From contig CALSPF010000002.1 in NCBI GenBank assembly GCA_943788165.1, forward strand, positions 248,001 through 312,000: a stretch of DNA of 64,000 nucleotides, given 5' to 3'. A model generated the notes under the pieces. It searched no databases, was not told the DNA's origin, and saw only the letters and a list, made by a program, of their open reading frames with translations. The stretch is from an uncultured Flavobacteriaceae bacterium (GTDB lineage: Bacteria; Bacteroidota; Bacteroidia; Flavobacteriales; Flavobacteriaceae). The translations under genes and the position numbers were made by a program. Numbering within the stretch: position 1 is the stretch's first letter; the number at the start of each line of letters is the position of its first letter. Below, one piece after another: positions 1-64,000 of the stretch.

Positions 1-60
1 CAATAAGATATTTAAAAAAGGGCGTTCTGACGTCTTAAAATTTAAGTCGCATTAACAGTT

Positions 61-98
61 TTTTGGCATGCAGGTTTTGTGAAAACCTCCTATCTTTA
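61..98 (+). promoter_or_regulatory. possible ricT promoter region with small inverted repeat
   Basis: A TTTTG at 61-65 and TATCTTTA at 91-98 loosely fit the Bacteroidota TTG/TAnnTTTG promoter, although the spacing is a little long. A perfect 7-bp inverted repeat with a 3-base loop lies between them at 72-88 and could be an operator or just chance. Nothing else is seen in bases 1-121. Confidence 0.25.
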
Positions 99-121
99 CG
101 TTTAAACTAAAAAACTCAACT

Positions 122-1297
122 ATGGCATGTGCTTCTTGTTCCAGTGCAGACGGATCCCCTCGCGGGTGTAAAAGCAATGGTACCTGCGGCACCGACAGTT
201 GCAATAAGTTAACTGTTTTTGACTGGCTGTCGAATATGCAACTGCCTGGTGGTCAAGAGCCCTTTACCTTGGTTGAAGTACGGTTTAAAAATAGCCGAAA
301 AGAATATTTCCGCAACGAAGACAAACTTCCTTTAAAAGTTGGCGATCTGGTAGCCACCGAAGCCTCCAGTGGTCACGACATTGGCCAGGTAACCCTCACG
401 GGAGAATTGGTGCGTTTTCAGTTGAAGAAGAAAAAGATCAAAGAAGACAGCGAAGAGGTTTTAAAAATCTATCGCATGGCAACCCAAAAAGACATCGACA
501 AGTGGCAAACTGCCCGTGATCGAGAAGCTGAAGTGCAGAAACGCGCAAGGGAAATGGCCATCTTTTTACGTTTGGAAATGAAAATTTCTGATGTAGAATT
601 TCAAGGCGATGGGTCCAAAGCCACTTTTTATTATACAGCCGAAAGCCGCGTTGATTTTCGTCAACTCATTAAAGATATGGCGCAAGCCTTTTCGGTTCGC
701 ATTGAAATGAAACAAATTGGCCTACGACAAGAAGCCTCTCGTTTGGGTGGAATTGGTTCTTGTGGGCGCGAATTGTGTTGTTCCACTTGGTTGACCGACT
801 TTAGAACTGTATCAACAGCAGCAGCACGCTACCAGCAGCTTTCGCTTAACCCAGAGAAATTAGCAGGCCAGTGTGGAAAACTAAAATGCTGCTTGAATTT
901 TGAACTAGACGCCTACCGAAAAGCACTCAAAACCTTCCCCAAACTAGACGCCAAACTCCACACTGAAAAAGGAACGGCTATTTGTCAAAAGACTGACATC
1001 TTTAAGGGCTATATGTGGTACGCCTACAAAGGCGATTGGATGACCTGGCATTTATTGACCAATGAACAAGCTGCAGAGATTATCCGTAAAAACAAGGCCA
1101 AAGAAACTGTTGCAAGTCTAGAGGAATATGCCTTAGATCTTCCGCCAAAGACCGAGGAAAAAGTATTTGAAAATGTGGTCGGACAGGATAGCTTGAATCG
1201 TTTTGACCGCCCTAAACAGAGTAAAAACAAAAGATCAAGTAACAATAAGTCACGCAACCGGAACCGTAATCGCAAGGCACCCCAAAAAAATGAATAG
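122..1297 (+). CDS. ricT: PSP1 domain protein, RicT/YaaT family
   Basis: This 391-residue cytoplasmic protein has a Cys-rich N-terminus ending in a CGTDSCNKL motif. A PSP1 domain follows, with the cysteine motifs CGRELCC and GQCGKLKCC (about residues 220-260) that can bind an iron-sulfur centre in RicT relatives. The tail is very basic (Lys/Arg/Asn rich). In Bacillus RicT acts in a complex affecting RNA maturation; the role in flavobacteria is not settled. It overlaps gldH by 8 bases, and ricT-gldH-PBP1A is a common flavobacterial order. The ATG is preceded by an A-rich tract. Family assignment is firm. Confidence 0.9.
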   Translation: MACASCSSADGSPRGCKSNGTCGTDSCNKLTVFDWLSNMQLPGGQEPFTLVEVRFKNSRKEYFRNEDKLPLKVGDLVATEASSGHDIGQVTLTGELVRFQLKKKKIKEDSEEVLKIYRMATQKDIDKWQTARDREAEVQKRAREMAIFLRLEMKISDVEFQGDGSKATFYYTAESRVDFRQLIKDMAQAFSVRIEMKQIGLRQEASRLGGIGSCGRELCCSTWLTDFRTVSTAAARYQQLSLNPEKLAGQCGKLKCCLNFELDAYRKALKTFPKLDAKLHTEKGTAICQKTDIFKGYMWYAYKGDWMTWHLLTNEQAAEIIRKNKAKETVASLEEYALDLPPKTEEKVFENVVGQDSLNRFDRPKQSKNKRSSNNKSRNRNRNRKAPQKNE

Positions 1298-1775
1298 AAC
1301 CCGTCTTCTTTTTGGACTCATGGCTTTTTTATTCTTCAGTAGTTGTGGAAGCGATGCGCTATTTCGACAAGATCAAGACACTCCAAATGGCTGGAACCTG
1401 AAAGATACGCTTCGGTTTAGCCTAGACAAAACAATAGAAAGTCCGTCAGATATTTACATTCATTTGAGAAACAATCAAGAATATCCTTTTTCCAATATTT
1501 TCTTGGTGGTAGGCTTGCGTGCTGGGGATTCACTAATTGAGCAGGACACCTTGGAGTATCCCATGGCCAAACCCAATGGGGAATGGTTGGGAACAGGCTA
1601 TTCTACGATTAAAGAAAGTAAATTGTGGTGGAAAAGCAATTGGCAAACAACCGACACAACACTTTATCATTTCGACATTGCACAGGCGAATCGTGCAAAT
1701 GGTTTGGAAGAAGGAGCAGAACAATTGGCTGGGATTATTTCCGTGGGCCTCTCCATCGAAACACGCACAAAATAA
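1290..1775 (+). CDS. gldH: gliding motility lipoprotein GldH
   Basis: The 161-residue product begins with a lipoprotein signal peptide with Cys at about residue 19 (FFSSC). The mature part carries the GldH pattern: NGWNLKDTLRF-like start, an IYIHLRNN stretch, LVVGLRAGD and a conserved W-W-K segment. In Flavobacterium GldH is needed for gliding and works with GldJ and the type IX secretion machinery. The ATG at 1290 lies within the end of ricT, giving a lipoprotein start, so I prefer it to longer versions of the frame. Its stop overlaps the next start as TAATG. Confidence 0.9.
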   Translation: MNRTRLLFGLMAFLFFSSCGSDALFRQDQDTPNGWNLKDTLRFSLDKTIESPSDIYIHLRNNQEYPFSNIFLVVGLRAGDSLIEQDTLEYPMAKPNGEWLGTGYSTIKESKLWWKSNWQTTDTTLYHFDIAQANRANGLEEGAEQLAGIISVGLSIETRTK

Positions 1776-4111
1776 TGGCTAAAAGGGTAAAAAAAAGAAC
1801 TAAAAAGAAATCAAGTCCAAAGCAATTTAGCAGCTTGATTAAGTTTTTCTGGCTCTGCTTTACGGCGGGTTTACTGCTTGGCGTAGCGGTTTTTGGAAGT
1901 GCTGCTTTAGGTTTTTTTGGCCCTATGCCCCCATTGGAACAACTGGAAAACCCAAAAACAAATTTGGCCACTCAAATCCTGTCTACTGACGGAGAAACCT
2001 TGGGGAAGTTTTACTACAACGACAACCGAACCCCCATCACCTTTGACGCACTACCGCCGCACTTGGTTAATGCTCTGATTGCTACAGAAGACGAACGTTT
2101 CTATTCCCATTCAGGCATTGATTTCCGTGGAACCTTTCGGGCACTGGCCTATTTTGGGAAACGCGGGGGGGCAAGCACCATTACCCAGCAGTTGGCCCGC
2201 CAGCTTTTTGTGGGCGTACGTTCACGAAATAAAGTACAGGCGATCACCCAAAAATTTAAAGAATATGTGTTGGCCGTGATGCTGGAACGCCGCTACACCA
2301 AAGAAGAAATTGTAGCGATGTATCTCAATATTTACGATTTTGGGTACCAAGCTGACGGAATCCAATCGGCAGCAAAAATATACTTTAATACCACGCCAAA
2401 AAACCTGACCATAGAACAGAGCGCCACCTTAGTGGGAATGCTCAAAAACTCCTCTTTGTTCAACCCCAAACGTCGCCCAGAAATGACCCAGAAACGGCGA
2501 AATGTGGTTTTTCAGCAAATGCACCGCAATGAATTCCTCACCCAAGAGGAGCTCGATTCTCTTCGCTCGATTCCCTTAGTGTTGGATTTCACACCCGACT
2601 CACACCGGGAAGGTTTGGCGACCTATTTCCGTGCCTATGTGCAACAATTCATGCAACGCTGGGTAAAAGACAATCCTGGTCCCAACGGCAAGAAATATGA
2701 CATTTACCGCGATGGTTTGCGTATTTACACCACCATTGATTCACGATTACAGGCCAATGCAGAAGAAGCCACGGAGGCGCACATGAAAAACCTGCAAGCT
2801 GAATTTGACCGTCAAAACACCAAACAACTTAATCCTACGACTCCATTTTTAGAACTACGAGAAGGTCAAATAGACACCTTGTTGGAGCGTTCAGCACGCC
2901 GATCAGAACGTTGGCGAGCCATGCGTGTATCTGGGAAAGACGAGGAGACCATTTGGGCCTCTTTCCAAAAGCCAACCCCCATGAGCGTATTTAGCTGGAA
3001 GGGAGATCGCGATACCATTATGACACCCTTGGATTCTATTCGCTACTACAAAAGGTACCTGCGGGCTGCTATGATGTCCATGAATCCGACCACAGGCCAT
3101 GTCAAGGCATGGGTAGGAGGATTTGATTACAAACACTTCCAATACGACCAAGTTAAACAAGGGAAGCGTCAAATAGGTTCCACCTTTAAACCCTTCTTGT
3201 ACGCTACAGCCATCGATCAATTACGTCTTTCCCCCTGCGATATTTTACCCGACGCCCTCTTCTGTATAGAACCCATGAAATACGGAAATGTGGAGGCCTG
3301 GTGTCCAAAGAATTCAGGCGATAAATATGGTCAAATGCGCACCCTTAAAAATGCCCTGGCCAATTCTGTCAATACCGTTAGCGCTCGACTAATGGACAAG
3401 GTAGGCCCAGCGCCAGTAGTCAATCTTGCCCGAAAGATGGGGATTACCTCTCGTTTGCCGGTGGTTCCCTCTATCGCTTTGGGAACGCCAGATTTAAGTT
3501 TAGTTGAAATGGTGGGTGCCTACAGCACCTTTGCCAATAAAGGGGTATATGTAAAACCCATCATGATAACACGCATCGAAGACAAAAACGGAACTATATT
3601 GTTTGAAGTTGTTCCCGAAACCCGCGATGTTTTGAGTGAAGAAACGGCCTATGTTACCCTCAGTTTATTGAAAGGGGTGACCCAAGGAGGCTCTGGGCAA
3701 CGTTTGCGTCATAGCGGGGCAGACGAGACCAACTATGCCTATAAATCGGTTGTTACGGGCTATCCCTATGAATTCACTAACCCCATTGCAGGAAAAACAG
3801 GAACTACCCAAAATCATTCCGATGGTTGGTTTATGGGTATGGTCCCCAATTTGGTCACTGGTGTTTGGGTGGGTGGTGAAGACCGCGCAGTTCATTTCGA
3901 CAATATTGCCTTTGGACAGGGGGCCTCTATGGCTTTACCGATTTGGGCAATGTACATGAAAGCAGCTTATGAAAATGAAGGTTTGGGTATTTCAATAGAA
4001 GATTTTGAAGCGCCAGTAATGGTAAGTATTCCAACCGATTGTGATGAGGTGGACCCCAATGCGATCAACCCCTTAGAGGTAAAAGAAGATTTAAATGAAT
4101 TGGGCTTTTAG
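1775..4111 (+). CDS. mrcA: penicillin-binding protein 1A (class A)
   Basis: A bifunctional peptidoglycan synthase of 778 residues. A Lys/Arg-rich N-terminus and one membrane segment (about 18-45) precede the GT51 glycosyltransferase, seen as EDERFYSHSGID and GGASTITQQLARQLF. The transpeptidase follows, with SxxK in GSTFKPF, SxN in ANSVNTV and KTGTT in the last quarter. It acts in the periplasm, polymerising and cross-linking glycan strands. The start at 1775 shares one base with the gldH stop, indicating translational coupling. Upstream in-frame codons lie inside gldH and are not used. Confidence 0.93.
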   Translation: MAKRVKKRTKKKSSPKQFSSLIKFFWLCFTAGLLLGVAVFGSAALGFFGPMPPLEQLENPKTNLATQILSTDGETLGKFYYNDNRTPITFDALPPHLVNALIATEDERFYSHSGIDFRGTFRALAYFGKRGGASTITQQLARQLFVGVRSRNKVQAITQKFKEYVLAVMLERRYTKEEIVAMYLNIYDFGYQADGIQSAAKIYFNTTPKNLTIEQSATLVGMLKNSSLFNPKRRPEMTQKRRNVVFQQMHRNEFLTQEELDSLRSIPLVLDFTPDSHREGLATYFRAYVQQFMQRWVKDNPGPNGKKYDIYRDGLRIYTTIDSRLQANAEEATEAHMKNLQAEFDRQNTKQLNPTTPFLELREGQIDTLLERSARRSERWRAMRVSGKDEETIWASFQKPTPMSVFSWKGDRDTIMTPLDSIRYYKRYLRAAMMSMNPTTGHVKAWVGGFDYKHFQYDQVKQGKRQIGSTFKPFLYATAIDQLRLSPCDILPDALFCIEPMKYGNVEAWCPKNSGDKYGQMRTLKNALANSVNTVSARLMDKVGPAPVVNLARKMGITSRLPVVPSIALGTPDLSLVEMVGAYSTFANKGVYVKPIMITRIEDKNGTILFEVVPETRDVLSEETAYVTLSLLKGVTQGGSGQRLRHSGADETNYAYKSVVTGYPYEFTNPIAGKTGTTQNHSDGWFMGMVPNLVTGVWVGGEDRAVHFDNIAFGQGASMALPIWAMYMKAAYENEGLGISIEDFEAPVMVSIPTDCDEVDPNAINPLEVKEDLNELGF

Positions 4112-4563
4112 GCCTGTTCTTCTGCCAACCATTCCGCAAAAGAGGTTTCGGTTTCCCGAAGTTTTAATCCCACTAGTACGATATTTTTAGGTAAACGTGT
4201 GCTAATTTTTTTAGCAAAATCCGCCACCATCATTTCACTTGTCGGTTGGTAATTGACCCGTAAAATTTTGTGGCCTCGTTGTTCCATTTCATCTGCTAGT
4301 TCTTTGTGTGGCGTACTAGTATTCAGTACTGTAGCGTGGTCGAAAGGAATAACAATTTCCTCTTTGACGATTTTTTTAAGATCGCTAAAGTCAATCACCA
4401 TGCCGTTTTTGACATGATTGGGATCATTAATGGGCGTTCCTTTTACGGTTACAGAGAGTTTGTAGCTATGCCCATGTACGTTTTTACACAAGCCGTCATA
4501 GCCATGAAGGGCATGACCTGTTTCAAAAGTAAATTCTTTGGTAATTCGAATGATGGAAGCCAT
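4108..4563 (-). CDS. queD: 6-carboxy-tetrahydropterin synthase QueD
   Basis: A 151-residue PTPS/QueD-family enzyme that makes 6-carboxytetrahydropterin from dihydroneopterin triphosphate on the way to 7-deazaguanine (queuosine). Visible motifs are the zinc-binding His in FETGHAL, the catalytic Cys plus two His in CKNVHGHSY, FDHATVLN, and the terminal RETETSFAEW. The start at 4563 gives the usual family length; the frame upstream encodes unrelated residues. The 3' end overlaps the PBP1A stop by four bases, tail to tail. Confidence 0.9.
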   Translation of the reverse strand: MASIIRITKEFTFETGHALHGYDGLCKNVHGHSYKLSVTVKGTPINDPNHVKNGMVIDFSDLKKIVKEEIVIPFDHATVLNTSTPHKELADEMEQRGHKILRVNYQPTSEMMVADFAKKISTRLPKNIVLVGLKLRETETSFAEWLAEEQA

Positions 4564-4699
4564 AGGATTGATGCAAGTTTTCGAGAGGCAAGTTCCGTAT
4601 TTTTTTGGAAATGTCCTGCAACAGAGACAATTTCTTGTTGGAAAAGGAGAAGCTATTTTTTTCCTTAGTACATTTGCACAAACGTTTTTTACCACGCAT

Positions 4700-5494
4700 A
4701 TGAAAAACATCCTCGTACCCTTAGGTATTTCTGACAATTCGGAACACACCCTTGGCTATGCAATTGATTTAGCCTCAACCACACAGGCGGCTATTTATGT
4801 CATGGATTCTTTTAATCCAGGTTTTAGAAATGCACATTTACTCAACGTTAAAGAGGTGGTTAACCGCAACAACTTTAATCGTTTAAAAGCGATGGTTAAA
4901 TCCATCGACAACCGTGGATTATCGATTCAAATGGTAGGCTATGAAGGTGACTTTTTGGTTGGGGTAAATGCCTTGGATGAAAAAGTCGGACTTGATCTGA
5001 TCGTTTGTGGCCCCATGCCCAACTCGAATAACGATGCCGTATTCTTGGGTCCAACCGCAGGGCGCTTGGCGAAGAAAACAGATATTCCTGTATGGATTAT
5101 TCCAGAGGGCACCCATTTTCAAACACCAAAAAAAGCACTATTTGCTTTTAAGCAGGGTAAGGTTAAAGGTGAACGCAGTTTACATCCTTTGAAATTTTTA
5201 CAAACTCAATTTGATACTCAGCTTGAGCTACTTTTGGTAAAAACACCTGGAAATAATCGAAAGGAATTACATATAGATCACGAAATAGTTGAGCTTTCTG
5301 ATCAAATGACTTCCTCTGAGAATGCGACCATATACCAAGGTGTACTCGAACATTTCCATGATGTTCATCCAGACATATTGATTGTGTTTGCACGTAAGCG
5401 CGGCTTTTTTGAGAAGCTGATTGAGTCTGATGTGGTCTTCAAGAAAGATTTTTTCACCAAAACCCCCTTATTGGTGATTAAAAACCGCCCATAA
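4700..5494 (+). CDS. universal stress protein, tandem Usp domains
   Basis: This 264-residue cytoplasmic protein starts MKNILVPLGISDNSE, the first strand of a Usp fold. It contains a GPTAGRLAKKTDIPVWIIP segment matching the end of a Usp domain (nucleotide-loop region), then a second, more divergent copy ending TKTPLLVIK. Two-domain Usp proteins of this length are common in Bacteroidota. The ATG at 4700 is chosen because the residues upstream in frame do not fit the fold. It is divergent from queD and one base from the next start, so probably an operon with the LpxR-like gene. Confidence 0.82.
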   Translation: MKNILVPLGISDNSEHTLGYAIDLASTTQAAIYVMDSFNPGFRNAHLLNVKEVVNRNNFNRLKAMVKSIDNRGLSIQMVGYEGDFLVGVNALDEKVGLDLIVCGPMPNSNNDAVFLGPTAGRLAKKTDIPVWIIPEGTHFQTPKKALFAFKQGKVKGERSLHPLKFLQTQFDTQLELLLVKTPGNNRKELHIDHEIVELSDQMTSSENATIYQGVLEHFHDVHPDILIVFARKRGFFEKLIESDVVFKKDFFTKTPLLVIKNRP

Positions 5495-5495
5495 C

Positions 5496-6395
5496 TTGAA
5501 ACGGTTACTTCTTATTGTCTTTTGTGTTTCTTCAGCGATACAAGGAATGTATGGACAGGAGGGGTATTTTAACCTGAGCATTGACAACGATTTCTTTTTT
5601 GTAAACGACATCTATTACACCAGTGGCATATTCTTGCAATATGGGAAAGAAGTCAAGAAAACATCCAGCGACAGTCTTCGCCATTACGATTTGTGGGAAT
5701 TGGGTCAAGAGATTTATACTCCTTCCGATCGGTATTCGGAAAATACAGCTGATTATGATTATCCTTATGGCGGATGGGCCTACCTAAAATACAGCCGTCA
5801 AAAAGAATTGTCACCGAATAAGCAATTCGAAGTAGGACTTCAATTTGGCTTTACAGGAGATTGGTCTCTAGGGCGTTGGTTTCAAAACACTTACCACAGA
5901 GAGGTGTTGGGCCTAGGCGAAAATGCGTGGGTAGATCAAGTTCCTGATGCCGTACATGTCAATTTATTTGCGGGATACTTTCATCAAATAGAATTGGCTG
6001 AACAAATCCACTTTCAGGGCCATATATATGGTCGATTGGGGACTCAGCGAACCGATATTGGTGCTCGATTAGGTTTGAACCTTGGTTTGGCAAAGGCTCT
6101 TGGACTAGCGGCAAACACAGGGTATTTTACAACCCCCGGACAGGCTTTTTATTTTGGGATTGACAGTGCTTATATTGCCCATGATTATATGATTACAGGG
6201 AGCTTATTTAATGAAGAAGCGCCATTTACCAGCGAGCTAGTTCCTTTTAGTCTAGTTGTTGAAACGGGTTTTGCATTACAAGGAGAAAAATGGAAGTTTC
6301 TTTTCCTCTATAAAAACCGTTCCCCAGACAATACCCTGCAACCCAAAAAATCACATCATTTAATGACACTTTCTTTATCTCGTTTCTTTGATTAA
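5496..6395 (+). CDS. lipid A deacylase, LpxR family
   Basis: A secreted outer-membrane protein of 299 residues. It has a signal peptide (about 1-20) followed by an N-D-N-D-F...YTSG segment that matches the start of LpxR-type 3'-O-deacylases, where Asn/Asp and a later Ser and His form the active site. Alternating strands and a final Phe-Phe-Asp suggest a beta-barrel. LpxR removes the 3'-acyloxyacyl group of lipid A. Translation appears to start at TTG 5496, because no ATG fits the signal peptide. One base separates it from the stress protein stop. Confidence 0.78.
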   Translation: MKRLLLIVFCVSSAIQGMYGQEGYFNLSIDNDFFFVNDIYYTSGIFLQYGKEVKKTSSDSLRHYDLWELGQEIYTPSDRYSENTADYDYPYGGWAYLKYSRQKELSPNKQFEVGLQFGFTGDWSLGRWFQNTYHREVLGLGENAWVDQVPDAVHVNLFAGYFHQIELAEQIHFQGHIYGRLGTQRTDIGARLGLNLGLAKALGLAANTGYFTTPGQAFYFGIDSAYIAHDYMITGSLFNEEAPFTSELVPFSLVVETGFALQGEKWKFLFLYKNRSPDNTLQPKKSHHLMTLSLSRFFD

Positions 6396-6438
6396 TCCTT
6401 TTTGGAACGTAATTTGCAGAAGCAATTAAAACACACCC

Positions 6439-7152
6439 ATGAAAAAAATAATTCTTGTCTTCTGTTTATCTTTTATGCTTACCTCTTGCCTTGTTATCAA
6501 GGTTTATGAAACCCCAAAATCAGTAGAAGAGGCCCCCAAACAAATCAGTGCAAAAAGAACTATGATTTCTTCAGGTATGACGGTCCCATTTCCAAAAGAA
6601 GGTACCGAAATTTTGTTTTTTGGGGATGATGAAGAAGCACTACCCGAAGTAATTCACCGCGAACATTCCATCATGAATTTTGCGTACAACAGTGATGATT
6701 CAACCCAAAATAAGGTGATTGTCATCAAGATGGACAAAGACGATCTCGATGAAGCATCGACTATGGAATGGACAACAAAAGGGTCATCTCAGGGGAAGAA
6801 AATGATTTTTATTGGCAAAGACTCTCTTTCACTTGATCTTGAAAAAGCGATGGGGAGCAAGTGTAAAATGGATCCGGCTGATTGTTCAGCGAAAATGGAC
6901 TCTTGCACACATCATAAAGACAGCAACGCTTCAGAAGATGGCAATGTATTCATGATTAAAACCAAGGGAAGCAGCAATGCTAAGCCAGTAATCATGATCG
7001 ATGGGGAAATCCAAAACGAAGGCTACGACATGGAGGCAATTTCTCCTGATGACATTGCTCGAATAAATGTATTAAAAGGCCCCTCTGCCATTGAAAAAGT
7101 GGGAGAGCGTGGTGCCAACGGCGTCATTATGATTGAGCTGAAGAAAAACTAG
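6439..7152 (+). CDS. lipoprotein with C-terminal TonB-plug-like motif
   Basis: A 237-residue lipoprotein with Cys 17 (FMLTSC). The C-terminal 50 residues (about 185-235) read like the end of a TonB-dependent receptor plug domain: PVIMIDGE, SPDDIARINVLKGPSA, and GERGANGVIMIELKK. The middle is charged and carries several Cys and His residues. No beta-barrel follows, so it is not a receptor itself. Such isolated plug-like domains occur in Bacteroidota surface proteins, but the role is unknown. The 3' end overlaps the convergent acetyltransferase gene by 26 bases. Confidence 0.7.
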   Translation: MKKIILVFCLSFMLTSCLVIKVYETPKSVEEAPKQISAKRTMISSGMTVPFPKEGTEILFFGDDEEALPEVIHREHSIMNFAYNSDDSTQNKVIVIKMDKDDLDEASTMEWTTKGSSQGKKMIFIGKDSLSLDLEKAMGSKCKMDPADCSAKMDSCTHHKDSNASEDGNVFMIKTKGSSNAKPVIMIDGEIQNEGYDMEAISPDDIARINVLKGPSAIEKVGERGANGVIMIELKKN

Positions 7153-7594
7153 GGTTTTCCCAATAATAGAAATTGTGATCGGTGTCTTTTGTGAATCCCA
7201 TTTTGGGGTAAAGTGCATTTCCGGGAAGATTGTTTTTTTCGGTTTCTAGGCTAATGCCCAATGCCTGTGTACGTTTACAGTGTTCTTGTGCGGCATGCAT
7301 CAAAAGCTTTCCAATACCTTTCTCGCGCTTTTCTGGGTGAACAAACAAGTCATTGAGGAGCCACATACGCGCCATATTCGTCGAAGAAAAAAGGGGGTAT
7401 AACTGCGTGAAGCCCACGAGCTCTCCGTCCATTTCTGCTACAAATACTACCGATTCTTTTTGTTCAATTCGCTCATGCAGAAAAGTAATTGCCCCTTCTA
7501 CATCCGATGTTTTCTTATAAAAAACACGATAGGCGTCAAAGAGTTGCGCTAGGGCAGGTAGCTGTTCTATACTAGGGTGCTTAATGTGTATCAT
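7127..7594 (-). CDS. GNAT family N-acetyltransferase
   Basis: A 155-residue GNAT enzyme. The acetyl-CoA loop is visible as HPEKREKGIGKLLM (Q/RxxGxG/A type), preceded by LLNDLFVHP and followed by GNALYPKMGF near the end. The substrate cannot be read from sequence. The start at 7594 overlaps the upstream outer-membrane gene by four bases (ATGA), so the two are co-transcribed. The 3' end runs 26 bases into the convergent plug-like lipoprotein gene. Confidence 0.85.
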   Translation of the reverse strand: MIHIKHPSIEQLPALAQLFDAYRVFYKKTSDVEGAITFLHERIEQKESVVFVAEMDGELVGFTQLYPLFSSTNMARMWLLNDLFVHPEKREKGIGKLLMHAAQEHCKRTQALGISLETEKNNLPGNALYPKMGFTKDTDHNFYYWENPSFSSAQS

Positions 7595-8235
7595 TGTTTT
7601 GTGCGATTAGGGTTTAAGAGTATATAATGTAATCCAAGAGCCAAGCCATTGAAGTTTTGTGTTTCGCGTTGTAGCGGATCCCTACTGCGTTTTTGAAAAC
7701 GGTATTCAAAAGAGACTGAGAGACGTTTCCAGACGGTGTAATGCACACTTGCCATTAAGCCTAATGAATTCACAAAGACTCCTTTTGGATAGCTTAGGCG
7801 TTCCGTAAGGGGTGGAGGTTGCCCGCTTGCTTCGATTAACCAATGATAGGCCATTCCAAGTGACAAACGTAAGCGTTTTACAGGGTATCCACTAAGAACT
7901 AAAGGGAAGCGTAAAAAGCGAATTCGATCTAGACTACTGTCGTTTTCCAGGGCAAAATTATAGGCCAGTCGATTGTAATGTACTCCAGAACTCAGGCCAA
8001 AGCTTTTGGTAAAACGATAATGCACATTTGCGCCAACATCTACATGCAAACGTCCCGTGGTTTCACGGTTAGTTGTATTGCTTAGGTGGGGCTGAATCAA
8101 TACATCAAAATTCCATTTGCGGTAGTATTCATAATCATAGGGCGATTTACCGTATTGTTGACGCAACAATTCAGGGCCTTGACTAAAGACAAAAGAGGCG
8201 CAAAAAAGGAAACCCAAAAAAGAGAAAGTTCGCAT
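7591..8235 (-). CDS. outer-membrane beta-barrel protein, unknown role
   Basis: The 214-residue product has a signal peptide (about 1-18) and then repeating amphipathic strands ending with aromatic or polar residues (for example LHVDVGANVHYRF and RLSVSFEYRFQKRS), as in eight-stranded porin-like barrels. The family is not recognised. It is followed with a 4-base overlap by the acetyltransferase gene. Confidence 0.65.
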   Translation of the reverse strand: MRTFSFLGFLFCASFVFSQGPELLRQQYGKSPYDYEYYRKWNFDVLIQPHLSNTTNRETTGRLHVDVGANVHYRFTKSFGLSSGVHYNRLAYNFALENDSSLDRIRFLRFPLVLSGYPVKRLRLSLGMAYHWLIEASGQPPPLTERLSYPKGVFVNSLGLMASVHYTVWKRLSVSFEYRFQKRSRDPLQRETQNFNGLALGLHYILLNPNRTKQ

Positions 8236-8296
8236 GAATAGACAAGATCGAATGAGAAAGGTACAGTATTCAGTAAAATGATTTTCGCTGCTAGCG

Positions 8297-8485
8297 TTAT
8301 TTTTTTAGGATATGGCGCATACCATAGCCACCCCAGGCAAAGACAAGGATCCACCAAAGCATAAAAAACCAGTCGTTTTTGGTCGTGCCATTCCAATTAA
8401 GCCATTCAAACACATAGGCCTCCATGAAAACGTCAAGGCTAATCAGCAGCAAAAATGCCAACAACCATTTTAATGCGAATTTCAT
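8297..8485 (-). CDS. small membrane protein
   Basis: A 62-residue protein with two predicted membrane helices (about 5-24 and 38-56) separated by an NGTTKNDW loop. It has no recognised family. It lies upstream of the outer-membrane gene on the same strand, with a 61-base gap. The start is ATG 8485. Confidence 0.6.
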   Translation of the reverse strand: MKFALKWLLAFLLLISLDVFMEAYVFEWLNWNGTTKNDWFFMLWWILVFAWGGYGMRHILKK

Positions 8486-8638
8486 TGTTTAAGGTGTAAA
8501 ATCCCCTTTAAATTACACACATAATTGTACTTGTGATACCATTGAAGTAAATTTAACAATACTCTAAGAAAAAACATCTTATTTCTAACCAGACATATGC
8601 TATTTCTTCAAGCATAGTAGGTCATTTAAACAGTAGTG

Positions 8639-8863
8639 ATGAACACCAACTTATGGAAAACAGCCATTAAAGTAAATGTATATTTACTCCTATTTGATAC
8701 AGGGGGAGAATTTATCCACACCCTCTTTTTTGACGCCCGACCAGGGGTGTTTTTGTCCAACAAAAACCCGAGTATGCAATGGGTAATAGGGGCAATATAT
8801 TCCTTAATTGCCGTAAATCTTTTTGGGGGATTGCCAGGTTTGTTTAAAAAAATAAGGAGCTGA
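8639..8863 (+). CDS. small membrane protein
   Basis: A 74-residue protein with two hydrophobic stretches (about 9-25 and 48-66) and a short basic tail. ATG 8639 is preferred over the GTG just before it. No family is recognised. Its last codons lie inside the hairpin that terminates the facing acyl-CoA dehydrogenase gene. Confidence 0.55.
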   Translation: MNTNLWKTAIKVNVYLLLFDTGGEFIHTLFFDARPGVFLSNKNPSMQWVIGAIYSLIAVNLFGGLPGLFKKIRS

Positions 8864-8879
8864 ATTACAGCTCCTTATT
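8846..8879 (-). terminator. intrinsic terminator of the acyl-CoA dehydrogenase gene
   Basis: A perfect 12-bp stem with a 5-base loop (8851-8879) is followed on the minus strand by seven T residues (8846-8852). It sits 26 bases after the dehydrogenase stop and overlaps the end of the small plus-strand gene. Confidence 0.8.
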
Positions 8880-8904
8880 GATAAAATGCAATCTAAATAA
8901 GAGT

Positions 8905-10719
8905 TTATACAATAAACTCTGTTTCTTTTTTGATGGTCACCGTTGAGGCATTCATCAAAATTTCTGCTTGTCCAGCAGTTTTGGGTAATTCATAGGAATA
9001 GAAATAGTCTAATGTAGCCATTTTACTTTGGTAAAATTCATCAGAGAAAGATCCATTTCCATTAGTTAGGGCTACTTGTGCGTGGGTGGCAATATCCAAC
9101 CAGGTCCATCCAATGATGATGAGACTAAAGAATTCCATAAAGACAGATGCGTCGGCCAAAAAGCGTTCGTAGTCTCCTTTCATGGCATGTGGCATGAGGG
9201 TTTCTAGAATCTTTTGGGTGAGCTTTAATTTATCTCCTAAGATGTTCGCATAAGGCTGTAAAGCCTCATGCTTACTTGCTGTTTCAATGCTTTGTATGAT
9301 TTCAGCTGACAATAGTTGTAAGCCTTCTCCATTACCCATGGTCATTTTCCGTCCCAATAAGTCTTGGGATTGAATCCCCGTTGTCCCTTCATAAATGGCA
9401 GAGATTCGAATATCACGGTAATATTGTTGTAAGATAAAGTCTGAACAGAAACCGTAACCACCAAGGATTTGTAGGCCATTGTTTACGGCATAGCTTCCTG
9501 CTTCAGAAGGATAGGTTTTCACTACAGGAATAATCATTTCTAGCAGGGTGTTGTACTTGTTTTTTTCTTCTGGGGTTCGGGCGGTTACCTCTAAATCGTA
9601 GTATTTTGCCGCCAATAGGACCAAGCTCATTGAACCTTCAACCACGGCTTTCTGAAGTAATAACATACGACGTACATCCGCATGTTCGATGATTAAGCTT
9701 TGTTTTTGTTCGGGATTTTTTGTGCCATCACTGGTTAGTTTTCTTCCCTGCGGACGCTCATTGGCGTATTGTAAAGAAGCGTGGTATGCAGCTGATGCGA
9801 TGGCAGATGCTCCACGGCCTACGCCAATACGAGCTGCATTCATCATCAAGAACATATAGCTCAAACCCTTGTTGGCTTCGCCAACCAAATAGCCTTGGCA
9901 ATCTTCTGAATCACCAAACCCAAGGTGGGTGGTGCAATAGCCGCGCTGTCCCATTTTTTGGAAATCAGCGACAGTGGTTACGTCATTAGAGACCAAACCT
10001 CCTTTTCCGTCTGGGCGATTTTTAGGAACGACAAACAAGGAAATGCCTTTGGTGCCTTTTGGTGCTCCTTCAATTCGTGCTAAAAGAAGGTGAACAATAT
10101 TTTCAGAAAATTGATTATCTCCTCCTGAGATAAATATCTTTTGCCCACTAATGTGGTAATGTCCGTCTTCGGTTGGAGTAGCTTTGGTTACTATATCCGA
10201 CAATGAGCTACCAGCCTGTGGTTCGGTTAAACACATGGTGCCTCCCCATTTTCCAGTAAGCATGTTTGGCACATAGGTGTCTTTTAATTCTTGATTGGCA
10301 AAATGAATGATCAGTTCTGCCGCACCCTGGGTCAACCCAGCATAGCCAGTCAAGTGATTATTTGCGGCATCAAGAATATAACTTGAAGCTGTTTGTGCGA
10401 TCAGTGGAATTTGCATTCCTCCATCTTCATAGTTGAAAGGGCCAGAAATAAAGCCAAGTTCTCCACCTTCTTCCATCATTGTTTTAACCTGAGGATGCAC
10501 AATTACTCCACCGTCTTTGTGATAGGCGGGTTGTTCATCCATCTCCTTGATGTAGGGGAAGAGCTCTTTGTCGGCAAAGCTTTTGGTAGAGTCCAAGAAC
10601 AAGTCCAAGGATTCTTTGTCGTGGTCTTGAAAACGTTCTCTTTCGAGTAATTCTTCCAGGTGGTGAACGTCGTAAAGCAAGTGTTTTAGGGTGTCTATAT
10701 CGACATACTTATCGGCCAT
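8905..10719 (-). CDS. acyl-CoA dehydrogenase, long form
   Basis: A 604-residue FAD enzyme that oxidises acyl-CoA to 2-enoyl-CoA. It has the acyl-CoA dehydrogenase N-terminal helices, the middle domain with CLTEPQAGSSLSD, a helical C-terminal domain with the likely catalytic Glu in AIYEGTTGIQSQDL, and an extra C-terminal segment as in DmdC/AidB-like long forms. Length fits that class. It stands alone between terminators; an upstream TTAGTTGAACACTAA stretch could be regulatory, but no clear operator was found. Confidence 0.9.
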   Translation of the reverse strand: MADKYVDIDTLKHLLYDVHHLEELLERERFQDHDKESLDLFLDSTKSFADKELFPYIKEMDEQPAYHKDGGVIVHPQVKTMMEEGGELGFISGPFNYEDGGMQIPLIAQTASSYILDAANNHLTGYAGLTQGAAELIIHFANQELKDTYVPNMLTGKWGGTMCLTEPQAGSSLSDIVTKATPTEDGHYHISGQKIFISGGDNQFSENIVHLLLARIEGAPKGTKGISLFVVPKNRPDGKGGLVSNDVTTVADFQKMGQRGYCTTHLGFGDSEDCQGYLVGEANKGLSYMFLMMNAARIGVGRGASAIASAAYHASLQYANERPQGRKLTSDGTKNPEQKQSLIIEHADVRRMLLLQKAVVEGSMSLVLLAAKYYDLEVTARTPEEKNKYNTLLEMIIPVVKTYPSEAGSYAVNNGLQILGGYGFCSDFILQQYYRDIRISAIYEGTTGIQSQDLLGRKMTMGNGEGLQLLSAEIIQSIETASKHEALQPYANILGDKLKLTQKILETLMPHAMKGDYERFLADASVFMEFFSLIIIGWTWLDIATHAQVALTNGNGSFSDEFYQSKMATLDYFYSYELPKTAGQAEILMNASTVTIKKETEFIV

Positions 10720-10833
10720 AATTTCTTTTTTTAATTAGTTGAACACTAATTTCATCCGTCATTTATCAGCTAAGATTCCAAATATACTAAATCAAATGAA
10801 TTTAGACTGATCTTCATCGAGAAGTATTGTCGC

Positions 10834-12861
10834 TTAATTTTTATACCGTTCAAACCAAGCAATGGTGTGGGCAATCTTGGTCATCAAATTACTGGGGCGA
10901 TTGGCAATACCATGACTTGCTTCGGGTATTTCCACTAAAACGGTGGGTATTTTCCGCAATTTTAATGCGTGATACAATTGTTTGGCTTCGCTGGGCGGAG
11001 TTCTAAGATCGTTCATTCCGACCATGACCATGGTGGGGGTTTCCACATTGCCTACCAAAGAGATGGGGGAGAATTTCCAGTAATTGGTTGGGTTTTCCCA
11101 GACTTGCCCTGGGTAACGCGAATTGGCGTATCCGTAATAATTATCGGCCACCAATAACTTGGAAATCCAGTTCATTACTGGTTTTACAACCACTGCTGCT
11201 TCGAAACGATTGTTCTTTCCAATCATCCATGCAGACATGATTCCTCCGGCACTTCCACCAGTAACAAACAATTGGTCTTCGTGGGCAATGCCTTTGGCAA
11301 TGCAGGCATCAACTCCGTCCATGACATCGTTGTAATCTTCACCGGGGTAATTGTTCAAGAGTAAGTTGGCGAATTCTTCGCCATAGCTTGTGCTTCCTCT
11401 TGGATTGGGGTAAAAGACGATGTATCCGGCAGAAGCGTACAATTGCATTTCAATGGAAAAACGGTCGCCATAATTCAATATGGGTCCTCCGTGATTTTCC
11501 ACCATAAAGGGATATTTTTTGTCGGGAGAGTAGTTGGGCGGATAAACGATCCATCCCTGAAGCTTGCGCTGATCTACGGAAGAGTTATACCAAATCTCTT
11601 CTACTTCCCCCGGCTTTTTCTGTGCAAACAAGGCTTGGTTGAGGTTGGTTAATCGCTTGAATTTTTCACCTTTACTATTAACCGTAACAATATCTGCCGG
11701 ATGATTGGGGCGTGAATAGGTATAAGCAATATTTCCTTTTTTCGAAAGGCTAAACATACCACTACCATAGGGGCGACCAAGGGAGGTTCCTCCACGATTA
11801 TCAGTAATTTTTTGAAATTTCCCGTTTCGATCGAGGAAGCCAATTTTCCCATTTCCGTGTTCGTCATAATTAAAATACACTCCTTTGCCATTCGATTCCC
11901 ATTGGATTCCTGAGAGGCTAAAGTCTAAATTTCCACTTACTACGCGTCTGTTATTTCCATCCAAATCCATAAAGTATAAAAGGGTATTTTGGTAGGCCTC
12001 TCGCTTGTCGTCAAAACCCAGAAAAGCGATGGTGTTTCCGTCGGGGGAAACAGTTGGAGAACGGTCGGGTCCATTCCGATCGGTTAGCGCTGTAATGCTA
12101 CCATTGTTTAGCTTTACCGAATAAATTTCACTATTTCTAAAGTCATATTCCCAGTTTTCTGTTCTGTTGGCCGAGAAATAAAGGGCACTTCCGTCTTTGG
12201 CCCAACTGATACTGCCTCGATGGTGAAAGTCACCCGAAGTGACTTGTCGAACTGCCCCACCAGCAGCAGGCATTACAAAAAGATGACTAAAGCCTGCGGA
12301 GATATAACCTCTGCCATCAGCTTCGTGTTTTACTCGGTCGGTAATCCGTGGTTTTGGCGCCCACTTGGCACCCTTGGGTTGCTTGGGGATTTTGGCGATT
12401 ACGGGTGCAGGCGAGGGGACAAACATGCTGAAAGCCAATTGCGTACCGTCTTGAGACCAAGTTAAGGAAGAAGGGCTCTGTGGTAATTGACTCATGCGGG
12501 CAAAATTGCTCGAATCCATCCAGTAAATAAAGACCTCGGCGCCGTTTTTTCCGGCACTCACAAAGGCGAGCTTTTTTCCGTTGGGCGACCAACGAGGACT
12601 CGATTCATTTTGATCTCTGGAGGTGAGTTTTTGGTGCTGACTCCCGTCGGCATTCATTATCCAAAGCGAACCGGTACTTTTGTCGCCCATTATATCATAA
12701 CCCATCCGACGATAGACAATGTGCTCCCCATCAGGAGAAATTTGAATGTCATTTGCGTATTGAAGCGAAAAGATATCGTTCATTTCAAAGGCTTCTTGTG
12801 CACAAAGAAGTGAAGTGGTCAAGAGGAACAGCGAAAAAAAAAGTTGCTTTAGTAATTGCAT
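10834..12861 (-). CDS. S9 family prolyl oligopeptidase, secreted
   Basis: A 675-residue serine peptidase. A signal peptide (about 1-21) is followed by TolB/PD40-like propeller repeats (ISPDGEHIVYRR, WSPNGKKLAFVS, VSPDGNTIAFLG) and a C-terminal alpha/beta hydrolase. The triad is visible as Ser in GGSAGG, Asp in GMNDLRTPP and His in EASHGI. Such dipeptidyl-peptidase/acylaminoacyl-peptidase-like enzymes cut short peptides in the periplasm. It appears monocistronic. Confidence 0.9.
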   Translation of the reverse strand: MQLLKQLFFSLFLLTTSLLCAQEAFEMNDIFSLQYANDIQISPDGEHIVYRRMGYDIMGDKSTGSLWIMNADGSQHQKLTSRDQNESSPRWSPNGKKLAFVSAGKNGAEVFIYWMDSSNFARMSQLPQSPSSLTWSQDGTQLAFSMFVPSPAPVIAKIPKQPKGAKWAPKPRITDRVKHEADGRGYISAGFSHLFVMPAAGGAVRQVTSGDFHHRGSISWAKDGSALYFSANRTENWEYDFRNSEIYSVKLNNGSITALTDRNGPDRSPTVSPDGNTIAFLGFDDKREAYQNTLLYFMDLDGNNRRVVSGNLDFSLSGIQWESNGKGVYFNYDEHGNGKIGFLDRNGKFQKITDNRGGTSLGRPYGSGMFSLSKKGNIAYTYSRPNHPADIVTVNSKGEKFKRLTNLNQALFAQKKPGEVEEIWYNSSVDQRKLQGWIVYPPNYSPDKKYPFMVENHGGPILNYGDRFSIEMQLYASAGYIVFYPNPRGSTSYGEEFANLLLNNYPGEDYNDVMDGVDACIAKGIAHEDQLFVTGGSAGGIMSAWMIGKNNRFEAAVVVKPVMNWISKLLVADNYYGYANSRYPGQVWENPTNYWKFSPISLVGNVETPTMVMVGMNDLRTPPSEAKQLYHALKLRKIPTVLVEIPEASHGIANRPSNLMTKIAHTIAWFERYKN

Positions 12862-13338
12862 GATTGAAAATTTATTTCCAAGATAGCAAAAACATATTTA
12901 GGCAAAGCGCATATTTTGGGGTGAAGAAAACAAAAAAGGTGTCCTTTGGCTACTGTTAAACTAAAACGACATCGATTTGAAATGGGTAAAACAGCCTTTA
13001 AGCAACTCTTTAAAGAAATAAAGGGGCTCAAAAAAGAAAAGAAAAAAGCGCCTAAGACGATTACCCTTAAAACGGAATTGATTCAAAGGGATTCTTCAAA
13101 TCGGTAATTCTTTATTCATTTGATTAGAGTAGTTGTTTTCATTAAATTGCTTTGTGGAACTCACCTTAAAAGGGTAAAAAAGAATGAAATTCAATTTGAA
13201 AGATTGAGCGTCGTTATAGGGCATTTTAATCAAGCGTTTTTGCTCGATAGTATGGAGGTTGTAAGGATGAATGAATCATTGTATAATCAAAAAAGTTCTT
13301 GAAAAGATAAATTCACTAACTTGTAGAAAACAATTAAA
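12862..13338. other. gene-poor stretch with one possible tiny gene
   Basis: This 477-base stretch separates the peptidase from two tiny membrane-protein genes. It holds a possible 41-codon frame (12982-13107), listed separately. A second 60-codon frame at 13120-13302 starts with TTG and shows no hydrophobic, lipobox or family pattern, so I do not call it. Confidence 0.4.
12982..13107 (+). CDS. possible small basic protein
   Basis: A 41-residue frame from ATG 12982, very rich in Lys (KEIKGLKKEKKKAPKT), with no recognised family. The frame stays open upstream to a TTG, so the true start may be earlier. It could equally be non-coding. Confidence 0.3.
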   Translation: MGKTAFKQLFKEIKGLKKEKKKAPKTITLKTELIQRDSSNR

Positions 13339-13518
13339 ATGAAATTTTTAGAAAAATACTATCCCATAATTCTCGCTTTCCTAAGTTTTTTGTATTCCAT
13401 TAGTCTGTGGTTTTCTGGGAACGAATTAGAGGGTATTTATGTAGGTCTCTGGCCCGTTACAATTTTAGCCTTTGCTATTGCCATAAGACAAAGACGAAGT
13501 GGAAATAAAGAAAATTGA
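13339..13518 (+). CDS. small two-helix membrane protein
   Basis: A 59-residue product with two hydrophobic segments (about 8-26 and 34-51) and a basic RQRRSGNK tail. It starts with ATG after an A/T-rich tract. The stop TGA overlaps the next ATG (ATGA), so the two tiny genes are translationally coupled. No function is known. Confidence 0.6.
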   Translation: MKFLEKYYPIILAFLSFLYSISLWFSGNELEGIYVGLWPVTILAFAIAIRQRRSGNKEN

Positions 13519-13643
13519 TGATGAATAACAAAGCAATGTTTATTATTGGAACGATCGTGTTCTTGATCTATGTTTATTTTTACTTTAGAATTGTGCTCAG
13601 ACAATTTAGCGGAAAATCAAAAAAGGAAAACAGCGAAAATTAG
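13518..13643 (+). CDS. tiny single-helix membrane protein
   Basis: A 41-residue product with one membrane helix (about 7-24) and a basic cytoplasmic tail. It begins inside the stop codon of the preceding small membrane gene, which supports it being real and co-expressed. No function is known. Confidence 0.5.
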   Translation: MMNNKAMFIIGTIVFLIYVYFYFRIVLRQFSGKSKKENSEN

Positions 13644-13829
13644 CTTAACCAAATTTGCTTACCCTACAATTCAATGTATGTAAAGCCATACCAGCAAAGT
13701 AGGTAGAAGATAAATGGTGCATACTTTAGGCATCAACACGAAAAAAAGTCTAATTTAATTAGGGCGAAAAAGTATGACCTAATTGTAAACAAATCAACAA
13801 TAATTTAGGTAAATTGCGTCCAAGAAAAT

Positions 13830-13903
13830 GGGGATGTAGCTCAGTTGGCTAGAGCGCTTGACTGGCAGTCAAGAGGTCGGCGGTTCGAATCCGCTCTTCT
13901 CCA
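13830..13903 (+). tRNA. tRNA-Ala(GGC)
   Basis: The 74-base cloverleaf is complete. The acceptor arm starts GGGGATG and has a G3:U70 wobble, the alanine identity element, and one mismatch at pair 6-67. The D-arm is followed by an anticodon stem CTTGA/TCAAG with loop CTGGCAG (anticodon GGC), and a T-arm with TTCGAAT. CCA is not encoded. The 3' part (13857-13903) is the left attachment site of the island and is probably supplied by the element. Confidence 0.9.
13857..13903 (+). repeat. left attachment repeat (attL)
   Basis: This 47-base tRNA 3' segment matches 29211-29257 at 41 of 47 positions, with an unbroken 19-base identity at 13861-13879. Two T-stem pairs differ between the copies in a compensatory way, so both still fold. 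Confidence 0.85.
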
Positions 13904-13917
13904 CACTTATTATGAAG

Positions 13918-13946
13918 CACTTACGTTCATTCGTAAGTGTTTTTTT
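13918..13946 (+). terminator. terminator after tRNA-Ala
   Basis: An 8-bp perfect stem (CACTTACG/CGTAAGTG) with a 6-base loop is followed by seven T residues, 14 bases after the tRNA. Confidence 0.85.
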
Positions 13947-13954
13947 GTTTTTTA

Positions 13955-13979
13955 GGGTACAGAATAGGGTACAAAACCT
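13955..13979 (+). repeat. possible integrase arm-type site, left
   Basis: GGGTACAGAATAGGGTAC and its continuation closely match 29091-29120 near the other island end, in the same orientation. Such paired repeats inside both ends fit arm-binding sites of a tyrosine integrase. Confidence 0.45.
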
Positions 13980-14041
13980 TAAATGATTTGGTTTTTTGAC
14001 TTTAGTTCAGCTATTTAAATTTTATTTTGTTGCAACTAAAA

Positions 14042-14233
14042 CTACTTTTTATACCTTTTGATTCCTTCATACAAAGGGTTGGCAAAACAAGCAAATCCTA
14101 ATGCCAAACCAACGAAGGCATCACCCCAATCTTGTTTTATCAAGGAATCAATAACTAAATACACACTTGAAATTACGCCAATGATACAAATAATGAAGAA
14201 AAGGTTTTTTAAACGCTTTTTAGATTTAGACAT
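14042..14233 (-). CDS. small membrane protein
   Basis: A 63-residue protein with a Lys-rich start (MSKSKKRLKN), one strong membrane helix (about 10-28) and a second weaker hydrophobic segment (38-52), ending in a basic tail. No family is recognised. It is the first gene inside the left end of the island. Confidence 0.55.
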   Translation of the reverse strand: MSKSKKRLKNLFFIICIIGVISSVYLVIDSLIKQDWGDAFVGLALGFACFANPLYEGIKRYKK

Positions 14234-14478
14234 AAGAATTAGTTTATAGTTAACCCTAAATTAAAAAATATTCCAAGACTCAAAGGAAGCTTGTGTTTAT
14301 TATTTGTAAAACATATGTTTTAATGGCAGTTAAATCAACCTTGCCAATCTTGCCTTTCCGATAACACTTTCAGAAAACTTCGTTTAACATATATAACGGA
14401 AAACTTAGGTGTTTGATCGACTGGTCAGCCCATTATCCTAACTGTATTTCAATCACAAATGTAAATAACTGAATATCA

Positions 14479-14862
14479 ATGAATAAAGTTAATTATGCTA
14501 ATAGCTTAGCTGAAATGATTCCATGGAATATGACTACTGTAATTAGAACACATTATCGGATGAAACCACACGTCATGGATAAAAAAGTTCAGGAACTGAT
14601 AAAATCATCAAAAGTGAATCATGTATTCTATACCCTTGAAGATGATTTTGAATTAGATTATCATCAGAATATTCAAAAGATAAACCATGCACATTTATTG
14701 ATTCAGGGTTCAGGGACTTTATCAAGGGAGGATATGATTAAACATATGAGGATTAACTCAAAAGCATTATTAGAGATTCAACATATTCGTGGGAAAAAAG
14801 CAATCGCAAAGTATATCACCAAATACATTGATCACAAAAATGCTCATCATAATTTTTTTTAA
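14479..14862 (+). CDS. small HUH-type Rep-like protein
   Basis: A 127-residue protein with features of rolling-circle Rep/relaxase folds: an N-terminal strand (MTTVIRTHYR), then HxH in INHAHLLIQG (about residues 75-84), then a Y-x-x-K motif in KYITKYI (about 111-117). HUH nucleases nick single-stranded DNA through the Tyr. The protein is shorter than typical Reps and the motif reading is by eye. A diverged, frameshifted relative lies at 29663-30032 with the same spacing of motifs. The next gene begins 20 bases on, so they form a pair. Confidence 0.55.
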   Translation: MNKVNYANSLAEMIPWNMTTVIRTHYRMKPHVMDKKVQELIKSSKVNHVFYTLEDDFELDYHQNIQKINHAHLLIQGSGTLSREDMIKHMRINSKALLEIQHIRGKKAIAKYITKYIDHKNAHHNFF

Positions 14863-14882
14863 CCTAAAATAGTAGAAAATAG

Positions 14883-15128
14883 ATGGAAACAGTTGCAGCA
14901 ATAAAACATGGAGGCAGAAAAAAAGGGACTCCAAATCGATTAACAAAGGAGGTTAGGGCAGTACTGAAGGAGGTTGTTTTTGACGAAATATCTCAAATCC
15001 ATCTTCATTTTGAAAAGCTTGATCCCAAAGACAGGATAGAATTGTTGATTAAACTCATGCCTTATGTTTGTCCAAAAATTCAAACAGCGAGCCATAGTCT
15101 AAACGAACCAATTGATTTTGGTTTTTGA
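14883..15128 (+). CDS. small basic helical partner protein of the Rep-like gene
   Basis: This 81-residue protein starts with an AT-hook-like basic segment (GGRKKGTPNR), then an amphipathic helix (LTKEVRAVLKEVVFDE) and a LDPKDRIELLIKLMPYVCPKI stretch split by a turn. A truncated near-copy lies at 24992-25181. More distant relatives of its C-terminal half form the plus-strand part of the repeats at 30.8-34.9 kb. The gene family is not one I can name. It follows the HUH-like gene by 20 bases. Confidence 0.6.
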   Translation: METVAAIKHGGRKKGTPNRLTKEVRAVLKEVVFDEISQIHLHFEKLDPKDRIELLIKLMPYVCPKIQTASHSLNEPIDFGF

Positions 15129-15267
15129 GTATTATTATTTTAAAAAACATCTATATCTATATCAGGAAAAAATCAGAAAACATCAAGGAACCCAAAAAAC
15201 CCTGTTAACTTCTGTTAGATATAAAGGGATCAAATTTTTAACTATATTTAAGTGATTAAATTATCCT

Positions 15268-15434
15268 ATGAGATTTATATTAAGTTCACTTATACTGTTA
15301 TCTATTCTTTCCTGTGGAAAAGAAAGTCCTGCAGTTACAGATCCTGTTATTAGTTACACATTAACTGTAAGTTCTGGAACAGGTGGAAGTGTTAGTTCTC
15401 CTGGGGGTTCATACAATCAAGGTCAATCTGTATC
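15268..15434 (+). pseudogene. 5' fragment of an InlB-repeat lipoprotein
   Basis: The first 55 or so codons encode a lipoprotein signal (LLSILSC, Cys about 16) and the start of a divergent InlB/Listeria-Bacteroides repeat (YTLTVSSGTGGSVSSPGG). Both protein and DNA closely resemble the matching part of the large lipoprotein at 42866-45415. The reading then runs directly into hsdR-derived sequence at about 15435 and stops at 15450, so the gene has been cut by a rearrangement. Confidence 0.7.
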
Positions 15435-15728
15435 ATCTATGATCTCTTAAAACAGGGGAAAAACTTAGACTCTAATGAGATGAAAGCTGTAAAAAAAGTA
15501 GCTGCTAAGACGCTCGCTAGTCTTAAGAATGTTCTTGATAAAGAGCACTGGAGAGAGAAAGTAAAATTAACCTCAGAGGTTAAATCAAGGATAAGAACCA
15601 ACCTTTTCCATCTCCCGCAAGAATCCTATCCAGACGCTGAAATAGACCAGAGAAAAGACAAAATATATCAACATGTTTACTCATCATATTTTGGTGGAGG
15701 AAACAGTGTTTACAAACAATCAGCTTAG
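15435..15728 (+). pseudogene. hsdR: 3' fragment of type I restriction subunit HsdR
   Basis: From about 15438 the frame encodes the helical C-terminal end of a type I restriction R subunit: MKAVKKVAAKTLASLKN, VKSRIRTNLFHLP, then DKIYQHVYSSYF. The motor and nuclease parts are missing; the fragment abuts a lipoprotein 5' end. An internal ATG at 15480 could give an 82-residue product. The GmrSD-like gene follows by two bases, as it would in an intact restriction operon. Confidence 0.7.
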
Positions 15729-15730
15729 CT

Positions 15731-17464
15731 ATGATAAACGCAAACAAACAAAAACTACAAGACTTCTTCCAAGGTAATCTACAATTTGAGATACCCTTTT
15801 TTCAAAGAGCATATGTTTGGTCTGAGGAGAACTGGACAATTTTCTGGGATCACTTGATTGGAGAAGTCGAGGCATATGAAAAAGGGCTACAGAGTGAACA
15901 CTTCATTGGAACAGTTATTACAAAACAAAAGGAGAATAAAAACCTTAGTGAAAACATTGTTGAGTTAATTGATGGACAGCAAAGGCTTACCACTATTACA
16001 GTTTTTCTAAAAGCACTTGCAGATACTTCTAAAGGTGACCTACCAAACCTTAGAGAAAGTATAGAGTCTCTGCTTTGGTTTAAAGACAGTTACTCGGAAA
16101 AGCATTATCGAATGATTCATAGTAGGATAGATAAGCCTAATTTTCATCAGATAATGGAAGCCCCAGAAGAAATTGAAGAACAAGACAACAGTTCAATAAT
16201 AAAGGCATATCAATACTTTGTTGAAAAGCTAGGATCATATACGGATGATCAACGAGAAATGATAAAGCAAGTTTTACTTCATAAGGTGCCTATCATAAGC
16301 ATGCTACTTGATAAGGATGATGATGAGCAAGAAATTTTTGACACCATTAATTCGTTGGGTGTTAGACTTACTATTGCAGAGCTTCTGAAGAACTACCTCT
16401 TTAAAGACAAGGAGCTTATTGAACATTATGAAGAAGAGTGGCAAAGTGTTTTCGAAAATGATGAAGAACTAGTTGAGTTTTGGAGTACGGTTAGGTCATC
16501 TGGTAGAGTTAAGAGAGACAACATTGAGCTTCTGCTTTACTGTATGCTGATCATTGAAACAAAAAAAGAAGTTCGTCTTGAAAAACTGTTCTCGGAATAC
16601 AAGCTTCATCTTAAAGATATGGCGCTGGATCAGAAGAAACAATTCTTGCTAAGCCTTAATGATCTTGCCAACTTATACTTAGAAATGCCTCAAAAGGAAC
16701 AACTTGTTGAGATTGGATATAAAGACGACATAAAAAGATTCTTTCATCTTCTAGAAAACCTAGAAATCACCACAATTTTTCCTCTTGTTCTATATCTGTA
16801 TAGTAATATTACAGATGATCAAGAGCTTAAACGCTGTTTCAAAATTCTTGAATCTTACATTGCCCTAAGACAGATTTGTAAGTTCACAACAAAGAATTAC
16901 AACAACCTGTTTATTCAGATCATACGATCTCTAGATAAGATAAAGATTCAAAAGAACATAGAGTCATATGATCTACTTGATATACTCAAGTCATTCAAAG
17001 ATTTTGGAAATAGGCTTCCAACAACTATTGAGGTTCAAGAAGCTTTTCAAAGTAGTGTTTTATCTAACAAACAGGCAGGTGCGATATTGTACATTATCGC
17101 TTTAAAAGATATTGATTCTGAGTATTCTGACACTAAAACCTTATCCTCTAAATCTTTCTCTGTAGAACATATGATGCCTAAAAAATGGGAGGAGAACTGG
17201 TCTGATGAAAGCCTTGATGAACTTTCAAGGTTTAAGAGAAAGCAAAAGATTCTCACGATGGGTAATCTAACTTTAATAACAAAGAACCTTAACAGTAAAC
17301 TTAGAAATCAGTCTTGGGAGAGTAAAAAACAAACTCTTAGTGAGTTTTCAAGTCTCAAAATGACAACTTCTTTCTTAAATCATGAAAACTGGAATGAAGA
17401 ATCTATCACTGAAAGAGGTGAACTTCTATGTAGAAAAGCATTGGAAATCTGGAACATTGAATAG
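15731..17464 (+). CDS. GmrSD-like restriction endonuclease (DUF262-DUF1524)
   Basis: A 577-residue protein. The N-terminal DUF262 domain has IPFFQRAYVW and the nucleotide-binding motif DGQQRLTTI (about residues 78-86), then FDTINSLGVRLTIAELLKNYLF. The C-terminal DUF1524 HNH-type nuclease has VEHMMPKKW (HxxP) and MGNLTLITKNLNSKLRNQSW. Such fused proteins act as modification-dependent (type IV-like) defence nucleases. All key motifs are present, so it may be functional. It lies two bases after the hsdR remnant, suggesting a former type I plus GmrSD defence operon. Confidence 0.85.
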   Translation: MINANKQKLQDFFQGNLQFEIPFFQRAYVWSEENWTIFWDHLIGEVEAYEKGLQSEHFIGTVITKQKENKNLSENIVELIDGQQRLTTITVFLKALADTSKGDLPNLRESIESLLWFKDSYSEKHYRMIHSRIDKPNFHQIMEAPEEIEEQDNSSIIKAYQYFVEKLGSYTDDQREMIKQVLLHKVPIISMLLDKDDDEQEIFDTINSLGVRLTIAELLKNYLFKDKELIEHYEEEWQSVFENDEELVEFWSTVRSSGRVKRDNIELLLYCMLIIETKKEVRLEKLFSEYKLHLKDMALDQKKQFLLSLNDLANLYLEMPQKEQLVEIGYKDDIKRFFHLLENLEITTIFPLVLYLYSNITDDQELKRCFKILESYIALRQICKFTTKNYNNLFIQIIRSLDKIKIQKNIESYDLLDILKSFKDFGNRLPTTIEVQEAFQSSVLSNKQAGAILYIIALKDIDSEYSDTKTLSSKSFSVEHMMPKKWEENWSDESLDELSRFKRKQKILTMGNLTLITKNLNSKLRNQSWESKKQTLSEFSSLKMTTSFLNHENWNEESITERGELLCRKALEIWNIE

Positions 17465-17466
17465 CT

Positions 17467-17748
17467 GTGTACTCTGACGAACTCATACGACATCCTGAAC
17501 TTCAACCATTAATGAAGAAATACAAAAAAGTATTTCCAAAAGTGGACCTTGAATGTGAGATGTTATCTCTAGGTTAGTTTGGTTATACTGGTATGGGTTT
17601 TAATGTTGAGGCTGTAAAAGAAATACTTCACAAATGTCTTAGGGAGAATAAGTACTTCAAAGTATGGTCAATAAGCTGGAAAGGTCCTGAGCCAATACCC
17701 TGTGATTGGTGGCAAGGAAAAGTTGCATATTACAAATACAAAGGTTGA
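17467..17748 (+). pseudogene. unknown small gene interrupted by one in-frame stop
   Basis: From GTG 17467 (or ATG 17512) the frame is open to 17748 except for one TAG at 17575-17577. The downstream half reads like real protein (VEAVKEILHKCLRENKYF, then a Trp-rich SWKGPEPIPCDWWQGK). It begins two bases after the GmrSD-like gene, so it was probably the next gene of that operon. No family is recognised. Confidence 0.5.
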
Positions 17749-17928
17749 AGGTAACCCCCCTCTATACCCAATCATACCCCTACAAAGCACCTCATTTTAC
17801 TCCATCGTGAATTGTACCTTAGACGAATTATAGCAATGGTTTACAGCTGATTTCAATTGTGGGCAACCCTGCGAAAATGTTTTGTGCTTAAATGATACTT
17901 TTTTTGTCTAATTATTTGCTTGTTGGCT

Positions 17929-17953
17929 AAAAAACCCTCCGCGAGGGAGGGTT
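17929..17953 (-). terminator. terminator of the SnoaL-like gene
   Basis: Stem AACCCTCC/GGAGGGTT with a 5-base loop, followed on the minus strand by a T run; it lies 12 bases after the stop at 17965. Confidence 0.8.
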
Positions 17954-17964
17954 GTGTTTATCGC

Positions 17965-18885
17965 TTAATTTAATAAACGGTCATTGTAATACAGCGTTTC
18001 TAATACAATCATTCCTTCCTCGTTAAAGTCATGTTGCGAATGAAATTTTAATACAATATTCTTATTTGTTTTTTTACTTTTTAGAGTCATATTATACCAC
18101 GCTAAGACTACGCCTCCGTTGCCTTCGTAGTCAATATAGTCTGGATACCCTACTTCATCGATTGACACAAACTCAAATTGGCTAAATACTTCCCCTACAT
18201 ATGCTTGATGTTCCTTAAGACTCTTAGCCTCTTGGTCGATTGAATTGGCGTCATTTATTCGTGCATTTGGTGTAAAATCTTTCCATACTTTATCAAGATT
18301 CCCTTGGGCTAGGTTGTACCAAATTTGACGTACTTTCCCAATATATGGGTGGTCTTTATAAATGGTTCCATTCTTAATGGTTTGTCTTGATAAGTTCCAT
18401 TTCTGCCACGCCGCTTGATTATCTGACCACCAAAAGCGAACAATTTTTTCTCCTTTTTTGTCAAAAACAAAAGTTGCGTTAAATGGCGTTCTAATTTTAA
18501 ACCCATTGTTTTTATCCCATGCAATAAATTCTTGAAAGGTTTGAACAAAAAGCCCTGATCGCTTATACTCAATTGCATCAGAGTATGCTTGTCCTCTATC
18601 TTTTAATGAAATATTTACAAAATTATTACTCATCCACGTTGATTGCCCGAGTAAATTTTTAATATCACCCCCTTTATAGTTGGGATTATTATTCATTGAG
18701 CTTCCCATCTTAAACCCTTCTCCTGTAAGGTTTTTAAGGGTTTCGGTATCTCCGCTTATCCAGGCTGCTGTAAATTGATCAACAATATCAATAGCAGGGT
18801 GTTTGTCAAATACTTTACCATTATTATTTTTTTGTCCCCAAAGGATCAAAGGCAAAACAAGAAGAGCCAGTAGTGATTTTTTCAT
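17965..18885 (-). CDS. secreted protein with two SnoaL/NTF2-like domains
   Basis: The 306-residue product has a signal peptide (about 1-17). Two NTF2/SnoaL-like halves follow, each starting with a helix and a W segment (DIVDQFTAAWISGD; VRQIWYNLAQGNLDKVW) and ending in strands such as FVFDKKGEKIVRFWW. Many such proteins bind small ligands; no catalytic role can be read. It is the last intact gene on the minus strand of the sugar region but may have its own promoter, because its leader matches that of the gene at 26447. Confidence 0.65.
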   Translation of the reverse strand: MKKSLLALLVLPLILWGQKNNNGKVFDKHPAIDIVDQFTAAWISGDTETLKNLTGEGFKMGSSMNNNPNYKGGDIKNLLGQSTWMSNNFVNISLKDRGQAYSDAIEYKRSGLFVQTFQEFIAWDKNNGFKIRTPFNATFVFDKKGEKIVRFWWSDNQAAWQKWNLSRQTIKNGTIYKDHPYIGKVRQIWYNLAQGNLDKVWKDFTPNARINDANSIDQEAKSLKEHQAYVGEVFSQFEFVSIDEVGYPDYIDYEGNGGVVLAWYNMTLKSKKTNKNIVLKFHSQHDFNEEGMIVLETLYYNDRLLN

Positions 18886-18930
18886 TTTAATTGATTTATG
18901 GTTAATAATATCTCTAAGATACAGAGAATG
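18883..18930 (-). promoter_or_regulatory. conserved 5' leader, copy 1
   Basis: The 28 bases before the ATG (18886-18913) are identical to those before the gene at 26677. Further upstream a TATCTTAG resembles a -7 box. Similar leaders precede the genes at 31932 and 34405. Confidence 0.5.
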
Positions 18931-18993
18931 GGTTACATATCAAATCTTACGTTCACTATCCAATAGAAAAACTGTTTTCTAAAACCCATGCCC

Positions 18994-19368
18994 CTACCAA
19001 GATGATCTAAAGTAATTGAAGTTTTTGGCATTATTTACTTGAGGCAGTGTCATTCCTAAAAGTAAACTCATAGTCAACTCCTTACAAATGGGTGTTTTTC
19101 CATTAACACGCATAGTGCCAGAGTGATATCCACCAGAAAAGGGTGTTGCGGCTAACCAGCTAATGGAAGTCAGATCACGGTTTACGGATGCTTGTCCCTG
19201 AAAGTTTCGGATAGAAGGCTCCATATCAATGGTGTCTGTAGATACCCATTTCCCTGACAATTAGTATAATGAAGGTACAAAGTTGGCAGGGTTTTTTGGA
19301 TTTCTATTATTTGAACAAGAAATCAAAAGAGAAATAATGGAAATGAATATGAATCCTTGTTTAATCAT
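18994..19368 (-). pseudogene. broken lipoprotein gene, glycoside-hydrolase-like N-terminus
   Basis: From ATG 19368 the frame encodes a lipoprotein signal with Cys 18 (SLLISC), then a TAA at 19261-19263. After this the same frame continues with LSGKWVSTDTIDMEP and ATPFSGGYHSGTMRVNG, which resembles the N-terminus of some Bacteroidota trehalase/GH-like proteins. The frame ends after about 88 more codons, so most of the expected enzyme is missing. It follows the ROK kinase by four bases, consistent with a lost glycosidase of the sugar operon. Confidence 0.6.
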
Positions 19369-19372
19369 GATT

Positions 19373-20467
19373 TCAGTTGTTAAGTTGTGAAATGGCAAAA
19401 TAATAAGCTCCTATCGAAATAGATTTACTTGCTCCGTTTGTAGAACGAATAACAGCCGTTCTAGGCATGGTGTCATAAGCGATGGTATTCTTTGACGAAA
19501 CCAAAACTTCTGACATAGCTCCTTTTAGGAAGCTTTGTTTTTCTTGTTCGTTTTCAATATTAAAAACTTGTATCGTAGTTCGGTCAACAGGATTACCATT
19601 TGACAATTGATGTTTTCTTTGAATTGCCCCAAACATAGCCGGAGCAAACAGCTCCCAAGCGGTCGAAATACCACCACCAATGACAATTAATCCATCAATT
19701 AAATTGAGTATGTCCGCCAAAACAAAGCCCAATGCCTTCCCAAATTGATTAAAAGAATATAGCGCTGCTTCTTTGTTTATTCCTGTCTTGCCTCGGGCAA
19801 TTTCATGTATGTGTTTAGGCATTAGCTCAAGGTCTAATTTAATATTTGCCTTTTTTGCATACACACGCTGAATTGCTCTAGTGCTGATGCTTTCTTCAAC
19901 ATTCCAATGGGGATTGTGCAGGTTGGACATATTATGAATTTGGGCACCCGAAGCGTTATCGCCAGTTAATAAAGTGCCATTAATTACAAGACCACATCCA
20001 ATTCCAGTTCCTAATGTGACACCAATGAGATTTGAAAATTTTTTAGTATTTCCAGCTGCCTTTAATGCAGCATTAATATCTGGAAGTGTTCCAGCTATGG
20101 CTTCACCGTAGGCAAAAAGATCTCCATCGTTATTGATAAAACAGGGGCAATTGAAATGCTCTTCTAGAACAGGTTTTAGTGGGTAATTCCCATTGATTCC
20201 AGGAAAGTTTGGTAGGTTGCCGATGATGCCATAATTGTAGTCTGCAGGGCCAGGAAATGCAAAGCTTATTGCGCTTATGGGTTGTTTAATATTGGATTTT
20301 AATGTTTCAAATCCTTCAATAATTGTTGCTGTACATGAGGCTTCGGACTTAATTGAGGCTGGTAGACATACCATATCTGAAATAATTTCCCCATTTTGCA
20401 TAGAAGAAAAAACAAAGTTAGTCCCTCCTGCATCTAATGTCAATATTATAGGGTTGATAACGCTCAA
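19373..20467 (-). CDS. ROK family sugar kinase
   Basis: A 364-residue cytoplasmic kinase. The phosphate-binding motif LTLDAGGTNFVF is at the N-terminus, with the ROK segments FAFPGPADY, NNDGDLFAYGEA and GVTLGTGIGCGLVINGTL, plus IVIGGGIS. It likely phosphorylates a hexose (glucose, mannose or fructose) with ATP. The usual ROK zinc motif CxCGxxGC is not seen. It lies seven bases after the sugar transporter gene and next to a mannose-6-P isomerase homologue, so mannose or fructose is the best guess. Confidence 0.82.
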   Translation of the reverse strand: MSVINPIILTLDAGGTNFVFSSMQNGEIISDMVCLPASIKSEASCTATIIEGFETLKSNIKQPISAISFAFPGPADYNYGIIGNLPNFPGINGNYPLKPVLEEHFNCPCFINNDGDLFAYGEAIAGTLPDINAALKAAGNTKKFSNLIGVTLGTGIGCGLVINGTLLTGDNASGAQIHNMSNLHNPHWNVEESISTRAIQRVYAKKANIKLDLELMPKHIHEIARGKTGINKEAALYSFNQFGKALGFVLADILNLIDGLIVIGGGISTAWELFAPAMFGAIQRKHQLSNGNPVDRTTIQVFNIENEQEKQSFLKGAMSEVLVSSKNTIAYDTMPRTAVIRSTNGASKSISIGAYYFAISQLNN

Positions 20468-20474
20468 ATTCTTA

Positions 20475-21836
20475 TTACTTTTTCCACATTTTAGCTATCT
20501 CTTCAAGGGTTTTACCCTTGGTTTCAGGAATCATATTATAGGTGAAAATAATTAAAATAATGGCATTGAACATGAAAATCCAAAATGTGAAAGCGCCACC
20601 AACACTTTCCAATAATATCGGGGTAAGTTGAGTAATCAGCACTACACCTATCCACACCATCAATATCGAAATGGACATAGCGACCCCTCTAAATTTGGTT
20701 GGGAATATCTCTGATATTAACACCCATGGAATAGGTCCTAAGGACATAGCAAATGAAGCGATGAACCCTAAGATAAATAATAACAACCAAGGACCTGAAA
20801 TCAATTCGAAGTGAAACATCAGCCCAACCCCACCCAAGCAAATTATCATACCTGAAATTCCCCACAACAACAAAGTTCTTCTTCCATATTTATCAATAAA
20901 TGCGATAGCAACAAAAGTGAAAATAGTGTTCACTGTTCCAATAATTACGGTTTGAAACATAGCAGAATCTGCTCCGAAACCTATATTTTTGAATATCTCT
21001 GGGGCGTAATAAATAATAGCATTAATTCCTGTTATTTGAGAAAAAAAGGCTAAAAACATCCCAACTACTATTGCCATTCGTAAACCAGAGTTAAATAAGA
21101 CCAAAATACTTCCTTTTTCTTCTTTAAATGAATCTTGAATTTCGTTTAATAGTTCTGCAGATTTATTTTGTCCATTAATTTTTTCAATAATGGCTTTTGC
21201 ACTATCTATCTTTCCTTTACTAGCTAGCCATCTTGGGCTTTCTGGTATAAAAAATAACAGTATAAAAAAGAGAAGGGCAGGTATTACTTCTGAACCCAAC
21301 ATTATGCGCCAACCTATATCTAAGTTCCACTGAGCATCTCCACTCGAAGCAATTTGTAAATTGATGTAGTAAACAAGGTTGATTCCTATGACAATTGCTA
21401 GTTGATATAATGTTACCAAGGTTCCTCTAATTTTAGCTGGTGCTATTTCTGAAATGTACATGGGAGATAGCATGGAGGCGATTCCAACTCCAACTCCACC
21501 AATTAACCTTGCTAACACAAACTGGGTGAGATTGTTAGGAATAGAAGAACCAACTGCGGAAATAAAAAATAAGATTGCAGAAAGGATAAGCACCTTTTTA
21601 CGGCCAAACTTATCACTTAAAAACCCTGCAAAAATGACTCCAATCATACATCCCCAAATTGCGCTTGAAGCTGCCCAACCTGTTAGTGCTGGACTCAAAT
21701 CAAATATTGTTTGAATTGACCCAATGGCACCAGCAATAACTGCAGTGTCATAACCAAATAGCAAACCACCAATAGCAGCAATAACCGATATTATGATAAC
21801 ATATTTTGACAAAGTATTTGGTTTGTTGTTAGCCAT
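20475..21836 (-). CDS. MFS sugar transporter, sugar porter family
   Basis: The 453-residue protein has twelve hydrophobic helices and the sugar-porter signatures: DKFGRKK and DKYGRR loops, PESPRWLASKGK in the central loop and PETKGKTLEEI at the C-terminus. It resembles XylE/GLUT-type proton symporters. It sits between the isomerase and kinase genes with 7-8 base gaps, forming one operon that imports and phosphorylates a hexose. Confidence 0.9.
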   Translation of the reverse strand: MANNKPNTLSKYVIIISVIAAIGGLLFGYDTAVIAGAIGSIQTIFDLSPALTGWAASSAIWGCMIGVIFAGFLSDKFGRKKVLILSAILFFISAVGSSIPNNLTQFVLARLIGGVGVGIASMLSPMYISEIAPAKIRGTLVTLYQLAIVIGINLVYYINLQIASSGDAQWNLDIGWRIMLGSEVIPALLFFILLFFIPESPRWLASKGKIDSAKAIIEKINGQNKSAELLNEIQDSFKEEKGSILVLFNSGLRMAIVVGMFLAFFSQITGINAIIYYAPEIFKNIGFGADSAMFQTVIIGTVNTIFTFVAIAFIDKYGRRTLLLWGISGMIICLGGVGLMFHFELISGPWLLLFILGFIASFAMSLGPIPWVLISEIFPTKFRGVAMSISILMVWIGVVLITQLTPILLESVGGAFTFWIFMFNAIILIIFTYNMIPETKGKTLEEIAKMWKK

Positions 21837-21844
21837 AGTTTTTT

Positions 21845-23590
21845 TTATTTAGTTCGCACAAATGCTTTAATTAATGCTATTTTTTTTCCAGTACTTTTCC
21901 CTGTAGGAGTTACTGTATATGGGCCTACTTTCGCAGGAATAATAATTGCCTCGCAAAAATTAATAATAAAAGGTTCGAAAGCACTTGAGGGACTTTCAAT
22001 AACAGCTTGTTCGCCATCTACAATCATAAGAACATTCAACGTATTGAGAGTATTATGTGATACTTTACAATCAAACCATTGACGTCTAGTTTCTATAAAT
22101 TCTAAATCGTGTAATCCTGTTTTTTCTTCGACAAATCCATCGCCCAAACTTATTTCCTCAAATTGATTGATCAGGTTGCTTTGTGTCCATTCTGGAGTCC
22201 TATCCCATCGAATTACTTGCTCTCCGTGCTCAATAGAAATTGGTCTAGGTCTTCCATCCATTCCTAATCTGCCCCAGTCCCATAGCTTAAAAGTGAATAT
22301 GTATGGGGTGGCACTAATTTCTAAGACCATACAATCCTTACCCGAACAGTGCAGTGTTCCTGCTGGAATTAAAAAGTGATCATGTTTTTTTGCATGCCAT
22401 TTGGTGGCATATTTATCAGCATCAAAAATATGACCTTCTGATTGCGAGCGTTTTAATTCGTCAATCATTTCGTTAGGATTGATATTGTCATTAACTCCTA
22501 GATACACGAAAGCATCCTCACCTGCATCTATTATATAGTAACTTTCATCTTGAGTATATGCCATACCAAATTGCTCTTTGACATATTCTTTGAGAGGGTG
22601 TACTTGAAGACTTAAATTTCCGCCGTCCATAGTGTCAAGAAAATCGAATCGTATTGGAAATTCAGGACCAAATTCATTGTAAACTACGGGGCCTAATAAC
22701 TCTAATGGTTTGTAAAAAACAACATTTATCGAAGGTATTTCGAAAATTGCATTCGAAAATTCAATTAGCAAGCTGTTTTCTTCAGGCACACAATTAAAAC
22801 TCCAGGCAAAATTCGAAGTCTTTTTGTCTAAATCAAATTTTTCCTTCATCCACTGCCCTCCCCAAGGGCCCGAATCAAAATAAGGGACGACACTAAAAGG
22901 TTGAGTAGTCGCTTTAGCCAGCGCACTTCTAATGGCGTTTCCTGTTGCTAGCTTTGGTTCGCCTAGGGTATTGGTGTCCAATACATAATCAAATTTTGGA
23001 AGGAGGTCTTTTTTTAATTCATCACATACTCTCCAATCAACAAAATAGGATCTCTTGTATTGTTTTTCGATAGATTCTTCCCTGTCGCTAATTCCAATAT
23101 TATCAACAAAATTTCTACGCATGCGCAGCTGAATTTCCCAACGTGCCATGTCTGCATAAATTAATAAGTCAGGATTTTCAACAAGCAAAGATGCACCGAT
23201 GCCAAAATAGATGGTTAGGTTATTGTTGCTTCGGTTCTTTTTTAAATTTTCAACTTGAGTGGTTTCAAAAAAATCGTGCATTCTGAGCTGTGTAATAACC
23301 CCAAAAACTCGATGATCAGTAACATAGGGCTGAGTCATGATTCTAATTTCATTTTCACTTTTCATGAAATCTGAAGAATCGATTATGGTGGCATCATCAA
23401 AGTAAAAATTCAATTCATATTCAATCTCCGCCAAATCACACCCCTGATAGCACTCAACCACAACACGAGGGTTTTCGTTTTTAAGATTATTAACTGCAGC
23501 TGCAAGTTGGTCATTAATTGATTTCCAACCTATGACACAGTCATCCTGTTCCGGACTGATTTTTATTGTCGGATTTTTGTTAAACATCAT
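21845..23590 (-). CDS. manA: class I mannose-6-phosphate isomerase-like protein
   Basis: A 581-residue protein. The C-terminal ~350 residues match type I phosphomannose isomerase: a LSLQVHPLKEYVKEQFG metal-site segment, DESYYIIDA, FLIPAGTLHCSGKDCMVLEIS and KLWDWGRLGMDGRPR. The N-terminal ~220 residues form an extra domain resembling a nucleotide kinase-like fold, as in long Bacteroidota versions. It interconverts mannose-6-P and fructose-6-P. It is the first enzyme gene after the GntR regulator. Confidence 0.82.
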   Translation of the reverse strand: MMFNKNPTIKISPEQDDCVIGWKSINDQLAAAVNNLKNENPRVVVECYQGCDLAEIEYELNFYFDDATIIDSSDFMKSENEIRIMTQPYVTDHRVFGVITQLRMHDFFETTQVENLKKNRSNNNLTIYFGIGASLLVENPDLLIYADMARWEIQLRMRRNFVDNIGISDREESIEKQYKRSYFVDWRVCDELKKDLLPKFDYVLDTNTLGEPKLATGNAIRSALAKATTQPFSVVPYFDSGPWGGQWMKEKFDLDKKTSNFAWSFNCVPEENSLLIEFSNAIFEIPSINVVFYKPLELLGPVVYNEFGPEFPIRFDFLDTMDGGNLSLQVHPLKEYVKEQFGMAYTQDESYYIIDAGEDAFVYLGVNDNINPNEMIDELKRSQSEGHIFDADKYATKWHAKKHDHFLIPAGTLHCSGKDCMVLEISATPYIFTFKLWDWGRLGMDGRPRPISIEHGEQVIRWDRTPEWTQSNLINQFEEISLGDGFVEEKTGLHDLEFIETRRQWFDCKVSHNTLNTLNVLMIVDGEQAVIESPSSAFEPFIINFCEAIIIPAKVGPYTVTPTGKSTGKKIALIKAFVRTK

Positions 23591-23657
23591 TTATTTTGTT
23601 TTATCCTTTCTAACTAAATCTAATATCCATCATTTTGTGTTAATTGTGGATTTAGAT

Positions 23658-24383
23658 TTATTTCTCGCTTTCAAGTGTGTAAACAAAGCTATCAGCTCTA
23701 TAATAGCCTATGTTGAATTCGATAGGCCTTCTACCAGGATCAAACACAAAACGCTTTCTCTTCAAAATAGGTTCTCCAAGATTCATTTCTAGCTTATCTG
23801 CCATTTCTTTATTTGCTGCGGTAGCGGTTATTTCTTCCTGCGATAATTTAACAGTAACAGAATAATCTTCCTCCATAATATCATATAACGGTCTATTAAA
23901 ATCTTCCTGCCCTGTTAAACCGATTCTGGGATGAAAATAGCTAATAAAAAACACAAATGGCCCAGAGTCCTCCCCCCTTAACCTTTCCATTTTTAAAACT
24001 TTTGAACCTGCCTTTAAGCCAAAAAATTGTAGTATCTCAATTTCAGGTACTAACCATTTAAATTCTATGTCATAATTAACAATATTTATTCCTTTAGTTT
24101 TCATTTCTTGGCTAAAACTTTTCCAATTATTCGATTTACTGTCAACAGGCTTAGTTACAATTGTACCAACTCCTTTTTTACGAATCAAAAGCCCTTCAAA
24201 AACTAATTTATTAATTGCCTGTCTTAGTGTATTTCTAGATATTCCAAGAGATGACGCCATTTGAACTTCATTTGGAAGTAATTTTCCTTGTTGGTGTTCA
24301 GGTAATTCAATAATTTTTCGAAGTAGTTTTTCCGCTTGAATATATAACGGAATCGCACTTTTATGATCAATTGAAAATTTCAT
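23658..24383 (-). CDS. GntR family regulator with UTRA domain
   Basis: A 241-residue repressor. The N-terminal winged helix contains ALPLYIQAEKLLRK-like residues and MASSLGISRNTLRQAINKLVFEGLL; a GVGTIV wing follows. The C-terminal UTRA ligand domain ends with RRPIEFNIGYYRADSFVYT. It is upstream of, and on the same strand as, the isomerase-transporter-kinase genes, so it likely controls them in response to a sugar phosphate. Confidence 0.9.
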   Translation of the reverse strand: MKFSIDHKSAIPLYIQAEKLLRKIIELPEHQQGKLLPNEVQMASSLGISRNTLRQAINKLVFEGLLIRKKGVGTIVTKPVDSKSNNWKSFSQEMKTKGINIVNYDIEFKWLVPEIEILQFFGLKAGSKVLKMERLRGEDSGPFVFFISYFHPRIGLTGQEDFNRPLYDIMEEDYSVTVKLSQEEITATAANKEMADKLEMNLGEPILKRKRFVFDPGRRPIEFNIGYYRADSFVYTLESEK

Positions 24384-24598
24384 TCTAATTTTTGCTCATA
24401 TGTTCAAATGTATGGACAAATATAAAACTAATCAAATTGTTTTGTTCTATTAGCTATTATTTTTATTGTTTAGAAATAATTATGTAAAAAGTTAGTAGAC
24501 TTCAAATTATTTACACCAAACAATATTTTATTTTAAAACAGGTTAACGGGAGTCAATTAATTACCAGAATTTTTTGATTTTAGAGTGACTTAGTTTTA
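24384..24598. promoter_or_regulatory. upstream region of the hexose operon
   Basis: An A/T-rich stretch with no open frame. ATATGTTCA and TGGACAAATAT (about 24398-24423) form an imperfect inverted repeat close to the regulator start, a possible operator. Nothing else is seen. Confidence 0.3.
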
Positions 24599-24771
24599 AC
24601 TAAATCATCATCAAAAACAGTTAAATCTACCCAAAAAAAGTTCGACTTTACTCCCTTAGACTCCACTTTTTATTCCCAAAAATAATTTTTTATTCTTGGG
24701 AATAATTTTTTGTGAAAATAACTAAATCATCATTAAAATAGTTCGATTTCACTCCTTTCTGCTCCACTTTG
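24599..24771 (+). repeat. tandem pair of tRNA-3'-end-like repeats
   Basis: Two related units (24599-24671 and 24721-24771) share ACTAAATCATCAT, GTTCGA and CTCCACTTT. The GTTCGA plus trailing CTCCAC spacing resembles a tRNA T-loop and acceptor end, but the T-stem does not pair well. Between them is an A/T-rich inverted repeat around TTCCCAA/TTGGGAA. They may be old attachment-site remnants. Confidence 0.4.
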
Positions 24772-24818
24772 ATAATCCCTATTGCATTTTAAATCAATGT
24801 TTTAGGGATTTTTTATTT
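24772..24818 (+). terminator. terminator-like hairpin after the repeat pair
   Basis: AATCCCT (24775-24781) pairs with AGGGATT near 24806-24812 across a long loop and is followed by T residues. A terminator here fits the idea that the repeats once were a tRNA 3' end. Confidence 0.4.
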
Positions 24819-24823
24819 TCTTA

Positions 24824-24991
24824 TTGTACGGTATTCCTATTTTAAAAGCAACTAGAGATTATAATAACTACATATTAAATTTATTTGAAAACAAAGGAAA
24901 TAGATCATTTGAAGATGTTACAGTAAATAAAATAGACGGGTATTATACTTTAGAAAGGGAACATTTAAGTGATTTGGGAGAAATTATGTCA
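24824..24991 (+). other. open remnant of an unknown gene
   Basis: The frame encodes YNNYILNLFENKGNRSFEDV and LEREHLSDLGEIM, which looks protein-like but lacks a good start. It then shifts out of frame with the copy of the basic partner protein that begins at 24992. Probably part of a lost gene fused by recombination. Confidence 0.3.
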
Positions 24992-25181
24992 ATTAACAAA
25001 GGAGGTAAGGGCAGTGCTGAAGGAGGTTGTTTTTGATGAAATGTCTCAAATCCACCTTCATTTTGTACAACTTGACCCTAAGGAAAGGATAGAATTATTA
25101 ATCAAACTGATGCCTTACGTTTGTCCGAAAATTCAAACAACTAGCCATAGCCTGAACGAACCAATTGATTTTAATTTTTGA
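24992..25181 (+). pseudogene. truncated second copy of the small basic helical protein
   Basis: The DNA from 24992 to about 25203 is a close copy of 14939-15152. It encodes LTKEVRAVLKEVVFDEMSQ through the C-terminus and then similar downstream bases. The AT-hook-like N-terminus is missing and replaced by unrelated sequence. An in-frame ATG at 24969 gives a 70-residue chimeric frame, which I regard as accidental. Confidence 0.65.
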
Positions 25182-25281
25182 ATAATATTAAAAAAACATC
25201 TGTACAAATCTCAGAACAAAATCAGGAGGGTCAGGTGGACTAAACAAAAAATATCGCACCTTAAGAGGCTTTGATGTGGCC

Positions 25282-26211
25282 TTATTCCGTTTTGAAAAGG
25301 TCAAAACTTACCTTATATCTGTAAAACTCAATATTAGTAGTTACACTTAGTGCCCGTTTAATCCTTACATCCTCTTCAAGTCCAATTATGATGCCTTTTA
25401 CGGTTTGATCATCTTCGCACAGTTCTTCTTTTACATATCCCATATAGCGTTGAATTTGGCCTACTACATTATCACTTACGCGACCTTTTTTCAACTCAAT
25501 TACAAGTAAAGTTTTCTTATCCTTACTAATCGCTAAAATATCAAGAGGACCGGTATCAGAGGGATATTGTTGTCCAACCAATTCTCCATCCTCTTCATAA
25601 ATGTCATATTCTTTTGAAAGCTGTGTAGATTTCCAGTTTTTAATTAAAAAATCCTCAAGATGTTTCTCTAATGCAAAAACAGAAGCGTCTTCAACAGTGG
25701 TGTCTGATGTTGTAATTAATGGTGGTTTATTCTCACCTATTAATGTTAAAATTTCTTCTTCATATTTTGAAATATCTGATTTAGTCCCAATTGAGCCTGT
25801 TGAATTCTTTAGCTCCTGTGACATTTCGTTTCTTTCTATTCTGGATGGATACCACCTTACAGTTCTTCTATGAGGTAATATTTGACCTGGATGATAATGA
25901 TAGTTTGATTCAATTTCACCAACAAAATATGATCCATCACCATCAGGGCAAAGAACAACATCATTCTTTTTTAATCCTTTACAGACGGTCCACAGCATTC
26001 CGCATGCCAGGCCAGCAGCTACCTTTGATTTGCCTGGGTGACCTTCTAGCCATACCTGCCTGTATTTGGAATTAAATTCTCTCCAATTATCATAGAGATG
26101 ATCTGTTAAATCTTCATCAGGAAGAAAACCTGCACCTATAAATTGACCTTAAAAGCATTCTTTTGAATACATGCTTTTTGCACCTAACATTAATCTTACA
26201 AATTTCCTCAT
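25282..26211 (-). pseudogene. NucS/PDDEXK-like nuclease gene with an in-frame stop
   Basis: From ATG 26211 the frame encodes RKFVRLMLGAKSMYSKECF, then TAA (26149-26151), then continues with GQFIGAGFLPDEDL, KSKVAAGLACGMLW and a C-terminal nuclease domain with GPLDILAIS, LLVIELKKGRVSDN (PD-ExK type) and VGQIQRYMGYV. The segments on both sides of the stop look like one protein, so this is a nonsense mutation. A shortened product from ATG 25998 (238 residues) keeps the nuclease domain and might still be made. The family is a DUF91/NucS-like DNA nuclease, often found among defence genes. Confidence 0.7.
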
Positions 26212-26213
26212 TC

Positions 26214-26405
26214 TTAAAGTTTAATTCCTTGAATATATAAAAATCTTCGTGTTGTTTTGGTTTCCATTATTTTGAATCCAATTTTTTCTAACGATTCTCT
26301 GAATGATTCAGTTTTATTTTCATGTTTTGTTTTTGGCTTTGCTATAAAAAGTGTTTCGTAGGGCCTTGATATTAATTCATTAGCAAGGAATTGGATGGGA
26401 GACAT
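26214..26405 (-). CDS. small unknown protein upstream of the nuclease gene
   Basis: The 63-residue frame ends two bases before the start of the nuclease pseudogene, so the two were an operon. It is basic and ends with TTRRFLYIQGIKL; no family is recognised. It could be the C-terminal remnant of a longer protein, because nothing conserved is visible at its start. Confidence 0.45.
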   Translation of the reverse strand: MSPIQFLANELISRPYETLFIAKPKTKHENKTESFRESLEKIGFKIMETKTTRRFLYIQGIKL

Positions 26406-26410
26406 TAGTG

Positions 26411-26437
26411 AAAAATTAAACCCTCCACTTGGGAGGG
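26411..26437 (-). terminator. terminator of the small YgaP-like gene
   Basis: CCCTCC/GGGAGGG with a 4-base loop, then a T-rich tail on the minus strand, 10 bases after the stop at 26447. Confidence 0.75.
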
Positions 26438-26446
26438 CTTATTTAT

Positions 26447-26677
26447 TTACTTTCCATTTTGCATTGGATCCGTATCTTTCATTAATTTATTTAAGGTGAA
26501 ATAAACAGGACAAAATTTAGTTAAAGGACTAATAACTTGTAATACCCCAACCGCAACGGCAATATAAAGAAAAACTAAATTCCCAGTTTGAAAGGTTAAT
26601 CCAACGCTAATTAGATATAATACACCACAGATAGCATCATGTGCCCGTACTTTTTTAATGTTTTTAGCTACATTCAT
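26447..26677 (-). CDS. DUF2892/YgaP-type transmembrane protein
   Basis: A 76-residue inner-membrane protein. The pattern NVAKNIKKVRAHDAI, two helices (about 17-33 and 38-54), then a CPVYFTLNK segment matches the YgaP membrane domain family (DUF2892). The start at 26677 is chosen because its leader is identical to that before 18885. Function unknown. Confidence 0.72.
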   Translation of the reverse strand: MNVAKNIKKVRAHDAICGVLYLISVGLTFQTGNLVFLYIAVAVGVLQVISPLTKFCPVYFTLNKLMKDTDPMQNGK

Positions 26678-26722
26678 TTTAATTGATTTATGGTTAATAA
26701 TATCAATAAGGTACAAAGAATT
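26675..26722 (-). promoter_or_regulatory. conserved 5' leader, copy 2
   Basis: Bases 26678-26705 equal the leader at 18886-18913. Farther upstream TACCTTAT aligns with TATCTTAG of copy 1 as a likely -7 box. Confidence 0.5.
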
Positions 26723-26731
26723 AGTAAAAAG

Positions 26732-26757
26732 AAAAAACCCTCCGAAATGGGGGGTTT
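26732..26757 (-). terminator. terminator of the DUF6090-like gene
   Basis: AAACCCTCC/GGGGGGTTT-type stem with a short loop and a T run on the minus strand. Confidence 0.7.
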
Positions 26758-26833
26758 AATCTATTTTTATTGAATGTGTATACTATTTATTTAGCTTCCC
26801 TTTTTATAAGCGTATAAACTTATTACAGCTATA

Positions 26834-27514
26834 TTATTTTAATAGAAGTTGGGTTTGTTTGTATGTTTTTAATATATCACTCAGTTGACGTTTATACATG
26901 TTGGAGTATAGTTTTGCCTGCGATAGGAGACCATAAAAGTTATTGGATAAATAAAATTTCCGATCAAATGTATATTGGGTTAGTTGTCGTTTCCCATAGA
27001 ATTCTCCATTTAATAAATTATAGTCAAAACGAATTCTAAAGTGCTGATAAGGGATTCTCCTAAACATTAAATTAAAATTGTCTATTTCTAATGAAGTAGC
27101 ATAATTTCTTGCTTTTTGATGGTTATACATTTCAAGTAAATTATTTTTTAAATCATTATTATTAATAAGTTCAAAAGCCCCTGTGGAAATCATTTGATTA
27201 TAAATACCATCTTTTGGGAAAAACGAAAAACCTACTTCTATATCGATAAGTTGAGTAGTGACACCTTTATCTTCTAAAAGTTGATGTTGTTGGTCGATAT
27301 CATTTTGAAGAGAAGAAATTTTTTCTTCCGATTGATACAATGTCTCTAGTAGTGATTCAATTTGGTGTATATCATCATCAATGGTTTTAATTAGATCTTT
27401 TAGGTAAGCATTTTTTTTGTCAACGTTAGAAGCAACTTGATTTAAGTTACCCAAATAAAGGGATAGTAAAACACTACTAAAAATGACCAATCCTTCAAAT
27501 AGATACTTTTTCAT
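26834..27514 (-). CDS. membrane-anchored coiled-coil protein, DUF6090-like
   Basis: A 226-residue protein with an N-terminal membrane helix (about 5-23), then a coiled-coil (IKTIDDDIHQIESLLETLYQ, about 42-80). The later TGAFELINNNDLKNNLLEMYN segment is typical of DUF6090-type Bacteroidota proteins. Role unknown. It lies next to the integrase, inside the island. Confidence 0.55.
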   Translation of the reverse strand: MKKYLFEGLVIFSSVLLSLYLGNLNQVASNVDKKNAYLKDLIKTIDDDIHQIESLLETLYQSEEKISSLQNDIDQQHQLLEDKGVTTQLIDIEVGFSFFPKDGIYNQMISTGAFELINNNDLKNNLLEMYNHQKARNYATSLEIDNFNLMFRRIPYQHFRIRFDYNLLNGEFYGKRQLTQYTFDRKFYLSNNFYGLLSQAKLYSNMYKRQLSDILKTYKQTQLLLK

Positions 27515-27764
27515 AATTTAAAATATATTAGCTAATGAGCGGTAATTGGTAGTAAGAAAAGGGGTGGATTTCACTATGAAAAAACGATAAACTCGCATAA
27601 TGAATTGTACTTCAATTTAAAAATAAAAGATTATTACTTAATTACGGGTTATGTTAACTCAATTTACAAATTAATTGCACAAGATTTTAATTGAAAGAAA
27701 TTAAGATCTATGATGAACTACCTGTTAAGTAAGTTTTAGCGCTTAATAAAGATTATTTACTTTA

Positions 27765-29063
27765 TTAGATTTCAATAGGTATTACTTTATTAAATAATAT
27801 TGGAGGTAGTTTTTTTAGATACGCTTGTTTTCTGAGCGCATTCCAAATTTTAACAACTTCAAATTCTTCAATTACTTTCTGGTGGGCTTCGTCAACGAGG
27901 TCGATCATATCCTCCCATTCCCAATTTTGGTAATGCTTTTTGATCGTTCTGTCCTGGTGACCAAGGAGTCGATATCGAATTTCTGTTGAAACATTCAGTT
28001 TTAATGCATAGGTTTCAAAAGTTTTCCTCGCCACTTTGAATGGAAATCCCACTACTTTTCTTGATCGTTTGGTATACACATCCCAAACATTGCGATGATC
28101 TTTTTCTTCATATTCAAAAAATTGAAGAAAGCGCCATTCACTTGGATATGCTTTTGGATTTCCAGAGTGTGTATAATGAATAGAAGCTTTGAGCGCATTA
28201 AATAGTTCGTCCAAAGGTTTACACGAAATCAAAATATTCATCAACTCACCCGTTTTACTTCTTCTATGTTTAACGTATCTTTTTGATCCTGTTTCACAAT
28301 CAATGATTTGTTCATGCAAATGCATTTGATCAAAATCTCGGGGATAAAGACCTCTCATAGAGAACATCAATAGCCAGAATGCAAAAGTTTGGTAATCGTA
28401 AATATCTTTTACGTTTTTAACGTTCTTTAGTAATTCAGCTGAAGTTGCTGTTTCAATAATGTTATCTGTTTTTTTAACTCGCCATTTTGCTTTCTTTTTA
28501 AAAGGCTCACCGATCAGTTTTCGCTCATAGGCTTCATTGACAATCACACCGATATGCTTGAGATAGGTTTCAATTGAGCTACCTGAAAGATTGTTTAGTT
28601 TCCACAGCCCCACGGCTTTATCAATTTTCGAAAAGTTGAGGTCGTTAAAGCTGACAGATTTAAGCTCTAAAACCTTCATAAAGGCTAATAGAGAGTATTT
28701 GTAGGAGTTAAATGAGGTAAGCTTCATTTTGGGTTTAAAAACATCCTCAATAAAGCCCATTACATCTGCTTTGGAATCCCCTCCACTCATCCTAGCACAA
28801 AGCTCTTCCCATTCATATGCTCCTGACTCAAACAACACCCATGCTTCTTTAGCCTTTAAGAGAAAAGCATTTAACTTTCGATTAACTTGTGCTGCACCAA
28901 CGCTTCCTTTTTTTACCTGGTACGTGCGTGCATTCCAGTCCTCTTTTTTGATCAATAGACCAATGTTCTTTTTAAAAACTTTTTCTTGTGAAGTGATTTT
29001 AATGAATAGGGGAGATCGGCCGTCTTTATTTTTACCAGATTTTATGTAAATGCCAAATCCCAT
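27765..29063 (-). CDS. tyrosine recombinase/integrase
   Basis: A 432-residue Bacteroidota-type integrase. It has an N-terminal arm-binding domain (IKITSQEKVFKKNIGLLI), a SAM-like core-binding domain (about 110-200) and the catalytic domain. Active-site residues are visible as Arg in SMRGLYPRDF, Lys in HRRSKTGELM, the HxxR-region variant ARKTFETYAL and the GHQ-x6-HYQNW box, with the Tyr nucleophile in KKHYQNW. It lies 150 bases inside the right attachment site and likely inserted the island. Confidence 0.9.
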   Translation of the reverse strand: MGFGIYIKSGKNKDGRSPLFIKITSQEKVFKKNIGLLIKKEDWNARTYQVKKGSVGAAQVNRKLNAFLLKAKEAWVLFESGAYEWEELCARMSGGDSKADVMGFIEDVFKPKMKLTSFNSYKYSLLAFMKVLELKSVSFNDLNFSKIDKAVGLWKLNNLSGSSIETYLKHIGVIVNEAYERKLIGEPFKKKAKWRVKKTDNIIETATSAELLKNVKNVKDIYDYQTFAFWLLMFSMRGLYPRDFDQMHLHEQIIDCETGSKRYVKHRRSKTGELMNILISCKPLDELFNALKASIHYTHSGNPKAYPSEWRFLQFFEYEEKDHRNVWDVYTKRSRKVVGFPFKVARKTFETYALKLNVSTEIRYRLLGHQDRTIKKHYQNWEWEDMIDLVDEAHQKVIEEFEVVKIWNALRKQAYLKKLPPILFNKVIPIEI

Positions 29064-29090
29064 GGATCAAATATAGCAAAATATATGTTG

Positions 29091-29120
29091 GGGTACAGAA
29101 TGGGGCACAACCTAGGGCAC
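29091..29120 (+). repeat. possible integrase arm-type site, right
   Basis: GGGTACAGAATGGGGCACAA and its continuation match 13955-13979 in the same orientation. It lies between the integrase start and attR. Confidence 0.45.
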
Positions 29121-29210
29121 AAAAAATGATATATTTATTCTTATTTTGATTATATTTAAGTAATAAATGAACTAAATATCAGTATTTTATCAATTTTACT
29201 AAAATAAGAA

Positions 29211-29257
29211 CTTAACTGGCAGTCAAGAGGTCGTGGGTTCGACTCCCATCTTCTCCA
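29211..29257 (+). repeat. right attachment repeat (attR), displaced tRNA 3' end
   Basis: This copy of the tRNA-Ala 3' half matches 13857-13903 at 41 of 47 positions. It can still form the T-arm, and a terminator follows it (29269-29304), as expected of the original chromosomal 3' end. Confidence 0.85.
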
Positions 29258-29268
29258 CAAGTAATAAC

Positions 29269-29304
29269 AAGGGTTTACAGGAATTTATCTTGTGAACCTT
29301 TTTT
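29269..29304 (+). terminator. terminator behind attR
   Basis: AAGGGTTTACA pairs with TGTGAACCTTT, followed by T residues. It was probably the original tRNA-Ala terminator. Confidence 0.65.
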
Positions 29305-29662
29305 AATTTGTCCCGAAAGTTGTCCCTGATAGTTTAACAAATAGTTAAAAAAACAGAATCAAATTCCCAATACTGGACCCCAACCCCAAAATTAAACTCA
29401 CTTTTCTTTTAAGGACTTATTTCTTCTAGTATTATATAGCCTAATAATTCTAAAGACCTGAGTTTAAAAAAAATACTTCCTGAAAAAGTATTTATTCAAT
29501 CTTGAACATACATTTTTCTAATGAAATTTGAGCCAAAATTCACCCAGATTACCTCCAAAAAATTGCGTTAAAATTTAATATAGTTTTACTAAAATTATTA
29601 AATACTATTGGGGAATGACAAAAACCTTCCTTAATCCCTGCTATTGCATAAACTTAACCAAA
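29305..29662. other. gene-free stretch right of the island
   Basis: A/T-rich with several stop codons in all frames. One short inverted repeat (AAATACTTCC...AAAAAGTATTT, near 29470-29492) is seen. The AATCCCT..TATTGCAT words near 29633 recall 24775. No coding evidence. Confidence 0.4.
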
Positions 29663-30032
29663 ATGAATACAGCTAACGATTACGCATCACTTCCTCCAGC
29701 AATTCCAATGGAACTACTTCATCACTTGTAGAACACCTTATAAGATTCACACCATGACAGTGAGAAACTGGCTTACAAAGCTTCTAAATAGCTCTAATAA
29801 GGTAGAACAGGCATTCTATGTATCAGAAAGAGACAAGGGAGATTACAATAACCTACATGTTCATATGCTTATTGGCACTAATACAGACATGACCTATCAG
29901 GAAGTTAAATATGGAATGGGGAATGTATCAGTAGGAGACTATCAACCAATCTATGATAGTGAAGCAGTGTGTAAGTATGTAACCAAGCATATAGGTAAAG
30001 ATGTGGACTATGACATTGTATTTAAAAGCTAA
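29663..30032 (+). pseudogene. frameshifted second HUH Rep-like gene
   Basis: ATG 29663 begins MNTANDYASLPPAIP, which aligns with the start of the gene at 14479 (MNKVNYANSLAEMIP), and ends at TAG 29729. A +1 shift near 29715-29721 restores the match: FITCRTPYK, then VEQAFYVSERD, the HUH-type NNLHVHMLIG and YVTKHI. So it is one gene of about 122 codons broken by a frameshift. ATG 29754 could still give a 92-residue product with the HUH and Tyr motifs. Confidence 0.6.
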
Positions 30033-30287
30033 AAGTTTTCAAACATTCTTGATTTCTAAACATGGGGAGGGGTTTTTAGAATCGTTTTCAGATTAGACAC
30101 TAGTTCTTGTATCTAGTATATAACCCCATACCTCTGCATTTAAGACACTACAAGCATTGCACCCCAATTATCCTTTCTAAAATAATAACAAACAGCGTAT
30201 TATAGATTTATAAAGTAGGGGTTCTCCTTAGGGCTTAACTGGCATAGATGGGTGTAATCCAAACTCTCCTAGTCTGAAGAGTTTTCA
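30033..30287. other. gene-free stretch after the Rep-like pseudogene
   Basis: Stop codons occur in all frames. CTAGTTCTTGTATCTAGTAT forms a weak inverted repeat around 30102-30121. Nothing else is supported. Confidence 0.35.
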
Positions 30288-30315
30288 TTTAAACCAAAGG
30301 CATATCATCTTTAGG
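30288..30315 (+). repeat. array repeat R1 (short form)
   Basis: TTTAAACCAAAGGCATATCA and following bases match the left part of R2, R3 and R10. On the minus strand it is the end of a frame closing ...DDMP-like, then a stop. Confidence 0.6.
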
Positions 30316-30339
30316 TTTTTATTCCTTCCTTAAAAAGAG

Positions 30340-30486
30340 TCATTTAAAAACTTTAAGTAAAAAATAAATCCCCAACAAAGATAAACCGATAATCAATAGT
30401 ATTTCAGCACCTTGCCAAGACATAAGTTTAAATAGACAAGCAAAAATGCTGACAGATAATCCTAAATATTTAATCTTTACTAACAT
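30340..30486 (-). CDS. tiny GldL-like membrane protein
   Basis: A 48-residue product with two hydrophobic helices and the pattern KYLGLSVSIFACLFKLMSWQGAE followed by LLIIGLSLLG, which resembles the first helices of GldL and of many short flavobacterial membrane proteins. It lies between repeats R1 and R2, so it is cargo of the first cassette. Confidence 0.55.
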   Translation of the reverse strand: MLVKIKYLGLSVSIFACLFKLMSWQGAEILLIIGLSLLGIYFLLKVFK

Positions 30487-30535
30487 AATGTAAATATATG
30501 GGAAGAATAGCTGCAAACATGTCAGGGTTATATTC

Positions 30536-30706
30536 TCATATAATTAATTCATATAAAATATTGAAGTAAACAACAATATTAATAAAGTGTAAAACTCTAT
30601 GAATCCATTTACCCCAATTTTTATCTCTTTTGCTAATGAAATAATTAGTCCTTGCTATGGCATAAAACCCAAGGTTTAAATAAAGAATAATTAGTAACTT
30701 TTCCAT
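30536..30706 (-). CDS. tiny membrane protein
   Basis: A 56-residue frame: MEKLLIILYLNLGFYAIART, a basic stretch (KRDKNWGKW), then a second hydrophobic segment. No family is known. It lies upstream of the GldL-like gene on the same strand and between repeats R1 and R2. Confidence 0.5.
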   Translation of the reverse strand: MEKLLIILYLNLGFYAIARTNYFISKRDKNWGKWIHRVLHFINIVVYFNILYELII

Positions 30707-30780
30707 ACCCTAAAGGTAAAATTCTAATTACGAATTTCGCAAAATCATCCAAAGAACTAATAATTAACTTTAGTGGCGTT

Positions 30781-31005
30781 TTTTAAACCACAGGCATATC
30801 ATCTTCAGTAAGTTCTGGGATTTCTAATCCCCTTAAATAGGTTAAACTAACATTTATAGAAGATTTAATAGCTTCTTTAGACGTAAATGAGTTAGACGCT
30901 AACCAGCGCATTAAGATGCTTCAAATAGCCTTACAATACACTTTACCAAGAATGAAACAAGCTAATAATGAAGTGAGTGAAAACTTGCCTTTGTTTATTT
31001 TATAG
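30781..31005 (+). repeat. array repeat R2 (full form)
   Basis: The longest copy. Left arm 30781-30850: on the minus strand it encodes LTYLRGLEIPELTEDDMPVV and a stop. Right arm, about 30850-31005: on the plus strand it encodes LDVNELDANQRIKMLQIALQ, TLPRMKQANNEV, ENLPLFIL and a stop. The right arm resembles the C-terminal half of the protein at 14883. So the copy carries the 3' ends of two convergent genes. Confidence 0.75.
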
Positions 31006-31046
31006 TTGGTGTTATATTTGCGGTATATTTAACTTAAGCTATTCAT

Positions 31047-31724
31047 TTGAAAAAATTATTATTTATACCAATCCTTTTATTAGTTCTTTTTAGCTGTTCA
31101 CCAGATGAAGAAACCATTTGCACTGACTCAGAATTAGGTGTTAATTGTCAAGGTGCGGACTATATTCAAAATTCTGATTCCCCATATGTTCTTCCTTGGG
31201 AAATAGGAAAAACCTTTTCTATTGGTCAGGGTAATTGTACAGAAGGGTCACATCCTTTCGGCCAACTTCAATTTGCTTATGATATAAATATGCCAATAGG
31301 AACAAAGATAGTTGCTATGAGGTCAGGAATAGTTGTTAAGGTTATTGAAAGTTATGAAGACCTCGAATCTGGAACCGTTGGTCTTCTGGATGAAGCAAAC
31401 TTAATTAATGTAAAACACGATGATGGGACTGAAGCTCAATATGTTCATTTGACTTTAAATGGAGCGCTAAAGAATGAGGGTGATTCTGTTGTTCAAGGTG
31501 AAGTCATCGCACTAAGTGGAAACACAGGAAAAACTACAGGACCTCATCTTCATTTTCAGGTTATTCAAGCATTAACAGAATGTGAGGATACAGACCCTCG
31601 TGAAAATTATACTTGGTATTCTTGTAACTCGATACCGCTCACTTTTAAAAATACTTCCGAACATTGTCTTGGATTGTTAGATTCAAATTTTAAGCCAAAT
31701 GGCTATACAGCAGAACCATACTAA
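31047..31724 (+). CDS. M23 family peptidase-like lipoprotein
   Basis: The 225-residue product starts at TTG 31047, giving a lipoprotein signal with Cys 17 (LLFSC). The catalytic fold is the LytM/M23 metallopeptidase: SHPFGQLQFAYDINMP (His and Asp of the zinc site), NVKHDDGTEAQYVHL and GKTTGPHLHFQV (HxH). It would act on peptidoglycan or short peptides in the periplasm. A TATATTTG -7-like box lies about 30 bases upstream. It sits between repeats R2 and R3. Confidence 0.78.
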   Translation: MKKLLFIPILLLVLFSCSPDEETICTDSELGVNCQGADYIQNSDSPYVLPWEIGKTFSIGQGNCTEGSHPFGQLQFAYDINMPIGTKIVAMRSGIVVKVIESYEDLESGTVGLLDEANLINVKHDDGTEAQYVHLTLNGALKNEGDSVVQGEVIALSGNTGKTTGPHLHFQVIQALTECEDTDPRENYTWYSCNSIPLTFKNTSEHCLGLLDSNFKPNGYTAEPY

Positions 31725-31751
31725 TTTCTATATCAGACTTTCTGGACAAAC

Positions 31752-31875
31752 CTTTTAAACCACAGGCATATCTTCTTCAGTAAGTTCTACAATACACTTT
31801 ACCAAGAATGAAACAAGCTAATAATGAAGTAAGTGAAGACTTGCCTTTGTTTATTAGAGTAAGTTCTGGGATTTG
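31752..31875 (+). repeat. array repeat R3 (composite)
   Basis: The left arm as in R2 (CCACAGGCATATCTTCTTCA) is joined directly to the terminal part of the right arm (CAATACACTTTACCAAGAAT to TTTGTTTATTAG). A further AGTAAGTTCTGGGATTT follows, so pieces of more than one copy are joined. Confidence 0.7.
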
Positions 31876-31931
31876 TGATTTTTCAATTATTTTTTTATGT
31901 TTGAGTATTATTAATCATAAATCAAATTAAA

Positions 31932-32336
31932 ATGAATATCAAAACAATTTTTAAAATTAATATAGCGTTAATGTTCCTTCAAGCACTTCCATTGTATATT
32001 TCTTTATTTTCTCCTGAATTTAAAATGATGCTTACAACTGACGCTTTTGGGTCAGACCCATCACCAGATGCAATAATAATTTTTGAACAATTTGCTTTAG
32101 TACTTGGATTATTAGTTCTTGGGATTATCTCCCTCATATATGGCTCACTAACTTTCAATGATATTAATGTTTTAAAAAGAATATCATTCCTTTTGTTTGC
32201 TTTATCTGGATTCTTTGCCTTACCCGATTTAATTAATGTTTTTACAGGTCAACCAACTGCTCCACTACCTGTAATAATTATGGGATTAATAACACTAGGA
32301 TTATTTTATTACGGTTCTAAAAAAGGAACTATTTAA
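31932..32336 (+). CDS. four-helix membrane protein
   Basis: A 134-residue protein with four hydrophobic helices (about 5-25, 48-68, 78-96, 108-126). No family recognised. It has a clear TATGTTTG -7 box (31897-31904) and a leader similar to those before 18885 and 26677. Its stop codon TAA lies inside the first bases of repeat R4. Confidence 0.6.
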   Translation: MNIKTIFKINIALMFLQALPLYISLFSPEFKMMLTTDAFGSDPSPDAIIIFEQFALVLGLLVLGIISLIYGSLTFNDINVLKRISFLLFALSGFFALPDLINVFTGQPTAPLPVIIMGLITLGLFYYGSKKGTI

Positions 32337-32395
32337 ATCATCGGGATATCCTCTTCATTAAGTCCAGGAAGAAAAACACAGAGTAGAAATATTAT
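32332..32395 (+). repeat. array repeat R4 (left arm variant)
   Basis: TTTAAATCATCGGGATATCC, then TTAAGTCCAGGAAGAAAAAC and AGAGTAGAAATATT. The minus-strand reading ends ...LPELNEEDIPMI-stop, a diverged relative of the R2 left arm. The same variant recurs in R9. Confidence 0.6.
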
Positions 32396-32411
32396 AAGTA
32401 TATTTAGGAAA

Positions 32412-32597
32412 ATGAAAAACCTCTTAAAAAAGCTTTTTTTTTACTTCCTTCTCTTTACAGGTATGATACTTTCAACTTCCCATTTAGGGGATAATTATAT
32501 GGGTATAAGTGATGAAGAGGGTTATTTATTAGCTATTGGAATCTGTTGTTTAATGGCTTTCTTTTTAGAATACTTCTTTCCAAAATTTAAAAACTAA
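32412..32597 (+). CDS. small membrane protein
   Basis: A 61-residue protein with a Lys-rich start, two membrane helices (about 8-24 and 40-55) and a loop YMGISDEEGYLL. Unknown family. Second gene of the R4-R5 cassette pair. Confidence 0.5.
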   Translation: MKNLLKKLFFYFLLFTGMILSTSHLGDNYMGISDEEGYLLAIGICCLMAFFLEYFFPKFKN

Positions 32598-32653
32598 TTA
32601 AATACCTAACTCCCTCCCTAATACTTTGAGATAGAATTAGTAAATTTAGGAAT

Positions 32654-32906
32654 ATGAAACAATTGCTAAAAAATTATCTTAAAGACCCACTCTCAACAAT
32701 TGCTAGTTAACACTACAATATTTATAATGGGGTGTTTATTTTTTGGTTCTTTAGCCACTTTTGGTATAGTATCAGAATTTGTTAGGGATTATAATGACCC
32801 CCCTCAAAACATTAGGCATCAGCATATTCAGCAGCATATGGATGAGCAGATTAAATACAATGAAATGATTAAACTACTTGACTCAATTAACCATAAACTT
32901 GATTAA
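32654..32906 (+). pseudogene. small membrane protein, probably frameshifted
   Basis: ATG 32654 encodes KQLLKNYLKDPLSTIAS and a stop (TAA 32708). The +1 frame from about 32700 continues naturally with TTIFIMGCLFFGSLATFGIV and a soluble helix to LLDSINHKLD. Joined, they give a normal N-terminal amphipathic start plus membrane helix, so one base was probably gained. A TTG start at 32700 would otherwise give 68 residues. The stop TAA (32904-32906) lies within R5. Confidence 0.45.
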
Positions 32907-33009
32907 ATCATCGGCATATCATCTTCAGTAAGTTCTTCAATACACTTTACCAAGAATGAAACAAGCTACTAATGAAGTAAGTGAAGACTTGCCTTTGTTT
33001 GTTTTATAA
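32902..33009 (+). repeat. array repeat R5 (composite)
   Basis: TTAAATCATCGGCATATCAT...AGTAAGTTCT joined to TCAATACACTTTACCAAGAA...TTTGTTTGTTTTATAAG. Almost the same join as in R3, so the two are related by duplication. It begins at the stop codon of the preceding gene. Confidence 0.7.
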
Positions 33010-33093
33010 GTTTTATATAAAGCTGATTGTTTTCTCTATAAATCAATTTTTTAAAACTCTGAGGCTTGACTAAAAATAGAATTGTAAATTATT

Positions 33094-33218
33094 TAATAGA
33101 CTCTTTAGACTTAAACTAATCAGCGTATAAGATGCTTCAAATAGTCTTAAAATTCACTTTACCAAGAATAAAACAAGCTACTAATGAAGTAATTGAAGAC
33201 TTGCCTTTGTTTATTAAT
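33094..33218 (+). repeat. array repeat R6 (right arm only)
   Basis: Starts with a degenerate ...GACTCTTTAGACTTAAACTA, then CAGCGTATAAGATGCTTCAA and the TTGCCTTTGTTTATTAATT end. It resembles the plus-strand right arm of R2 with small deletions. Confidence 0.65.
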
Positions 33219-33227
33219 TATTTTAAC

Positions 33228-33449
33228 TCAAATAAATGTTTTTAATAAAAGTCCTAGACCAACACCTGCTATAAAAACAGTGATAACCTTGATGGTGAAA
33301 AACCATTTGAACCCTCTTTCCCAAGAATCAGGAATATAGTTTTTATTTTCATCTTCGGATTTTCCTGTGCTAGTTACATAATAGGCATAGCTAAAGACTC
33401 CGCCTACAAGAACAAAAGTAAAAATAATCGTGGATACAATTTCATTCAT
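33228..33449 (-). CDS. small two-helix membrane protein
   Basis: A 73-residue protein with two membrane helices (about 5-24 and 50-70) joined by a polar loop (STGKSEDENKNYIPDSWERG). Its 3' end lies just beyond R6, and it faces the other cassettes. Function unknown. Confidence 0.55.
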   Translation of the reverse strand: MNEIVSTIIFTFVLVGGVFSYAYYVTSTGKSEDENKNYIPDSWERGFKWFFTIKVITVFIAGVGLGLLLKTFI

Positions 33450-33572
33450 AATGATATGATTTTCACCAATATAGACTAAATTTTGAACTTTTGTTTAGTT
33501 TATTGGTTGTATTTAGGTGAAATGAACCCAAAGGCTTAATAAAAAAAGGGTTTTAGTCATTAGTAAAATAGC

Positions 33573-33718
33573 TGATAGACTCTTTAAACATAAATGAGTT
33601 AAATACTAATCAGCGCATTAAGATGCTTCAAATAGTCTTACAATTCACTTTACCTAAACTAAGAAGTTCAGAAACCACGAAGAAACTTTATAAGGATTTA
33701 CCGCTGTTTATTGATTAA
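33573..33718 (+). repeat. array repeat R7 (right arm, second subtype)
   Basis: Encodes IDSLNINELNTNQRIKMLQI, FTLPKLRSSETTKKLYKDLP, then LFID-stop. The first half equals R2; the end is a different but homologous C-terminus, so at least two paralogous genes contributed to the array. Confidence 0.7.
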
Positions 33719-33726
33719 ATAAAGCT

Positions 33727-33767
33727 TTAAAAACAGTTTTGTAAATTGTATTGATAAATTAGATATT
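33727..33767 (+). promoter_or_regulatory. duplicated promoter/leader, copy 1
   Basis: TAAAAACAGTTTTGTAAATT and the following GTATTGATAAA closely match 35930-35968 before another cassette gene. The unit includes a TTTG-like -33 region. Confidence 0.5.
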
Positions 33768-34217
33768 ATGAAAAAGCTACTTCTTATTTTATTCTTAGTT
33801 CCTATGGTTTCGTTTGGGCAAAATATTGAATACATCAACAGCAAAGAACACAAGCGCTCTGGTATGCCATTCTCCCAAGCAACTATTGTTAATGGTGTTA
33901 TTTATCTATCAGGACAAATAGGAGAAGTTAATAATGTAGTTGTTGAGGGTGGTATTGGTCCTGAAACGAAACAAGCCTTGGATAATCTCAAAAGTATTTT
34001 GGAGGATATGGGACATTCAGTAGAGGATATATTTAAATGCACCTGTATGTTATCTAACATTAAGGATTGGCCTGAAATGTCAAAAGCATATGTGGAGTTT
34101 TTTAATAGAGAAAATCTTCCCGCAAGAAGTGCTTTTGCAGGGAGTGGTTTAGCTTTAGGTGCAAAAGTGGAAATAGAATGTTTGGCATTATTTAAAGGGA
34201 TGAAAATAAATAAATAG
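33768..34217 (+). CDS. secreted RidA/YjgF family protein
   Basis: A 149-residue protein with a signal peptide (about 1-17, ending SFGQ). The RidA fold follows: YLSGQIG, ETKQALDNLKSILEDMG, KCTCMLSNIKDWPEMSKAYV and the conserved ENLPARSAFAGSGLALGAKV containing the imine-deaminase Arg. Cytoplasmic RidA hydrolyses reactive enamines/imines; a periplasmic form is typical of some Bacteroidota. The stop overlaps R8. Cassette between R7 and R8. Confidence 0.85.
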   Translation: MKKLLLILFLVPMVSFGQNIEYINSKEHKRSGMPFSQATIVNGVIYLSGQIGEVNNVVVEGGIGPETKQALDNLKSILEDMGHSVEDIFKCTCMLSNIKDWPEMSKAYVEFFNRENLPARSAFAGSGLALGAKVEIECLALFKGMKINK

Positions 34218-34253
34218 TCTTGCAATTCACTTTACCTAAATTAAGAAGCACTG
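34210..34253 (+). repeat. array repeat R8 (short right arm)
   Basis: TAGTCTTGCAATTCACTTTA then CCTAAATTAAGAAGCACTGA equals the middle of R7. It begins exactly at the TAG stop of the RidA gene. Confidence 0.6.
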
Positions 34254-34333
34254 AAAGGGCAGAGCATCAGAATAGCTTCTAAACACCTAAATTAAATGAT
34301 AATAAAGCCTTATGGGGTATATCTCGTATCAAC

Positions 34334-34349
34334 TGTGACATAAGTCACA
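34334..34349 (+). promoter_or_regulatory. Crp/Fnr-type palindrome
   Basis: TGTGACATAAGTCACA, a perfect 6-bp inverted repeat with 4-base spacer, 55 bases before the start at 34405. Identical half-sites occur at 38653 and 39933. Confidence 0.6.
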
Positions 34350-34404
34350 AATATCATTTGTAAATAGATGTAAATTTATTTATTAATCATAAAATAAATT
34401 TAAA

Positions 34405-34794
34405 ATGAAAAAATACATTCTTTTAATGACTGTGGTCTTAATTTCAACTTTTGCATTTTCGCAAAATCAAGAGCGATTAAGTGTTCACTATTTTGATATT
34501 CCAGAGAGTTTAGAAGCGGAGCTTATGGAATTTAATAAAAAATTAAATCAAGAAATTGAAAATGCTGGGTTTGGAAAAAACTTTTATAAAATATACAAGG
34601 TAAAGGCAGATAATAAAGCTAAAATGTATAACTACCTTCAAATAAGTTCATATACCAGCGATAAGCACTATGAAATGACTCACGATGTGAGCGACCAATA
34701 CAATAAACTTTTAGATGAATTCTGGAGTTCAGATGTTGCAAAAGAATTTGATAAAAACAGAATATATAGAAAAGTTTATAGAATTGATAACTGA
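34405..34794 (+). CDS. secreted protein, unknown, Crp-site promoter
   Basis: A 129-residue secreted protein (signal peptide about 1-19, FAFSQ). The mature part alternates helix and strand (ESLEAELMEFNKKLNQE...KMYNYLQISSYTS), perhaps a dimeric alpha/beta-barrel as in ABM-type proteins. It is a cassette gene that also carries a Crp/Fnr-type palindrome upstream and a leader like the one at 31932. Confidence 0.6.
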   Translation: MKKYILLMTVVLISTFAFSQNQERLSVHYFDIPESLEAELMEFNKKLNQEIENAGFGKNFYKIYKVKADNKAKMYNYLQISSYTSDKHYEMTHDVSDQYNKLLDEFWSSDVAKEFDKNRIYRKVYRIDN

Positions 34795-34802
34795 CCAATA
34801 GA

Positions 34803-34936
34803 TAAAGATGCTTTGAGTTGGATTACATTTTCTATTGCCTAGGCTAAGAAGTACAGAAACAACAGAGAAACCTCATAAGGATTTACCGCTGTTTATTTAG
34901 TAAGTTCTGGAAGAAAAACACGGAGTAGAGATATTT
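34803..34936 (+). repeat. array repeat R9 (composite)
   Basis: AAGATGCTTTGAGTTGG, then TTTCTATTGCCTAGGCTAAG...GGATTTACCGCTGTTTATTTAG, homologous to R7, then TAAGTTCTGGAAGAAAAACA and GGAGTAGAGATATT, homologous to R4. Left-arm and right-arm pieces are joined in an order different from R3. Confidence 0.65.
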
Positions 34937-34987
34937 TAGAGTTTCTTATATTAGTAAATTATTAATAATAAATCAATATAAAATTCA

Positions 34988-35458
34988 ATGAGACAAGTTA
35001 AATCAATATCAATTTTGTTAGCTCTTTTATTTGCAATTACCAGTTGTAAAAACACAATACATAAAGACTCGATTGTTATAAAAAATGCTGATTCAAATGA
35101 GTTAATATTCATTTTAGAGATGAATACTAAAAACAATGTGAAAGCTAAAATAGAAGACTTTACTCAATATCTATCTGATTTTATAGTTGAGAGAGAACCT
35201 TCAACTATTTATGGATACTATCTTTCAGAAGATGGAAAGAAAGTAACATTGATTGAGAGGTATAACAATAGTTTAGACGGAATCAAGCACGGCGAAGACT
35301 TTATAAATGGTCCAAATTTTCAAAATTTTTTCAAGTTTTTTGAGATTGAAACATTCATTGTTTTAGGAAAAGCATCTGATGAGTTCAAGAAGTTTTGTTC
35401 AGAAAATGGATTTGTAATAAATTATAGAGAATCCATTGGAGGATATATCAGAAAATAA
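34988..35458 (+). CDS. lipoprotein with ABM-like domain
   Basis: A 156-residue lipoprotein (Cys about 20, AITSC). It contains KNNVKAKIEDFTQYLSDFI and TIYGYYLSEDGKKVTLIERY, reminiscent of dimeric alpha/beta-barrel (antibiotic biosynthesis monooxygenase) domains. Cassette gene between R9 and R10; its TAA stop is directly before R10. Confidence 0.55.
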   Translation: MRQVKSISILLALLFAITSCKNTIHKDSIVIKNADSNELIFILEMNTKNNVKAKIEDFTQYLSDFIVEREPSTIYGYYLSEDGKKVTLIERYNNSLDGIKHGEDFINGPNFQNFFKFFEIETFIVLGKASDEFKKFCSENGFVINYRESIGGYIRK

Positions 35459-35523
35459 CAAAACCACAGGCATATCTTCTTCGGTAAGTTCAGGCACTTC
35501 TATCCCCCTTAAATACGTTAAAC
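35459..35523 (+). repeat. array repeat R10 (left arm)
   Basis: AAACCACAGGCATATCTTCT, TCGGTAAGTTCAGGCACTTC and TATCCCCCTTAAATACGTTA. The minus-strand reading is SLTYLRGIEVPELTEEDMPV, then V, with a divergent end. It follows one base after the lipoprotein stop. Confidence 0.7.
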
Positions 35524-35557
35524 TTGCGTTACTTATATTTGTGTTAACTAAATTATC

Positions 35558-35931
35558 GTGAAAAAACTTCTTATTCTTTCAGTTTATTTTTTGGATATAG
35601 CTGTTCGCCAACTCATTTTATTTCGCCAAAAACTATCAACTTGCCTTTGTATTCTAAAAGTAATAATGCTAAGGAATTAGTTCGGTCAAAGTATGGCGCC
35701 CCTTTAAAGATTGAAAATCAAGTAAAACAAGAAATATGGATTTATAATTATAGTAGTTCAATAAAAAGTAATAGAACTGTCATTTTTGATAATAACGGCA
35801 AAATCATTAATAACAAGAAACACTACAAGATGTTTCATATGATAACAGGATTAAATAGATATTCATTTATTATTCTGGGCGTTGTAGTCGGTGTGGTTTT
35901 AATTCTCCCACCTTTTCCTGCGTTGCTCTAA
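35558..35931 (+). pseudogene. small lipoprotein, BamE-like, with frameshift in signal
   Basis: GTG 35558 encodes KKLLILSVYF, a signal start, but the frame then fails. The +2 frame reads ...LFFGYSCSPTHF (lipobox SC) and continues with GAPLKIENQVKQEIWIYNYS, VIFDNNGKI and a membrane helix near the end. It resembles SmpA/BamE-type lipoproteins. A length change in the T-run at 35584-35592 would explain it. If functional, it may be a different start; ATG within gives a shorter form. Confidence 0.45.
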
Positions 35932-35968
35932 AAACAGTTTTGTAGATTGTATAGATAAAATATATAAT
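35930..35968 (+). promoter_or_regulatory. duplicated promoter/leader, copy 2
   Basis: TAAAAACAGTTTTGTAGATT then GTATAGATAAAATATATAAT is a diverged copy of 33727-33767. Confidence 0.5.
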
Positions 35969-36139
35969 ATGAATTACAAAATTTTGATGTACACAGCTGC
36001 TACTCTGATTGTAGCAAACCTTTTGATTGGATTATTCTCTAATTTTTGGGGTGACTCTAATTATCCTGATTACATCAACAGTATTTTAATGTTGCTTCTA
36101 ATTATTTCTGGAACACAAGTGTTTTCACAAAAGAAATAA
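35969..36139 (+). CDS. tiny membrane protein
   Basis: A 56-residue frame with two hydrophobic segments (about 8-24 and 37-52), probably real given the copied promoter upstream. No family recognised. Last gene of the cassette array. Confidence 0.5.
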   Translation: MNYKILMYTAATLIVANLLIGLFSNFWGDSNYPDYINSILMLLLIISGTQVFSQKK

Positions 36140-36495
36140 AAACGCCAACAAACCAGTCTGGGGAACTTGCCCTAGTAATTAGAAGTAACTAACGTAAATA
36201 TACACTACAAACGTCCTCTAACAGGGGCGTTTTTTTGTACACCAAAAACCTAACTTCAATAATTGTACTCCATAGTCTATTTTAGAGCCTAGGTGAAATA
36301 TAGTAGAAGCTGCTTAGGGAATAGATTAGGGTCTTCTCTTGTCACTAAACTATAAAAAAAAGACCGATCTGTTGTGCTAGCGAAGAAACTTTTGCTTACC
36401 TCCCTGGGCGAAAGATAATCGTCTTCACAAAAAGTGGTACATTTATTCTGAAGGAACGATTCGGATAAATTTACGCAAAACATAAGACCAAATTA
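36140..36495. other. gene-free end of the array
   Basis: Contains a terminator (36208-36236) and otherwise no supportable gene; a 64-codon minus frame here (36289-36483) lacks start and family signals. The region between 36241 and 36495 serves as the upstream region of the alginate lyase gene. Confidence 0.4.
36208..36236 (+). terminator. terminator at the end of the array
   Basis: AAACGTCC/GGGGCGTT stem with TCTAACA loop, then seven T residues. Confidence 0.7.
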
Positions 36496-37554
36496 ATGAA
36501 AAGATCAACTGTTAAAACTGCATTAGGAACACTTATAAGTTTTAGTTTTCTCGTGCTATTAAGCGCTTGTTCGTCTACAACCAAAAAGGAAAAGCAAGCC
36601 CAAAGAGCGGCCGTTTATCCTAGCGATGTTTTACCTTCTATGGACCAATGGAAAATTCTTCTAGGGGATGGAACCTACAAAGATTCGTTGCTTAACTATG
36701 CGAAAAAAGATTATTTCTATGTAGAAAATGAAGATCAAACCAATTGGGTAGTATACAAAACACCCAATGCTGGGGTAAGTTCAAAAAACTCGCACAATAC
36801 GCGTACAGAGCTGGGCCAAATAAAGGAGTGGACTCCAGAAGAAGGGGGGAAACTAAACGGGACATTAAAAGTACAACATGTTTCCACTTCGGGCGATGCA
36901 CGTGTTGCCGCTTCTTATTCGGTGGTTGTTGGACAAATACACAGTCATCAAGGGCACGAAAATGAGCCGTTAAAGATATTTTACAAGAAGTTCCCTGGCC
37001 ACGAAAAAGGATCGGTCTTTTGGAATTATGAAATCAATACCCAAGGGAGTAATTCAGGCAGATGGGATTATTCTACCGCCGTTTGGGGCTACGATATGTC
37101 GGTGCTTGGAGCAAGTCCAGACAGCTACCCCGAGGAGTTCGAGGACGGGATTGCCTTAGGAGAAGAGTTCTCTTATGAGGTAAATGTTTTTGAAGGCATT
37201 ATGTACCTAACCTTTACAAGTGACGGACATCCAACTCAGCGATTCACCAAGAACTTATTGAAATCTGAATTCGCTAAAAAAGAAGACATGCCGCAGCAAA
37301 TTAAAACACTCTATGCAGCCATTGGACGAGATGGTGTTGAACGTGAAAATGCCTATGCTGGCGAACTACAGTTCTTTAAACAAGGGGCTTATAATCAGAC
37401 CAACGGAAAAAGCCCCGAAGATAATATAGTCTGGAGTACAGGTTCTGCTGTGTATGGCGGGGATATTGAACAGCAATATGCCAACGGATCCTTTACAGAA
37501 GTTTGGTTTAGTGCGGGTTCTCTAGGACCCGGAACTAAACCCGAACTGGAGTAA
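36496..37554 (+). CDS. alginate lyase, polysaccharide lyase family 7 lipoprotein
   Basis: A 352-residue lipoprotein (Cys about 25, LLSACSS) with a PL7 jelly-roll catalytic domain. Signature segments: NTRTELGQ (R-x-E-L type), VVVGQIHS (QIH) and the C-terminal FFKQGAYNQ, variant of YFKxGxYNQ. It cleaves alginate by beta-elimination at the cell surface, fitting a macroalga-associated lifestyle. It is followed by a terminator and a PIG-L pseudogene. The motif Q in FFKQG differs from the usual A/V. Confidence 0.9.
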   Translation: MKRSTVKTALGTLISFSFLVLLSACSSTTKKEKQAQRAAVYPSDVLPSMDQWKILLGDGTYKDSLLNYAKKDYFYVENEDQTNWVVYKTPNAGVSSKNSHNTRTELGQIKEWTPEEGGKLNGTLKVQHVSTSGDARVAASYSVVVGQIHSHQGHENEPLKIFYKKFPGHEKGSVFWNYEINTQGSNSGRWDYSTAVWGYDMSVLGASPDSYPEEFEDGIALGEEFSYEVNVFEGIMYLTFTSDGHPTQRFTKNLLKSEFAKKEDMPQQIKTLYAAIGRDGVERENAYAGELQFFKQGAYNQTNGKSPEDNIVWSTGSAVYGGDIEQQYANGSFTEVWFSAGSLGPGTKPELE

Positions 37555-37602
37555 TTCGCTGAGAGGGAATTTTATTTTTTTACCAAGCGTGAAGAAAATA
37601 TA

Positions 37603-37634
37603 AAAGCCCTGGCGCCATAGGCGCAGGTTTTTTT
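37603..37634 (+). terminator. terminator of the alginate lyase gene
   Basis: GCCCTGGCGCC/GGCGCAGG imperfect stem followed by seven T residues, 50 bases after the stop. Confidence 0.7.
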
Positions 37635-37976
37635 GTGTGTGAGTGAGGATGATGTTTGGCGCAAAATCACGGATGATTTCGGCCAGATGTGCTTCCCTTT
37701 CTGGATTAATTAACATTGGGTAGTCACCCAATCCAAGCATTGATATGTACAGCCCAGTATATTTGATGCTTTAGTCGATATTTCATGTCGTGCTTCTTTC
37801 ACACTTTCTATGCTTCGGTTTGGGTCTTCTTTCCACAAATTACCCGACTCTCCTCTTTCTAGATAGGAAAGGGACAGATTCAACACCTCTCTTCCAAGTT
37901 CTTTTGTTTTTGCAATAATTCCTCCGGCTCTCCACACAAAATCTGCAGCGTGAGCCCCAACAACGAGTAGTCTCAT
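37630..37976 (-). pseudogene. PIG-L/LmbE-type hydrolase, frameshifted and truncated
   Basis: From ATG 37976 the frame gives MRLLVVGAHAADFVWRAGG (PIG-L zinc motif, AHAADxxxR variant of AHPDD), SLSYLERGESG and CTYQCLDW, then leaves frame at a G run near 37722. The +1 frame resumes with GDYPMLINPEREAHLAEIIR and APNIILTHTQK before the sequence ends in the terminator. A single G loss plus 3' truncation explain this. Intact homologues are about 230-260 residues and include 4-oxalomesaconate hydratase-like enzymes. Confidence 0.75.
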
Positions 37977-38097
37977 AAAATTAATTTAAGCAAAAATAGA
38001 TGTTTTAACGCCTATCAAATTAGAGCATCAAACAAAAAAATAGTACAAATCGAACATCTTTTGAAACTTAATCCTATCTCTGAGTGTTTTCTGTGCA

Positions 38098-38134
38098 AAA
38101 AAAACACCTCTAACAGTTAGAAGTGTTTTTTGAA
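38098..38134. terminator. bidirectional terminator-like hairpin
   Basis: AACAC(c)TCTAAC/GTTAGA(a)GTGTT stem with A run before and T run after; it lies 38 bases beyond the stop at 38172 on the minus strand. Confidence 0.7.
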
Positions 38135-38171
38135 TAAGATTAGCGTAAATCTAGCCGTTATTTCTCTTGCA

Positions 38172-38597
38172 TTAATTGTGTTCTGGCATTTTCCCCCAAA
38201 TACCGATAATAAACATGGTAGCAATTGTAGCATACATGATCATTGAAGGTACATCTGGTCCAAAAGCTGCGGGACCATCAACGACCGTTTGTCCCCAATT
38301 GACAATATATGCCTCGGCTAAGGTGGAAATTTGTACTCCCGCTTCTTTCAATTCAGACAGCTGAAAAGAAGTGTTTTTTTGCTGCGTTATTAGATAAGAA
38401 GCGACCTGTAACCCAAAGAAAATTGGAAAAGAACAAAAGAGAGTCAAAACCACTTTCCCATAGACGGGAAAGTTGAGTTCCCGGGAACGTCGGATTAAAT
38501 AAAAAGCCAAAGCAGTCATTAAAATAACAGCAACAGTGTATATCGCATTATTGATGAAAATTTGATTGGAGAGTTGAAAAATTTCGAATTCAGTCAT
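38172..38597 (-). CDS. membrane protein under possible Crp/Fnr control
   Basis: A 141-residue protein with helices at about 18-36, 49-68 and 118-134 and a polar loop. The family is unknown. Its promoter region is shared with the divergent Crp/Fnr gene, and the palindrome at 38653 lies 56-71 bases upstream of its start. Confidence 0.65.
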   Translation of the reverse strand: MTEFEIFQLSNQIFINNAIYTVAVILMTALAFYLIRRSRELNFPVYGKVVLTLFCSFPIFFGLQVASYLITQQKNTSFQLSELKEAGVQISTLAEAYIVNWGQTVVDGPAAFGPDVPSMIMYATIATMFIIGIWGKMPEHN

Positions 38598-38652
38598 AAT
38601 TATATTGTTTTGATTTATTTTTCTTAATCTACCACTCTTTTATTCAGTTAGT

Positions 38653-38668
38653 TGTGACTTTTGTCACA
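38653..38668. promoter_or_regulatory. Crp/Fnr-type palindrome between divergent genes
   Basis: TGTGACTTTTGTCACA, a perfect 6-bp inverted repeat with 4-base spacer, between the membrane-protein gene and the Crp/Fnr regulator. It suggests autoregulation. Confidence 0.65.
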
Positions 38669-38733
38669 TTTCATTTATTTTAGGAATGGTCCTGTTTAAT
38701 TTTCACTAATTTTAAAAACCAAAACTATTTTTT

Positions 38734-39330
38734 ATGAAGTACAGTGAGATTCTAGGCCAATCACTGAGGGCTGAATTTGAACAAAATGCAACTACCCTCA
38801 AGGTTCCGAAAAACGCGCAAATCATTTCAGTGGGCGATCGCATCAATGATATTCCCTTCTTGGTCTCAGGAACCATTCGAGTTTATGCAGAAAGCTACGA
38901 ATCAGGAAAAGAGGTTTTGCTTTATTACTTAGAGAGTGGTGAAACCTGTTTTATGTCTATCATTGCAGGAATGGGCGATCAAATTAGCAAAGTATCTGCT
39001 GTAACAGAAACGGATTGTGAACTACACAGCTTGCCCAATCTAAAAGTAAAAGAATGGCAACTCGCATATTCTGAATGGAACGGTTTTATATTGGGTTTGA
39101 TGGTTAAAAATTATACCAACACAATCAAAACCATTGAAGAATTATCGTTTCTAAATATTGAGTTAAGACTCATTAATTATCTGCAGAAACACCAAACCAC
39201 AGATGGTGTGACAGAGGTGGTGAAAACACATCAACAAATTGCAAAAGATTTAGGTACTTCACGCGAGGTAATTACTCGCGTACTCAAAAAAATTCAATTT
39301 GACGAAAAGAATATTTTGGTGTTCAAATAA
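38734..39330 (+). CDS. Crp/Fnr family transcription regulator
   Basis: A 198-residue regulator. The N-terminal cNMP-binding-like barrel (about 15-125; GDRINDIPFLVSGTIRVYAE, ESGETCFMS) is followed by a winged helix with HQQIAKDLGTSREVITRVLKK (about 165-187). Cysteines for an Fnr-type Fe-S cluster are not evident. Palindromes at 38653, 39933 and 34334 match the consensus TGTGA-N6-TCACA of such proteins and are likely its targets. Confidence 0.9.
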   Translation: MKYSEILGQSLRAEFEQNATTLKVPKNAQIISVGDRINDIPFLVSGTIRVYAESYESGKEVLLYYLESGETCFMSIIAGMGDQISKVSAVTETDCELHSLPNLKVKEWQLAYSEWNGFILGLMVKNYTNTIKTIEELSFLNIELRLINYLQKHQTTDGVTEVVKTHQQIAKDLGTSREVITRVLKKIQFDEKNILVFK

Positions 39331-39339
39331 GAAAAAAGA

Positions 39340-39366
39340 AAACCCCTCGACGGGCGAAGGGTTCTT
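39340..39366 (+). terminator. terminator between Crp/Fnr gene and its neighbour
   Basis: AACCC(c)TCG/CGA(a)GGGTT stem-loop with A-rich and T-poor flanks; likely serves the gene at 39376 and the regulator, from both sides. Confidence 0.6.
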
Positions 39367-39375
39367 AATGATTTT

Positions 39376-39879
39376 CTAGGCTTTTGTCATCATTGCCGAG
39401 GCAACAAACACAATTCCCTCTGGCCCACTAACAGTATATTGATAGTGTATTTTATTGGAATCATTTGGCATAAGGCTAATCTTCCATGAGGTAACAAAGA
39501 CTTCTTTCTTTGAAGATAAACCACTTCTTTGGGCATCTGTTACAAAGACAAATTCACCATTTTTATTACTTTTTAAAACAGAAACAGGCTTGTTTTGTAA
39601 CCCACAATAATGGGTAGACAAGACTTCATCATTTTGTGCATTAAAAATGGTCAACATTTCGATGCCCCCTGTATCGCTCTCTTCCAAAAGCGCACTTCCA
39701 TTCGAGGTAATGCTGTAATTTAATTCGAAGGCATCAGAGGTACCGTCGGTTCTTTGCAATGTTCCCTGCCATTTTCCTTCCAAGGAAAGGAGTTGTTTGA
39801 AGTTGTCAGAAACATCGTTTGCATAAGAATTCGTAAGGCATAAAGATGCCGTAATAAAGAATAAAAGTATTTTTTTCAT
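39376..39879 (-). CDS. secreted DUF1579-like protein
   Basis: A 167-residue protein with a signal peptide (about 1-20). The mature part has the LLSLEGKWQGTLQRTDG start and alternating strands of a lipocalin-like DUF1579 fold. A Crp/Fnr-type palindrome (39933-39948) lies 54 bases upstream. Confidence 0.65.
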   Translation of the reverse strand: MKKILLFFITASLCLTNSYANDVSDNFKQLLSLEGKWQGTLQRTDGTSDAFELNYSITSNGSALLEESDTGGIEMLTIFNAQNDEVLSTHYCGLQNKPVSVLKSNKNGEFVFVTDAQRSGLSSKKEVFVTSWKISLMPNDSNKIHYQYTVSGPEGIVFVASAMMTKA

Positions 39880-39932
39880 GTAAATAGAGTTTGTTTAATA
39901 AACTTAAATTTAGGAATCTCAGAAAATTAGAG

Positions 39933-39948
39933 TGTGACTTATGTCACA
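39933..39948. promoter_or_regulatory. Crp/Fnr-type palindrome
   Basis: TGTGACTTATGTCACA, same half-sites as 38653 and 34334, upstream of the secreted DUF1579-like gene. Confidence 0.6.
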
Positions 39949-40058
39949 AGAGAAAACAGATCATTTTGATAAAATCATCTCAGTTAAATTTCCTTCAAAA
40001 ATGAGGAGAGCTACAAATTCTCGGGCTTTAATCCTTAAATTTGTTAAAACCATTGTCC

Positions 40059-41327
40059 ATGCGTAAACCCTTCCTCCTTCTTGTTTTTCTTTTTTTGTCT
40101 TGTTCAAAAGACAAAACACCCCCACCTGCTGTTATGTATACACTCATTGTATCAGCGTCTAGTGGAGGATCTGTCAATCCAACAGGAGGGCCTTATACAG
40201 CGAATACAAATGTTGCAGTAACCGCAACACCAAATACAGGCTATGTGTTTTCCCATTGGACAGGTAATGCGAACGGAAACGATAATCCATTGTCCATTAG
40301 TATGTCTGGAAATAAAAGTATTCAGGCAAATTTTGTCCAACAGCAGTTCACCCTTGAGGTCAATGTTCTTGGAGAAGGCAGTATAAGTCAATCTCTAATT
40401 AGTACAAGTAAAACAACGCAAGATTATACGGCTGGCTCTGTGGTGCGTTTATTAGCATCACCCTCGAGCGGGTGGTTGTTTTCGGGTTGGTCGGGAGCAA
40501 TAGAGGGGAGCGACAATCCGTATGATGTTACCATAAATGAAGCCAAGACAATAACAGCGAACTTCCAAGAACGACAAGCTGGAGAAGCGGTGGTTTTAGA
40601 GGCTGATGGCCCAGGAGGTACTTACGATCTCATTACCTCTGTGCTGGCCCCTGGATGGAGTCCCATCGAGGTGCCCGATTGTAATCATGCGGCCTTTGGT
40701 GACCATATAGATGAAATCTTCGACGAAAGTTTAGCAAAACATGTCTTCCGATTTTACATCCATCCAACGCCAGACAACGACCGCTGTATTAATTTTGACC
40801 GACAGCGAAATGAAATTAAATCCTACGATAAATCTCCAGAGAACTTATTGGGTCGAGAAGGAGAACGGGTAACCTATCAATGGAAGTTTAAGCTCCCAGC
40901 TGGGTTTCAATCTTCCCCAAAATTCACCCATATTCACCAAATTAAATCAGTGGGCGGTGATCTGGCCAGCATGCCGATTTATACTCTTACGACGCGAAAA
41001 GGCACACCAGATCAATTGGAATTGCGCTATGCAGAAACCGAGAATCAAGGCACCTTAACACGAACGGATTTAGCCCCATTCATCGGTCAATGGGTTGAAG
41101 CAACCGAAACCATTGTCTATGGTGTCAATGGAACCTATAACCTTGAGCTTAGAAACGCCCTTACACAGGAAGTTCTTTTGAGTTACGCTAATCCGTCGAT
41201 AGTAAATTGGCGTCCCGGAGCTAGCTTTGCCCGCCCGAAATGGGGGGTCTACCGCAGCTTAGTGTATGCCGAAGATTTGCGCGATGAAGCCGTTTTGTTT
41301 GCCGACTTTAGTGTGACGGAGGACTAG
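40059..41327 (+). CDS. InlB-repeat lipoprotein with polysaccharide-lyase-like domain
   Basis: A 422-residue lipoprotein (Cys about 15, LFLSCSKD) starting at ATG 40059. Two divergent InlB B-repeats (about 27-95 and 100-170; YVFSHWTGNANG, WLFSGWSGAIEG) precede a jelly-roll-like catalytic candidate (about 180-420) with KFTHIHQIKSVGG, ELRYAE and RPKWGVYRSL, which recalls PL13/PL14/PL20-type lyases. The exact substrate family is not determined. The repeats resemble those at 42866-45415. Confidence 0.65.
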   Translation: MRKPFLLLVFLFLSCSKDKTPPPAVMYTLIVSASSGGSVNPTGGPYTANTNVAVTATPNTGYVFSHWTGNANGNDNPLSISMSGNKSIQANFVQQQFTLEVNVLGEGSISQSLISTSKTTQDYTAGSVVRLLASPSSGWLFSGWSGAIEGSDNPYDVTINEAKTITANFQERQAGEAVVLEADGPGGTYDLITSVLAPGWSPIEVPDCNHAAFGDHIDEIFDESLAKHVFRFYIHPTPDNDRCINFDRQRNEIKSYDKSPENLLGREGERVTYQWKFKLPAGFQSSPKFTHIHQIKSVGGDLASMPIYTLTTRKGTPDQLELRYAETENQGTLTRTDLAPFIGQWVEATETIVYGVNGTYNLELRNALTQEVLLSYANPSIVNWRPGASFARPKWGVYRSLVYAEDLRDEAVLFADFSVTED

Positions 41328-41344
41328 AAAACAAGTGATGTTTT

Positions 41345-41992
41345 TTAAATCAAGCTGTTGTTTTCCACAATATGCGTTCCTTTTTGGGAGGACTTGGACA
41401 AGTCGATCATCGCTTTTGCCACTTTTTCTCCTTTAATGGGGCGCAGTTTTTTGGGAAGTAGAAAAGCAAATAGCGGCATAACTAGTTGTGCGATCTTTTC
41501 TCCAAAACGGAATTCATTTCGTTTTCCTAGTAGTAAAGAAGGCCTAAGGATAGTGGTGGAGGGTAAATTTAGCGCAGTCACTGCATCATCGATCTCCCCT
41601 TTAAGTTTCAAGTAAAAGCCAGCACTACTACGCTTGGCCCCAGCGGAAGAAACATATAAAAAGGAGGATACGTTTTTCGTTTTACAGGCCTTTGCAATGG
41701 AAAGGGTAATGTCGTAATCAATTTTACGATAGGCATCTTTGTCTCCTTTGACCCGAGCTTGTGTGGTGCCAATACAAGAAAAAACAACACTACTGTTTTC
41801 GACCACTCCTTCAACTTCCTTCTGAGAGGAAAAGTTTATTAGACGCACTTCAAGCTTGGGATGTGAAAGTACTAGCGCTCTTCGGCTAACGACAACAATC
41901 TTTTCCAATGAAGCATTGGCCAAGAGTTCACTTAATAAAAAACCGCCAATTAGACCGCTGCTTCCGAACAGCGTAACTTGTTTTTTGTTCAT
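41345..41992 (-). CDS. atypical SDR oxidoreductase, HTATIP2-like
   Basis: A 215-residue NAD(P)-binding Rossmann protein: VTLFGSSGLIGGFLLSEL, FSCIGTTQA, YVSSAGA and the ILRPSLLLGKR segment of HTATIP2-type atypical SDRs. Enzymatic role unknown. It overlaps the DUF1456 gene by four bases. Confidence 0.8.
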   Translation of the reverse strand: MNKKQVTLFGSSGLIGGFLLSELLANASLEKIVVVSRRALVLSHPKLEVRLINFSSQKEVEGVVENSSVVFSCIGTTQARVKGDKDAYRKIDYDITLSIAKACKTKNVSSFLYVSSAGAKRSSAGFYLKLKGEIDDAVTALNLPSTTILRPSLLLGKRNEFRFGEKIAQLVMPLFAFLLPKKLRPIKGEKVAKAMIDLSKSSQKGTHIVENNSLI

Positions 41993-42252
41993 TTTTGAGA
42001 TGATTGCCCTTTTGGGCTGTCCTTTTTCTGCATGGGTCCGCGCAAATGAATGATGAGACCATTCAAGAAATTACGTAAAATTTGATCCCCACATTCCATA
42101 TATTTTTCATGCTTTTCGTTTCTGAAAAAAGCACCAAGCTCCGATTTGGAAACATTAAAGTCCACGAGTTTGCAGATGGCAACGATGTCTTCGTCACGCA
42201 ATTTATGTGCTACACGAAGTTTTTTAAAGATGTCATTGTTTGTTAATCCCAT
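41989..42252 (-). CDS. DUF1456 family protein
   Basis: An 87-residue protein with the DUF1456 (YehS) pattern: LTNNDIFKKLRVAHKLRDED, ICKLVDFNVSKSELGAFFRN and QILRNFLNGL. Function unknown. First gene of a two-gene unit with the SDR. Confidence 0.88.
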   Translation of the reverse strand: MGLTNNDIFKKLRVAHKLRDEDIVAICKLVDFNVSKSELGAFFRNEKHEKYMECGDQILRNFLNGLIIHLRGPMQKKDSPKGQSSQK

Positions 42253-42290
42253 GTATGTAAAGATAGGTGTTTTTTTATGGGAACGACTGT

Positions 42291-42497
42291 TTAGTTTTTT
42301 GACCTGGTCTTTTGCTTAATCAAAGCATATGCTAGGGTAAAAGCAAAGAATATTGCACCAAAAAAAGATGGGATGATTAAAAGCTCACGGAAAACGCCAA
42401 CAAGTATAGTTTCAATTCCTAGTTTATACAGTAGATAAAATAACCCGTAAATGCCTAAGCAACTCAGCAACCCAGTGACGTTATGTTTTATATTCAT
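42291..42497 (-). CDS. small membrane protein
   Basis: A 68-residue protein from ATG 42497 with two membrane helices (about 6-24 and 34-57) and a basic tail. A start eight codons upstream is also possible. No family recognised. Confidence 0.5.
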   Translation of the reverse strand: MNIKHNVTGLLSCLGIYGLFYLLYKLGIETILVGVFRELLIIPSFFGAIFFAFTLAYALIKQKTRSKN

Positions 42498-42552
42498 TGA
42501 AACAAGGTAAGTAAATTCCATTATCCAATCACTTTCCCCCTACATTTGATTT

Positions 42553-42633
42553 ATGTTAAGTGAAAAAATCCATGCCCTTTTGCACCCAGAATGTTACCAC
42601 GGCAAGGAGTATTTAAACCCTCCGCTGAAGTAA
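42553..42633 (+). pseudogene. truncated copy of the tocopherol-cyclase-like gene start
   Basis: The first ~17 codons (KIHALLHPECYHG) match the start of the gene at 45482 closely at DNA level; then the frame ends after 26 codons. Confidence 0.7.
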
Positions 42634-42805
42634 ACTAATTTGCGTTTAAAAAGGATATATTTAGGCATCGAGTACACGAAAAAAGACGCGTTGAGAAAAT
42701 GCTCAAGCCCAATTAAAATAAAGAACAATTCAACAAAAATGACACCGCTTTTTTCTTTAAAAAATTATTTTTCGTGAGATACAACTATTCTTTATAAACC
42801 ATACA

Positions 42806-42846
42806 AATCATAGCATAGGCTTTAAAAAAAAGCCTATGCTATGATT
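42806..42846. terminator. long perfect hairpin after the YHYH gene
   Basis: An inverted repeat of about 17 bp (AATCATAGCATAGGCTTT and its complement) with a short A-rich loop lies 20 bases beyond the stop of the minus-strand gene. There is no long T tail, so termination is likely but not certain. Confidence 0.6.
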
Positions 42847-42865
42847 ATTGTCCTCCAATTCAATT

Positions 42866-45415
42866 CTATTCAGTGACAGAAATATAGGTTATTTCAACAG
42901 AGTCGATGAGGGTAACGGTTTCAATTGCCGAAAGCAATAGAGGATAACTCATCTCTAATGAATCTTCAGTAGGTAGACTACTTGGTGTTTCGGAGAGTGC
43001 ATAAATGGTCATTATGTAGGTGTTTGTCCCAGGAGATGGACTACAAGGCGATGAATAGGAAATTTTAGCAAAGTCTTTATTTGGCCCCATGAACCACGCT
43101 CCATCATTTGCACCACCATATGGAATCTCGCTTACAGAAGGATCAATATCCCAAAGTAAAAGATAGTGATTAACTTCATCTGCATTTATATTTGCGTGAA
43201 TTGATATTGCAAGTGACCCTGTCCCTTCGGGTACATTTGCCCATGAGATAGGAATCGAGCTTTCTACACCATTAACTTTAGCTTCACACGTATAACTTTC
43301 TAAAATCGCTCCATTAGCATCAATAGCTATGCTAGATAGTGAAAAATCAGAATTTGAAGATGTAACAGTATATCCAGCAGAGGTGGTTTCTGAAGTTGTA
43401 TTTGTTGTTTGTGAAACAGTTGAAGTGTCGTCAGGTGGAGTAGTTCCAGTATAAGGAATATCAATACAAAAACTTCTATTAGTATAGGTTTCAACATTCT
43501 CAGTTGAGCCTTCAGCTATTGCTCCATTGGTAGGAAGATTGGAGGTACCTCCATTCTCATCAACATGCGTGTAGGTGTAATCACAGGTTGTTGGATCCCA
43601 CGAATAATTGATGTAATATTTGGTCCCAGAGACAGTATACTCAAATGAAAAAGCATTATCACCAGTTTGAGAAAATGCTGTTACCTCAGCTCCATCGACC
43701 GGTCCAAAACCATCGCTTGGACGAACGGGTGAGGAAAATGCTTGAGGAATTATTTGATCTTCTGGTGCAGTACTTGTGGGATCTATTGTTACTACTCCCA
43801 TCATTTTAGCAATAAAATAAGGAGCTTCTGTTGAGGTATGATAACGATAACTTTCATTCTCATCATAACGACCCAATGCATCGTCCAAAGCTAGGTCTGT
43901 AAACCCATATACAGGGAAACCATCCAAGGCATAAGCAATTGGATTACCTTCTCCAGCGAGTTCTTGAAGATGTGTTGGGGGTTTGTGGTAGTGGTAGTCA
44001 TCTCCTCTTCCAAAATGCCCTCCCCAATTGTCTAACTCACCGAGTACAAAACTGTCATTCCCTCTGTTATTTAGTGAGTTGAATATTGGGATTCCGTTTA
44101 CAGCGACAGCTAAAGCGCCTTTTCTTAGTCGTAAGCTAGTATCTAATGGATCGTCTGACATTACGGGGTTTAATGGTATCGCCCAGCTATTATCGCCCGT
44201 ATAGTTTTGTGGTATTGGCACTTGTTCTTGCCACGATGTAATTCCTACAGCCATATTATGTGCTGGCCATCCGTATGAAGAAATATAAAAGTAATCCTCG
44301 TCTGCAGAAATAGACACATCTGTAAAGGCAGAAAAATGAGACTCAATTGTGCTTAAAATACTACTTGGATCTGACGTGGTTGGAGTATTCGTTGAAGTAT
44401 CAGTGGAGGTGTTACTTGTTGTTTCACTACCCACAGGGATAAATGTAACACTAATTGTTTTAGATTCATTTACAGTGAGTTCAATTGGGTTGTCAGTACT
44501 TGAAACAGATCCAGACCATCCTGTAAAAACCCACTCATCTAATGGATTCGCAGTTAATCTAATCACACTCCCTGAAGTATATTCGGTAGTTGATTTACCT
44601 GCAGATACAATTTCTTCAGAAACTGTTCCAGAACCTGTTATTGAAACAGTAAGAGGATATTTTCTTTTTAAAAAATTAGCCGTAATTGTTTGATTTGTAT
44701 CAACTGTTACTGATAGTGGATTATCAGTTGAACCATTTGACCAATTAACAAATACATATTCTGAATCAGGGGTTGCGGTAATTGAAACAGATGTGCCTTG
44801 AGTGTAAGACCCACCAGGTGAACTAACACTCCCACCAACTCCTGATGTTATCGTTAAAGTTAAACTAATAACCGGATCCACTGTTGGAGTATTATCTGAT
44901 TCAAGAGGAGTTGCATCTTCTGTTGAACAGGTGATAAAAAACAAAAAGGTAATGGATAATAATGAAGGAAAAAGAAAATTCTTTTTGTTTGAACGACTAA
45001 AGTAAAAGGTAAAAGATAGTAATGTAAGGAACAGTAAAACGGCGCCTATACTGGCATTGGACTTGGAAATTTTAAGTAAGGGAGCATTTGTTTTTAATCC
45101 AACTATAGGTTTTGCTAAGTTAGCATTTATGTGGGCGGTTAACTCATGTCTTTTTAAGATTAAGAGTTGGTCTTCCATAGAAAAATCGGCTATTGGATAT
45201 TGAGAGATCTTCCCAGTAGATATATTTTGAAGCAAGACGATTCCGTTGTTAAAACCAATATAATCGGCTTTAAAAGAATGGTTATCTCCCATTAATTGCC
45301 ATTGATGCGCGTGTTTTTCTGAATGAGTTCCTGAATGAGAATAAACAAATCCGTTTATTGAGAATAAGAAAAAACATAGAATTGTTATCGAGAGGGAGAT
45401 ACGTTTTTTTTGCAT
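42866..45415 (-). CDS. multidomain surface protein: SHD1-like, InlB repeats, YHYH, PEBP
   Basis: An 849-residue exported protein. It has a signal peptide; an SHD1-like domain (about 33-95: DYIGFNNGIVLLQN, YPIADFSMEDQ); a membrane helix (about 125-140); a second hydrophobic stretch ending in a lipobox-like FFITCSTED (Cys about 163); and two InlB repeats (about 182-330). A YHYH domain follows (about 360-640; GDDYHYHKPP, ALDGFPVYGF). A C-terminal YbhB/PEBP-like domain (about 675-840; SWANVPEGTGSLAI) completes it. The internal lipobox suggests fusion of two genes. Function unknown. Confidence 0.75.
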   Translation of the reverse strand: MQKKRISLSITILCFFLFSINGFVYSHSGTHSEKHAHQWQLMGDNHSFKADYIGFNNGIVLLQNISTGKISQYPIADFSMEDQLLILKRHELTAHINANLAKPIVGLKTNAPLLKISKSNASIGAVLLFLTLLSFTFYFSRSNKKNFLFPSLLSITFLFFITCSTEDATPLESDNTPTVDPVISLTLTITSGVGGSVSSPGGSYTQGTSVSITATPDSEYVFVNWSNGSTDNPLSVTVDTNQTITANFLKRKYPLTVSITGSGTVSEEIVSAGKSTTEYTSGSVIRLTANPLDEWVFTGWSGSVSSTDNPIELTVNESKTISVTFIPVGSETTSNTSTDTSTNTPTTSDPSSILSTIESHFSAFTDVSISADEDYFYISSYGWPAHNMAVGITSWQEQVPIPQNYTGDNSWAIPLNPVMSDDPLDTSLRLRKGALAVAVNGIPIFNSLNNRGNDSFVLGELDNWGGHFGRGDDYHYHKPPTHLQELAGEGNPIAYALDGFPVYGFTDLALDDALGRYDENESYRYHTSTEAPYFIAKMMGVVTIDPTSTAPEDQIIPQAFSSPVRPSDGFGPVDGAEVTAFSQTGDNAFSFEYTVSGTKYYINYSWDPTTCDYTYTHVDENGGTSNLPTNGAIAEGSTENVETYTNRSFCIDIPYTGTTPPDDTSTVSQTTNTTSETTSAGYTVTSSNSDFSLSSIAIDANGAILESYTCEAKVNGVESSIPISWANVPEGTGSLAISIHANINADEVNHYLLLWDIDPSVSEIPYGGANDGAWFMGPNKDFAKISYSSPCSPSPGTNTYIMTIYALSETPSSLPTEDSLEMSYPLLLSAIETVTLIDSVEITYISVTE

Positions 45416-45481
45416 TTATAAATAGAACAGTAAATAATAACTAAAAATACGCTATATTTTTAATAATCAATCAAACTATAA

Positions 45482-46456
45482 ATGATTTTTGACAAAATCC
45501 ATGCCCTTTGGCATCCAGAATGTTACCACGGGTGGGGTAAAACCAAACGCTTTTTTGAGGGTTGGTACTATAAACTGGTGAGTGAAAATGAAACACATGC
45601 ACTTGCCATTATTCCGGGGATTGCCATGGATGAGAAGGGCAATAAACAAGCCTTTATTCAGGTGTTGGATGGGAAAAAGAAAGAAGCCTACTACCATCGT
45701 TTTGATGCTGAAGTTTTTAAACCCCACCCCAAAAAACACGACCTTAAGCTGGAAAATAATCGCTTTAGTTCAAACAAAATCAGTTTAAATTTACCTGATT
45801 TAAAAGGCGAAATACAATTTAGTAATTTACATCCTTGGTCAACAAGCTTGTTATCGCCAGGTATTATGGGACCTTTTTCTTTTGTGCCTTTTATGGAGTG
45901 CTATCATGGAATACTAAGTATGGATCATGTATTGTCTGGGAGTGTTGTATTTAAAGGAGAAACACTTTCCTTTGACAACGGGAGAGGCTATATGGAAAAA
46001 GATTGGGGGCATTCTTTCCCCGAAGGCTATATCTGGATGCAAAGCAATCACTTTTCGCAAAAGGAAGTGTCTGTCAAGGCATCTATTGCTAAAATTCCTT
46101 GGATGGGTACTTCCTTCATTGGACACATAGCAGGGGTTTTGATTGAAGATCAACTCATCGAGTTTACCACCTATAATGGGACACAATTACTGCTTTGTCA
46201 GGTGACCCAAGAAGCTGTTTTACTTCACATGGAAAATAGAAGTCATCGACTAGAAATAAAAGCGAAAAGGGAAGAGGCAACCAGTCTTGCCGCACCCATT
46301 GCCGGGTTTATGGATGCCCGGATAGAAGAAAGTATGAAGAGTGAAATTCACGTCCTACTGACCGATAAAAAAAGAAACAAAGTCTTACTTAATGATACTG
46401 GAACTTCTGCCGGAATAGAAGTCGCTGGAAATTATTCGCTCGTTATGAAAGGATAG
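45482..46456 (+). CDS. tocopherol cyclase family protein
   Basis: A 324-residue protein matching the tocopherol cyclase-like family: KTKRFFEGWYYKLVS at the N-terminus, YMEKDWGHSFPEGYIWMQSNHF centrally, and AGFMDARIEESM near the end. In bacteria the substrate is unknown. It has a truncated duplicate of its 5' end at 42553. Confidence 0.85.
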   Translation: MIFDKIHALWHPECYHGWGKTKRFFEGWYYKLVSENETHALAIIPGIAMDEKGNKQAFIQVLDGKKKEAYYHRFDAEVFKPHPKKHDLKLENNRFSSNKISLNLPDLKGEIQFSNLHPWSTSLLSPGIMGPFSFVPFMECYHGILSMDHVLSGSVVFKGETLSFDNGRGYMEKDWGHSFPEGYIWMQSNHFSQKEVSVKASIAKIPWMGTSFIGHIAGVLIEDQLIEFTTYNGTQLLLCQVTQEAVLLHMENRSHRLEIKAKREEATSLAAPIAGFMDARIEESMKSEIHVLLTDKKRNKVLLNDTGTSAGIEVAGNYSLVMKG

Positions 46457-46478
46457 TCCGATACAATCTTCTTACGTA

Positions 46479-46802
46479 TTATTGCATGATCCGAAAATTT
46501 GCTGCCCGAACCTCTTCTTTATTCGCTAATACAAAGATGGGGGTGAACACATAGGTCGCCTCAGAATTTCTAAAAGCGCGTTCAAAACGAACACTTACAA
46601 TGGCTGCTTCGGAGCGGTTAATGACATCTTGAATGTACTGTTGACAAATAGCGGTGTTTTTCTTATCTAGTTGCTTGGGATGGATAAAGGCCTTGATTAA
46701 GTCACGCTCAAAGATCACTTTGGCTTCTTCAAATGGAGTTGATTGACTTTCCTTTGTTTGTCCAAAGGTCAACAGCGGTAATAAAAGGAATAAATAACGC
46801 AT
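46479..46802 (-). CDS. secreted protein of unknown function
   Basis: A 107-residue protein with a signal peptide (about 1-15, LLTFGQ) and a helix-strand mature part (TPFEEAKVIFERDLI; VRFERAFRNSEATYVF). ATG 46802 is preferred because it gives a normal signal peptide. Family unknown. Confidence 0.5.
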   Translation of the reverse strand: MRYLFLLLPLLTFGQTKESQSTPFEEAKVIFERDLIKAFIHPKQLDKKNTAICQQYIQDVINRSEAAIVSVRFERAFRNSEATYVFTPIFVLANKEEVRAANFRIMQ

Positions 46803-46892
46803 GAGATTGGGTTTAGCTATGGCCAAACTTACGAATGCTTTCCCGAAACCAAAAACCTTTTTACGTATATTGATTGCATCTATTTACAATCT

Positions 46893-47651
46893 ATGGAATT
46901 TAAAAATAAAGTGGTGTTGATTACAGGAGCAGCTTCTGGGATTGGAAAAGCAGCCGCAATCGCTTTTGTAAAAGAGGGGGCTAAAGTGCTTGTTTCTGAC
47001 CGAAATAGCAACGCTGGAGAGGCCACAGTAACCGAAATCACATCACAAGGGGGAACAGCCGCCTTTCTACAAGCAGATGTCGCTGTTTTTGCCGAGGTAG
47101 AACAACTTGTGCAACAAACGGTCGATCGTTACGGAAAGATCGATATCGCCATCAACAATGCCGGTATTGCTGGGCATAGTGCTAAAACAGCCGACTACCC
47201 CATTGATGATTTCGAAAAAGTTATGCAAGTCAATACGGCGGGTGTGTTTTATGGAATGAAGGCGCAACTACCTCAAATGGTGAAACAAGGCAAAGGAGTT
47301 ATTATCAATACAGCATCTATTGCAGGACTAAAAGGCTTACCCAATTCAATAGCTTACACAGCGAGTAAACATGCTGTGGTAGGGATGACCAAAACCACCG
47401 CCATGGAATACGGAAAACAAAATATTCGTGTAAATGCTATTTGCCCTGTCTTTACTGTTACGCCCTTGTTCAATCCAGATACAATCGAAAAAATGGCGCC
47501 AGGAATTCCAGAAAAATTAAAGGCAAATGTGCCCATGAAGCGCTTTGCTGAGGTGCAAGAACAGGTCGACGCCATGTTGTGGTTGGCTTCTGATAAGGCT
47601 TCTTTTGTTACTGGAGTTGCATTTCCTGTTGACGGAGGCCTAACGGCTTAA
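46893..47651 (+). CDS. short-chain dehydrogenase/reductase
   Basis: A 252-residue classical SDR: GAASGIGKAA cofactor motif, NNAG at about 89-92, Ser and YTASK catalytic residues (about 140-160) and the C-terminal DGGLTA end. The substrate cannot be told; it resembles glucose dehydrogenase-like oxidoreductases. Separate promoter from the following gene. Confidence 0.9.
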   Translation: MEFKNKVVLITGAASGIGKAAAIAFVKEGAKVLVSDRNSNAGEATVTEITSQGGTAAFLQADVAVFAEVEQLVQQTVDRYGKIDIAINNAGIAGHSAKTADYPIDDFEKVMQVNTAGVFYGMKAQLPQMVKQGKGVIINTASIAGLKGLPNSIAYTASKHAVVGMTKTTAMEYGKQNIRVNAICPVFTVTPLFNPDTIEKMAPGIPEKLKANVPMKRFAEVQEQVDAMLWLASDKASFVTGVAFPVDGGLTA

Positions 47652-47688
47652 CCCTTTTCAATCAAAATAAATTGAAAACAATCTCCCA

Positions 47689-47745
47689 ACATTCATTTAA
47701 TCTAATATTGCAATTATAGATATAAGTTACTATATTTGAGTATCA
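47689..47745 (+). promoter_or_regulatory. promoter shared in sequence with 49121-49170
   Basis: TTG (47708) and TATATTTG (47731-47738) with 20-base spacing fit the Bacteroidota promoter. The flanking TCATTTAATCTA and TATTGCAA match the promoter upstream of 49189. Confidence 0.65.
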
Positions 47746-47763
47746 ACTAACTAAATTTACTTT

Positions 47764-48513
47764 ATGAAAAAAGCAACTTTATTAACGCTGTTTTTAGCGT
47801 TTACGCTAAGCCTTTTTGCGCAGCGAAATTCGAATCGTGAATACTGGAACACCTGGCAGTACAAACCCAATAAAGGGATGACCCAGAAGTTTGAAGCTGC
47901 AGCAGCAGCAAAAACCAAAAAATTTAACGCCTCTCCAGAGAACCTAATTGTAACGTATAAGATTTCCACAGGAGACAATGCAGGAACCTATGAGAGAATT
48001 ATGCCTTATCAAACGCCGGCAAATTATGACAAAGACAAAACAGCTGAACTAGACCATTGGAAAGCCAATGTAGGAAAGTATTGTACCCCAGTTGGTGGAC
48101 AACAAATATGGGAGCGAATGGGCTATGCAGATGTAAACATCAAAGAAGGAGCCAACCCATCCAAATACTTAATGAAAACCGTTTATGTTGTAAAACCAGG
48201 GCACATTCAGCATTTTGGGCGGTTCATAATGCGTATCGGTAAAGTACAGGGCGAACGTAGCCCGGATGTTTCAAGCATTACTTTACGTTTACAAAGTGGA
48301 GGAAATAGAAATATGTATGTGCGTTATGTTGGGTTTAATAAACATGAACAAGCACCAAAAGACGACGACCTAAGCTGGGAAGATGTCTATAACGAAATGT
48401 TTGGTTGGAATACATGGGAAACGGACCTAGAACTGTACAACAATTCCCTAGAAATTTGGGGGAGACAATCCGAAAAACTTCGTCTTGTAGAAGCCTTGTT
48501 GCCTACACCTTAA
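47764..48513 (+). CDS. secreted protein, paralogue of the gene at 50001
   Basis: A 249-residue secreted protein (signal about 1-19, LFAQ). Segments KTKKFNASPENLIVTYKIST and LEIWGRQSEKLRL have close counterparts in the gene at 50001 (KTQKFN..., LEMLWGRR). Both seem to contain two dimeric alpha/beta-barrel-like halves. Family not named. It shares a promoter design with 49189. Confidence 0.6.
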   Translation: MKKATLLTLFLAFTLSLFAQRNSNREYWNTWQYKPNKGMTQKFEAAAAAKTKKFNASPENLIVTYKISTGDNAGTYERIMPYQTPANYDKDKTAELDHWKANVGKYCTPVGGQQIWERMGYADVNIKEGANPSKYLMKTVYVVKPGHIQHFGRFIMRIGKVQGERSPDVSSITLRLQSGGNRNMYVRYVGFNKHEQAPKDDDLSWEDVYNEMFGWNTWETDLELYNNSLEIWGRQSEKLRLVEALLPTP

Positions 48514-48540
48514 TTACTCAAGACTAGACCAAAATAGAGG

Positions 48541-48583
48541 AATCCTTCATTAGTAGTGGTGTCTACTAATGAAGGATTCTTTT
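48541..48583 (+). terminator. terminator of the 47764 gene
   Basis: A 16-bp perfect stem (AATCCTTCATTAGTAG) with a 6-base loop followed by CTTTT. Confidence 0.85.
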
Positions 48584-48630
48584 ATTTATGCGCTTTTATC
48601 TATCGCCCAAAGCTGTTGCGTAAGAAGAGA

Positions 48631-49077
48631 TTAAAACCCAAATTGCTCCAATCTTGCTTTTTTATAGCTCGTTTGATATTCATTGATCACTTCTGGTGTA
48701 GAGAATTGCTTCGTTAAATCAACAAAAGCTTCTGTGCCTGGTTTAAACTCAAAATCAACATGTTTAATGGACCATTGTTGTAATTCATAAATCAACGGAT
48801 ATAAATCAATTCCTTTATCCGTGAGGTAGTATTCTTTTACCTTTTTATCACTTTCCTTTCTTTTGAAGTTGATAATTCCAAGAGCTGTTAATTTTTTTAA
48901 CCGATCTACCAAAGTGTTACTTGCAATTCCTTCAGAGGACTCATTTAAGAATTGCGAAAATTTGTTTCGGCCTCTAAAAAGATCTCTAATTAAGATAAGT
49001 GTCCAACGATCTCCGAGAAGATCCAGCGAGACAGCACATGCGCATGCTTTTTTACCGTATTCTATTTTTTCTTGCAT
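48631..49077 (-). CDS. HxlR family transcription regulator
   Basis: A 148-residue winged-helix regulator. It has CACAVSLDLLGDRWTLILIRDLFRGRNKF, the ESSEGIASNTLVDRLKKLT recognition part and YYLTDKGIDLYPLI, all typical of HxlR (the Cys may be redox-sensing). The start 49077 is supported by the MQEKIEYGKKAC onset. It is divergent from the secreted-protein operon 49189-50750. Confidence 0.9.
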   Translation of the reverse strand: MQEKIEYGKKACACAVSLDLLGDRWTLILIRDLFRGRNKFSQFLNESSEGIASNTLVDRLKKLTALGIINFKRKESDKKVKEYYLTDKGIDLYPLIYELQQWSIKHVDFEFKPGTEAFVDLTKQFSTPEVINEYQTSYKKARLEQFGF

Positions 49078-49120
49078 AATAAAGGTAAAGTTATGGTCAA
49101 TAAGCAACAAAACTAAAATC

Positions 49121-49170
49121 TCATTTAATCTATTATTGCAACTTTAAATATAATGTTTATATTTAGATCA
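49121..49170 (+). promoter_or_regulatory. promoter of the 49189 gene, twin of 47689
   Basis: TTG (49136) and TATATTTA (49158-49165) with 19-base spacing, with TCATTTAATCTA before it. The match to 47689-47745 suggests one regulator acts on both, the HxlR protein being the best candidate. Confidence 0.65.
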
Positions 49171-49188
49171 AACTAAATTATTTACAAC

Positions 49189-49977
49189 ATGAAACAATTA
49201 AATTTATTTTTCACATTACTATTGTGTGCAAATTTTTTAAACGCTCAGTCGAGTGAGCCTTCAGTGATCGAAATCACCTATCTCGATATTCATCCGTCAA
49301 AAATAGGGACTTTTGTCAAGTTACACAAAGAAGTTTCTGATATGGCCATGGGAGACGACAGAACAATTGAAGCTTCCTGGTTTTACCGTCACTGGTATGG
49401 TTCTGGAGCTACGGTCATGATTATGGATGTTTATGCCACTGCTGAGGATGCATTAAAGGATGACTTTAGAGCAGTCATTGGACAAAACATGAAGGACAAA
49501 TCAGACAAAGAAAAAGAAGCTTTTAGAGCTGTTTTCCAAGAATGGTGGTCATTCTTTGATGGACATTGGGATGAAATGAGAACATATAACCCAACGAATA
49601 ATTTTGTTGCAAAAGAAGATGTTGACTGGGATATTCCATTTGTTTTTGTGGTAGGAAGTTATAATACAACGGGTAATATGCGTGAAATGGCTAAGGCATA
49701 CATGAACTGGCAAACACGGCCTAATGTTGAAAAAGGACTTCAGTTGGGTGGAGGTTATACAACCCACTTTAAAGGGTCAGGAGCAGATGTACAGTTTTTC
49801 GGTGGTTTTAAAAACATCAAAGAATTTGCCGAAACAATTAGTACACAATCGTCGGACAATCCAGAAGATGCTAAGAAATTTTGGGATGCCGTATCGGGGC
49901 CTCATGAGGACCAAATTTATGTACATGTTGGTCACCTAGAAAATGGGGTTTTTAACCTAGCAGGGAAGAACAATTAA
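49189..49977 (+). CDS. secreted protein of unknown function
   Basis: A 262-residue secreted protein (signal about 1-19, FLNAQ). Segments such as VIEITYLDIHPSKIGTFVKLH and MREMAKAYMNWQ suggest two ferredoxin-like/ABM-like repeats. It is followed by the 50001 gene after 23 bases, so they form an operon. Confidence 0.6.
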   Translation: MKQLNLFFTLLLCANFLNAQSSEPSVIEITYLDIHPSKIGTFVKLHKEVSDMAMGDDRTIEASWFYRHWYGSGATVMIMDVYATAEDALKDDFRAVIGQNMKDKSDKEKEAFRAVFQEWWSFFDGHWDEMRTYNPTNNFVAKEDVDWDIPFVFVVGSYNTTGNMREMAKAYMNWQTRPNVEKGLQLGGGYTTHFKGSGADVQFFGGFKNIKEFAETISTQSSDNPEDAKKFWDAVSGPHEDQIYVHVGHLENGVFNLAGKNN

Positions 49978-50000
49978 TTTAACTATACTATATAATCATT

Positions 50001-50750
50001 ATGAAAAAATCTATTCTATTTTTAGCGTTTAGCTTATTAATTTCAACGCTTAGCGCACAGGTGGCCATAAGCCGTATATTAACGGTAAAAGAAGGTCAGC
50101 AAGAAAAGTTTATGAAACTAGCGGCAGAGAAAACACAAAAATTTAATTCAAAAAGTGGGCAGCCAGCCTATTATACCTTTTCAATAGAAACAGGACCAGA
50201 TGCGGGTAAATTATGGCGTGTTCAAGTGGAGGATGAAATGTCCGATTTTGACACCATTGACAAGGTAGGAAATGACTATTGGCAATCAACAGTGGGAAAA
50301 ATGCATGCTACAGCGAACACACAACACTGGTGGCGCAATAAAGGCACTTCATATGAAGCTGAAAGTGCAGAATATGCTCCCTTGAAACGGGCTATATTTT
50401 ATACCATCAAGGCAAATGGAGGAGACGATTTCTGGCGTTTCAGAACACGTGTTGCTGCTGCAATGAAGGCGAGTGAACTTCCTTTCACTATGGATGTATG
50501 GAATTGCGGATCTGGTTGTAACGGAAATGTTGTTATGGTTGTATTCTCGCACAAAAACTATGGCGATCAGTATACAACCAATACAGAGCAGTTTCCTAAG
50601 TTAGTAGAAAAGTATGATGAAATGTATGGTAAAGACGCCTATGACCAAGACAATACTCGTCTTGAAGCTTCATTAGAAATGTTGTGGGGACGTCGCATTG
50701 TTCACATGAATTTCTTGCCTGAATTAAGTTCTCCGGCGGACATGAATTAA
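50001..50750 (+). CDS. secreted protein, paralogue of the gene at 47764
   Basis: A 249-residue secreted protein (signal about 1-19, LSAQ) similar to the 47764 product throughout: EKTQKFNSKSGQPAYYTFSI and a conserved W-G-R near the end. It has a distinctive CGSGCNG. Second gene of the operon; terminator follows. Confidence 0.6.
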   Translation: MKKSILFLAFSLLISTLSAQVAISRILTVKEGQQEKFMKLAAEKTQKFNSKSGQPAYYTFSIETGPDAGKLWRVQVEDEMSDFDTIDKVGNDYWQSTVGKMHATANTQHWWRNKGTSYEAESAEYAPLKRAIFYTIKANGGDDFWRFRTRVAAAMKASELPFTMDVWNCGSGCNGNVVMVVFSHKNYGDQYTTNTEQFPKLVEKYDEMYGKDAYDQDNTRLEASLEMLWGRRIVHMNFLPELSSPADMN

Positions 50751-50765
50751 AGATTAATCACAACT

Positions 50766-50798
50766 AAAAACCCCTCTATGTAAATAGAGGGGTTTTTT
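50766..50798 (+). terminator. terminator of the 49189-50750 operon
   Basis: AAAACCCCTCTA/TAGAGGGGTTTT hairpin with a T run. Confidence 0.85.
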
Positions 50799-50813
50799 AT
50801 TTTGCCCTTATTT

Positions 50814-52250
50814 TTAACAGACTAGCCCTGCCGCTATTTTTCTAATTTCTTGGACTAAATCCTTCAATTCGTCAAGGGTAGTAGCTGGGTTAATTAGTAC
50901 CACACGCAAATAACGTTTCCCGTTCATCTCACAAGAGGTAATATAAAAGCGGTGCTGGTTGATGACGGCGTACCGGAGTTCCTTTTGAAAGTCATCTGAT
51001 GCGTCCTGTTTTTCATAGCGGAAGCACAAAATATTACTTTCAGGGAAATAGGGAGTGACAAAACTGTCTTCTTTTTGTAAAAGTGCATGGAAGTCTTTTG
51101 CTAATGTAAATGTTTGATCGATATAGTGCCCAATAGCCGCTTCTCCTTCTAGGGCAAAGGCCCAAAAAAGCTTTAACCCCAAGGCCGACTTTGTGCATTC
51201 AATGGTATAGGGCATGGAATCCATTCCGACCACTTTTGTATCGTGAAATACGTAGGACCCTTTTTGTTGAAAAGCGCCAGCTTGGCGGGTGAAATCCTTA
51301 AATAATACCGCGGTACACAAGGCAGGTACACGCATCATTTTGTGTGCATCCCATATGATTGATGTTGCCTTTTCAATACCCTTAACATAATGACGACTTT
51401 TTGGTCCTGCAAGGGCTGCGGCTCCATGGGCACCGTCTACATGAAACCAGAGCTTGTGTTGTAAACAAAAATCTCCCATGGTATCGAGAGGTTCAAATAA
51501 GCCTGTTGAGGTAGCACAAGCATTGGCCACAACACACATTACTCTTTTCCCATCGGCAAGGGCTTTTTGGTAGACCGCATTGAGGTTGTCTATTTGTATG
51601 ACTTCATTTTCATTTACCGCTACAGGATAAAAAGCTTTTTTCCCCAATCCAAGAATAGAGAGAGCCCTGGCGATAGAATAATGGGCGGAGGCTGCTCCGA
51701 TGACGACCAGGTCGGTTGGATTTCCCTCTGTCCAAGCATCGGGTGCAATTGCAGCTCGAGCGGCTGCCAAGGCAGTTAAATTAGCGACGGAACCTCCATG
51801 GGTCAACACGCCGCTTGCTTTTCCCGGCGAGAAATGAAAGTCATAGTAATCATCACCTTCAAACCAGCCTACTTTGTCTAACATCCAATTGATCATAAAC
51901 CCCTCACAAGTCGCGCCAGCTGGCCCCATTTCGTACAAAGAACTAGGGTTATTTACGGTTCCATGGATGAGTTCTGGAATTCCTGCTAAATCATGTGGAA
52001 CAGCGACTTGATGCCCCATATAATGGGGGTGTTGTAGGTGGTTAGTATGGGTCAAATAGGTAGAAACAAAAGAACTTATTTCATGCTCAGTTTGAAACCC
52101 TTTTTTGAAGACTTGTTTTAATTGCAGGGCCTCCGCAATTTCTTCTGCCGGACGTTGATCCAATGCAGGAGTTGCTTTAGCTTTACTTTTTTCTAAATGA
52201 GTGTTCAGTAATTGTCCTATCCTAGCGATAATGTGCTCCGCTTTTTTCAT
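50814..52250 (-). CDS. PLP-dependent group II decarboxylase
   Basis: A 478-residue enzyme of the aromatic amino acid/glutamate decarboxylase family. Seen: THGGSVANLTALAAAR, FHVDGAHGAAALAGP (Asp for PLP nitrogen) and the PLP lysine in WDAHKMMRVP. The substrate is not clear (amino acid such as diaminobutyrate or aromatic). It is separated by 12 bases from the SDR and may be in the same operon. Confidence 0.85.
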   Translation of the reverse strand: MKKAEHIIARIGQLLNTHLEKSKAKATPALDQRPAEEIAEALQLKQVFKKGFQTEHEISSFVSTYLTHTNHLQHPHYMGHQVAVPHDLAGIPELIHGTVNNPSSLYEMGPAGATCEGFMINWMLDKVGWFEGDDYYDFHFSPGKASGVLTHGGSVANLTALAAARAAIAPDAWTEGNPTDLVVIGAASAHYSIARALSILGLGKKAFYPVAVNENEVIQIDNLNAVYQKALADGKRVMCVVANACATSTGLFEPLDTMGDFCLQHKLWFHVDGAHGAAALAGPKSRHYVKGIEKATSIIWDAHKMMRVPALCTAVLFKDFTRQAGAFQQKGSYVFHDTKVVGMDSMPYTIECTKSALGLKLFWAFALEGEAAIGHYIDQTFTLAKDFHALLQKEDSFVTPYFPESNILCFRYEKQDASDDFQKELRYAVINQHRFYITSCEMNGKRYLRVVLINPATTLDELKDLVQEIRKIAAGLVC

Positions 52251-52262
52251 TTTCTCCTCGGG

Positions 52263-53048
52263 CTAATAAGATTTCAATAAGCCACCATCTATTGGTATAC
52301 TTGTTCCTGTGATATAGCTTGCTTGTTGAGAGGCTAAAAAACAAACTAGATTGGCATATTCTTCTGGGTCACCAATACGTTGCATGGGCACCTGGGCCTC
52401 CATGTCGCCTTTAACTTTCTCTGCTGTCACATTCATCTTTTCAGCTTTTTGCGTGTAGAGTTGGGTTAAACGTTCGGTATCAAAATAGCCCGTCAAGATC
52501 GAATTGAGGGTAATGTTGTCTTTGGCAATATCGATGGCTAAACTTTTTCCCCAGCTCACCAATGCCGATCGAAGACTATTGGAAAGGGCTAAATAATTTA
52601 ACGGTTCTCGAACAGTGATTGAAGCGACATTAATAATTCTACCCCAACTGTTTTTTTGCATGGCAGTTAATGCCAAGTTAGATGTATAGACAGCACATTT
52701 AAACAATAAATCAAAGGCTGTTTGACACTCCTCAATTCCTTTTTCTAGGGCACTTCCGGCCGCAGGACCTTGGGTATTGTTGATGAGGATGTCGACTGTG
52801 TTTTTCGCGAAAAAAGTATCCATTTGCGCTTTATAGGCAGGGAAATCAGAAAAATTCACAACCAAATAACCATGCGATTGTCCTTTATCGGTAGGAAGTG
52901 ATGCCACAATTTGAGCCATGAGATCTTCGCTACGTGCCATCAAGGTGACATTTGCACCCGATGCTGCAAGACGTTCTGCAATTGCACGACCAATCCCTTT
53001 GCTGCTTCCGCCAACAAGAGCGTTTTTACCTGTGAGTAGTATTTGCAT
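52263..53048 (-). CDS. short-chain dehydrogenase/reductase
   Basis: A 261-residue SDR: GGSSKGIGRAIAERL, NNTQGPAAG (NNAG variant), and SITVREPLNYLALSNSLR (Tyr with Ser in place of Lys at the following 3-residue position, so the catalytic YxxxK is unusual). C-terminal SIPIDGGLLKSY. ATG 53048 is the start; upstream residues do not fit. Downstream of the cupin gene by four bases. Confidence 0.8.
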   Translation of the reverse strand: MQILLTGKNALVGGSSKGIGRAIAERLAASGANVTLMARSEDLMAQIVASLPTDKGQSHGYLVVNFSDFPAYKAQMDTFFAKNTVDILINNTQGPAAGSALEKGIEECQTAFDLLFKCAVYTSNLALTAMQKNSWGRIINVASITVREPLNYLALSNSLRSALVSWGKSLAIDIAKDNITLNSILTGYFDTERLTQLYTQKAEKMNVTAEKVKGDMEAQVPMQRIGDPEEYANLVCFLASQQASYITGTSIPIDGGLLKSY

Positions 53049-53052
53049 AGTA

Positions 53053-53364
53053 TTATTTGTATTCGTTGCGTACGGGACTAAAAACATCCATCAAACGACA
53101 AGGGGTTAAGGCCTTTCCTGCATGAGGACTATTGCACGGAATATGTACTACAGCGCCATTGGTGTACACTTGAGTTTCGCCATTCAAGGTAAATTCAAGT
53201 TTACCCTCCACCACATGCATCATTTGTTCATTATGATGCTGATGTTCTGGAACAATTGCTCCTTTTTCAACCTCCCAAAATGCCCAACTTAGGCGTTCTC
53301 CATGGACTATTTTTCCATGAAGCCCCGGTATAAACTCTTTTGAGGGGATATCATTTAGATGCAT
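53053..53364 (-). CDS. cupin domain protein
   Basis: A 103-residue single-domain cupin: GAIVPEHQHHNEQMMHVVEGKLEF carries the metal His/Glu motif 1 and the later NSPHAGKAL the motif 2 His. Small-molecule enzyme or sensor. It starts 26 bases after the FadH-like gene and precedes an SDR, suggesting one pathway. Confidence 0.85.
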   Translation of the reverse strand: MHLNDIPSKEFIPGLHGKIVHGERLSWAFWEVEKGAIVPEHQHHNEQMMHVVEGKLEFTLNGETQVYTNGAVVHIPCNSPHAGKALTPCRLMDVFSPVRNEYK

Positions 53365-53389
53365 TGCTTTTTTATAATTAAAAGATCAT

Positions 53390-55531
<2,142 letters not shown>

Positions 55532-55562
55532 TTAATATGTGGCTTTTGGGATGCGAAATAAA

Positions 55563-56063
55563 TCAAAAAACTTTTTCGTAGCAATAAAAAGGGTGGGGGC
55601 TTTTTTGCGCAAAGAAAATCTTTCCTGCCAATTGGTAATTGCGTTTCTGGTAAAAGATGTTATTGCGCGGGTTTTTGCTGAAAGTGTCCAAGCGCACTGA
55701 GATACAGCCATTTTGTTGGGCAAAATCTTCGCCAAAATCCATCATTTTTTGTGCAATCCCATTTCCTTGAAAGTCTGGATGAACGGCCAATCGGTGCACA
55801 TAAAGCTGCTTTTGATCTTCTGTATGCCATTGAACGGAATCGTAAAAATTGTCTTTGTGAAAAGACAGCATGACACAGCCCGCCAGTTTCTCATCTAGTT
55901 CAAATACATACATGTTTTCTTGTTCGATGTCTTTTTGAAAAACAGCCACTGAAGGATACTGTTCATTCCATTGAAAAATTCCTTGAGCGATCATTTGGCG
56001 GGCACAGGCTTCCGTAATTTTTTTGAGGTTGGGGATGTCCTTCCGTACAGCTTTTCGAATCAT
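55563..56063 (-). CDS. GNAT family N-acetyltransferase
   Basis: A 166-residue GNAT enzyme: MIRKAVRKDIPNLKKITEAC, LYVHRLAVHPDFQGNGIAQKMM (acetyl-CoA loop) and PRNNIFYQKRNYQLAG. Divergent from the DUF1295 gene, with 43 bases between starts. Substrate unknown. Confidence 0.87.
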   Translation of the reverse strand: MIRKAVRKDIPNLKKITEACARQMIAQGIFQWNEQYPSVAVFQKDIEQENMYVFELDEKLAGCVMLSFHKDNFYDSVQWHTEDQKQLYVHRLAVHPDFQGNGIAQKMMDFGEDFAQQNGCISVRLDTFSKNPRNNIFYQKRNYQLAGKIFFAQKSPHPFYCYEKVF

Positions 56064-56106
56064 TGAACGTTTATTTTTTTCTTATCTTTTCCAAAAATAC
56101 ACAAAG

Positions 56107-56970
56107 ATGAACAACATCGTATTACGCTATTTCTTTATCCTTTTAATTTTAGCTTTCGTAGGTGGACTGATATTTGCGGGAACCACAACCCCAACAAACA
56201 CCTTATTATTTGAGGCTGCGCTCTTGATTTTTGGCATTCAACTCCTGGTATTCCTTCCATCTTTTATTGCGCAAACCGAGCATTTTTATGACCTAACAGG
56301 CGGAATAACGTATTTAACGACCATGGGCTATATGGCTTACCGACATCAACAATTGTTTGGTGATTGGGATTTAAGATCGCTGGTGCTTACGGGACTTATT
56401 ACACTTTGGGCCATTCGACTGAGTAGTTTTTTGTTTACCCGTGTTAAACGGGTTGGAAAAGACGGTCGTTTTGATCGCTTAAAAACCTCTTTTACTCGTT
56501 TTTTACTTACCTGGATTTTACAAGGGCTCTGGGTATTTATGTGTACTTATCCAGCGCTTATCGCCCTTTCTTCTCCCTCCAATACCGAGATTCTGTTTTT
56601 AGGTATTGGAACAACAGTTTGGATAGTGGGATGGCTGTATGAAGTAGTTGCAGATAATCAAAAAACTACCTTTAACAAAGACCCTAAGAATGCAGGAAAG
56701 TTCATTAATGTTGGCGTTTGGAAACAATCGCGTCATCCAAACTATGTAGGGGAGTTCGTTCTCTGGACAGGTATAACCATCATCGCTGTTCCTGTTTATG
56801 AAGGTTTGCAGTGGGCTGCACTCATTACGCCTCTTTTTGTTTACCTATTGCTCAATAAAGTTAGTGGAGTAAATTTACTTGAAGAACGATCTGATGAGAA
56901 ATGGGGAGACGACAAAGACTATCAGACCTACAAAGAAAAGACACCTATTTTTTTCCCTAAATTATTCTAA
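56107..56970 (+). CDS. DUF1295/steroid 5-alpha-reductase-like membrane protein
   Basis: A 287-residue integral membrane protein with about seven hydrophobic helices and the DUF1295 end: NVGVWKQSRHPNYVGEFVLWTG, then a short tail with EERSDEKWG. It resembles methyltransferase/reductase-type enzymes of that superfamily; the reaction is not known. Start ATG 56107. Confidence 0.82.
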   Translation: MNNIVLRYFFILLILAFVGGLIFAGTTTPTNTLLFEAALLIFGIQLLVFLPSFIAQTEHFYDLTGGITYLTTMGYMAYRHQQLFGDWDLRSLVLTGLITLWAIRLSSFLFTRVKRVGKDGRFDRLKTSFTRFLLTWILQGLWVFMCTYPALIALSSPSNTEILFLGIGTTVWIVGWLYEVVADNQKTTFNKDPKNAGKFINVGVWKQSRHPNYVGEFVLWTGITIIAVPVYEGLQWAALITPLFVYLLLNKVSGVNLLEERSDEKWGDDKDYQTYKEKTPIFFPKLF

Positions 56971-56990
56971 CCAACGCTAAATCTTTTGCC

Positions 56991-57257
56991 ATGACTGAAC
57001 AAGAATTACACAATCGAGCGGAAGCCAATGTCGCCTTTTATCGCCATATTTTGACCTATGTAATAATCAATTTAGGTTTATTTGCCCTTGATTATTACAA
57101 TAACGCTAAGATCGATTGGGCCTACTTTGCCTTATTTGGATGGGGGATTGGACTGCTGTCTCATTTCTTGCAAATAAAGTCATTTGCCATGTTTTCGGTC
57201 GAGAAGGAAAAAGAACGTCTCCGCAATAAAATCATTAAAATCAACGGTTTAATTTAA
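56991..57257 (+). CDS. 2TM domain protein
   Basis: An 88-residue protein with two membrane helices (about 16-33 and 43-60) and a basic tail rich in Glu/Lys/Arg, as in the 2TM domain family. It is common in flavobacteria near histidine kinases, but none is seen here. Confidence 0.75.
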   Translation: MTEQELHNRAEANVAFYRHILTYVIINLGLFALDYYNNAKIDWAYFALFGWGIGLLSHFLQIKSFAMFSVEKEKERLRNKIIKINGLI

Positions 57258-57288
57258 TGCAGTAGAAAGGTTTATCTTGTACAATAAA

Positions 57289-57822
57289 ATGCAAACTATA
57301 GTTATCTCTTTATTTTTAGCGCTCATGCAATCCTATGAATCCCAGGCCTATGAGGTCGTTGCGACCATTAATTCAATTGAAATTCGTTATTATCCTCCGG
57401 CCATGAAGGTGAGAGTGGAAAGCTCCAAAACGGAAAACAATAGTTTCAATGCCTTGTTTCGCTATATTTCTGGGAACAATTCGGCAGGAGAGAAGATTGC
57501 CATGACCACCCCCGTTTATATGGATAAAAACGGCCCTTCAGAAGTAATGGAGTTTGTGCTTCCAGCAAAATATGATTCAATTGCACCAGAACCGAAAGGA
57601 AAAGGAGTTGCTGTTTACCAGGCTAAAGCGGGCTATTTTGCCGCCATTCGTTACAGTGGATACTCTAATGAAAGCAAAGAAAAAACCCACAAGGAATTAT
57701 TGCTAACTGCCTTAAAACAAGCAGATAAAGAAATCCTTGGATCTCCGGTTGTTTTGTCCTACGATGCACCCTATAAATTCTATAATCGACGGAATGAGAT
57801 TTTAGTTGAAGTAAAAAACTAA
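57289..57822 (+). CDS. secreted SOUL heme-binding-like protein
   Basis: A 177-residue SOUL-family protein with a signal peptide. It shows SIEIRYYPPAMKVRVESS, KIAMTTPVYMDK and EVMEFVLPAKYD, typical of SOUL domains. It may bind heme or tetrapyrroles; the heme ligand is not obvious. Start at ATG 57289 (TTG 57277 is an alternative). Confidence 0.85.
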   Translation: MQTIVISLFLALMQSYESQAYEVVATINSIEIRYYPPAMKVRVESSKTENNSFNALFRYISGNNSAGEKIAMTTPVYMDKNGPSEVMEFVLPAKYDSIAPEPKGKGVAVYQAKAGYFAAIRYSGYSNESKEKTHKELLLTALKQADKEILGSPVVLSYDAPYKFYNRRNEILVEVKN

Positions 57823-57827
57823 CCTAT

Positions 57828-57856
57828 AAAAAAACCCTGCTTTTGCAGGGTTTTTT
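57828..57856 (+). terminator. terminator of the SOUL gene
   Basis: AAACCCTGC/GCAGGGTTT stem with TTTT loop and a T run; it also serves the facing gene at 57872 weakly. Confidence 0.85.
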
Positions 57857-57871
57857 ACAATGGTAACCTTT

Positions 57872-60800
57872 CTATTCAATCAAATAATCTAATGCTAGGG
57901 CTTTGAATGCTTTATTGAAAGCACTAACTCCTTTGTCCATTAGCGAGTTGAATGTACTCAACTGGGCTGTAATGGCCTGTGTTAGTTCGTCTCGAACAGC
58001 CTTATCCTGTGAAGTAGGAGGGAAATCATTCCGCATGACCAGGTTATTAATGTGTCCCAATTTGTTCGTTAAACGAATAGGAAAATTAAGCGGGTCTTGA
58101 TTGCTTCTATTTTGTGTTTGATATAGCGCTTTTTCAATATTACTCAGCTTTGTTGTCAATTCTTTTGCGCTTGCGCGTAAATCATTTGCAGCTTCATTTT
58201 CCTTAAAATTGGTTTGAAATTCAGTCAGTTTTTTCGTCACAGCTCTAATTTTCTTGATGGCTTTGTGGGCAGCATCTATGGTTTTATTATTGCCATTGAC
58301 AAAGTCAAATTGTTTTTGCATTTGCTCCACGGTAGTTTCGGCTAAAGGGCTTGGTAGAATGCTAAATTCTTTCGATTCTTCTTGCCCATTATAGCTTAAG
58401 CTTACGGTATACTTTCCCGGAACTGCTGTTGCTCCACTAAGCGAAGCACTCCATAAAATCATTCCTTTAAGGCGTTCTGCACCATCATAGCGCATGTTCC
58501 AAACAAATTGATTTCCCCCTTTTTCTACGGTCAGTTTGTTCTTTTTGTCTTCGGTGCTAAAGCGTTTGATTAAGCGGCCATCTGCTGCGTGAAAACTTAA
58601 CGCTACACTATCTTTTTTGGCGTTCACTTCTGGAATATAAAAATGGGTAATTACCCCATTGGGTAGATTTGTCCCGGCTGTAAGCGAGCTTCTTCCCCCA
58701 CGACCCTGGACACGATAGGTGGGTTTTGGCGTATAAAGTACGGGCTTATCCACGGTTTTTTCCAGTTGGTGTAAGACGGTTAAGTCGTCAAGCATCCAAA
58801 GGCTTCTCCCTTGGGTTGCCACAATAAGGCTATTATCTTTAATCGTTAAATCGGTGATAGGTACTATGGGTAAATTTTGTTGGAAAGCTTCCCAACGAAG
58901 TCCATCGTTAAATGAAACATACATGCCTGTTTCTGTTCCAGCATACAAGATGCCTTTGCGATTAGGATCAGCACGAACAACACGCGTGAAATGTTCAGAA
59001 GGAATTCCTTTATCTATCTGTGTCCAGCTTGCACCATAGTCAGTGGTCTTATACAGATAAGGAGAAAAGTCACCAAGCTTGTAGCGCGTCCCTGCTACAT
59101 AACAGGTCCCTGCATCAAAAGGGGACGGCTCAACACTATTGATCATCATCCATTCGGGCATTCCTTTTGGCGTAATATTGGTCCAGTTCTTTCCACCGTC
59201 TTTGGTAATATGAACAAGTCCATCATCACTTCCCACCCACAATAAACCTGCTTGCAGAGGAGATTCATTGGCGGCAAAAATTGTACAGTAATATTCAACA
59301 CTGGTATTGTCTTGGGTGATGGGTCCCCCCGATGATTTTAAACGTTTTGGGTCATTTCGAGTTAGGTCTGGACTAATGATTTCCCAGCTTTGCCCTTCGT
59401 TTTCGGTGACGTGAACCTGATTGGAAAAAGTATACAAACGCTTGGGATTATGTTTGCTAAAAACGATAGGAAAATTCCACTGAAAACGATACTTCATACC
59501 TTCTGCTCCATAGCCCATTGGATTGTCTGGCCAAACATTGATACCGCGTTCGCTGCCAGTATCGTGGTTGACACGGGTTAAGTAGCCTCCATAGCTTCCG
59601 CCATAAACAATTTCATTGTTGGTAGGATCAATGGCAATATGTGCTGATTCCCCTCCGGCAGTAGCTTCCCAATCGTCTTCTCCAATTGACCTACCAAAAC
59701 CTCGGTGATTAACCCGCAGGGTTGAATTGTCTTGTTGTGCTACGTAAATTCTATAGGGAAAAGCATTGTCTGTTGTGACCCGATAAAATTGCGCTGTTGG
59801 CTGATTGTAATACGTACTCCAACTTTCACCTCCGTCATAGGAAACTTGAGCACCACCATCGTCGCCAATAATCATGCGTTGGTTGTCTTCTGGAGCAATC
59901 CATAGATCGTGATGGTCTCCGTGTGGCGCTCTGTGGGAGCTGAAGGTTTTTCCACCATCGGTAGAATGATGATAGGAAACATTCATTACATAAACGCCGT
60001 CTTCATCTTGGGTGTCGGCATATATTTTTGTGTAGTACCATGCGCGCTGACGCAAAGCACGACTATCATTTACCTTTTTCCAGTTCATGCCACCATCGTC
60101 GGAGCGGTAAACTCCGCCTTCTTTTTTGTTTTCAACAATTGCCCATACGCGTTCCGAATTTAAGGGAGAAACAGTCACCCCAATGATACCGAGGGTTCCT
60201 TCAGCAAAACCTTTATGCGTACTGATTTCTGTCCAGGTTGCGCCACGATCAGTACTTTTCCACAAAGCGGAGCCTTCTCCACCACTACTTAAACTGTAGG
60301 GAGTACGTTGTAAACGCCAAGTGGCGGCATATAAATTCCGCGAGTTGTTGGGATCCATGACCAGCTCTACTGCTCCAGTCTGAGGATCGGCATAGAGAAT
60401 TTTTGACCACGTTTTTCCTCCATTAATACTTTTGTACACCCCTCGATTTTGGGTGGGTTTGTAGATGTTTCCTAAGACCGCAGCATAGATAATTTCGGGG
60501 TTTTGAGGATCGATTACTATACGAGGGATATGACGTGATTTTGGCAATCCTGCAAACTGCCATGTTTTCCCGGCATCTTCCGATTTCCAAACACCATAGC
60601 CCGAAGAAACATTTCCACGAACAGTGACTTCCCCACCGCCAACATAAATGACATTGGGATCACTTTTAGCTACAGCAATAGATCCAATACTTCCGCCAAA
60701 AAATCCATCCGAGATATTGACATAGGTTTTACCGCCATCTTCCGTTTTCCAGACACCGCCTCCAGTAGCGCCAAAATAAAATAAATTGGGTTGACCTGGA

Positions 60801-60994
60801 ACACCTGTTACGGCTGCTGCTCTTCCTCCACGAAAAGGGCCAAGCTCACGGTAGTTAAGTGAACTATAGAGCGAAGGGTCAAAAGCCGGTTCAGCGACCT
60901 TTGCTTTTCTGCGTTGTGCATGCCCAAGTTGTGTTAGGGCAAAAATAAAAAATAAGGCGATTAAGGGGCGCTTAAAATAGTTTGCTGTATGCAT
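57872..60994 (-). CDS. large secreted BNR/sortilin-type repeat protein
   Basis: A 1040-residue exported protein with a signal peptide (about 1-26). About fourteen Asp-box/BNR repeats appear (WKTEDGGKTYVN, WKSEDAGKTWQF, YRSDDGGMNWKK, TKDGGKNWTN) forming propellers, as in VPS10/sortilin-type glycosyl hydrolase-like proteins. The last ~200 residues are helical (EKTVDKPVLYTP..., ITAQLSTFNSL). Enzymatic role unproven; often near peptidases in Bacteroidota. Confidence 0.83.
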   Translation of the reverse strand: MHTANYFKRPLIALFFIFALTQLGHAQRRKAKVAEPAFDPSLYSSLNYRELGPFRGGRAAAVTGVPGQPNLFYFGATGGGVWKTEDGGKTYVNISDGFFGGSIGSIAVAKSDPNVIYVGGGEVTVRGNVSSGYGVWKSEDAGKTWQFAGLPKSRHIPRIVIDPQNPEIIYAAVLGNIYKPTQNRGVYKSINGGKTWSKILYADPQTGAVELVMDPNNSRNLYAATWRLQRTPYSLSSGGEGSALWKSTDRGATWTEISTHKGFAEGTLGIIGVTVSPLNSERVWAIVENKKEGGVYRSDDGGMNWKKVNDSRALRQRAWYYTKIYADTQDEDGVYVMNVSYHHSTDGGKTFSSHRAPHGDHHDLWIAPEDNQRMIIGDDGGAQVSYDGGESWSTYYNQPTAQFYRVTTDNAFPYRIYVAQQDNSTLRVNHRGFGRSIGEDDWEATAGGESAHIAIDPTNNEIVYGGSYGGYLTRVNHDTGSERGINVWPDNPMGYGAEGMKYRFQWNFPIVFSKHNPKRLYTFSNQVHVTENEGQSWEIISPDLTRNDPKRLKSSGGPITQDNTSVEYYCTIFAANESPLQAGLLWVGSDDGLVHITKDGGKNWTNITPKGMPEWMMINSVEPSPFDAGTCYVAGTRYKLGDFSPYLYKTTDYGASWTQIDKGIPSEHFTRVVRADPNRKGILYAGTETGMYVSFNDGLRWEAFQQNLPIVPITDLTIKDNSLIVATQGRSLWMLDDLTVLHQLEKTVDKPVLYTPKPTYRVQGRGGRSSLTAGTNLPNGVITHFYIPEVNAKKDSVALSFHAADGRLIKRFSTEDKKNKLTVEKGGNQFVWNMRYDGAERLKGMILWSASLSGATAVPGKYTVSLSYNGQEESKEFSILPSPLAETTVEQMQKQFDFVNGNNKTIDAAHKAIKKIRAVTKKLTEFQTNFKENEAANDLRASAKELTTKLSNIEKALYQTQNRSNQDPLNFPIRLTNKLGHINNLVMRNDFPPTSQDKAVRDELTQAITAQLSTFNSLMDKGVSAFNKAFKALALDYLIE

Positions 60995-61064
60995 GATTTA
61001 CGTTTAGAGCTTTAAAGTACAAAAAATTAAAATTGTACATTTAAGGGAATTATAAACACATTTC

Positions 61065-62495
61065 ATGAAAAAAGTTGCCCAACTTATTCTTTCCGTAAGT
61101 CTTTTTATAGTTCCATTTGTACTTGGAGCACAGAGCGTGAAAACGATTAAGAAAGATATCCAAGCTTCTGTAGAAGCGCAAAAAGAAAACATGATCCAAA
61201 CCAGTGATGCAATCTGGGAAGCGGCTGAAACGTCACTTGTAGAATACAAGTCGTCCAAGCAACTCATGGATTATGCCCGCGAAAATGGTTTTGAAGTGAC
61301 TGAAAATGTTGCGGATATTCCCACTGCATTCATGGCCAAATATGGTTCAGGAAGCCCAGTAATTGGCATCTTGGGTGAATTTGATGCCAATGCAGGAATT
61401 TCCCAAAAAAGGCAGCCAACACGCGAGGCTCGTGTCGAAGGGGGAGCTGGTCACGGATGTGGACATAATCTATTTGGAACGGCGAGTCTTGGCGCTGCCG
61501 TTGCCATAAAAGAACAAATTGAAAAAGGGACCCTAAAAGGAACCGTTATTTTTTACGGAACTCCTGCCGAGGAAACCATTTTTGCCAAAGTTTGGATGGC
61601 TAGGGCTGGTGTGTTTGATCAATTGGATGTATGTATGGATTGGCACCCGGGCGACAATAATGAGGCCGGGACCCAAAGTAGTAAAGCTTTGGTTGATTTT
61701 CGCGTGAAGTTTTACGGGAGCTCTTCTCATGCTTCTTCTGATCCTTGGAATGGGAAAAGTGCCGTTGATGCGATGGAGTTATATACAACGGGACTCAATT
61801 ACTATCGGGAGCATATTTTACCGACTTCACGAATTCATTATCAAATCGAAAAGGCAGGAGATGTGGTAAACGTTGTACCTGACTTTGCCCAAATTTGGAC
61901 TCGACTGCGTGAAAACAATCGCGAAAAGGTTGATGTTCTTTACGAACGTGCTTTAGCCATCGCAAAAGGAGCCGCTTTGATGACAGGAACGACCTATGAA
62001 ACCAAGCTTATTTCTGGGATTTATGAAATACAAGTAAACAGAACGGGAGCAGAGGTCATGCAAAAAAATATGGAAGCTTTAGGTGAAATCACCTATTCGG
62101 AGGAAGAAGTAACTTACGCCAATACCATTCTAAAAGAAGCCGGAAAACCACAACTGAGCATTGACGGAAGCATCCATCCGCTCAAAGAAACACTACCTGC
62201 TCAAGGCGGATCGACCGATGTGGGTGATGTGAGTCAAATTGTTCCTACCATTCGCATGTCGGCTACCGTTGCTTCGAGCGGAGGGCCATGGCACTCATGG
62301 GCTGTTGTGGCCTGTACGGGCATGTCCATTGGTCATAAAGGAATGATCTATGCGGCCAAAGCATTGGCCATGACCATGGCAGATTTATACAAAAACCCAA
62401 AACTGGTCGAAGCAGTGAAAAAAGACTTCAAAGACAATAAAGTCAATAAAACCTATGATCCTCGGATTTTACCTGGACCACCAAGCTTAAATTAA
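61065..62495 (+). CDS. M20 family amidohydrolase, AbgB-like
   Basis: A 476-residue secreted or periplasmic zinc hydrolase. It carries a signal peptide (about 1-22) and the M20D features: GILGEFDANAG, GAGHGCGHNLFGTASLG, YGTPAEET and MDWHPGD with a Glu/His metal set. It resembles aminobenzoyl-glutamate utilisation protein B. Stop and next start are one base apart, forming an operon with the M24 peptidase. Confidence 0.87.
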   Translation: MKKVAQLILSVSLFIVPFVLGAQSVKTIKKDIQASVEAQKENMIQTSDAIWEAAETSLVEYKSSKQLMDYARENGFEVTENVADIPTAFMAKYGSGSPVIGILGEFDANAGISQKRQPTREARVEGGAGHGCGHNLFGTASLGAAVAIKEQIEKGTLKGTVIFYGTPAEETIFAKVWMARAGVFDQLDVCMDWHPGDNNEAGTQSSKALVDFRVKFYGSSSHASSDPWNGKSAVDAMELYTTGLNYYREHILPTSRIHYQIEKAGDVVNVVPDFAQIWTRLRENNREKVDVLYERALAIAKGAALMTGTTYETKLISGIYEIQVNRTGAEVMQKNMEALGEITYSEEEVTYANTILKEAGKPQLSIDGSIHPLKETLPAQGGSTDVGDVSQIVPTIRMSATVASSGGPWHSWAVVACTGMSIGHKGMIYAAKALAMTMADLYKNPKLVEAVKKDFKDNKVNKTYDPRILPGPPSLN

Positions 62496-62496
62496 T

Positions 62497-63807
62497 ATGC
62501 GCACTTTACTATTTTTATTTACAACACTGTTTAGTCTTTCCATAACAGCACAAGCGATTCTACCCCTTAAGGAACGCGCAATAGTAATGGAAGAAATTCA
62601 ACACGATCGATTTACAGAACTGCTTCCGGCCTTGATGAAAGAACATCACATCGATGCCTGGGTTTTAATTACGCGAGAATATAACGAAGATCCAGTGGTG
62701 AAAACCATGCTGCCTCCCACTTGGTTAAATGCACGAAGACGAACGATTTTAGTTTTTACCTTGGATCCCAAAACAGGAGTAGTAAGCCGTGCAGCGATCA
62801 CACGTTACCCGTTCGGAAAACTCATTCCCTCGGTTTGGAAGAAAGAAGAACAACCCAATCAAATGAAAGCATTGGTTGATTATCTAAGGCAGAAAAACCC
62901 CAAGAAGATTGGTATCAATACCTCCGAAAATTATGGGATTGTAGATGGTTTGGCGCAAACAGATTACCGTCTTTTTGAAGAAGCACTTTCGTCTACTTTA
63001 AAAAAGCGCTTGGTGAGTGCTGAGCCTCTAGCTACTGCTTGGATTGAAATCAGAACAGCACGTGAAATGATGGTCTACAATCAATTGGTGGAAATTACCC
63101 ACAACATTATTGCGGAAGCCTTTTCCACTAAAGTTATTACACCGGGAGTAACCACCACAGATGATGTAGTTTGGTGGCTGCGTGAAAAAGTTAGTGCTCT
63201 TGGACTTAAAACTTGGTTTCACCCAACCATTGATGTTCAACGAACGGGCAACAGTGATTTATATGCCTTTGACGGAAAATCGAAATTTGACGTCATTCAA
63301 CCCGGAGATTTAGTTCATTGTGATTTTGGGATTACCTATTTAGGCCTAAATACTGATTGTCAAGAGCTCGCCTATGTTTTGCGACGCGAAGAAACAAAAG
63401 CGCCGAAAGAACTGGAAGATGCCCTTGCCGAAGGTAACCGTGTTCAAGATTTATTTACGGATCGTTTCAAAACAGGGCGCACTGGAAATGAAACCTTGGC
63501 CATGGCACTTGAAGCAGGAAGGGCAGAAGGGCTTCGACCACAAATTTATACACATCCTTTGGGCTTGTACGGGCACTCGGCTGGAACTACTTTTGGGATG
63601 TGGGATTCTCAAGAAGGTGTCCCTGGATCTGGCGATTGGCCGCTTCACGAAAACACGGTCTATGCGATTGAATTGAATACCAAAGTATATCTTGAAGCTT
63701 GGGAAAAAGATATCCGCATCATGCTAGAAGAAGCCGGGTATTTTGGCCCAAATGGTTTTGCTTACGTCAAAAAACGTCAAACAAAGTTGTATTTGATTGG
63801 AGAGTAG
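62497..63807 (+). CDS. M24 family Xaa-Pro aminopeptidase-like protein
   Basis: A 436-residue secreted protein (signal about 1-19, ITAQ) with an N-terminal creatinase-like domain (DAWVLITREYN) and a pita-bread M24 domain (VHCDFGITYLGLNTDCQELAY; HSAGTTFGMWDSQ; AIELNTKVY). The metal-ligand set has Asp-for-His changes and needs checking. It starts at ATG 62497, one base after the M20 stop. Confidence 0.8.
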   Translation: MRTLLFLFTTLFSLSITAQAILPLKERAIVMEEIQHDRFTELLPALMKEHHIDAWVLITREYNEDPVVKTMLPPTWLNARRRTILVFTLDPKTGVVSRAAITRYPFGKLIPSVWKKEEQPNQMKALVDYLRQKNPKKIGINTSENYGIVDGLAQTDYRLFEEALSSTLKKRLVSAEPLATAWIEIRTAREMMVYNQLVEITHNIIAEAFSTKVITPGVTTTDDVVWWLREKVSALGLKTWFHPTIDVQRTGNSDLYAFDGKSKFDVIQPGDLVHCDFGITYLGLNTDCQELAYVLRREETKAPKELEDALAEGNRVQDLFTDRFKTGRTGNETLAMALEAGRAEGLRPQIYTHPLGLYGHSAGTTFGMWDSQEGVPGSGDWPLHENTVYAIELNTKVYLEAWEKDIRIMLEEAGYFGPNGFAYVKKRQTKLYLIGE

Positions 63808-64000
63808 TGCGTTAAAATTGAAGGCTTAGTTCGCCGTTGATCTTAAACGCATAAGGCCAAATAAAGAAATTAAGTTACAATTATTCTTTTATTGATAAGG
63901 AAGCACCTCGGTGTTTTTAGACTTTTTGTTGAGTCTAAAAGAGCTGCTTTTCGTGAGCATATTTCGATTTAAATACAAAACCAAAACGGCTAACAGTAAA
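63808..64000. other. window end, no gene called
   Basis: An inverted repeat (TTTAGACT/AGTCTAAA, 63918-63943) could be a terminator. A minus-strand reading FKINGELSLQF-stop near 63810-63860 resembles the end of a beta-barrel, but it is only 20 codons and is not called. Confidence 0.3.

Follow-up and report, generated by a model that had tools for sequence, protein, structure and literature searches.

A gene for a Crp/Fnr-type regulator and three copies of one palindrome, TGTGAC-N4-GTCACA, lie together in a 64,000-nucleotide stretch of DNA from an uncultured marine Flavobacteriaceae bacterium with a small genome (the whole of which we call the window), and one of the copies stands before a gene in an array of short genes. 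This leads us to ask whether the palindromes are operators of that regulator, and how a gene of the array came to carry one. Our answer, which we regard as likely when taken as a whole, is that the regulator activates a very small regulon through this palindrome and that the array gene was recruited to it later; we infer binding, activation and recruitment alike from sequence comparisons.

The palindromes reported in the initial annotation at 34334 (TGTGACATAAGTCACA), 38653 (TGTGACTTTTGTCACA) and 39933 (TGTGACTTATGTCACA) are all exact and lie at those positions; no other match in the window comes closer than three mismatches. Our scan of the whole genome (G000; 2,179,721 bases, 2.18 Mb in 4 contigs, 94.6% complete) returned four exact copies where about 0.06 would be expected (Markov expectation 0.056 for the genome, 0.0016 for 64 kb; P ~4e-7 for at least four), so the motif is not one that is frequent at random sites. 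The reversed control pattern has one exact match genome-wide, against four for the palindrome, and the only copy with one mismatch lies inside a coding frame. That a Crp/Fnr-type regulator is accompanied by matching palindromes, one of them before an array gene, is borne out, and the observation is stronger than had been claimed.

CRP operators follow the rule TGTGA-N6-TCACA and, in the class II position, are centred near -41. All four palindromes of this genome lie 51-55 bp 5' of a start codon (ATG) and have a -7 box, TAnnTT, 20-21 nt downstream, in the form TAAATTTA at three promoters and TAGATTAA at that of the divergent membrane-protein gene (Table 1). Since 1.9% of upstream positions carry TAnnTT, the chance of a box at all four promoters is about 2e-6. 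With the box at this distance and the predicted transcription start a few bases beyond it, the centre of the palindrome would fall near -41, and on this predicted start the four promoters fit a class II Crp-dependent layout, with a fixed distance between operator and box. TAnnTTTG, the longer form, is quoted in PMC10309648 as the promoter element of Bacteroidetes.

A genome scan for a half-site with the box at the same spacing found the four palindromes and four other places without a second half-site; because it yields only four full combinations of operator and box, the regulon in this genome probably consists of just these promoters. The initial annotation spoke of a local regulon of four genes; the regulon comprises four promoters with four or five genes, and it is not purely local, as the fourth promoter lies 331 kb away. 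The regulator shares the intergenic operator at 38653 with the divergent gene and so could, though it need not, be one of its own targets, and since the side facing the regulator has no box at the right spacing, autoregulation is weakly suggested.

Table 1. Features of the predicted regulon and of the adjoining array unit (window coordinates unless a contig or locus is given).
Feature	Coordinates	Strand	Basis	Remarks
Truncated 3' end of the MPRPKGSPNK gene (73 aa)	34214..34264	+	tblastn	directly precedes the operator-bearing unit
Operator	34334..34349	+	exact match	within array unit; TAAATTTA 21 nt downstream; 55 bp 5' of 129-aa gene
Array gene, secreted 129-aa protein	34405..34794	+		unnamed family; probable target
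Next remnant of the 73-aa gene	34802..34903	+	DNA match 77%, tblastn	after 129-aa gene
Divergent gene, 141 aa	38172..38597	-		hydrophobic; unnamed family; probable target
Operator	38653..38668	-	exact match, TGTGACTTTTGTCACA	intergenic; 55 bp 5' of the 141-aa gene start, TAGATTAA 21 nt downstream; 65 bp 5' of the regulator
Crp/Fnr-family regulator, 198 aa	38734..39330	+	Pfam, alignment of 30 relatives, orthologues
Secreted 167-aa protein	39376..39879	-		unnamed family; convergent neighbour of regulator; predicted target of 39933
Operator	39933..39948	-	exact match	53 bp 5' of the 167-aa gene; TAAATTTA 20 nt downstream
Fourth palindrome	G000:C2:618578-618593		exact match	outside the window; 51 bp 5' of the 229-aa gene
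Secreted 229-aa gene	L005:5838-6527	-		behind the fourth palindrome; predicted target

The regulator belongs to the Crp/Fnr superfamily, with matches over the cut-off to the Pfam domains cNMP_binding (PF00027, 34.8 bits, 1.6e-8) and HTH_Crp_2 (PF13545, 27.6 bits, 2.8e-6). Its recognition helix, SREVITR, has the CRP-like pattern R-E-x-x-x-R, and from the contacts made by CRP such a helix suits a TGTGA half-site. When the protein is aligned with Vfr, the Glu, Arg and Ser of the cAMP pocket are found to be replaced by Phe, Lys and Val, which makes cAMP unlikely as its ligand; the CRP equivalog model scores it at 57 bits (cut-off 266). Its only cysteines are Cys72 and Cys95, and its sequence contains no Fnr-type N-terminal Fe-S cysteine cluster. 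Together with the sulfane-sulfur and redox genes among which its relatives are found, this leaves a link to oxygen or nitrosative stress without support. Cys72 is invariant in 30/30 relatives and is the sole cysteine kept across the family. By analogy with these relatives, our guess is that the inducer may be a thiol-reactive or sulfur-related signal acting through Cys72, and we infer that within this Cys72 family the regulator forms a branch whose targets have become secreted and membrane proteins. We found no description of the regulator, or of a sulfur regulon in Flavobacteriaceae, in the openly accessible literature searched, and scanning genome_contigs with the regulator as single protein gave no match.

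Searches of Pfam, NCBIfam and PDB returned no family for the target proteins. The divergent 141-aa protein is probably a membrane protein with four transmembrane segments, as judged by eye from its sequence (hereafter the 4-TM protein). The site at 39933 does lie before a secreted gene, as had been described, the gene being corrected here to the minus-strand frame 39376-39879, whose orthologues (80% and 72% identical) keep the site. A common origin of the 129-aa and 229-aa targets is not supported, as the two proteins have no significant likeness in BLASTP. The 229-aa gene is followed by a carboxymuconolactone-decarboxylase-like gene (L005, about 5150-5640, minus strand) that is frameshifted in the genome or in its assembly and intact in the congener G003, where further secreted genes come after the 229-aa gene (L166:1954-2790), two of them with a degenerate operator of their own. 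The regulator module is flanked by an alginate lyase 2 family gene (36496-37554) and by a polysaccharide-lyase-like gene with InlB repeats (40041-41327, plus strand).

The phylogenetic footprint is our best evidence that the predicted operators belong to the adjacent regulator. Among 18 congeners, many of them incomplete, the regulator has orthologues at 79% identity in G003 and at 64% in G010, and a more distant one at 44% in G015. The order of secreted gene, regulator and divergent 4-TM gene is retained in G003 and G010, and both have an exact operator before the 167-aa orthologue even though the flanking DNA has diverged. In G003 an operator with one mismatch occupies the same place as 38653, between regulator and 4-TM gene, with no clean box on the side facing the latter; another, with two mismatches and TAGATTTG at 21 nt, precedes the 229-aa orthologue (83% identical), and the two further secreted genes have operators with one and two mismatches. 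The exact operator of G010 is its only one, with none near its 4-TM gene, and G015 has an operator with one mismatch before the regulator, with TAAGTTTG at 22 nt. No exact operator was found in the other 16 congeners, G015 included, and these also have no close orthologue of the regulator; within the genus, exact sites thus occur in 3/3 genomes with a close orthologue and in 0/16 of the others (p = 0.001). One of them, G013, has kept the 4-TM gene (73%) and has neither close regulator orthologue nor operator. A conserved module with a retained site, and the joint absence of exact site and close orthologue from 16 congeners, argue for a real, small Crp regulon.

The same palindrome reaches beyond the genus. 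Combined with TAnnTT at 20-21 nt it occurs at 47 places in 36/397 genomes of the family, and its reversed control at none. These composites (L074-L103) precede genes which, by names read from the sequences, encode persulfide dioxygenase, sulfide:quinone reductase-like and DUF2892 proteins as well as OsmC, ArsR, peroxiredoxin and similar proteins, and some lie near a relative of the regulator (G027). The palindrome is therefore not unique to our regulator, since in other genera related Crp proteins use it at different genes, and the family-wide composite looks like an undescribed sulfane-sulfur Crp/Fnr regulon. At least one such relative is encoded in the genome studied here, at C2:168936, with 35% identity to the regulator and a position in a SulP/persulfide dioxygenase operon.

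The remaining operator lies in the mobile-looking array (30.7-36.2 kb). Between the genes of this array stand 3' fragments of a gene of 73 aa (MPRPKGSPNK...EDLPLFID), which is intact in other congeners (L105, L107, L112). The operator is placed within one array unit, 70 bp past the truncated remnant. The initial annotation called these units cassettes, a term that is not supported in the integron sense and is acceptable only as a loose word: matches to the integron integrase model TIGR02249 in this genome, which is 94.6% complete, are all below the cut-off (two Xer-like frames), and the separators, compared by tblastn and DNA match, are coding remnants of the 73-aa gene. The array (30783-35973) is made up of small, mostly secreted genes and also holds a minus-strand remnant ending in ELTEDDMPVV; longer relatives of the 73-aa gene occur at 14883-15128 and near 24990-25151. 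Next to the array are a tyrosine recombinase of the Bacteroidota arm-DNA-binding type (27765-29063, minus strand) and two short Rep-like fragments (14479-14862 and 29754-30032, both plus strand).

The 129-aa protein of the operator-bearing unit has no relative in Pfam or PDB, and its family is rare, with members in 8/397 genomes of the Flavobacteriaceae and at 29 loci of the species-level collection, among which the closest has 74% identity. The 4-TM gene is present in 6/8 genomes with the 129-aa family vs 13/397 overall (hypergeometric p about 1e-8, uncorrected for relatedness); it lies among similar secreted genes in the g90 genomes and, in L126, next to a gene homologous to 31932-32336, another gene of the array. 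From this co-occurrence and these neighbourhoods, the 129-aa gene seems to belong functionally with the ancestral target of the regulator. It is plausibly an accessory gene that the resident regulator has recruited. A leader shared by 129-aa homologues (TATTAATCATAAA...) was dropped as evidence of descent, since a similar one lies 5' of unrelated genes starting at 18885 and 26716.

Whether such a gene was captured with its operator or adopted by the regulator was left undecided by the initial annotation. Capture, from a donor having the same regulator, would agree with the place of the operator inside the unit, between the remnant end at 34264 and the gene, and for potential donors in the genus sampling is sparse and most genomes are incomplete. 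Against it, no site with fewer than three mismatches was found upstream of the sampled homologues with upstream sequence (7 at the family level, 1 at the genus level and 28 in the species collection, partly the same species), and the regulator-bearing G003 and G010 have no 129-aa gene. We consider capture rather doubtful and favour adoption, because the sampled homologues are without the operator; the simplest reading, which rests on that absence, is that the 129-aa gene gained its operator in this lineage. The more general proposition, that a mobile array of small secreted-protein genes feeds a chromosomal Crp regulon, a unit having gained a class II operator and answering to the resident regulator, we put forward tentatively, as a possibility with less than an even chance.

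Other readings concern the operators themselves. As the palindrome reaches into the -33 region, from which a bound protein might also obstruct the promoter, the sites might be those of a repressor; yet the palindrome replaces the -33 region, and its rigid 20-21 nt to the -7 box, both here and in 36 Flavobacteriaceae genomes, is what would be expected for contact with RNA polymerase, which makes repression unlikely. They might instead be bound by another Crp/Fnr paralogue, such as that at C2:168936, the adjacent regulator being merely a neighbour, and the palindrome does precede, with the same box spacing, genes targeted by related Crp proteins of other genera, which lends this some weight. We nevertheless find it decidedly improbable: no palindrome within two mismatches lies in the 7.5 kb around the operon of that paralogue, and congeners having only such paralogues have no exact sites, which track the local regulator. 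That the palindromes are chance matches is contradicted by their computed frequency, spacing and conservation, and deserves practically no credence.

Activation by the adjacent regulator, which we prefer, would proceed as follows. A dimer would bind TGTGAC-N4-GTCACA centred near -41 and, from this class II position, activate promoters with a Bacteroidota -7 box, driving the divergent 4-TM gene, the convergent 167-aa gene, the 129-aa gene of the array and the distant 229-aa gene. The 4-TM and 167-aa targets would be ancestral to the lineage of the regulator, and the 229-aa gene would have been a target already in the common ancestor with G003. The 129-aa gene would have been recruited later from a wider set of marine-flavobacterial secreted genes, its operator being acquired in this lineage.

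With a regulon that is small and fully enumerated at four promoters, that leaves a footprint in three species and that has what appears to be a recent addition, the wiring of accessory genes to a host regulator could be tested one promoter at a time. The findings also point to a broader rule that links Crp/Fnr operator and promoter in Flavobacteriaceae, apparently not described before, which marks sulfane-sulfur genes. If the tentative proposition of an array feeding the regulon is true, regulon members supplied in this way would make the recruitment of an accessory gene by a specific transcription factor traceable, and the Crp branch of marine Flavobacteriaceae in which it took place would be an undescribed one that senses thiols.

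Compared with known systems, the array resembles integron gene cassettes in its tandem short unrelated genes separated by related repeats, but it differs in having no integrase at the cut-off and repeats that are 3' fragments of a coding gene instead of recognised attC sites; unlike an integron cassette, the unit described here has its own predicted regulated promoter. With E. coli CRP and Pseudomonas Vfr the regulator has in common the fold and the R-E-x-x-x-R recognition helix, and SREVITR together with four exact sites conforms to the CRP type of helix and operator, whereas the residues of the cAMP pocket differ and CRP acts at hundreds of promoters, as against four here with a Bacteroidota -7 box. 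The oxygen and nitrosative regulators Fnr, Dnr and HcpR belong to the same superfamily, but our regulator is without the N-terminal Fe-S cysteine cluster, and the Fnr-type operator, TTGAT-N4-ATCAA, is unlike the present palindrome. A further parallel is found in Crp/Fnr relatives of Flavobacteriaceae that lie beside persulfide dioxygenase, YeeE/YedE and TauE genes, which have the palindrome, the 20-21 nt to TAnnTTTG and the invariant Cys72 in common with it at about 31-39% identity. Their targets are sulfur enzymes, while our regulator's targets are secreted or membrane proteins that fall in no named family, and most of these relatives have an SRVV helix where our regulator has SREV.
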